Shown here: in pieces, positions 1-28,015 of the stretch | Layout: every line of letters begins with the position of its first letter | Position numbering within the stretch: the stretch's first letter is position 1 | DNA from: a virus | Virus record (IMG/VR): IMGVR_UViG_3300020470_005127 | Span: 1-28,015 of that record | Reading direction: 5' to 3' (one strand) | DNA length: 28,015 bases | Translations under genes and position numbers: made by a program | The notes under the pieces: generated by a model | Database searches by the model: none | Told to the model about the DNA's origin: nothing | The model's input: only the letters and a program-made list of their open reading frames with translations

Positions 1-520
1 ACATCATCCAAGGTGCAAAGATACCATTAGTTACCTTATCATCTTCAAGCCTAGCAGTCACATACTCATTGAACTCATTGTGTTTAAAATCTTCTGGCCA
101 CATTCCAAAATCTTCTAATATCTTTTCCCCAGCATTTGGATGTATCGGTGGTTCTATACGAGTCGAACAAACTACAGTATTTTTCTTTAAATGTTCATAA
201 GCTTTTAAGTCCGCATGTTTACCCAACATCATATCCGCATGAAATATCATAAATATATCTGTTTTTGAATTCTCTACACAAAAATCATAAGCCTTACCTA
301 TCCCATATAAATCTGCTCCAAGTCTTGGATTTATGTCATATGTGAAATTATATTTTTTAACATTATCAGCACACCACTCAACAGTGTTGTCCTCATCAGC
401 ATCTACAAAAACGAAAATGTCATGATCATCTCTGTAAGCATTCTCTCTTATAGATGGAATACAAGTTTTTAGATACCTTAAATTATTTTTACTCGGTATA
501 CAAAATGTTATTTTTTTCAT
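1..520 (-). CDS. Family 2-type glycosyltransferase, 3' end cut by window edge
   Basis: The reading frame opens with ATG at 520 and runs without a stop to base 1, giving 173 residues with the C-terminus missing. The N-terminus (KKITFCIPSKNNLRYL) is the typical first strand of a GT-A glycosyltransferase. Later, an acidic patch (FVDADEDN, about residues 38-45) and the segment GIGKAYDFCVENSKTD followed by IFMIFHADMMLG match the nucleotide-sugar-binding and DXD-like (HADM) regions of GT2 enzymes. A GAGG Shine-Dalgarno lies a few bases before the ATG. The start overlaps the end of the upstream cytidylyltransferase gene by 32 bases, so the two are probably translationally coupled. Being next after neuA, it may transfer the activated nonulosonic acid or another sugar; the acceptor and donor cannot be told from sequence. 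Confidence 0.8.
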   Translation of the reverse strand, partial: MKKITFCIPSKNNLRYLKTCIPSIRENAYRDDHDIFVFVDADEDNTVEWCADNVKKYNFTYDINPRLGADLYGIGKAYDFCVENSKTDIFMIFHADMMLGKHADLKAYEHLKKNTVVCSTRIEPPIHPNAGEKILEDFGMWPEDFKHNEFNEYVTARLEDDKVTNGIFAPWMM

Positions 521-1187
521 ACATTACCTCTGCTATTTCAAATTGCCATTGATAATCAATATCGAATGCTTCATAACCATTTATTGGATATAAAACTGGA
601 TCATTTTTCTTTCTCCAAGAACCACACCATTTTCCTTTACCTATTGATTCCATCAAAGAACCATACAAACAATGAGCTGCCTGATAAGTTGATTCCACTG
701 CTTTCGAATTCAACAAATCCTGCCCCTCTGGCCAATCATTCAACATAATACCTTCTTTATTCCAAAAATATTCTTTCTTATCTATTACAGCAAACATACC
801 ATCATAATCTGATTGGATATATGATTCAATAAATCCTTCAATGGTTTCTTCTTTAAGAAGTGGGTTACATCCAGCTACCATAACCACATACTTAAATGGT
901 AATTTATTATACCACTCAAACATCACATCTATGCCAGAATCTATATTTGCTGATTCATAACTTCTTTCAAATATATTTATTGGATATTTATTTCCAACAT
1001 CAATAAGTTCTTTTTCATTAGCCGACAAATATATTTGATTATTCGGTATAATGTCAATGTTAACTAATTTCTCTAACACTAAATCAACCAATGTGGTTCC
1101 AGCAAAATCTTTAATCATCTTTTTGGGAACTCTCTCAGAATTTAATCTAGATTGAACTATGAATAATATATCTTTAATATCCTTCAA
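489..1187 (-). CDS. neuA: Acylneuraminate cytidylyltransferase-like (CMP-nonulosonate synthetase)
   Basis: The product (232 aa) should activate a nonulosonic acid with CTP to the CMP-sugar used by glycosyltransferases. The N-terminal nucleotide-binding motif is VQSRLNSERVPKKM (about 11-24), the usual QxRxxSxRxPxK pattern of this family. CNPLL (107-111) stands where TSPLL-like motifs occur, and FDIDYQWQFEIAE near the C-terminus matches the family's D-I-D metal-binding ending. The start is a TTG whose last two bases overlap the TGA stop of the HAD gene (TTGA); no ATG exists before residue 24, past the nucleotide-binding motif. The upstream ribosome-binding site is weak (GAAGAA), which suggests translation coupled to the gene before it. 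neuB and a phosphatase lie directly upstream. Exact substrate (sialic, legionaminic or pseudaminic type) is unknown. Confidence 0.85.
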   Translation of the reverse strand: MKDIKDILFIVQSRLNSERVPKKMIKDFAGTTLVDLVLEKLVNIDIIPNNQIYLSANEKELIDVGNKYPINIFERSYESANIDSGIDVMFEWYNKLPFKYVVMVAGCNPLLKEETIEGFIESYIQSDYDGMFAVIDKKEYFWNKEGIMLNDWPEGQDLLNSKAVESTYQAAHCLYGSLMESIGKGKWCGSWRKKNDPVLYPINGYEAFDIDYQWQFEIAEVMYEKNNILYTE

Positions 1188-1477
1188 ATTTCTTCTATCC
1201 TCTTTGTCTTATCACATATTAATAAATCGTATACCGGCTTCTCACCAGCTGATAATTCATGATGTTTACAACCCCACTCATCTAATTGTTTTTTGGTAAC
1301 TTCATACCAATCTATTCCAGTTCCACTACCTCTCGCAGTCCAATACTTTATATGATGTCCATCATCATACAACTTATTAATTTTATTTATATTCTCATAA
1401 ATTGGTTCAGCATTACCATAGTCTCCATTATAATCACCTGAACATATTGTGTCGTCTATATCAACAAAGATAATCAT
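1184..1477 (-). CDS. Small HAD-superfamily phosphatase
   Basis: This 97-aa protein begins with the HAD nucleophile motif FVDIDDTI (residues 4-11; D6 and D8 are the expected nucleophile and general acid) and has a motif II-like region YWTARGSGTG (about 45-54). It is the size of the minimal HAD proteins found in capsule and LPS gene clusters. The last motif is odd: relatives usually have two adjacent acids (LLIDDK-like), but here the text is LLICDK, leaving only one. The gene overlaps its neighbours on both sides: ATGA with neuB before it and TTGA with neuA after it. The natural inference is removal of a phosphate from a nonulosonate-9-phosphate between the synthase and cytidylyltransferase steps, but a nucleotide or sugar phosphate of another kind is possible. 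Confidence 0.75.
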   Translation of the reverse strand: MIIFVDIDDTICSGDYNGDYGNAEPIYENINKINKLYDDGHHIKYWTARGSGTGIDWYEVTKKQLDEWGCKHHELSAGEKPVYDLLICDKTKRIEEI

Positions 1478-2532
1478 TTGAAATCATCAACCTTTATCAA
1501 CTCATTTTTACCATAGTTCCTCTGAACTTTCTTTCCTATAATTCCACCTAACTCTTCCCACTTCATCCCATCTCCAGGACTTATCATATGTACATCACTT
1601 TCATCCAAAACATGCCCAATGTGTAAAAGTTTATTAGTTGCCAAAGACCTTTCTAATTTATTTGATGCTAACTCCACAGACTCATGTTTAAAAACAATTT
1701 TATCACCCAAAGATTTTTCAAATGTTCTGATATTGTGCACCAACTCTTTCATTTCATGTGGTTCAGTAGAACCTATTTGATCTGTACCTTTCATTTTCTT
1801 ATCTAAGGTGACATGCTTTTCAATTATTTTAGCACCCATAGCCACAGCAGCTAAAGGTATATGCCACCCAATCGAATGGTCTGAATAACCTATGGTGCAT
1901 CTATCTCCATACTTTTCATATAATCTCTCTATCGACAATAAATTTAAATTAGAAAACTCTGCTGGATATTGTGATAAACAATGTAATATACTTATCTCTC
2001 TATTTTTATTATCCAATATATCCAAAGCAACATCAATCTCATGCTCCCCAACCATACCCGTTGAAAAAATAATATCATTATCCGTCTTACTAATTTCATT
2101 CAACAAAGGTATATTGGTTACATCTCTTGAAGCTATCTTTATCTTATCAATAGTAGTCATATTTGCCAACTCCACTGTTTTTGGCGAACACAATGTATCA
2201 ACAAAATCAACACCCTTCCCCCGTACATAATCTGACAGCTCACAATGTTGTTCATAAGTAAACTCCAAAAACTCTCTATGTTCACCATAAGTTTTTCCAA
2301 AAGAATTTGGACCCAAATAAGGACTATCCATCATCTCTTCAGTCAATTCCTCACCCAAATCTCTCTTTGTCAACTTTATAGCATTTATAGTATTTAACCT
2401 ATCACCAGTAGTCTCGTCGTATGAATAAACAACAAGCTGATCAATTAACTTTTTACATATGTCAATATCCCCATTGTGATTTTGACCTATTTCGGCTATA
2501 ATATAGGTTTCATTATCATTTTTCACAAACAT
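1474..2532 (-). CDS. neuB: N-acetylneuraminate synthase family (nonulosonic acid synthase)
   Basis: The 352-aa product should condense phosphoenolpyruvate with an N-acetylhexosamine (ManNAc, its 6-phosphate, or a deoxy analogue) to make a nine-carbon acid. It has a TIM-barrel with AEIGQNHNG (13-21), KIASRDVTNIPLL (132-144), ILHCLSQYPAEF (182-193), GYSDHS (215-220) and EKHVTLDKK (238-246), then a C-terminal antifreeze/SAF domain from about 288 with ERSLA and SPGDGMKWEELGGIIGK. Length matches the family. Unusual points: about 16 extra residues (33-48) between the first helix and second strand, and KLTK (53-56) where most members have KFQ. The ATG at 2532 has an AGGAG six bases upstream. It heads a coupled neuB-HAD-neuA set. 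No UDP-GlcNAc 2-epimerase (neuC) was seen in the window. Confidence 0.92.
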   Translation of the reverse strand: MFVKNDNETYIIAEIGQNHNGDIDICKKLIDQLVVYSYDETTGDRLNTINAIKLTKRDLGEELTEEMMDSPYLGPNSFGKTYGEHREFLEFTYEQHCELSDYVRGKGVDFVDTLCSPKTVELANMTTIDKIKIASRDVTNIPLLNEISKTDNDIIFSTGMVGEHEIDVALDILDNKNREISILHCLSQYPAEFSNLNLLSIERLYEKYGDRCTIGYSDHSIGWHIPLAAVAMGAKIIEKHVTLDKKMKGTDQIGSTEPHEMKELVHNIRTFEKSLGDKIVFKHESVELASNKLERSLATNKLLHIGHVLDESDVHMISPGDGMKWEELGGIIGKKVQRNYGKNELIKVDDFK

Positions 2533-2541
2533 ATCATACTC

Positions 2542-3486
2542 CTACTTACTAAAATACTTATCCACTTCTTCATAATATTTTATTACATTATCTATAGATA
2601 AATCATTTTTAACTTTTCGCATTATATCTTTAGCTAAATTCCACTCCTCTTTACCAAAAGTTTTTTTAACCTTTTTTATCATCTCAACAACCTCATCATA
2701 TTCAGATGTTTCCAACAAATAAGGATAATCAGGATATGGTTCTGATAATAAATCCCTTATGGTCCAATCATTAGTAGTAATCAATACGGAATCCATAGCT
2801 GCTGATGTTGACAACTTTGTAGCTGGTTTCATACAATATTCCCAAGATTTCTTTTTTCTAATACTCAATTGACAACCATTTAACGGACTATCTAAAAAGA
2901 TTCTACAAACTCCTGGAGGACCACCCTTTCTCCAATCATCTAAAAAACCTTCTTTCTGTAATTCATTTAAATGTAAACAATTCTGATTTTTGTTACCCTC
3001 AGAAGCATCTGTACCTAAAAAGTAAAAGTATGGTTCGTTATAATACCCCTTCGGAAACCACTCAAATCTCATATCCCAATGGTGTGGTATCACAAAAATT
3101 GGTTTACTTTCATCATAATCAACATTATCTCTCCACCATCTCTTTTGCCTTTTGTTATTTACAATATACCCATCAAAAAAATCTTCTCTGATGTTCGGTA
3201 AAAAATTAGGAACTTCTTTATTTTCATTTGGATTGAATTTATCCTTATCAGTCAAATCAACGACATCAAAAACTAACTTGTTACCATTATTTTTTAAGTG
3301 TGTTAATAAATCAAAATTATTCCACATCAACTTTATGACAATAATAATTTTATTTTTTACATTAATATTATCACCATAATTTAAAATCAATGGTTCATAT
3401 TGCCCAGTAAGTTTGTGTGATATTTGACCACCTCTAAGTCCAGTAGAATCTGATATACCTCCTTGACTAAATAAAAGATTTGACAT
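2542..3486 (-). CDS. Putative GT-B-like glycosyltransferase
   Basis: This 314-aa protein is not recognised with certainty. It opens with a glycine-rich stretch (FSQGGISDSTGLRGGQISHKL) like the first loop of GT-B enzymes, and about residues 219-238 (KPATKLSTSAAMDSVLITTN) look like the donor-sugar half of a GT-B fold, where a conserved K and a small-residue helix bind the nucleotide. The C-terminus is a helical region rich in lysine and glutamate. There is no signal peptide or membrane segment, so it should be cytoplasmic. ATG at 3486 has a strong AGAGGAG seven bases upstream, and the gene overlaps the RmlD-like gene by 20 bases. Position among sugar genes supports a glycosyltransferase role; a different sugar-binding function is possible. 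Confidence 0.6.
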   Translation of the reverse strand: MSNLLFSQGGISDSTGLRGGQISHKLTGQYEPLILNYGDNINVKNKIIIVIKLMWNNFDLLTHLKNNGNKLVFDVVDLTDKDKFNPNENKEVPNFLPNIREDFFDGYIVNNKRQKRWWRDNVDYDESKPIFVIPHHWDMRFEWFPKGYYNEPYFYFLGTDASEGNKNQNCLHLNELQKEGFLDDWRKGGPPGVCRIFLDSPLNGCQLSIRKKKSWEYCMKPATKLSTSAAMDSVLITTNDWTIRDLLSEPYPDYPYLLETSEYDEVVEMIKKVKKTFGKEEWNLAKDIMRKVKNDLSIDNVIKYYEEVDKYFSK

Positions 3487-4171
3487 CTAAAACTCCTCTC
3501 AACTTATTAGTATCCATCGTAACATTAGCCGGCATACCAATCCCATCAACAGCTTCTACATCTAACTTAGTTCTCTTAGCTAAATCATACATTGTCTTAA
3601 CATCTGTACCAACATTATAAACTCCATAAGAATCGTTTTCTATCAACCTAACATAAAGTTTACTTATCACAGAAACATAGTCAAAATTACCCTTCTGATT
3701 TTTCCAAGCCTTAGGATATATAAATGGTTCTTCCTTATGTGTTCCTCTGAGCAATAAAAACTTTTTTAACTTCAATTGAATATAAGCATCAGATAATAAT
3801 TTTGTGTAACCATACCAATTATTACAATGCACAGGAACATCACTCTCTGAGGCATTATCAACACTGTGTGTGTATATGTAATCAGTTGATATATGGGTAA
3901 GTTTCATATGACAGGCCTTTGTAGAAATATAATCAACCAAATCCACCACACCTTTATAATTAACATCCCAATGAACTTCTCTATCATCACTATAGGTATC
4001 GGTATTTGCTATACAATTTATAACCTCACTATAAGATAATATGTATTCAGAATAAGAATTAAAATCAGTAAAATCGATACCATCTTTTTTTCTACTAATA
4101 TAGTCCCAACCAGTTAACTCATGTAACTTCGAACCCAATATACCATCACCCAATATCAACCTACTCTTCAC
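3467..4171 (-). CDS. RmlD-like NAD(P)-dependent nucleotide-sugar reductase (short form)
   Basis: This 234-aa Rossmann-fold enzyme belongs to the extended short-chain dehydrogenase family. The dinucleotide site is ILGDGILG (6-13, GxGxxG), followed by an INCIA motif (51-55), HISTDYIY (93-100) with the catalytic S/T, and the Tyr-Lys pair in WYGYTK (Y120, K124). The STDYIY and YGYTKLLSD segments resemble dTDP-4-dehydrorhamnose reductase, so reduction of a 4-keto sugar is likely; at 234 residues it is shorter than typical RmlD (about 290). The start is GTG with AGAGG six bases upstream, 11 bases inside the end of the preceding small gene. In this cluster it could act on the 4-keto product of the GDP-mannose dehydratase or the 3-dehydrase, but the substrate is inferred. 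Confidence 0.8.
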   Translation of the reverse strand: MKSRLILGDGILGSKLHELTGWDYISRKKDGIDFTDFNSYSEYILSYSEVINCIANTDTYSDDREVHWDVNYKGVVDLVDYISTKACHMKLTHISTDYIYTHSVDNASESDVPVHCNNWYGYTKLLSDAYIQLKLKKFLLLRGTHKEEPFIYPKAWKNQKGNFDYVSVISKLYVRLIENDSYGVYNVGTDVKTMYDLAKRTKLDVEAVDGIGMPANVTMDTNKLRGVLDVKSFI

Positions 4172-4370
4172 TAAAAACCTCTACACAAAGAACATTAGCA
4201 TCATTCACCATTACAATTCGACCATCTTTCAATTCCAACTTAGTCATTTGACCTTGTTTAATTTTTGAAGTAGAGACACCCTCAAATGTCCTCTTAACTC
4301 CACCCACAAAATGAATTATCTGAGTTACATATTCGCCTTTTTCTTTCAATGATGATTGTAAATCCTTCAT
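4161..4370 (-). CDS. Small conserved phage-type protein of unknown function
   Basis: This is a 69-aa protein with no function I recognise. The middle is strand-rich and regular (TQIIHFVGGVKRTFEGV, then TKLELKDGRIVMVNDANV), suggesting a small beta-barrel of SH3 or Sm-like size; the first 15 residues are charged and helical. There are no membrane segments or cysteine pairs. I chose the ATG at 4370, forming a TGATG overlap with the dehydrase stop, over the TTG one codon earlier, because a GGGGA sits six bases before this ATG but only three before the TTG. It is squeezed between two sugar enzymes yet resembles small phage proteins more than enzymes. Confidence 0.7.
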   Translation of the reverse strand: MKDLQSSLKEKGEYVTQIIHFVGGVKRTFEGVSTSKIKQGQMTKLELKDGRIVMVNDANVLCVEVFSEE

Positions 4371-5650
4371 CAAAATTCCCCTAAAACATTTTTTATAAAA
4401 AGAAAAACTTCTTTTGTATAGTGTGGAGCAGCGCCAATGAAAAATACCTTATTTAATACCTCATTACTTAATGGATAATCACCCCACTCATCTAAGTCGG
4501 AATAACCAGGATGTAATAATATATTACCAGCAAAATAATTTCTGGTTTGTATTTTATTCTTTTCTAAATGACTCACCAATCTATCTTTATACTCTTTATT
4601 TTCACAAATAATAGGAGTCCCAAACCACGATGTTTCAGCATTTGGCAATTCTTTTGGAACTTTTACATCCAATAAAGCCTCTAACATTTCACCTAAAACT
4701 TTTTTTGAATGTCTTCTTCTGATATGAATCTCATCAACCTTTTTCATCTGAGCTAATCCAATAGCACCCTGAAAATCCAATGGTTTTAAATTATATCCTA
4801 AGTTAGTAAAGATATATTTGTGATCCATTATACCATCATAATTCGGCAACCAATTATCAAATCTATTACCACAAGTTCCATTAGGTAACAGATTAGCAGG
4901 ACCCACACAATAGCAATCCCTACCCCACCAAGCCATACTTCTTGCCGTAGATACAATTCTCTCATCATTACTACAAACCATTCCACCTTCACCTGTAGTT
5001 ATATGATGTGATGGGAAAAATGAACAGCTCCAAGCTATACTATAATCCACCAATAATTTATCATCCCACTTAGTTCCAATGCTATCACAACTATCTAATA
5101 TAATTTCTATATTGTATTTGTCACACAAATCCATAATCTTTTTCATATCGGGTGGATTACCAAGAACTGGTGATACGAATATAGCTTTTGTCTTATTAGT
5201 TATTTTTTGCTCTATCAAATTAACATCAAAATTAAGTGTATCAAATTCTATATCAATAAAAACAGGTTTTAAATTATGTTGAACTATCGGTGCTATCGTA
5301 GTAGGAAAACCTACAGGTGATACAATGATTTCATCACCATCTTCCCATTCTAATACTTTTTTAATCGCACCTATCATCACCAAATTAGCAGAACTACCGC
5401 TGTTGACCATCAATCCATATTTCGTATTAAACTTTTGTGCAAACTTCTTTTCAAACCTATGTACATATTCACCAGAACTTAACCACTTACCAGTTAAAAA
5501 TCCCTTTAATGCCATTTTTACTTCCTCATCATCCCAATAAGGACCAGAATAAAATACTGGAGTTCTACCTGGTATAAAATCGCTAAAATCATTATGTATA
5601 AAATTTGGTTTGATTGTTAAATCATTTATTATGTTTTCTATATTCTTCAT
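4370..5650 (-). CDS. RfbH/E1-like PLP- and iron-sulfur-dependent sugar 3-dehydrase
   Basis: The 426-aa protein has the DegT/DnrJ/EryC1 aminotransferase fold but looks like the branch that removes the 3-hydroxyl of a 4-keto-6-deoxy sugar nucleotide. The usual PLP lysine is replaced: SFFPSHHITTGEGG (210-223) has H215 at the lysine position, as in CDP-4-keto-6-deoxyglucose 3-dehydrase (RfbH/E1) and ColD. Cysteines C188, C246, C248 and C260 (C-X57-C-X-C-X11-C) match the [2Fe-2S] ligands known for E1 (C-X57-C-X-C-X7-C), with a longer last gap; ColD lacks the cluster. Length fits RfbH (about 437) better than ColD (about 388). DSCDSIG (186-192) is the cofactor-binding acid. Start ATG overlaps the oxygenase stop (TAATG). 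The product would be a 3,6-dideoxyhexose precursor. Confidence 0.85.
   Translation of the reverse strand: MKNIENIINDLTIKPNFIHNDFSDFIPGRTPVFYSGPYWDDEEVKMALKGFLTGKWLSSGEYVHRFEKKFAQKFNTKYGLMVNSGSSANLVMIGAIKKVLEWEDGDEIIVSPVGFPTTIAPIVQHNLKPVFIDIEFDTLNFDVNLIEQKITNKTKAIFVSPVLGNPPDMKKIMDLCDKYNIEIILDSCDSIGTKWDDKLLVDYSIAWSCSFFPSHHITTGEGGMVCSNDERIVSTARSMAWWGRDCYCVGPANLLPNGTCGNRFDNWLPNYDGIMDHKYIFTNLGYNLKPLDFQGAIGLAQMKKVDEIHIRRRHSKKVLGEMLEALLDVKVPKELPNAETSWFGTPIICENKEYKDRLVSHLEKNKIQTRNYFAGNILLHPGYSDLDEWGDYPLSNEVLNKVFFIGAAPHYTKEVFLFIKNVLGEF
4377..4382 (-). promoter_or_regulatory. Ribosome-binding site deciding the start at 4370
   Basis: AGGGGA on the minus strand lies six bases before the ATG at 4370 and only three before the in-frame TTG at 4373, favouring the ATG. 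The site lies inside the end of the upstream dehydrase gene. Confidence 0.6.
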
Positions 5651-6501
5651 TAATTTAAAATACTCTTTTGTTTATCGGATAACATTTCATACTCATCTGA
5701 CCGATAATCAATTTCTGTAACTCCTTCCTTATTAAAATTGACAAAATCAGGACTTTTTTCCCCAACTATCGTATAAGCGTTTTCCCCCAAATAACAACCA
5801 GATAACATACATCTCATTCCCTCATTAACCATACCACCTTTATGTAATCCATGTGTGTTAACAAAATAAATCGTACCAACCGGACCCTCAGCAGTAGCCA
5901 CATCTTCTTGTGGTGGTTCAAAATAAATAGGCCACCCTCTACCATAGTTATTACCTATAATATTATCAGTAATTGACGCCCACTTTCCACCAAATTGACT
6001 CTTCTTAATATAATTCAAAGCACCATTCGAAGGACCAATATCATTCAAATAGATAAAGGCTTTAAATATACGAAAATCCTCTCCATCACGATGCCAGGCC
6101 TGTGAACCCAACTCCTCTTTAAATGGATTCTGAGAATGTATGTATGAAAATACATTTCTTAATTTTGGTTGTTCTCTATGAAAATACTCAGCCATATCTA
6201 TCAATGTATCTGTTAAATATATATTTATTACATCACCATCATTAAGATTCAAACCTCTACCCAAAAGTTCATTTTGTGTTATCTCAAACCATTTGTATTT
6301 ATCCCTTATGGGCGTTCCATTAGCTAATAAATTCATTCGTTCAATGATTTGTGGATTCTGTAAATATACATCATTATAAAAATCCACAACATTGTTAAAT
6401 AAATCCTTTTCCTTTTTGGTAAAAATTTCGGATATATGTGATTTAGCAATACCCTCAACCAAAACCTCATCAACTATTTTTTTATGTATATCTTTCAACA
6501 A
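5650..6501 (-). CDS. Phytanoyl-CoA dioxygenase (PhyH)-family Fe(II)/2-oxoglutarate oxygenase
   Basis: This 283-aa protein carries the metal-binding facial triad of the PhyH family: H137 and D139 in WHRDGED, and H220 in NTHGLHKGG. R230 (GMR) is in place to bind 2-oxoglutarate. The core FKAFIYLNDIGPSNGALNYI (147-166) is the usual double-stranded beta-helix segment. It should hydroxylate a small molecule or sugar in the cytoplasm; the substrate is unknown. The start is TTG at 6501 (a second TTG follows directly), with GGGG six bases upstream and no ATG before residue 56. The gene overlaps the dehydrase start (TAATG) and follows the metallo-beta-lactamase-fold gene by 9 bases. PhyH proteins occur in phage and capsule clusters, so modification of a glycan precursor is a reasonable guess. 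Confidence 0.82.
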   Translation of the reverse strand: MLKDIHKKIVDEVLVEGIAKSHISEIFTKKEKDLFNNVVDFYNDVYLQNPQIIERMNLLANGTPIRDKYKWFEITQNELLGRGLNLNDGDVINIYLTDTLIDMAEYFHREQPKLRNVFSYIHSQNPFKEELGSQAWHRDGEDFRIFKAFIYLNDIGPSNGALNYIKKSQFGGKWASITDNIIGNNYGRGWPIYFEPPQEDVATAEGPVGTIYFVNTHGLHKGGMVNEGMRCMLSGCYLGENAYTIVGEKSPDFVNFNKEGVTEIDYRSDEYEMLSDKQKSILN

Positions 6502-6510
6502 AATATTCCC

Positions 6511-7839
6511 CTATGAATGAAAAAAATTCATTGAATAAGTTAACTTTCTCTGATACACCTCAGGATATCTACTGAATCTTATATGTGAACCTATCTCAGC
6601 ATTATTCCAATGTGCATATTTTGGACCCTTCAACAATCTGTAAAATAATTTAGGATTCAAAGAATAAGAAAAATGATTTCCACGATTATCTGTGTAATCA
6701 ATCACATCATAACCACTTTCATCACCAAAAATTTTCAACAATTTATTATTTGGTAAATCTATATATATGTCTATATCAGTAACAAAGGATAATTCTTTTC
6801 TCTTTTTATCATATCTTTTATACGCCTTTGGTACTAATTCCATAACATCATATAAAGATACATCATAATCATCATCATAGTCAAGCTTTTCCTTTGACAA
6901 AATGTTTTTTATATAATCATATCTCTCTTCAACATCATAATGTTGATATTCAGCTGAAACCTCTTCTGTTACTAAATCAAATGATTCCTTCGGATTCAAC
7001 AAAAAACCACCACTACCATAATGATTGGTAAAATATTCCAACGCATCAGGTAGTTCTGGTGTACATTTAAATTTTTCCAGCTCACCCATCGGACCACAAA
7101 GAGTATAAGTTCCGGCATATGGCATATAATGTTTGGGTTTTAATATATCCAAAAATCCCATTCCCCAATCTAAAAATTTTTGTCTTTTAATTTCCCCATA
7201 CTTATTTATCTTATCATCATCGGAATAATCAATCCAACATTGTGGATAAGAACCAGCTCCAGTGTATCCAACCAATAATAAATCTATATCACCAAATTTG
7301 CTTTTAACATCTGTAATTGTTTTTTCAGTTAATGGAAATTGACAATCATTTATTTGAATTATTTTTTTATCACCAGTAGTTAAAACTGAAAATGTATCTA
7401 TACCAACTGACTTATCTAATGGTGTCATCTTACCACAACCAAAAAATTTAAAACACTCTTTCGGATCACAACCATCAGCAGCATAAACATAAAGTTCAAA
7501 ACCATCTGATAATTTAAAACTATCTCCATGTTCCATCTCTATTACATTTTTACCCATTCTTTCCAAATTCATCTTTACAAATTTGTTATCCCAATTATGT
7601 ATCAAAATAGGAATATCATTTGATATCATTTTAAGAGTCTCTTCATGACAATGGTCTGGGTGTATATGTGAAATATGTATATAATCAACATCATCAAAAC
7701 TTTTCATATCAATGTCCAACTCTGGATAAGATGTCCAAGATCCATAATAAGCCTTACCAACTAACCAGGGGTCAAACAATATTTTAGTACCATTGTGTTC
7801 AACCATTGTAGCTGTATTATTATAATAATTTAAGTTCAT
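6511..7839 (-). CDS. Metallo-beta-lactamase-fold protein, CMP-sialate-hydroxylase-like
   Basis: The 442-aa protein starts with an MBL fold. The metal motif is S57-H58-I59-H60-P61-D62-H63, with an UlaG-like beginning (MVEHNGTKILFDPWL). From memory, the second half (PKHYMPYAGTYTLCGPMG, and the C-terminal AEIGSHIRFSRYPEVY) recalls the non-Rieske part of CMP-N-acetylneuraminate hydroxylase; no Rieske Cys/His pair is present here. The bacterial relatives I recall sit in surface-polysaccharide clusters. Hydrolysis or oxidation of a nucleotide sugar or nonulosonic acid is possible but inferred. ATG at 7839 has AGAGG close upstream and overlaps the preceding glycosyltransferase gene by 20 bases. It is followed by the PhyH oxygenase, which might be a partner. 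Confidence 0.72.
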   Translation of the reverse strand: MNLNYYNNTATMVEHNGTKILFDPWLVGKAYYGSWTSYPELDIDMKSFDDVDYIHISHIHPDHCHEETLKMISNDIPILIHNWDNKFVKMNLERMGKNVIEMEHGDSFKLSDGFELYVYAADGCDPKECFKFFGCGKMTPLDKSVGIDTFSVLTTGDKKIIQINDCQFPLTEKTITDVKSKFGDIDLLLVGYTGAGSYPQCWIDYSDDDKINKYGEIKRQKFLDWGMGFLDILKPKHYMPYAGTYTLCGPMGELEKFKCTPELPDALEYFTNHYGSGGFLLNPKESFDLVTEEVSAEYQHYDVEERYDYIKNILSKEKLDYDDDYDVSLYDVMELVPKAYKRYDKKRKELSFVTDIDIYIDLPNNKLLKIFGDESGYDVIDYTDNRGNHFSYSLNPKLFYRLLKGPKYAHWNNAEIGSHIRFSRYPEVYQRKLTYSMNFFHS

Positions 7840-9058
7840 TTTCCTCTAAGTATGTAACTATGCGATTGGAAGCCATACCATCATTATAATCATCAAATAA
7901 TTTTAATAATTCTGAGTAATCTTTTTTTGACTCATCAGTCAAAAATTTCAAATCATAATCATAATTGTATGTACCTTTATTAATTATATCCTTTACTCTC
8001 TCATTGTCCTTTTTAAATAATTCTATTCTATCAAAATCAACTAAATTCTTAAATTCATCTATCGTTTCTAATTCATGAACTCTCATCCAAAATTTAGCAG
8101 AACCATCTCCCGCCCCAACAGAATCCTCTTCTAAATAAACATTTACATCATTTCCCCTATCCAAATAAGTACAATGATTATTTATGTTAACTACTTTTTT
8201 ATTCATAAGTAACGGTGGATACATAACCGAACCAATAACTCCTATATGTATATCACATATCGAATACATAGAAAACAAATCAAAATGGTCTCTAATAACA
8301 TTAACATTCTTCACTCTAAAATCAGGCAGAAAATCGTTCATCCACATAGAATTAAATGGTTCACCTGGAAATGGTTTATAATGTATTTGATAATCGTCAG
8401 TTATTTTATCAGATAAATTTTCTAGCAATTCAAATGCTATATTTCTATCCATATTTATCAATCCATAAAATAAAATTTGTTTCTTATTTTTATCTATACC
8501 ATACTTCTCATAAACTTCATTATTTACACCACCCAATATATTATTATCATAACAAGGGTTGCCAACAACTATAGATTTATCGAAACCATCAAAATCAACC
8601 AACTTTTTTCTATTCTCCAAACAAAAATCACTATGGTCAAAAAATAAATCAATATCACTTTGTGGATATTTTGTTCTTGATATTGCTTCCAATCTAGATT
8701 CAATCACATTAGCTATTTGAGTATTAACTTCAACTAAAATTATTTTTGTATTAAATTTCTCTTTAAACTCTCTCAATACGCTTTGTTCAGGATCCCACCT
8801 TTCTCTATGCACAATCAAATATTGTGGTTTAAATGGTAGTGGTATATTAAGCGTATCTGATATCAACTCTCCTTTAAAATCATATTCTGTTCCACTAGAA
8901 TCATACATATATTTTTCCATTTCACTTTTCGGATAAGCTGTGAGATTATTTGGATTATATAAAAAAAATGATTCATGCCCTCTTTTTAATAATTCAACAT
9001 GTATTGGACTTAAATATGCAATTCCTTTGGAATCTGATGAAAATAATAGAATACGCAT
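7820..9058 (-). CDS. Putative GT-B glycosyltransferase or glycerophosphotransferase-like
   Basis: This 412-aa protein has two Rossmann-like halves. The N-terminal half opens with MRILLFSSDSKGIAYLSPIHVELLKRGHE, the first strand, loop and helix of a GT-B fold. The C-terminal half begins near QILFYGLINMDRN, followed by IHYKPFPGE and CDIHIGVIGSVMYPPLL, which resemble the donor-binding strands in CDP-glycerol glycerophosphotransferase and related GT-B enzymes. No signal peptide or membrane segment is seen. The ATG at 9058 follows the methyltransferase stop by one base. Donor and acceptor cannot be inferred. Confidence 0.68.
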   Translation of the reverse strand: MRILLFSSDSKGIAYLSPIHVELLKRGHESFFLYNPNNLTAYPKSEMEKYMYDSSGTEYDFKGELISDTLNIPLPFKPQYLIVHRERWDPEQSVLREFKEKFNTKIILVEVNTQIANVIESRLEAISRTKYPQSDIDLFFDHSDFCLENRKKLVDFDGFDKSIVVGNPCYDNNILGGVNNEVYEKYGIDKNKKQILFYGLINMDRNIAFELLENLSDKITDDYQIHYKPFPGEPFNSMWMNDFLPDFRVKNVNVIRDHFDLFSMYSICDIHIGVIGSVMYPPLLMNKKVVNINNHCTYLDRGNDVNVYLEEDSVGAGDGSAKFWMRVHELETIDEFKNLVDFDRIELFKKDNERVKDIINKGTYNYDYDLKFLTDESKKDYSELLKLFDDYNDGMASNRIVTYLEENELKLL

Positions 9059-9059
9059 A

Positions 9060-9596
9060 TTAAACTTTTACAGCCAACACTCCCAAATTTTTTATGGGTG
9101 TTCCCCAATACTGTGGTTCTAACTCTGGATAAAATTCATCAGTTAAATCATACTGCCATTCTCCAGCGTCAAATGTATAAGCATCAAATCCCAAAGCTTT
9201 AAAGTCTTTAGCCAAATCAACATCTGTCCACATATTCTGATGTGCCATAAGTGGATTCCAAGCTACATAATCAGCAGGTGGAAATAATGTTTTCTTCATA
9301 GACCTAAATGGTAACTTACCATCAATCCATAATTTAATCACATATCCACCATCCGTATGTATAACTTTAATACTACCACCTTCTTTTAATTTCCTTTGCA
9401 TATCCAATAAAAATTGTTTATACTTTGGTATAGGCACATGTTCCAATGTATGTTCAAGAAAAAATTCATCAACAACACCATCCTCTTCTATGAACCCATC
9501 TAAATCTAATATATCATGATTTACATCACAATCATCCTCTAAATTCACATGAATATATTCTGTACCTCTTCCTCTACCACCTAAATTATATTTCAT
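9060..9596 (-). CDS. Predicted SAM-dependent methyltransferase (COG4627-like)
   Basis: The 178-aa product resembles compact class I methyltransferases found in LPS and phage clusters. It begins [25 protein letters not shown], a degenerate glycine-rich SAM-binding loop followed by the acidic strand end, then [14 protein letters not shown] (about 42-55), the hallmark motif of this family, and [16 protein letters not shown]. The usual G-x-G-x-x-P loop is altered to GGRGRG. It overlaps gmd by ATGA. It may methylate a sugar or lipid-linked intermediate; the substrate is unknown. Confidence 0.72.
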
Positions 9597-10552
9597 GATA
9601 ATAATCCTATATCATTTTCTACCATTCGACTTATCATTTCTTCAAATGATGTTTTTGGTGTCCATCCTAATTCAACTCTGGCTTTCGTTGAATCACCACA
9701 CAAAACATCCACCTCAGCAGGCCTCATATATCGTGGATCCTGTTTTACATAGTGACTCCAATCTCCAACACCAACACAATTAAAAGCTGCATCTAAGAAA
9801 TCTCGTATTGAATGTTCTACTCCAGTCGCAATCACATAATCATCTGGCTTATCTTGTTGTAACATCAACCACATACATTCTACATAATCTGGTGAATATC
9901 CCCAATCTCTTTTTGAATCTAAATTACCTAATGTTATATGATCCTGTAATCCCAAATGGATACGAGCGACACCATCAGTTATTTTACGAGTTACAAATTC
10001 TTTACCACGTCTCTCTGATTCATGATTAAATAAAATACCACTTACATTAAACATATCATAAGACTCTCTGTAGTTCTTTGTCATCCAATGAGCATATAGT
10101 TTAGCAACTCCATAAGGTGAACGAGGATAGAAAGGTGTGTTCTCATTTGCTGGATTCTCTACCATCTTACCAAACATTTCAGATGTTGACGCTTGGTAAT
10201 ATTTCACATCTTTACCATACTCTCTGATTGCCTCTAACATTCTTAATGCACCCATTCCACTAACATCGCTTGTTTGCTCTGGTGTGTTCCAACTCTCCCC
10301 AACAAATGATTGTGCTCCTAAGTTGTAAACCTCATGTGGATTTGACTCCCTCAATACTCTGACCAATGAATTCTGATCTGTTAAATCACCATTAACGAAA
10401 GTTATCTTACCTTCAAGATGACCTGTATTAGTTCTATTTTTTGTTGATGAACGCCTCTCCATACCATAGACTTCATATCCCTTTTCCAATAGTAAATCAG
10501 CAAGATAACTTCCATCCATACCATTTACACCCGTAATTAATGCTCTCTTCAT
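9593..10552 (-). CDS. gmd: GDP-mannose 4,6-dehydratase
   Basis: This 319-aa enzyme should convert GDP-D-mannose to GDP-4-dehydro-6-deoxy-D-mannose, the precursor of fucose, rhamnose, perosamine and colitose. It starts with the NADP motif [11 protein letters not shown] (7-17), has [12 protein letters not shown] (77-88), STSEMFG (122-128) and the catalytic Tyr-Lys in Y147GVAK151, and then [20 protein letters not shown], all specific for this family rather than for other sugar dehydratases. It is somewhat shorter than E. coli Gmd (373 aa), mostly at the termini. It forms a TAATG overlap with the preceding glycosyltransferase and an ATGA overlap with the following methyltransferase. No GDP-fucose synthase with a full-length match was seen; the RmlD-like reductase or RfbH-like dehydrase may take the product. 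Confidence 0.94.
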
Positions 10553-11337
10553 TATAAAAATCTCCTTGCAATTCTATTAAATGTTGTATCATTACTCATT
10601 ATCTCTTTAACTGATAAATCCTTTAAGTAAGGATCCCAAGATATAGATTCCCACACATGGTGGCAATAAGCACCATCCAATTGTATATCTTGTTCAAACA
10701 TCAACTTAATACCAACTTGACTAGCAGTAGGTTCGTTGGAATGATAGAGTGGATAATGAAAACTACTATATGGTTCTATATGTAAAAGTTCTGGATATTG
10801 CTTTGATAATATAAATGGCATTTGAACTGCATGTTCAGCCCAATATTGGTCTCTACCTTTAGACCTATGTGATTGATAACTCATCAACCAATGTTTAAGA
10901 AACTCACTATCCTTTTCTGCCAAAATAACACCATCACAAAGCCCCTCAACATTTCCATCAGGTGTACCTTGTATTCCCAAAACACATTTGTTTTCCAACA
11001 AATCAGTAAATGGTTTCACCGATATCGTATCAACATCCATATAGATACCACCCTCTTCTAAAAGAACTTGTAACCTTATCACACCAGTTTGATGTGCTAC
11101 ATGTAAAAGTGGATTTCCAAAAATCTCTTTTGGTGGTTCTATCTTTACAAGCTCCAAATCATTTTCTATTTTTTCAAACCATTCACCACTCGGCTTATGT
11201 TTATAATAAAGATAAGCTTTCTCTGGCTTATTTAATTCTATAGCCGATTTGACTGAAAGGTAATGGCACAACTTCCACGGTTTACCACCAAAATCTTCAG
11301 ACAAACCAAAAACAAAATGCATTTTATTTGGTATCAT
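10552..11337 (-). CDS. GT32-type glycosyltransferase with DXD motif
   Basis: The 261-aa product matches the family whose members begin [10 protein letters not shown] and carry a DXD within [13 protein letters not shown] (93-104; D101 and D103 bind the metal and nucleotide sugar). The surrounding pattern, with [17 protein letters not shown] before the DXD and HHVWESISW near the end, is typical of the alpha-1,4-glycosyltransferase/OCH1-type proteins of capsule clusters. There is no membrane anchor. ATG at 11337 lies inside the end of the FkbM gene (14-base overlap). The transferred sugar is unknown. Confidence 0.87.
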
Positions 11338-12178
11338 AATTAACCTCTAATTTATCTGGCACACAAATCAAATTATGACCAGAAAGTAATTCATCATTTT
11401 CCATTAAGACCACTTCATCCCCCAAATTTTCTATGTCTAATTTATTAGCAACTTCATCATAAGCTGTATAACCAATATTATTAATGACATTCATCATTTC
11501 TCGCATTTCTATAGAGTTCAGTCCAGTATAGATTTCCGTTATTATTACAGGAGAATCTCTATATATTATATCAACAAGAGTCTTTAAAATGTCTTTATCA
11601 TGTCCCTCTGTATCAATTTTTATTAAAGAAACTTCATTGTCAATTAAACTATTTTTTTCTAAAAAACTATCTAAATTTACACCCCAAACATCTATAGGTA
11701 TCTGATGACCAGTAACACCTACACCAAAATCAGTTCTCTCAGCATAACCACCATTACACAACCCATCATCTGAATAATGAAATCTCAATGGACCTTCATC
11801 ATCAGATACAGCATAATTAAATGGAATTATGTTTGGATGTAATTCTGCATTTTTTTCTAAAACCTCATAAGTAGCAGGATTACATTCAAATGAAATAACT
11901 TTATCAGCAAATAAAGAATAAGCCACAGACATATTACCACTCTGTGCACCAATATCAATAACTGTAGAATTTGGTTTTATGATTTTAGAAATATTATTTA
12001 ATATCTCATCCGTAAATAAAGAAATTAATTCCCATTCACCTTGCATTGGATGTAACCATCTATGATACTTAAAAGTTATTCCATTTCTTTCCAACTCAAC
12101 AATTTCCGTATCATAATGATTATTGGTTTCCTTTAAAACATTTAAGAATTCATCCCTATAACCTTTCATGTCTTGCAT
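11324..12178 (-). CDS. FkbM-family methyltransferase
   Basis: This 284-aa protein has the FkbM class I methyltransferase core: STVIDIGAQSGNMS (71-84) as the SAM loop, VISFECNPATYEVLEKN with the acidic residue E98 that would hold the SAM ribose, and later IKIDTEGHDKDILK, the family signature. These enzymes O-methylate sugars or small molecules. The N-terminal 60 residues are helical and precede the fold. The gene starts at ATG 12178, one base after the upstream glycosyltransferase stop. It fits methylation of a glycan residue; the acceptor is not known. Confidence 0.88.
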   Translation of the reverse strand: MQDMKGYRDEFLNVLKETNNHYDTEIVELERNGITFKYHRWLHPMQGEWELISLFTDEILNNISKIIKPNSTVIDIGAQSGNMSVAYSLFADKVISFECNPATYEVLEKNAELHPNIIPFNYAVSDDEGPLRFHYSDDGLCNGGYAERTDFGVGVTGHQIPIDVWGVNLDSFLEKNSLIDNEVSLIKIDTEGHDKDILKTLVDIIYRDSPVIITEIYTGLNSIEMREMMNVINNIGYTAYDEVANKLDIENLGDEVVLMENDELLSGHNLICVPDKLEVNYDTK

Positions 12179-12179
12179 A

Positions 12180-12815
12180 TTAAATTAACCCACTTATCTC
12201 TTCATTATAAAATTTATTCTGTTCTACTTGTTTATCTATCGTCTTTGGGTGTAGTATACAAAATGGTTTATCTGTTGGTAAGGTTGAATAGGTTTTATAT
12301 CCAGTTATCATCTCATGTACTTTCTTTTCCCAACGGATGTTAGGTCTATTTTTAAACAACCTACCTTGCCAATCAGGAAAGTTTATCCAACCATTTTCAT
12401 TCAATCTGTATCCATACATCCTACAATGTTGTTCTGTTATTCCATCCACAGTATTTATTCTTGGCACCCAAAATAAATCAATAGTTGGATTACCATCAAT
12501 AATTTCATGAACATTCTGAATCATCCACCTACTTATCATCTCATCAGCATCAAGATTAAAACTATACTCACCATTACACATACCTTTCAAATGATTCTTT
12601 TGTGAAGCAAAATCTTTCAATAGACTTCTTTGTTCAAATACTATATCATGTGCTGATACATAGAAATCTAATATCTGTTTTGTCTTTTCATTATCTGAAA
12701 AATCATCTAATATGACTATTTCATCATTGGGATTTTTCCACTTTACTAAGAACTTTAATAACTTCTCTAAAGTCTTATCTTCATTGTGTGTTAATATAGA
12801 ATAACTTATTTTCAT
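12180..12815 (-). CDS. Family 2 glycosyltransferase
   Basis: The 211-aa protein starts ISYSILTHNED (3-13) and has ILDDFSDN (35-42), both standard for GT2 enzymes, then FNLDADEM (86-93), where D89 and D91 form the DXD-like site. WEKKVHEMI (about 168-176) matches the acceptor-side motif of the WaaE/KdtX-like group that adds heptose or glucose to LPS cores. It is shorter than the usual 250 residues. Its ATG overlaps the preceding stop (TAATG). The function is likely addition of a sugar to a lipid-linked or LPS acceptor. Confidence 0.88.
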   Translation of the reverse strand: MKISYSILTHNEDKTLEKLLKFLVKWKNPNDEIVILDDFSDNEKTKQILDFYVSAHDIVFEQRSLLKDFASQKNHLKGMCNGEYSFNLDADEMISRWMIQNVHEIIDGNPTIDLFWVPRINTVDGITEQHCRMYGYRLNENGWINFPDWQGRLFKNRPNIRWEKKVHEMITGYKTYSTLPTDKPFCILHPKTIDKQVEQNKFYNEEISGLI

Positions 12816-13294
12816 TAATCAAAAGGACTTCCACCTGGTTTGTGTATGTATTCTTCTTGTATCGAAATAACTTTCATAGACGATAACTTTGGTGTCTTAT
12901 AACTACGATAGGATCTAACAAATACATTATCAGCTTTAATTATGTCATGATAAAATCTATCATTGTCCATATCTGTTGGTTCTTTTGGGTGTGAAATTTT
13001 TATCCTAAAATAATCTTCTTTCAATCTGACTAAATTTTCCATTCCAGTCTCACCCTTTCTAAAATCGATAAAATAAAATAATCTTTTAAGTTTTGATGGT
13101 GGTAAATAATTTAAATTCAAACCTTCTATAATTCTTTTCTTTGGATCACGATGTAAAAAAAGAAGAATGGGTTTTGGATCAGTAACATTAGGTACAGAAT
13201 AATTAAATGTCAGTATCATTCCAGGCAACAACCTTCCCAATGTCATTGTCTGTTGTTTAATTATTATTTTACTATTGTTGTATCTCGTTGCCAC
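12815..13294 (-). CDS. Conserved phage protein of unknown function
   Basis: This 159-aa protein is not an obvious enzyme. It has an N-terminal strand-rich part (PGMILTFNYSVPNVTDPKPI), followed by FLHRDPKKRIIEGLNLNYLPP, a pattern I associate with uncharacterised proteins of T4-like marine phages. No cysteine pairs, signal peptide or membrane segments are seen. The start is GTG, preceded by TGGAAA about six bases upstream; the next methionine is residue 17, so the exact start is uncertain. It overlaps the zinc-ribbon gene by 23 bases and ends in a TAATG with the glycosyltransferase. Two phage-type genes here interrupt the sugar cluster. Confidence 0.65.
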   Translation of the reverse strand: MATRYNNSKIIIKQQTMTLGRLLPGMILTFNYSVPNVTDPKPILLFLHRDPKKRIIEGLNLNYLPPSKLKRLFYFIDFRKGETGMENLVRLKEDYFRIKISHPKEPTDMDNDRFYHDIIKADNVFVRSYRSYKTPKLSSMKVISIQEEYIHKPGGSPFD

Positions 13295-13673
13295 TATGAC
13301 TTTCCATTGTTCTTACTATATTAAAAGCATCACTAAAATGTGGCATCTCAACCTTTGTAGACTCCGTTCCCAACTTAGTTATAATATGCCATATCAATTT
13401 CCCATCCTTAACATCAGGCGTTATATAATAATTTTCACTTGTAAAAACTCCCGGCAACCAATTCCTACCACCTATATTTTTACAAATAGATTTGAATTTA
13501 TCATCTAAATCATCAGTTAATTTATCTTTATAATCACTACTTGACGCATACCCACAATGGACACACTGCATACTTTGTCTTTCATCACCAAGTAAAATTA
13601 AAGTGTCTTCTTCATTCCCCTCTTCCACACAGCAAGGACACTTTACTCTCAATCTCATATCATCGAAACTCAT
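13272..13673 (-). CDS. Phage zinc-ribbon protein of unknown function
   Basis: The 133-aa protein begins with a likely zinc ribbon: C12-x-C14-C15 (KCPCC) and C37-x2-C40 (CVHCGY), separated by a strand. The remaining 90 residues contain a predicted mixed fold (NWLPGVFTSENYYITPDV, LIWHIITKL). Such small ribbon proteins are common in T4-like phages and may bind nucleic acid, but no specific role is known. It starts at ATG 13673, overlapping the preceding glycosyltransferase stop (ATGA). Confidence 0.65.
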   Translation of the reverse strand: MSFDDMRLRVKCPCCVEEGNEEDTLILLGDERQSMQCVHCGYASSSDYKDKLTDDLDDKFKSICKNIGGRNWLPGVFTSENYYITPDVKDGKLIWHIITKLGTESTKVEMPHFSDAFNIVRTMESHSGNEIQQ

Positions 13674-15034
13674 ATCTTCTTCAACTTTGGTAAATTAAGT
13701 TTTTTAGGTGTAGATGATTCATTAGAATCCCCCACCTTTTTCAATTTAGGTAATTTCAAAGAAACCTGCTTTGGTACATTTGCAATTATATCATCAATAA
13801 TTTTACTAAAATCATTAGCCATCTTTTCTAAAGAAAAATCTTTTCTATTCTTTTTACCAAGCCTCTTAGCTTTTTTTAAAATACTACTATGATTTTTATG
13901 TAAAAGTCTTAATTTTCTTTTTACATCATCTTCATTAACATCATACCACTTAGATTGTTCAACTACTATTGGATGCCAAACATTCGATTTTGGAACTTCT
14001 TTTAATTTACCCTGTATTATCAATGCCTCAGATGGATTTAAGAAATCCATGTGACCACTCCAATTTGGAGCAATTACAGGTAAGTCACAACAACTAGCCT
14101 CTAACATCGGCCTTCCAAATCCTTCACCATGTGTACAAGTTAAGAAAGCCTTTACCTTAGAATGATTATATAACATAGCCATTTGTTTAATTGTCAAATC
14201 CCCATGTATCAAATATACATTAGGAATTTGAAAATCTCCAAATTGTTCCATAATACCTTTTATTTTTTTTGTTGTCTCATGTTTATCCATAATTGAAAAA
14301 CCAGAACCATTCGTTTTTAACAACAATGCGGGCATCTTATCTTTTGGAACATTTGTAAATGCTTCCAAAAATGTTTTTATCATCAAAGAGATATTCTTTC
14401 TATCCTCTCCATAACCACCCTTTCCCCACAGACCAACATGTAAATAAACAAAATTTTCTTTTTTTAATAATTCATCCAAATCATACACAAATTTTGATTT
14501 CACATCCTTCAAATCAAATGGTTTATAAACATCAATATCAACACCTTCCCCCAATACAGAAATTGGTTTAGTTAATTTATGCTCTCCCAATTTTACTTTT
14601 TGACCATTCCTATCATCTGTCTTATCATAAACAGTTCCCGTAAAAGTTTTAGCAGTAAACTTTGATGGTACTATATTTAAATTCATTTTATTACACCCCT
14701 CAATGAATTCAGGAGAAACTATATCAGTCTCAACACCAGCAGTTATACCTAAATTATATTTACCAACTTGAGCAAATTCATTAGGTATTCTTATATCAAT
14801 ATAAATATCTGGTTGAGAATCTAAATTGGTTTCTACTGATAAAACATCCAATAACTTTTTATGCCTTGGTACTTCTTTATCTAAATGATTTCTAGGTGTT
14901 TCCCCCCACTTTGTATCAATACACTTAATATCCAAATCCTCTCTATCCATAATCGAATAAAACAGAGAGCGAGCATGATCACCATAACCACTTCTTGTAT
15001 TAAATGGTGCTGTCATAACAACTTTTGTTTTCAT
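13670..15034 (-). CDS. GT4-type glycosyltransferase with repeated C-terminal tail
   Basis: From the ATG at 15034 the product is 454 aa. It is a GT-B retaining glycosyltransferase: KVVMTAPFNTRSGYGDHARSL at the N-terminus is the acceptor-side loop, and CTHGEGFGRPMLEA holds the E-x7-E donor site of family GT4. A lysine-rich helical stretch follows. The last 30 residues contain a short imperfect duplication, LKLPKLKKV and LNLPKLKKI, separated by a serine-rich linker; this is not part of the enzyme fold. The longer frame opening at 15070 would overlap the previous gene by 40 bases and has no good ribosome site; the chosen ATG overlaps the stop (ATGA) and has GGAG five bases upstream. It pairs with the next GT4 enzyme upstream. 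Confidence 0.85.
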   Translation of the reverse strand: MKTKVVMTAPFNTRSGYGDHARSLFYSIMDREDLDIKCIDTKWGETPRNHLDKEVPRHKKLLDVLSVETNLDSQPDIYIDIRIPNEFAQVGKYNLGITAGVETDIVSPEFIEGCNKMNLNIVPSKFTAKTFTGTVYDKTDDRNGQKVKLGEHKLTKPISVLGEGVDIDVYKPFDLKDVKSKFVYDLDELLKKENFVYLHVGLWGKGGYGEDRKNISLMIKTFLEAFTNVPKDKMPALLLKTNGSGFSIMDKHETTKKIKGIMEQFGDFQIPNVYLIHGDLTIKQMAMLYNHSKVKAFLTCTHGEGFGRPMLEASCCDLPVIAPNWSGHMDFLNPSEALIIQGKLKEVPKSNVWHPIVVEQSKWYDVNEDDVKRKLRLLHKNHSSILKKAKRLGKKNRKDFSLEKMANDFSKIIDDIIANVPKQVSLKLPKLKKVGDSNESSTPKKLNLPKLKKI

Positions 15035-16401
15035 ATCTTCTCCATATAATATCTTTGCCTCGGTTCCCAATTATCAAAAGCGCCATCCATAGAATCTATA
15101 AAATTTTGTCCCATAGCTTTAGCTGTCATTTGATTTTCTTCACAAAATTTCTTACCTAAACCACCAAGTCTTTTTCTCTCATCTCTACCCATATCATAAA
15201 ACTCACGAAGAGCAATGGCAGCATCTTCAGGCTCACACCTATCATCCCAAATATATGGTGTCGGTGGTGAACCTTGTAATGAACGACTTGTCGGCCATAC
15301 AGGTTTTACCCATTCTCCGTGTTCTTTATAACGGCCTTTATGATTACTACCAAGTTCAACATAATCATCTGGTGTCAATAAGTTTCCATCATCATCTCTA
15401 AATCCACATTGGTCTTGTAATCCACCTGTAACATTAACAATAATCGGTGTTCCAACTGTAAGTGCTTCAGCACTACCCAATCCGAACCCTTCATTACTCG
15501 CTAAATTAATATAAACATCCGCTGAATTAAAAACTAAATTCATATCCCCATCTTCAAAAGAATTATTATGTATATGGTGTGTGAAACAAACATCATATTC
15601 TGGCATTAAATGCTTCATCAGTCTTGGTAAATCAGTTCCATTTTCATCGCTTGGTGTACAATGAAATATCAATACACATTCTTCCCTTTGTTCAGGAGTT
15701 AACTCATCCATAAAGTATTTATAAGCCATAGCCACATCACCAGGTTGCTTTCTTCTGATGTTTCTGTTACTATAAAGAATTCTAAATTTTTTATCTGTTA
15801 ACCCAAATTTATCATTAAACTCCAACAGAGAATTATCATCATCATCCACTTTTTTATATCTTCTATCTGAAATACCATGTGGAACATAAGTGGTTTGCCA
15901 ATCTTCATAACCATGAGGTTTTAATAATCTTTTATTTATACCATAAGTTTGTTTTGATATTGACATCAATAAATCAGAACTTCTGTAGTAATTCGTATTG
16001 TATTGTGGATCTGGCAAATCATCCCAAATATTATAATAGAATATTGGAATATCCCTACGAATTTCTGCCTCTATATTATAAAGCCAAGTCCAAAACCTTG
16101 GATCTGTATAATGTAATATAGCATCTGGTTTTTCTCTTTCCAATATAACTCTAACTATATCAGGATTACCATAACCACTCGTAGGATATATTGTTAACTT
16201 AGCATCCTTAACACCTGAAATTTCAGCTATAGCTTTATCCATATTAACAACATTTCCTTCTTCAGGATGTTTTATTGCACCAGCTAATTGTACCCAATCA
16301 TATTGGTGAAGTGTCTCAACAACAATATCCTTAGATACAGTAGCTATTCCACTATGCATTCTTAAATCATCAGACATCAATAATATCTTCTTCTTAGCCA
16401 T
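15031..16401 (-). CDS. GT4-type glycosyltransferase
   Basis: This 456-aa protein has a GT-B fold. The first strand and loop read KKILLMSDDLRMHSGIATVS (3-22), and the donor half has ILYSNRNIRRKQPGD, then SNEGFGLGSAEAL, where the E-x7-E pair marks GT4 retaining enzymes; GTPIIVNVTGGLQDQCG follows. The tail ends with a region common to phage-encoded versions of this enzyme. No signal peptide or membrane helix. ATG at 16401 has GAGG about five bases upstream, so it could be an independent translation start after the short gap. It is the first gene of the long sugar block and is coupled by ATGA to a second GT4 enzyme. Confidence 0.87.
   Translation of the reverse strand: MAKKKILLMSDDLRMHSGIATVSKDIVVETLHQYDWVQLAGAIKHPEEGNVVNMDKAIAEISGVKDAKLTIYPTSGYGNPDIVRVILEREKPDAILHYTDPRFWTWLYNIEAEIRRDIPIFYYNIWDDLPDPQYNTNYYRSSDLLMSISKQTYGINKRLLKPHGYEDWQTTYVPHGISDRRYKKVDDDDNSLLEFNDKFGLTDKKFRILYSNRNIRRKQPGDVAMAYKYFMDELTPEQREECVLIFHCTPSDENGTDLPRLMKHLMPEYDVCFTHHIHNNSFEDGDMNLVFNSADVYINLASNEGFGLGSAEALTVGTPIIVNVTGGLQDQCGFRDDDGNLLTPDDYVELGSNHKGRYKEHGEWVKPVWPTSRSLQGSPPTPYIWDDRCEPEDAAIALREFYDMGRDERKRLGGLGKKFCEENQMTAKAMGQNFIDSMDGAFDNWEPRQRYYMEKI
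15040..15043 (-). promoter_or_regulatory. Ribosome-binding site deciding the start at 15034
   Basis: GGAG on the minus strand is five bases before the ATG at 15034, inside the last codons of the upstream glycosyltransferase. It supports this ATG, in an ATGA stop-start overlap, over the longer reading frame that begins at 15070. Confidence 0.7.
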
Positions 16402-16418
16402 ATAACCTCACTTCAAAA

Positions 16419-16550
16419 TTAATCTTTTAATAATTTCTTTTTTACTTTTTTGTTGTCTTTGAGTAAATGTTCTTCAATCCTCAAAAGTATATCACGAATT
16501 TCTTTTAAAATTCTATCATTCCCTGCAGTTCCCATTCCACTGGGTTTCAT
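16419..16550 (-). CDS. Small helical hypothetical protein (43 aa)
   Basis: ATG at 16550 overlaps the stop of the ribbon-helix-helix gene (TAATG) and opens a 43-codon frame ending TAA at 16419. The protein is MKPSGMGTAGNDRIL at the start, then one amphipathic helix with heptad-like spacing of I and L (ILKEIRDILLRIEEHLL) and a lysine-rich end. It has no recognised homologue. It fills nearly all of what would otherwise be a 148-base gap, and codon choice is AT-rich like its neighbours. Stop-start coupling to a regulator gene is the best argument that it is real. Confidence 0.5.
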   Translation of the reverse strand: MKPSGMGTAGNDRILKEIRDILLRIEEHLLKDNKKVKKKLLKD

Positions 16551-16750
16551 TAGAATTGACTCCCACTTACATACAAAGCATCATATGTTTCAAAATTTTC
16601 CTTTATAACATTTTCTCTTAAATACATATGCATTGATCTGTTTACAAGTTTTTGTAAATTCATAGATGAATTGACAGTTTTTGTTTTGAAATCTCTATAC
16701 AGACTTTCTATAACCTTTACGGATGTAAGTTTTACCTTAGTATCTTCCAT
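16550..16750 (-). CDS. Ribbon-helix-helix-like protein, possible DNA-binding regulator
   Basis: The 66-aa protein has an N-terminal strand KVKLTSVKVIE followed by two helices (SLYRDFKTKTVNSSM and NLQKLVNRSMHMYLRE), the layout of Arc/MetJ-type DNA-binding proteins. Length fits a dimeric ribbon-helix-helix repressor. Small RHH proteins of this pattern are frequent in T4-like phages. ATG at 16750 has AGGAG seven bases upstream. It is followed by the 43-aa frame and preceded by a 37-base AT-rich gap. Its target is unknown. Confidence 0.65.
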   Translation of the reverse strand: MEDTKVKLTSVKVIESLYRDFKTKTVNSSMNLQKLVNRSMHMYLRENVIKENFETYDALYVSGSQF

Positions 16751-16787
16751 TTATAACTCCTATTATACATATATAAATATATATATA

Positions 16788-17204
16788 TTAATTAATAATA
16801 AGAGTTTTTTTTCCAAATTTTTTAGCATAATTTATAGTTGACATAGTACCTGGTGAATCAACTCCTCTTGGAATAAATGCCACTACATATTCCGAATGAA
16901 TAGCAATCTGTTTATTACGAGCAAAAAAGTTTTTGACACTATAAGGTTTACCATAATTTCTTTCGTGTAGTGGACAATATAAATTATGAGCTTGATGTGC
17001 TGGTGGATATTCTTCATATTGTAAACCCAGTTCAAGAGCATATTTCTTAGCGTAATAGTCAGCTCCTTGTTTACACCCACCACTAACTATTATAGTATCA
17101 GTACCTTTTTCATTCTTTAACTTAAAAATAAATTCTTTAATCTTCTTTCGGTTTTCGTACTTACGACTACCGACAATCCCCACTTTTAAAGTATCTTGCC
17201 CCAT
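16788..17204 (-). CDS. SLOG-superfamily (YspA/cpYpsA-like, DUF2493-type) protein
   Basis: This 138-aa protein has a Rossmann-like SLOG fold. It begins KVGIVGSRKYENRKKI, has IIVSGGCKQGADYYAKKYA (the glycine-rich nucleotide-binding loop plus helix), YEEYPPAHQAH, KNFFARNKQIA and VVAFIPRGVDSPGTMSTINYAKK, all standard in YspA-type SLOG proteins. SLOG domains bind nucleotides or nucleotide-derived signals; no catalytic activity is assured. ATG at 17204 is preceded by GGAG eight bases upstream and overlaps the end of the nuclease gene by 19 bases, suggesting co-expression. It could serve in nucleotide metabolism or signalling during infection. Confidence 0.82.
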   Translation of the reverse strand: MGQDTLKVGIVGSRKYENRKKIKEFIFKLKNEKGTDTIIVSGGCKQGADYYAKKYALELGLQYEEYPPAHQAHNLYCPLHERNYGKPYSVKNFFARNKQIAIHSEYVVAFIPRGVDSPGTMSTINYAKKFGKKTLIIN

Positions 17205-18055
17205 TCACAATGCTCCGTATCATAAAATTCACAAAACTTACAAGCGTTGCCAGGTTTTGCTGGATAATTTCTTTTAGTATTATAATCCCCATTAGACTCA
17301 AATACCAATTCACGAAACTCATTAAATGCCTTATTAACTTTATTAAGAGTAACACTACCATGAGCTGGTTCAAATCTTTGCATCCTACTTACTGGCCAAT
17401 CAGGATCTTTTGGTATTTTTCTTTTAAGTATGAGAAATTCTACAGATATATCATCCAATGGTACATCAAACTTATCTGCATAGAATTGTTTATAAAGAAT
17501 TAATTGTGATGTTTTATAAAAATCTTTTTTCTGATAATGTGTCCAACCACGGGTAGCAGTTTTCAAATCAATTATTTTTATCCCACCATTAATCTTATTC
17601 TTTATCACCACATCAAGAAAACTTCTAAACTCCACACCATCTTGTAACTTTGTAAATATAGGAAGTTCAATGCCAACCAACTCATAATTCTTTTTCATAA
17701 AATACTTAGCACGATGTTTTTTAAAATCTTTAAGTATCTCTACCCCATCTTCATAGAACTCCACCAACTCACTTTGAGTGCAGACATCAACATTATGTTC
17801 TTCTCTAATTTTAGTGAATTCCTTTATCATTTCATTTTTCAACATCAACTCCAAAGGTAGCCTTTCAGCATCCTTTATAGTATTGTCATAAAACTCACTA
17901 AGATAACTCTGAACCACAGTATGGACAGCAGAACCAAATATGGTGTAAATATTACCACTACCTATACTAAGTTGATCTATATATCTAAGCTTCCATTTTA
18001 GATTACATTGATTATATGCACTAAATTGAGAATGTGATAAAGATTTTAAACTCAT
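17186..18055 (-). CDS. Cas4/RecB-like PD-(D/E)XK nuclease with iron-sulfur cysteines
   Basis: The 289-aa product matches the RecB-type nuclease superfamily. Motifs in order: SHSQFSAYNQCNLKWKLRY (N-terminal, C17), GSAVH (41-45, the GxxxH motif), D148 in SFLDVV, D163-L-K165 in IIDLKTA, and QLILY (184-188, QxxxY). The C-terminus has C272-x2-C275-x7-C283. C17 with these three gives the four ligands of the [4Fe-4S] cluster seen in Cas4 and AddB. No CRISPR locus is present, so a CRISPR role is not implied; phage relatives probably process DNA ends or recombination intermediates. It overlaps ClpP (ATGA) and the SLOG gene. Confidence 0.86.
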   Translation of the reverse strand: MSLKSLSHSQFSAYNQCNLKWKLRYIDQLSIGSGNIYTIFGSAVHTVVQSYLSEFYDNTIKDAERLPLELMLKNEMIKEFTKIREEHNVDVCTQSELVEFYEDGVEILKDFKKHRAKYFMKKNYELVGIELPIFTKLQDGVEFRSFLDVVIKNKINGGIKIIDLKTATRGWTHYQKKDFYKTSQLILYKQFYADKFDVPLDDISVEFLILKRKIPKDPDWPVSRMQRFEPAHGSVTLNKVNKAFNEFRELVFESNGDYNTKRNYPAKPGNACKFCEFYDTEHCEWGKIL

Positions 18056-18651
18056 ATTATCTCATCTATTAATCCATACTCCAAACATGTTATAGCATCC
18101 CACATCAAATCATGTTTTAATATTTCATCTAATTTCTTCATAGGAAGTTTGGTGTACTTTTTATAAACATCTTTAATGGTTTTCATCATTAAATCTAAGT
18201 TCTTTTTCTCATCATCAAAATTAGCGTATGTCCCCCAAAATTGAGTTGAAACCTGATGAATCAACATATATGAATTTCTGCTCATATATCTTTTTTTACC
18301 AACAACCGACATAAATGTAGCAGCACTAGCAGAAAACCCATCAACATAAGTTTCTACTGGGACCTTACATCTCAATATTGTATCCATCGAAGAAATGCCA
18401 GCAACTACAGAACCACCGCCGGAATTTATATATAATTTAATAGGTGGTGGTTGTATATCAAGATTTAAAGATAGTGTTAAAGCTTTTGTCTCCAATTCAC
18501 TTATCTTTTTATTTAACTCACTACAGGCATTTCGATTTACACCAGAATAGAAATAAATCTTATTATCCTGTACTGATATATGTTTTTCTGTAGCCTCAGC
18601 ACCACTTTTTCTAGGTTGTGTGGTTTTCTTTTCACCCCAATGTCTTTCCAC
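18052..18651 (-). CDS. ClpP-like serine protease
   Basis: This 199-aa protein has the ClpP/crotonase fold. LYINSGGGSVVAGISSMD (73-90) is the oxyanion region; ETYVDGFSASAATFMS (100-115) places the catalytic Ser at S109, in a local sequence (FSASAAT) that differs from the usual QAASMGA. H132 (MLIHQ) and D181 (HDLMWDA) complete the triad. The first 30 residues are a polar extension. GTG start at 18651 overlaps the previous TAG (TAGTG), with GGAG seven bases upstream. No Clp ATPase gene is in the window, so it either uses a host ATPase or works alone. A role in host-protein turnover or phage maturation is speculative. Confidence 0.88.
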   Translation of the reverse strand: MERHWGEKKTTQPRKSGAEATEKHISVQDNKIYFYSGVNRNACSELNKKISELETKALTLSLNLDIQPPPIKLYINSGGGSVVAGISSMDTILRCKVPVETYVDGFSASAATFMSVVGKKRYMSRNSYMLIHQVSTQFWGTYANFDDEKKNLDLMMKTIKDVYKKYTKLPMKKLDEILKHDLMWDAITCLEYGLIDEII

Positions 18652-19190
18652 TACTTTTCTCCTTCTACATATTTTTCTGCTGATTGTATCATACCATTGA
18701 CTGCATCATCAACCTCTTCTAAAAATCTATCTGTCTCTGCATCATAATCGAGACCTTCTTCTTCACATTCGTCTTCCCAAAGTCTTTCTGGTGAATCATC
18801 CTCATACCATTTAAAGCCTTTTTTACTACCATATCCACCAACTAGGAAATCATCACTCTCTTCATCCGCTGTGAACTTTACCTTAACATCTTCATCCAAT
18901 TCCGCCATCTTTTCTACAAACCTCTCCATAAACCCTTCTGGAAAACTCCAAGCCGAACAGAAAGTAATATGAGTTTCATTATTATGGTCATCCATATCCT
19001 CAACTAATATCCATTTAGGACCTATCTTATCCATTGGATACTTTTCATATTTGCCAAAGATAGGTTCTACTGTACCACGAATATGTGGTTCATTCCAACC
19101 TGATAAGTCACCGTACCAGTCCCATAGTTTTTCATGAACTTCTTTTTTCTCCGAAATAACTTCTGTTCTAGTCCATACATGATTAGCCAT
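18651..19190 (-). CDS. YubB/Api92-like ferredoxin-fold protein
   Basis: The 179-aa product resembles the phage and plasmid family with a ferredoxin-like fold (Api92/YubB, DUF1281). The most telling part is ITFCSAWSFPEGFMERFVEKM (about 75-95), with strands before and an acidic C-terminal helical half (DEESDDFL, EDECEEEGLDYD). No catalytic residues are evident. The function in phages is not known. It starts at ATG 19190 in a TAATG overlap and is itself followed by clpP with a TAGTG overlap. Confidence 0.7.
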   Translation of the reverse strand: MANHVWTRTEVISEKKEVHEKLWDWYGDLSGWNEPHIRGTVEPIFGKYEKYPMDKIGPKWILVEDMDDHNNETHITFCSAWSFPEGFMERFVEKMAELDEDVKVKFTADEESDDFLVGGYGSKKGFKWYEDDSPERLWEDECEEEGLDYDAETDRFLEEVDDAVNGMIQSAEKYVEGEK

Positions 19191-19606
19191 TATTTACCCC
19201 ACTTATTGTTCTTAACTATTGTAGCCATAATACCATAGTTTGATACATCTAAATAAGCATCCTCTAATGGTTCATCTACAGCCGAATTTCTTTTACTCAT
19301 CAACATATTTTTAAGTCTTTGTATTTTATCATTCATCCTAAACCAAAGACCTGTAAGTGATAAATGTACTTCTTCTGGTGTAATCAATTGAGTACCGACT
19401 GATATATTACCTGGACCATAATCATGTTGTTTTCTACAAAACAATTCATATTGTTCTCTTTGCAACCTTTTGAATTCTGTAGTCATTTCGGGCCATTCCT
19501 TTTCCATTTGTTCTACAACTGGATGGACCCCATTGACACTTTTTCTCTCTACATCATCAGCAGGATCTTTGACTGTAGGTTCTAATTCTCTTTCTCTAAT
19601 ATTCAT
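19190..19606 (-). CDS. DUF1599-like (nucleotide-modification-associated) protein
   Basis: This 138-aa, mostly helical protein has FCRKQHDYGPGNIS (55-68), GLWFRMNDKIQRLKNM (86-101) and DAYLDVSNYGIMATIV (116-131), the conserved blocks of the DUF1599/Nmad1 family found in phages, some of which modify DNA. The pattern of acids and asparagine suggests an all-alpha nucleotide-pyrophosphatase-like site. Start at ATG 19606 has GGAG upstream. It is two genes from nothing but phage accessory functions and directly after the Mom-like gene, 45 bases downstream, so a shared role in nucleotide or base modification is plausible but not shown. Confidence 0.72.
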   Translation of the reverse strand: MNIRERELEPTVKDPADDVERKSVNGVHPVVEQMEKEWPEMTTEFKRLQREQYELFCRKQHDYGPGNISVGTQLITPEEVHLSLTGLWFRMNDKIQRLKNMLMSKRNSAVDEPLEDAYLDVSNYGIMATIVKNNKWGK

Positions 19607-19651
19607 TATAACTCTCCAAATTACATTTTAATATACAACATTTTTCATATA

Positions 19652-20275
19652 TCATACAAGCTTTTTTATTTTTCTTTTTATTTTTTTATTTAAATAATAA
19701 ACATATATATTTTTTGGTGCTCTATCTTTAAAAAATATATTTTCGTCACCGCTATCATAGCGCCGTTTTATCTCCCTACTATATGGTCTATACTTTTGAT
19801 TCATAGACCTACTATGCATTTCTTTCCCATCTACCATCAAAACAGTACCTTTAGCAGTTTCACCCAAATACTCAAAGTTAGTGGCTTTATATATCACACC
19901 ATCATGACCATAATGTGTATCAGCAAAAGAAACCACAACTTCCATATCTGTATATTGTTTTAACCATTTAAATGTTTGTCCTATGAAATAACTTTCTGTA
20001 TTCTTAGGCGTATCATCTATACAAACTAATCTTCTAAGTTCCAAACACTTAGTTGGATTGATTGGATTGTATTTAGCTGCAGTAGATGGCATTGATGGGT
20101 AAGCATACATCATAGCTCCAATCATTGTTGGCAATCCAAAATTACCTTCTCTGAATAAACCAAAGTGGTATAGAGATTGAACTCCATTTACATTATGTGA
20201 ATAGTGATGTTTCTCTATAAACTTAGCTATCGATTTCCTCGGTACTTCTTCAACTGTATATTCTGTTACAGACAT
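19652..20275 (-). CDS. Mom-like adenine-modification protein (GNAT fold)
   Basis: The 207-aa product has the pattern of phage Mu Mom-family proteins, which convert adenine in DNA to N6-(carbamoylmethyl)adenine to resist restriction. Telling parts are AKFIEKHHYSHNVNG (17-31), CLELRRLVCIDDTPKNTES, FIGQTFKWLKQY, VVVSFADTHYGHDGVIYKATNF and YLGETAKGTV, followed by a basic tail (NKKIKRKIKKLV) suited to DNA binding. ATG at 20275 abuts the preceding TAA. The activity is inferred from the family; an ordinary acetyltransferase is the main alternative. Confidence 0.78.
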   Translation of the reverse strand: MSVTEYTVEEVPRKSIAKFIEKHHYSHNVNGVQSLYHFGLFREGNFGLPTMIGAMMYAYPSMPSTAAKYNPINPTKCLELRRLVCIDDTPKNTESYFIGQTFKWLKQYTDMEVVVSFADTHYGHDGVIYKATNFEYLGETAKGTVLMVDGKEMHSRSMNQKYRPYSREIKRRYDSGDENIFFKDRAPKNIYVYYLNKKIKRKIKKLV

Positions 20276-20623
20276 TTATTTTATGAAAAGATGTGATAAT
20301 TGAATTGCTATAATTACTACAGATAAAAATAAACTAATCAATGTTCTGTTATCAGGTGTCTCTCCTAATATCATCCAAGTAAGTATACCAAAAACAAGAG
20401 TAGCCATACCAAATCCTATTGGTCTGACATACCAATAGTTTCCAAAGTATTCATAATACCACTTAGTCCCATAGTAAAAACAAAAACTTATTGGTACACC
20501 ACCAAGAGCAATCCAATAAATACTCTTTGCCCATTCATATTTGAATTGCCCCTGCATATGAAACCAAGCTATGATGTGTCCAATAAAGGATACACCTAAT
20601 GCTAATAACAATTTATTCAACAA
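20276..20623 (-). CDS. Small multi-span membrane protein (EmrE-like size)
   Basis: This 115-aa protein is highly hydrophobic with about four membrane segments: LLLALGVSFIGHIIAWFHM (5-23), YWIALGGVPISFCFYYGTKW, GFGMATLVFGILTWMILGE and LISLFLSVVIIAIQLSHLF. Size and spacing recall small multidrug-resistance or DMT-type transporters, but no charged residue sits in the first helix where EmrE has its glutamate. The start is TTG at 20623 (another TTG is three bases later) with AGGAG upstream; no ATG precedes residue 23. It overlaps the epimerase by 11 bases. The transport function is uncertain. Confidence 0.72.
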   Translation of the reverse strand: MLNKLLLALGVSFIGHIIAWFHMQGQFKYEWAKSIYWIALGGVPISFCFYYGTKWYYEYFGNYWYVRPIGFGMATLVFGILTWMILGETPDNRTLISLFLSVVIIAIQLSHLFIK

Positions 20624-21491
20624 CTAACTCCTCTTTTATATATTTTATTATATCACCTTCTGGATTCCAATCTAATATATCTTTAGCTTTTGTATCTGTA
20701 CACAAAGTCTCTCTCATTTCTCCTGGAGTAGCATCAATATACTTAGCTGTCCACAATGCATCAAAAGCAACTGCTATATCATTGATTGAATAATTTTTAC
20801 CTGTTCCCAATTCAAATATTTCACCTGAATATCTCATATCAACAGCACCATGCATTGCTTCCATACACTTAACCATACCATCCACTATATCTCTCACATC
20901 CACAAAATCTCTTCTTTGTTCTCCATCACCCGTAATTGTCAATGGCTCTCCATCATTATATTGCCTTTCAAATATACCCAACACATTACAATACGCACCC
21001 TCAGTTGCTTGGTATGGACCATAAGCATTATAAAATCTACAGATACAACTCGGTATATTAAATAACTCACTATACATTTTAACTATCTCTTCAGCCTGCC
21101 ATTTTGTAAATGTATATGGATTGATATACTTATCCCCATGTACAGAAGAAGTTCCAGCATACACCACAGGTATTTTGTTTCGTCTCGCATCTTCCATTAT
21201 ATTAACAGTGGAATATAGATTAGATTTAAATGTTTGTTCGGGATCGTCAAATGATGGTTGAATACGGGATAGTGCGGCTAAATGAAATATAACATCTGGC
21301 TTATCTTGAAAAAACGAATAATACTTTACTTCTGATAGATCAACATCAAAGTATTGACAACCTTCCACTTCATTTTCCTTCTTACCAGTAGAATAGTTAT
21401 CTAAACTAACAACTCTATGTCCATCTTTTAATAATCTCTTTATTAGATTAGTACCAATAAACCCTGCACCACCTGTAACTAAACACTTCAT
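20613..21491 (-). CDS. NAD-dependent nucleotide-sugar epimerase/dehydratase
   Basis: From the ATG at 21491 the protein has 292 residues and resembles UDP-glucose/UDP-GlcNAc 4-epimerases and related dehydratases. The NAD site is VTGGAGFIGTNL (5-16). D31-N32 follow the second strand, HLAALSRIQPSF (70-81) is the usual cofactor strand and loop, and the catalytic pair is Y126-T-F-T-K130, after SSV (115-117). RFYNAYGPYQ and the downstream RRDFVDVRDIVDGM complete the family pattern. A TTG 12 bases upstream opens a longer frame, but the GGAG six bases before this ATG decides the start. It sits apart from the main sugar block, among accessory genes. Confidence 0.88.
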   Translation of the reverse strand: MKCLVTGGAGFIGTNLIKRLLKDGHRVVSLDNYSTGKKENEVEGCQYFDVDLSEVKYYSFFQDKPDVIFHLAALSRIQPSFDDPEQTFKSNLYSTVNIMEDARRNKIPVVYAGTSSVHGDKYINPYTFTKWQAEEIVKMYSELFNIPSCICRFYNAYGPYQATEGAYCNVLGIFERQYNDGEPLTITGDGEQRRDFVDVRDIVDGMVKCMEAMHGAVDMRYSGEIFELGTGKNYSINDIAVAFDALWTAKYIDATPGEMRETLCTDTKAKDILDWNPEGDIIKYIKEELVVE

Positions 21492-21493
21492 TT

Positions 21494-21754
21494 TTATCTC
21501 CAAGGTAACATAGTCATGCCAATCATATTAAGTAGATACTCTATTACAACTACACCTATTAAACCACCACCCAATTGCCATGCCCACCATTTCCAACCTT
21601 CTAAACTATCAGCCCATTGACGAGTCTTAGAGTTTCTAGCCTTATCATATAGACCACTACTCTCACCTACTTTACTAGCCCAATAGTTTGGGTCTGTCCA
21701 TTCTTTTAATTTTATTAACGGCCAACATATTGTCCGTAGTATTTTCATTATCAT
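21494..21754 (-). CDS. Small single-span membrane protein, unknown function
   Basis: The 86-aa protein has a charged, tryptophan-rich first half (LKEWTDPNYW, TRQWADSLEGWKWWAW) and one likely membrane helix, LGGGLIGVVVIEYLLNMIGM (61-80). Similar small proteins accompany phage replication genes, but I recognise no family. ATG at 21754 overlaps the clamp-loader stop (ATGA); a second ATG two codons later is possible. A role at the membrane during replication or lysis is conceivable but unproven. Confidence 0.6.
   Translation of the reverse strand: MIMKILRTICWPLIKLKEWTDPNYWASKVGESSGLYDKARNSKTRQWADSLEGWKWWAWQLGGGLIGVVVIEYLLNMIGMTMLPWR
21498..21501 (-). promoter_or_regulatory. Ribosome-binding site deciding the start at 21491
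   Basis: GGAG on the minus strand lies six bases before the ATG at 21491. The upstream in-frame TTG at 21503 would place this site inside the coding region, so the ATG is preferred. Confidence 0.7.
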
Positions 21755-22170
21755 TTTAACCCCATGGATTTCATTTCTTTTTTAGACTTACCATATTCTC
21801 TTACTATGGATTTCAAATCATCTTTACTCAATAAATCATAATAATCTAAAGCCTGATTGGTGCTTATCTCAAAATAATCTACCAAATAGCCAATCAAATC
21901 TTTATTCACTTTTCTTTTGTTGCCACTAATATATTTTAAATATTCTTTCCCCTTCGGTAAAAGGTTACAATAGAATCGGTACACAGCACTATGTGGCATT
22001 GTTCCAATTGTGAATTTCTGAAAGTGATTGACTATTGGTAAATAATCCTCTTTCATACTCAAATATCTATTAATCATAAAAGGACTAAAAGACTTTTTAT
22101 CATCATCAGTAAAAGAGTCCCAATCCCTCTTACCAACAAAAAGTTCATTAATCCATTTAAATAAGTTCAT
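21751..22170 (-). CDS. Clamp-loader small subunit, gp62-like
   Basis: This 139-aa protein matches the small subunit of the T4 clamp loader, which together with the gp44 AAA+ subunits opens the gp45 clamp. Recognisable blocks are LFKWINELFVGKRDWDSF (3-20), SPFMINRYLSMKEDYLPIVN (29-48), LPKGKEYLKYISG (72-84) and DLIGYLVDYFEIS (91-103). It is shorter than T4 gp62 (187). It starts at ATG 22170, overlapping the zinc-ribbon gene by 14 bases, and stops within the next ATG (ATGA). The location one gene after gp44 supports the call. Confidence 0.82.
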   Translation of the reverse strand: MNLFKWINELFVGKRDWDSFTDDDKKSFSPFMINRYLSMKEDYLPIVNHFQKFTIGTMPHSAVYRFYCNLLPKGKEYLKYISGNKRKVNKDLIGYLVDYFEISTNQALDYYDLLSKDDLKSIVREYGKSKKEMKSMGLK

Positions 22171-22396
22171 CTAAATCACCCAATGGTAGAATTTCACCAC
22201 AATTCCCACAATTAAATACTTGTACGGGTGCGATAACTTCCTGACCAGTTGGTGACATAATTGCCGATATCTTTTTTACCACATAACCTTGTATAAAAAT
22301 TTTATTATTACATTCATTACAAGTCATAGTTTCAGCATCACTCAAATCAACTTGAACTTTTTGTTTAGGAAGTGGTTTCATTGGTTTTGTACTCAT
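22157..22396 (-). CDS. Small zinc-ribbon protein in the clamp-loader operon
   Basis: The 79-aa protein has a Lys/Pro-rich N-terminal 15 residues and two CxxC knuckles, C26-x2-C29 (CNEC) and C63-x2-C66 (CGNC), bracketing a strand-rich middle (KISAIMSPTGQEVIAPVQVFN). This is a zinc ribbon. Similar proteins occur in T4-like marine phages, with no known function. The start ATG overlaps the gp44-like stop (TAATG) and the end overlaps the gp62-like start, so it is wedged between the two clamp-loader subunits and translationally coupled to both. Confidence 0.72.
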   Translation of the reverse strand: MSTKPMKPLPKQKVQVDLSDAETMTCNECNNKIFIQGYVVKKISAIMSPTGQEVIAPVQVFNCGNCGEILPLGDLDELI

Positions 22397-23304
22397 TATA
22401 TTTTCCTTATCATATTTGACACAGTAGCAATAAAATTAATCTCTTTATCTGGTACTAAAACATCTTGATATAATCCATTTGAAATCTCTGCTATAGCTTC
22501 AGCAACCCTATCACCAGCAAAGTTATCCACTTCATCATACATCAATCTAAATAGTTCTGTAAAATCTGTAAAATTATTATTAGCTACCATTTTTCTTATT
22601 GTTCTTATATCATCACGATTCTTCAAAGACTCAATGAATAACAACTTGAACTCATTGTTTAAAAGTCCTTCCTTATCAACTCTAAGCTCTCCATCAATAC
22701 ATTGTCTTTGCAAATCATTAATAACCTTTCGTAAATCTGGATAACCAGCAGTAACTATCAATGCTAAATCATCCAAATTAAAATTGACACCCTCTTCTTC
22801 TAAAATATTTTTAGAATGTAATGCAACTTCTTTCTTACTCGGTGGTATTATCTTATATGTTTGACATCTACTTTGTAAAGGATCGATAATCTTTTCAACA
22901 TAATTACAAGTCAATATAAACCGACAATGTGAAGAAAATGTTTCCATCAGATTCCTCAACGCTGGTTGAGCAGAATTTGGATTTAGATAATCAGCCTCAT
23001 CCAATATCACTATCTTCATTGGTTTAAAACCAACCGAAGAAGCGAATGTCTTTAACTTATCTCTAACCAAATCTATGTTTCGTTCATCCGAAGCATTAAT
23101 ATAGAGATAGTCACACTCTACATTATTGGTTATTATCTTCGCAAGAGTTGTCTTCCCACCACCAGCCTTTCCATAAAGGAGCAGATGTGGTACATTCTGC
23201 TCCTCTATAAATCTAGCAACTTTAGTTTTTAAACTCTCATTACCTACATAAGTTGATAGGTCTTTTGGGCGATATTTTTCAACCCATAATCCATGTGAAC
23301 TCAT
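22396..23304 (-). CDS. Clamp-loader large subunit, gp44-like AAA+ ATPase
   Basis: The 302-aa product should be the ATPase that loads the sliding clamp at primer-template junctions. It has WVEKYRPKDLSTYVGNE (7-23), Walker A in LLLYGKAGGGKTTLAKI (41-57), Walker B/DEAD at 102-105 (ILDEADYLN), sensor 1 FILTCNYVEKI, and the SRC motif (145-147, QSRCQ) that acts in trans on the neighbouring subunit's ATP. T4 gp44 is 319 aa. The gene begins one base after the clamp stop and is coupled to the zinc-ribbon gene. Confidence 0.95.
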   Translation of the reverse strand: MSSHGLWVEKYRPKDLSTYVGNESLKTKVARFIEEQNVPHLLLYGKAGGGKTTLAKIITNNVECDYLYINASDERNIDLVRDKLKTFASSVGFKPMKIVILDEADYLNPNSAQPALRNLMETFSSHCRFILTCNYVEKIIDPLQSRCQTYKIIPPSKKEVALHSKNILEEEGVNFNLDDLALIVTAGYPDLRKVINDLQRQCIDGELRVDKEGLLNNEFKLLFIESLKNRDDIRTIRKMVANNNFTDFTELFRLMYDEVDNFAGDRVAEAIAEISNGLYQDVLVPDKEINFIATVSNMIRKI

Positions 23305-23305
23305 A

Positions 23306-24022
23306 CTATGTAGTTTGTTGTGATACTAAATAATACTTAGCAACAAAGTCATCAATTTTGAACTCAACAAAAGCAAGCCCTTTAGCAGATACATTCAATG
23401 TAGCTTTAGAACACTCTTTGTTAGCACTCAACACTTCCTTAAATAAATCAGCATTGAATATAACAGGATTCTCAAGATCAACAGCACCACTTTGTACAGC
23501 AATACTAATCCTATTAGAATTCATATCAGAATATCCAATTGTTACTTCAACCCCACCCTTAACAGGTGTAATTGCAAAAGTCTCCACATCTGATAAAGCA
23601 GCTTTACCCTTAATAAAAGAATTGATGAATTGTGAATCCAATTTCAACAAAGTACCAAATTCAGGCATCTTTTTCATTTCTGGTACATCAGGTATAACAC
23701 CAGTTGCAGCCAACACATAATCTACAGAAAGTGATGAATCAGAAAAGTTAAAATTTACTGGTTCTCCATCTACTTCATTTATTTTAAAATTCACGCTATC
23801 AGAAAGTGTTGATAACATCTTTTGCAATAAAGAAGTGTCATATACGCCGACTTCAAATTCAGGTAATTTTTGTTTACCTAAAGTAAGTTCACCAAGCAAA
23901 CTCTTATCACCTGATATAAATCTGGTTGAAAGTTTAGTTCCATCTGAATTCCATTTGACGGAATTTACATTCCCACCAAGATGGTATTTTTGGATGAAAG
24001 AATTCAATGATAGTTTATTCAT
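23306..24022 (-). CDS. Sliding clamp, gp45-like
   Basis: This 238-aa protein is a T4-type trimeric processivity clamp (T4 gp45: 228 aa). Features include LSLNSFIQKYHLGGNVNSVKW at the N-terminus, GVYDTSLLQKMLSTL, and in the second half NPVIFNADLFKEVLSANKEC, followed by the strand GLAFVEFKIDDFVAKYYLV. It lacks catalytic residues, as expected for a ring protein. ATG at 24022 has AGGAG six bases upstream. A consensus promoter directly after the polymerase gene (24078-24050) would let the clamp be made in excess over polymerase, as in T4. Confidence 0.9.
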   Translation of the reverse strand: MNKLSLNSFIQKYHLGGNVNSVKWNSDGTKLSTRFISGDKSLLGELTLGKQKLPEFEVGVYDTSLLQKMLSTLSDSVNFKINEVDGEPVNFNFSDSSLSVDYVLAATGVIPDVPEMKKMPEFGTLLKLDSQFINSFIKGKAALSDVETFAITPVKGGVEVTIGYSDMNSNRISIAVQSGAVDLENPVIFNADLFKEVLSANKECSKATLNVSAKGLAFVEFKIDDFVAKYYLVSQQTT

Positions 24023-24049
24023 ATAATCTCCTATGATTTATATTTTGTT

Positions 24050-24078
24050 AATTTACACATTTTTTTTCAATTTGTCAA
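24050..24078 (-). promoter_or_regulatory. Sigma70-like promoter for the clamp operon
   Basis: On the minus strand, TTGACA (24078-24073) starts on the base right after the polymerase TAG stop, then a 17-base A-rich spacer, then TAAATT (24055-24050). The clamp ATG is about 28 bases downstream, after an AGGAG. The gap is 56 bases. The element has the same -35 and spacer length as the promoter in front of the polymerase gene. Confidence 0.65.
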
Positions 24079-26613
24079 CTAAAAAAATCTTTCTACTGTA
24101 TTTTCTTTATCTACAGGCATATCCCAACTCAGAGCATCATAAAACATCTTTATCTTCTTTGTTAATGCCCTATCAAATAATTTATCCCTATCTATATATT
24201 TCTCTATAAAATCCATCACTTCTTCAGGATCGTCATAACCTTTATATGCAATAGCATCCAATTGATATGGATTGTTCTTTAAATACACCCATTTAATTTT
24301 ACTATGGTCTCTAATAGGTTCTAAGTGATTAGCTTTAAAATGTTTTAATAAATCATTATAAGAAACCGAAGCCTTTACATGTACTGGAGCTCCAGATTTC
24401 ATTGTGGTAAACATATCCTTACCCTTACCTTTTTGTGAATATTTCTTAATTCCCTTTACTCCACTTGGTAGTGATATATCAACAATATCATTGGAATCTA
24501 AACTCTTTTTAAACTTCAATATAAACTCATCTATCTTATCTTTCTCAATGTTATGTAAAATAGCCTTTAATACATTGGTCATAAACTTTTGAAATGCTGG
24601 TGGGAATGAACTCCTTACAATATCCAAACCCTTAACATCAAGTTTCTCTACTTCCAAACCACCATCATTAATAATCCATTGACCATATCTCTTTTTAGTA
24701 ACCCAAAAGGCAGACTTAGCAATAACTTCTTGCTTAATATCAAATCTATGTTCACCCCTTACATTTAAAAACTTCTGAGCAAAATAATTATAAGACTTAT
24801 TAATATAACTCTGTACCTCATCAGCAATTTCTAATATCTGTTTAGTCATAAACTTATCATCACTCAAATCTGCATTAGGAAATCTCTGTTTAACCAATGG
24901 TATGGCAGAATAGAAAACCGAATCAGTATCAGTATAGATACAATAATCCTCTTTAGTTTTTAAACTCTGATTGTAATAATAATTGGCAATCTTCTCTGTG
25001 AATTGGATTAACTTCACACCTGTAGTAGTGGTAGCCTCAGCATTATCTATGTCATAAAACCTAAAGACTGTCAAACCCAATACCCCATAGAAACTATTTA
25101 AGAGAATCTTCTGAACATATTGTCTTCTATCGAAATAACCATGTAACTCATCATTACCCTCTTTACCATACTTCTTTGCCAAACCTCTATACTCCACCCT
25201 TTCATTAAACCACTTCTCAAGTATTGCAGGTATGATACCTTTTTTATCCAAATGATACAATATCCCATTTGAAGATATAGACACCTCATTCTTACTAAAG
25301 AAATCTTTCAACTCACCAGTAGAAAATCTACGAATTATCTTTTCACCCTTTCTAACTGTATATGTCTTTTCCTCTTCTTTTAAAAATTCTTCAGCATCCC
25401 AACCTTCAATTTTACCTATCTTTGTTTCGGGTGATATATTGAGTGTCATAATAGTGGATGGATACATAGAAGTTAAATCTAAATCAAATACCCACTCATA
25501 CCTACCTGGAGTTGGATCTTTCACATAAGCACCACTAAATCTACCAGCAGAATCATCGTATTTAGCATTATGTCTTTTACTTGGAGCAACTAAACCAAGA
25601 CTTCTCAAATAAGTCAACATAGCACCTTCAATGTATCGAGAACTAAAGTAAACTTCTTCATAAGGTATCCTACCCATATGTGATACAGCCTTAGCCAAAT
25701 CAATTAACTTTAACTTCTTTTCCAATGCTACAATAATCTTAACATCAACTAAATTATATTCAACAAACTTTTCAATATCATTTTCTAATAATTGGTCTAA
25801 TGTACCTTCATACTCAACCTTACCCATACCAACTTCTATCTGACCTATATAATCCAATCGATAACTAGACCTATTGACATAAGTGAATTTCTTATACAAC
25901 TCCAAATAATCCAACGAACTAACACCAGCTATTCTATATCTCTTTTTGTTCTGATTATACACAACTTTACCTATTGGTGAAAGAGCATTAGCTACTTCCA
26001 AACCCATAACTTGAGCTAATCTATTATACAAATAAGGTATATCGAAATTATCACTATTCCAACCCGTAACTATAGTTGGTTTAAAATCCATCCAATACTT
26101 CATCAACGCCCGTAACAATTCATATTCCGAATCAAAAATAAATACATTTTTTCGTGAAGTGGATATTTTTTTATCATTACTCCTGAAGTTTTGGTTGTTA
26201 CCTAATACATAAACTTTATATTCTTCATCTATATTGTTATAAAGTGCGACAGAAGTGATTTTATTCTTAGCTTCTTCTGGCATTGGGAAACCATCTGTAA
26301 CTTCAACCTCAATATCAAAATACAACTCACGGTGATTTTTGGATGGTTCATCAGAATCAGGATATCTATCAATTAAAATACGAGTATCTAATGGTATATC
26401 AGATTCAAATACTCTACCACTCGTAAAATCCTCTTCTGTCCAATAATTAACCTTTTTTAACTTATCTCCATAGATGGAACGATATTGCCCACCACCATCT
26501 TTAACATAAGCATAATTTTTATATATAAAATTCTGATAACCAGCTACATCATCCCAAAGATGAACTTCTACTTGATTATTCGCTCGTTTTTCAGACCAAA
26601 TATTCTGATACAT
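24079..26613 (-). CDS. Family B DNA polymerase, T4 gp43-like
   Basis: The 844-aa enzyme is a proofreading replicative polymerase (T4 gp43: 898 aa). Exonuclease motifs: YFDIEVEV (D100, E102), GWNSDNFDIPYLYNR (D191) and EYNLVDV (D290). Polymerase motifs: DLDLTSMYPS (A, D379), KILLNSFYGVLG (B, 502-513), YTDTDSVFY (C, D562 and D564) and KKRYG (640-644). All catalytic residues are present. The C-terminal VERFF resembles the aromatic clamp-binding tail of T4-like polymerases. The ATG at 26613 has no close Shine-Dalgarno; GGGG lies 14 bases away inside a small hairpin. A promoter and the preceding gene's terminator lie directly upstream. Confidence 0.97.
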   Translation of the reverse strand: MYQNIWSEKRANNQVEVHLWDDVAGYQNFIYKNYAYVKDGGGQYRSIYGDKLKKVNYWTEEDFTSGRVFESDIPLDTRILIDRYPDSDEPSKNHRELYFDIEVEVTDGFPMPEEAKNKITSVALYNNIDEEYKVYVLGNNQNFRSNDKKISTSRKNVFIFDSEYELLRALMKYWMDFKPTIVTGWNSDNFDIPYLYNRLAQVMGLEVANALSPIGKVVYNQNKKRYRIAGVSSLDYLELYKKFTYVNRSSYRLDYIGQIEVGMGKVEYEGTLDQLLENDIEKFVEYNLVDVKIIVALEKKLKLIDLAKAVSHMGRIPYEEVYFSSRYIEGAMLTYLRSLGLVAPSKRHNAKYDDSAGRFSGAYVKDPTPGRYEWVFDLDLTSMYPSTIMTLNISPETKIGKIEGWDAEEFLKEEEKTYTVRKGEKIIRRFSTGELKDFFSKNEVSISSNGILYHLDKKGIIPAILEKWFNERVEYRGLAKKYGKEGNDELHGYFDRRQYVQKILLNSFYGVLGLTVFRFYDIDNAEATTTTGVKLIQFTEKIANYYYNQSLKTKEDYCIYTDTDSVFYSAIPLVKQRFPNADLSDDKFMTKQILEIADEVQSYINKSYNYFAQKFLNVRGEHRFDIKQEVIAKSAFWVTKKRYGQWIINDGGLEVEKLDVKGLDIVRSSFPPAFQKFMTNVLKAILHNIEKDKIDEFILKFKKSLDSNDIVDISLPSGVKGIKKYSQKGKGKDMFTTMKSGAPVHVKASVSYNDLLKHFKANHLEPIRDHSKIKWVYLKNNPYQLDAIAYKGYDDPEEVMDFIEKYIDRDKLFDRALTKKIKMFYDALSWDMPVDKENTVERFF

Positions 26614-26622
26614 TTAGATTAT

Positions 26623-26636
26623 AAAATCCCCATTTT
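26623..26636 (-). promoter_or_regulatory. Small hairpin in the polymerase leader
   Basis: The predicted leader (minus strand) contains AAAAT-GGGG-ATTTT, a perfect five-pair A/U stem with a GGGG loop, between the promoter and the polymerase ATG. The only G-rich ribosome-site candidate is in the loop. T4 gp43 represses its own mRNA by binding a leader hairpin, so this is a possible but thermodynamically weak operator. Confidence 0.25.
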
Positions 26637-26646
26637 CGATATGTAA

Positions 26647-26675
26647 ATTTAACCATAAAACCATATAGATGTCAA
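26647..26675 (-). promoter_or_regulatory. Sigma70-like promoter for the DNA polymerase gene
   Basis: On the minus strand TTGACA (26675-26670), 17-base spacer, TTAAAT (26652-26647). Transcription would start near 26640 and give a leader of about 27 bases before the ATG at 26613. It lies immediately downstream of the receptor gene's terminator. Confidence 0.7.
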
Positions 26676-26681
26676 GCTTTT

Positions 26682-26717
26682 TTTTAAAATAAAATGGGGG
26701 CTATATTTCAAGCCCCC
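26682..26717 (-). terminator. Intrinsic terminator of the TonB-dependent receptor gene
   Basis: Minus-strand hairpin with stem GGGGGCT (26717-26711) and AGCCCCC (26702-26696), an eight-base loop, then ATTTTATTTT as the U-rich tract. It lies 12 bases after the receptor stop codon. The plus strand has no U-tract after the hairpin, so it acts in one direction only. Confidence 0.85.
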
Positions 26718-26728
26718 AAATTACCATT

Positions 26729-28015
26729 TTAGAAATTGACCGATAGGCCAACATTGAAGTGTCTTGGTGTACCCAAGAATACTTCGGCATTATGAGCAGC
26801 GTGAACTTTGTCACCATACCCATTGTACTTACTGTTATCAACAGCATCTTGTACATAAACATCATCAAGCGCATTAAATAAATGTGCAGATAATGTCATA
26901 TCATAACCAGCGATTTGTGGTAGTTTGTATGATAGATGTAAATCAAGTTTGGAATAACCTGGGGCTTTCCATACTTGAGCTCTATCTTCTTCACCATCAA
27001 CTTCACGAGCATCAGGACTCCAATCAGCGTAATTGTCATCATACATTTTGTATAGTCCTTGGATACTTAGTCCTTCAATTGGTTTCAATGTCAAACCACC
27101 AACATAAGCAGTTTGTGGCATATCTCCAACTTTCAACTCATTAAGAGCATAAGTATATTGAGTAGTCATTTGTCCTACGACCTGACCTTCTTCATTATAC
27201 TCCATTTCTTGATAATCACCTATTGCGTCACCATCAAAGAACCAATCACCTTTGCTGAAAACAAAGTCAACATCCACCATTTCATGTAATGCAACTTTTG
27301 CTTCAACTTCAACACCAGTATGACTTTGGTTCACACCCTTTAGATAAATAATATCAGTATCACCTGAATCACCTTGACCTGTTTCTACAGATTTTGTAAG
27401 GTTTCTATCTTTCCATTGAGTGTTATAGAAACTACCTTTAAGATTAACCAAATCACTTGCGTATTTTCCACCAACTTCAAAGCTTTGAAACTTCTCATTG
27501 TCTGGATTAGAAGCGACTGTACCATCATAGGCAATTACATTATCCAAAATCGGTGGTTTTTCAACATATCCAACATTAGCAAATGCTGACATTCTATCAT
27601 CAAGATTGAATACACCACCACCTTTCACTTGAAAAGTAGTAATGTTATCAGCAACAACTTTAGAAGCATCAACTGCAAAATGGTCTAAGTAAGAGTATCC
27701 AATAGTAGATATTCCACCCATACCATAAAGGTTGAACTTCTGTATGTCGTATTTACCTTGTAGGAAAGCACCAAACCAATCAACCGTAGTTTCGTTGTGA
27801 TAAGCGATAATATCACCTAACCCAACTTTCTTACCATCAGGTGCGTTATCATCAGCAAAGTCTACATAGTAGTCTCCACCAAGTAAATCACGAACCTCAC
27901 GGGCGTGTTCGATACCAGCAGTTCTCCAATCAATACCGACTTGTACCTCTAAATCATCATTTACATCATAATTTAGTTTGGAAATCAATCCATAGGTATT
28001 TTGTCTGTTAATTGA
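26729..28015 (-). CDS. TonB-dependent outer-membrane receptor, 5' end beyond window
   Basis: The frame is open from the right edge to TAA at 26729, 428 residues of beta-barrel. No true start is in the window; the TTG at 27988 is internal because codons upstream (NRQNTYGLISKL) continue the barrel. The part seen alternates amphipathic strands with acidic loops. GIDWRTAGIEHAREVRDLLGG, VFNLDDRMSAFANVGYVEKPP and the C-terminal FNVGLSVNF (ending in aromatic F, the BAM recognition strand) are typical. The SAHLFNALDDVYVQ segment is the common near-C-terminal strand. The plug and signal peptide would lie outside. Local GC (24-26 per 60 bases in two lines sampled) is above that of neighbouring phage genes (13-17), suggesting recent acquisition from a bacterium. 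Substrate unknown. Confidence 0.9.
   Translation of the reverse strand, partial: SINRQNTYGLISKLNYDVNDDLEVQVGIDWRTAGIEHAREVRDLLGGDYYVDFADDNAPDGKKVGLGDIIAYHNETTVDWFGAFLQGKYDIQKFNLYGMGGISTIGYSYLDHFAVDASKVVADNITTFQVKGGGVFNLDDRMSAFANVGYVEKPPILDNVIAYDGTVASNPDNEKFQSFEVGGKYASDLVNLKGSFYNTQWKDRNLTKSVETGQGDSGDTDIIYLKGVNQSHTGVEVEAKVALHEMVDVDFVFSKGDWFFDGDAIGDYQEMEYNEEGQVVGQMTTQYTYALNELKVGDMPQTAYVGGLTLKPIEGLSIQGLYKMYDDNYADWSPDAREVDGEEDRAQVWKAPGYSKLDLHLSYKLPQIAGYDMTLSAHLFNALDDVYVQDAVDNSKYNGYGDKVHAAHNAEVFLGTPRHFNVGLSVNF

Follow-up and report, generated by a model that had tools for sequence, protein, structure and literature searches.

The window analyzed here, a 28,015-bp linear virus record, carries at its end an open reading frame next to T4-like replication genes (Table 1). 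Its product matches the TonB-dependent barrel domain (Pfam PF00593, E 5.6e-15, 56.6 bits against a cut-off of 27 bits), and a search of its own record gives E 3e-17. The original prediction had placed an outer-membrane receptor barrel directly before the phage DNA polymerase gene on the same strand; the domain match bears out the first part of this claim and the layout the second, both genes lying on one strand with the receptor 115 bp upstream of polB. The 428 residues make up the C-terminal end of a TonB-dependent receptor 910 residues long, whose gene is cut by the contig end. The complete gene is present on a longer viral contig, L002 (IMGVR_UViG_3300020411_003736; 130,380 bp), which shares 99.67% identity with the window across 11,286 bp. 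The complete protein has a Plug domain (PF07715, E 1.3e-12, 48.6 bits against a cut-off of 23.9) in addition to the PF00593 beta-barrel, the combination that identifies a TonB-dependent outer-membrane receptor. The N-terminus is hydrophobic (judged by eye), and a near-invariant stretch preceding the plug, EVLASRADExTPVA, is a candidate TonB box in a family for which none is experimentally known. The terminal Phe is seen in the receptor alignment (36 sequences); the bacterial L117 ends in Ile. Against the SusC/RagA family (TIGR04056) the receptor scores 56.9 bits, below the curated cut-off of 368.25, and no named cobalamin receptor family of the BtuB type is among its Pfam or NCBIfam matches. 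An AlphaFold model, which is poor (pLDDT 57.5), identifies a TonB-dependent transporter by Foldseek and nothing finer.

Table 1. Features of the receptor locus in the window and in related viral contigs (coordinates without a prefix are those of the window)
Feature	Location	Strand	Description
TonB-dependent receptor gene, 3' part (codons 483-910)	26729..28015	-	ORF, 428 aa, open at window end
Intrinsic-terminator-like hairpin	26695..26718	-	8 pairs, 6 G-C, T-rich tail; directly 3' of receptor stop codon
Two overlapping sigma-70-like promoter matches	26618..26675	-	TTGACA-18-TAAATT, TTTACA-18-TATAAT; between terminator and polB
Family B DNA polymerase (gp43-like)	24079..26613	-	next gene after receptor; phrog_262 E 1.5e-193
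AAA+ clamp loader (gp44-like)	22396..23304	-	AAA E 1.2e-17, Gp44_lid E 1e-4
Complete receptor gene	L002:8555-11287		910 aa: signal peptide-like start, CarboxypepD_reg, plug, beta-barrel, C-terminal Phe
Pseudoknot leader	L002:8491-8524		34 nt; ATG at 8555; ~1.5 kb past window end
RNR-polB slot content	L158		aroC and aroKB
RNR-polB slot content	L184		glnA
RNR-polB slot content	L150		DNA methylase
RNR-polB slot content	L162:3296-4498		trypsin-like protease with lipoprotein-like start and dockerin-domain protein, others
RNR-polB slot content	L130:5298-5936		protein with type IX secretion sorting tail (PF18962)

The hairpin that follows the receptor gene is the one terminator-like hairpin found, against 0.2 expected in shuffles, and its position between the genes makes separate transcription units for receptor and polymerase probable; the promoter matches before polB are weak, and their number is not above that in shuffles. 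Elsewhere in the window, a long run of sugar-nucleotide and glycan genes (4370-16401), including a GDP-mannose 4,6-dehydratase, a DegT aminotransferase, several glycosyltransferases and an FkbM methyltransferase, constitutes a phage-encoded surface-glycan cluster, with an additional NAD-dependent epimerase at 20613-21503.

As the window ends inside the receptor gene, a chimeric assembly has to be considered, as has host DNA wrongly binned as viral. The original prediction had named a chimeric join and a bacterial chromosome beyond position 28015 as the outcomes that would undo it, and had proposed extending the contig in search of phage genes on the far side. L002 does continue past the window end into phage genes: upstream of the receptor lie genes for an adenosylcobalamin (AdoCbl)-dependent ribonucleotide reductase (RNR; TIGR02505, 348.8 bits, above cut-off), a Mom-like protein, a gp41-type (DnaB-like) helicase, a 5'-3' exonuclease, UvsX and gp32, and the contig also encodes the T4 gp23 capsid protein. 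The Mom-like DNA modification protein (PF25680; L002:5631-6398) adjoins the RNR. Many independent contigs likewise have RNR on one side of the receptor and polB on the other, the leader of the gene is found in phages only, and its third-position GC content (GC3) is phage-like. Since the gene is complete in L002 and recurs in many independent viral contigs, both a chimera and a bacterial chromosome are excluded; an assembly artefact is refuted by these data, and we give that reading practically no weight.

A scan of viral contigs found 164 stretches that encode relatives of the receptor, the best 80 of which were fetched (77-100% identical). Most of the fetched copies sit between the B12-dependent RNR and polB, and nearly all that reach far enough have polB downstream, mostly at a distance of 53-123 bp. 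When polB rather than the receptor was used for the scan, 37 loci extended 1.5 kb or more upstream of polB, and 15 of these have the receptor; some of the 37 are the same contig as earlier loci. The interval is empty in five loci (L132, L141, L142, L171, L174), and in others it holds unrelated genes (Table 1), from which it follows that it behaves as a cargo slot. One occupant, in a phage whose polB is 85% identical to that of the window (L130), has a type IX secretion tail, in keeping with a Bacteroidota- or Marinimicrobia-like host. In four loci (L318:5119-6764, L319, L320, L322) the body of the receptor is deleted; its leader and the start MKNRNLIS persist, the latter as an N-terminal scar, along with a new gene of 483 aa.

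Where the receptor came from is indicated by its cellular relatives. A pattern scan of 84,980 species, which detects close relatives only, returned metagenome-assembled genomes (MAGs) of Ca. Neomarinimicrobiota (Marinimicrobia) and no others, and 97 of 245 Marinimicrobia genomes match at E <= 1e-150, with 69-70% identity over the full length for the best. In most of eight MAG loci the host receptor adjoins the same DnaG-like gene block (DnaG was read by eye), which marks it as chromosomal. By homology, the cellular relatives found are Marinimicrobia core receptors: they (e.g., L085, L086) align with the phage receptor over the full length at 66-70% identity for the nearest and share its domains and C-terminal end, but differ in being chromosomal and in having no pseudoknot leader. 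Adjoining the Marinimicrobia receptor is a conserved, secreted-looking protein with the motif VKYFxTxLxR and no Pfam match (L082:2913-3863, L088:11398-12915), which might hint at the receptor's substrate.

With wide sampling, the phage receptors form what is essentially one clade in the tree (99% SH-aLRT), next to one Marinimicrobia group. A first tree, in which L151 and L181 fell among bacteria, had indicated two independent acquisitions; this was withdrawn after the wider sampling, and a single phage clade is not rejected (AU p 0.09). The one MAG row inside the phage clade (L097:986-3736) comes from a small Marinimicrobia genome, where a 4.3-kb contig contains this receptor and, after it, the beginning of another; phage-to-host transfer or mis-binning may account for it. 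The original prediction had taken a raised GC content as a sign of transfer from a host and had proposed a search and a tree to name that host. The receptor is indeed higher in GC (0.387 versus 0.31-0.36), but its GC3 of 0.235 equals that of the other phage genes, so the bacterial origin is supported by homology and the tree and not by GC. A recent transfer judged by GC content was rejected for the same reason; the phage-like GC3 points to an old transfer, and we read the data as a single capture, long ago. The phage has a single tRNA, which was uninformative about the host. From the receptor itself, we infer that the host is probably a member of the Marinimicrobia.

Among phages, the receptor has a median pairwise identity of 81% despite a difference of 0.40 at four-fold sites, which suggests an old gene under purifying selection. 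The expectation that it would be more conserved than its neighbours holds against polB (median identity 56%) and fails against RNR (86%). Receptor and polB distances are only weakly correlated (0.19), which suggests exchange between phages of the receptor, of polB or of both. Identity among phages reaches 0.95 in the plug and 0.995 in the linker on the side of the TonB box, against 0.55 in the N-terminal domain.

Two functions had been put forward in the original prediction, a boost to nutrient uptake during infection and the swapping or masking of a receptor against superinfection, and it is the former that fits better. TonB-dependent receptors are common phage receptors, and a phage-borne copy could displace or mask the one used for adsorption, as the porin of phage PA-2 reportedly replaces that of its host. 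Foldseek matches include structures of FhuA with the phage T5 protein pb5 and with the exclusion lipoprotein Llp, although these match only through the shared fold, and the sugar-nucleotide and glycosyltransferase cluster of the window could remodel the cell surface. Equal conservation of loops and strands is what retention for transport would predict, whereas in a receptor modified to evade or mask adsorption the loops should have changed. On a topology that is approximate, given the poor model, phage and host copies are 0.61 identical in the putative external loops versus 0.63 in the strands, and the loops are not hypervariable among phages (0.83 versus 0.84); no more than 9 sites show a fixed difference between the phage and the host versions, and the slot otherwise holds metabolic and secreted-protein genes. 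As the loops diverge no faster than the strands, transport is favoured over disguise, and we regard superinfection exclusion as improbable; most likely, the phage receptor raises nutrient uptake. As for the nutrient, B12 uptake feeding the class II RNR was considered; the adjacent AdoCbl-dependent RNR is the only hint of cobalamin, which no family match accompanies, and it stays a hint since the RNR also occurs in phages that have no receptor and the slot cargo is unrelated.

Upstream of the phage start codons lies a conserved leader with the consensus ACAGG-CAGNN-GRCRCA-CCUGU-NNAAAAA-UGYGYC, in which stem P1 (ACAGG/CCUGU) interleaves with stem P2 (GACACA/UGUGUC) to form an H-type pseudoknot. 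Nearly all P2 variants pair (GACACA/UGUGUC, 68; GACGCA/UGCGUC, 23; GGCACA/UGUGCC, 16), and P1 varies as AUAGG/CCUAU and CCAGG/CCUGG, so that both stems show compensatory changes. Across 56 distinct pseudoknot sequences, 97.9% of cells are paired and both sides have changed in 27 cells, versus 6.0 when shuffled, with four pairs affected; the outermost P1 pair is lost in 12 of the 56. None of 500 shuffles reaches the covariation score, and sliding the partners abolishes the signal, with the caveat that the copies are related sequences, which exceed shuffles more easily than independent ones. The A-rich loop 3 is invariant and the CAG of loop 1 nearly so. As the element is short, its 90% identity between copies could partly reflect recent exchange among phages. 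The pseudoknot starts 58-73 nt, mostly 62-64, before the ATG and is followed by an A-rich, mostly unstructured linker and then a Shine-Dalgarno site. UUAA occurs in 56 of 89 distinct linkers versus 24 expected in shuffles. A small hairpin can form in 22 of the 89; in some (e.g., L021:8508-8536, L003:6990-7020) it is a short UUCAUUAAUGAA or UUCGUUAACGAA with a UUAA loop.

The pseudoknot accompanies the receptor closely. Every phage receptor copy whose 5' end is available carries it, and of the receptor-bearing phage loci scanned with a covariance model, many of which had gone into building that model, 52 of 52 have it, against 0 of 22 receptor-less polB loci, the L318 scar apart. In the receptor-deleted loci (L318, L319, L320, L322) the first P2 pair of the leftover leader is broken. 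All 114 leaders found by pattern lead into a receptor start, barring contig-end truncations and mis-picked starts; a second pattern scan returned receptor-linked copies and the L318-type scar, and a scan for other P2 variants returned none. In L002 it is the single pseudoknot of this geometry, and shuffles have none. No match to the exact pattern occurs in the 245 host genomes, host receptor leaders show no pseudoknot, and the covariance model gives weak matches in about 245 host genomes, none as a leader; its one strong match there (G123), the best, was rejected, as it lies inside an Mfd-like coding sequence. No Rfam 15 family matches the leader; the PreQ1-I riboswitch model (RF00522) does not match in L002 or L021, and its match in L181 scores 13 bits, where the gathering score is 39, and is offset from the pseudoknot. 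In the sequences searched, the pseudoknot is thus linked exclusively to the receptor gene.

The presence of a pseudoknot before the receptor in every copy examined suggests that the timing of receptor production is under phage control. The element sits just upstream of the ribosome footprint and leaves the Shine-Dalgarno site uncovered, so the gating mechanism is not evident from its position. It could be a riboswitch whose ligand is the nutrient taken up, or a metabolite related to it, which would tie receptor synthesis to nutrient state. The preQ1-I and SAM-II aptamers are small H-type pseudoknots of the same size class, and the invariant loop 3, the nearly invariant CAG and the restriction to a transporter gene would all suit such a sensor; the lack of any Rfam riboswitch match other than the offset L181 one and of an obvious overlap with the Shine-Dalgarno site argues against it, and we consider it possible but doubtful. 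Alternatively, the element could be a protein operator, on which gp32 or another RNA-binding protein nucleates and goes on to cover the ribosome-binding site. The phage encodes gp32, and the receptor leader is arranged like the T4 gene 32 operator (PMC535899, PMC3014915), in which a pseudoknot about 65 nt upstream of the ATG (starting at about 67 nt in PMC3014915) is followed by an unstructured, UUAA-containing linker. An operator of that type would call for a pseudoknot about 40-67 nt upstream and an unstructured, UUAA-rich linker, and here the pseudoknot starts mostly at about 62-64 nt and the linker is enriched in UUAA. The gene and the sequence are different, however, and at the geometries scanned no pseudoknot of this kind turned up ahead of gene 32 in these phages, which leaves gp32 as the trigger unsupported. 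L002 has only one such pseudoknot, UUAA is expected in A+T-rich leaders, and the linkers are related sequences. We regard a protein operator, too, as no better than a tentative reading. The signal may be a metabolite or another protein, or the effect may be a passive one on ribosome standby or mRNA stability.

Taken together, we think it fairly probable that T4-like phages of Marinimicrobia use a receptor derived from the host to boost uptake and have placed its translation under phage-specific control. Such phages would have taken a core TonB-dependent receptor from their host once, as cargo between RNR and polB, and strong purifying selection would have kept it. During infection, we infer, the receptor would reach the host outer membrane by export, insert there and raise uptake of the nutrient of the host version while dNTP synthesis and genome replication proceed. 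The phage would have added a control of its own, the 34-nt H-type pseudoknot in the mRNA leader, which together with the linker and the Shine-Dalgarno site would probably gate translation initiation through a small molecule or an RNA-binding protein. A further step, that the pseudoknot belongs to an undescribed, phage-specific class that senses a ligand or protein and switches on the captured nutrient receptor during infection, is one we advance with considerable reserve.

Phage-borne TonB-dependent receptors have already been reported (PMC9723777, PMC10504331). The SusC-like receptor of the marine megaphage Mar_Mega_1 and LR745206 is likewise phage-encoded and proposed to raise carbohydrate uptake, but it belongs to a different group of phages, the LR745206 match is confined to residues 77-293 at 28%, and the relevant passage of PMC9723777 mentions no RNA element. 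Pelagiphage Skadi, compared by description, also has a TonB-dependent receptor annotated on a marine phage; in contrast, that gene is flanked by tail tube and capsid genes and was taken as a pointer to the adsorption receptor (PMC10504331). Our search of open-licence papers found no report of the present receptor family in T4-like Marinimicrobia phages, nor of its RNA leader. Phage outer-membrane receptors have so far been reported singly, whereas the one described here is old, strongly conserved and widespread in marine viral contigs, is tied to an RNA control element of its own, and connects the uncultured Marinimicrobia with a group of T4-like phages. The 34-nt RNA can be tested in vitro in the absence of a phage or host culture. 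The receptor leader would add a second kind to the phage mRNA pseudoknots at translation starts and, if the proposed sensing is true, would amount to riboswitch-type control by a phage of an auxiliary transport gene.
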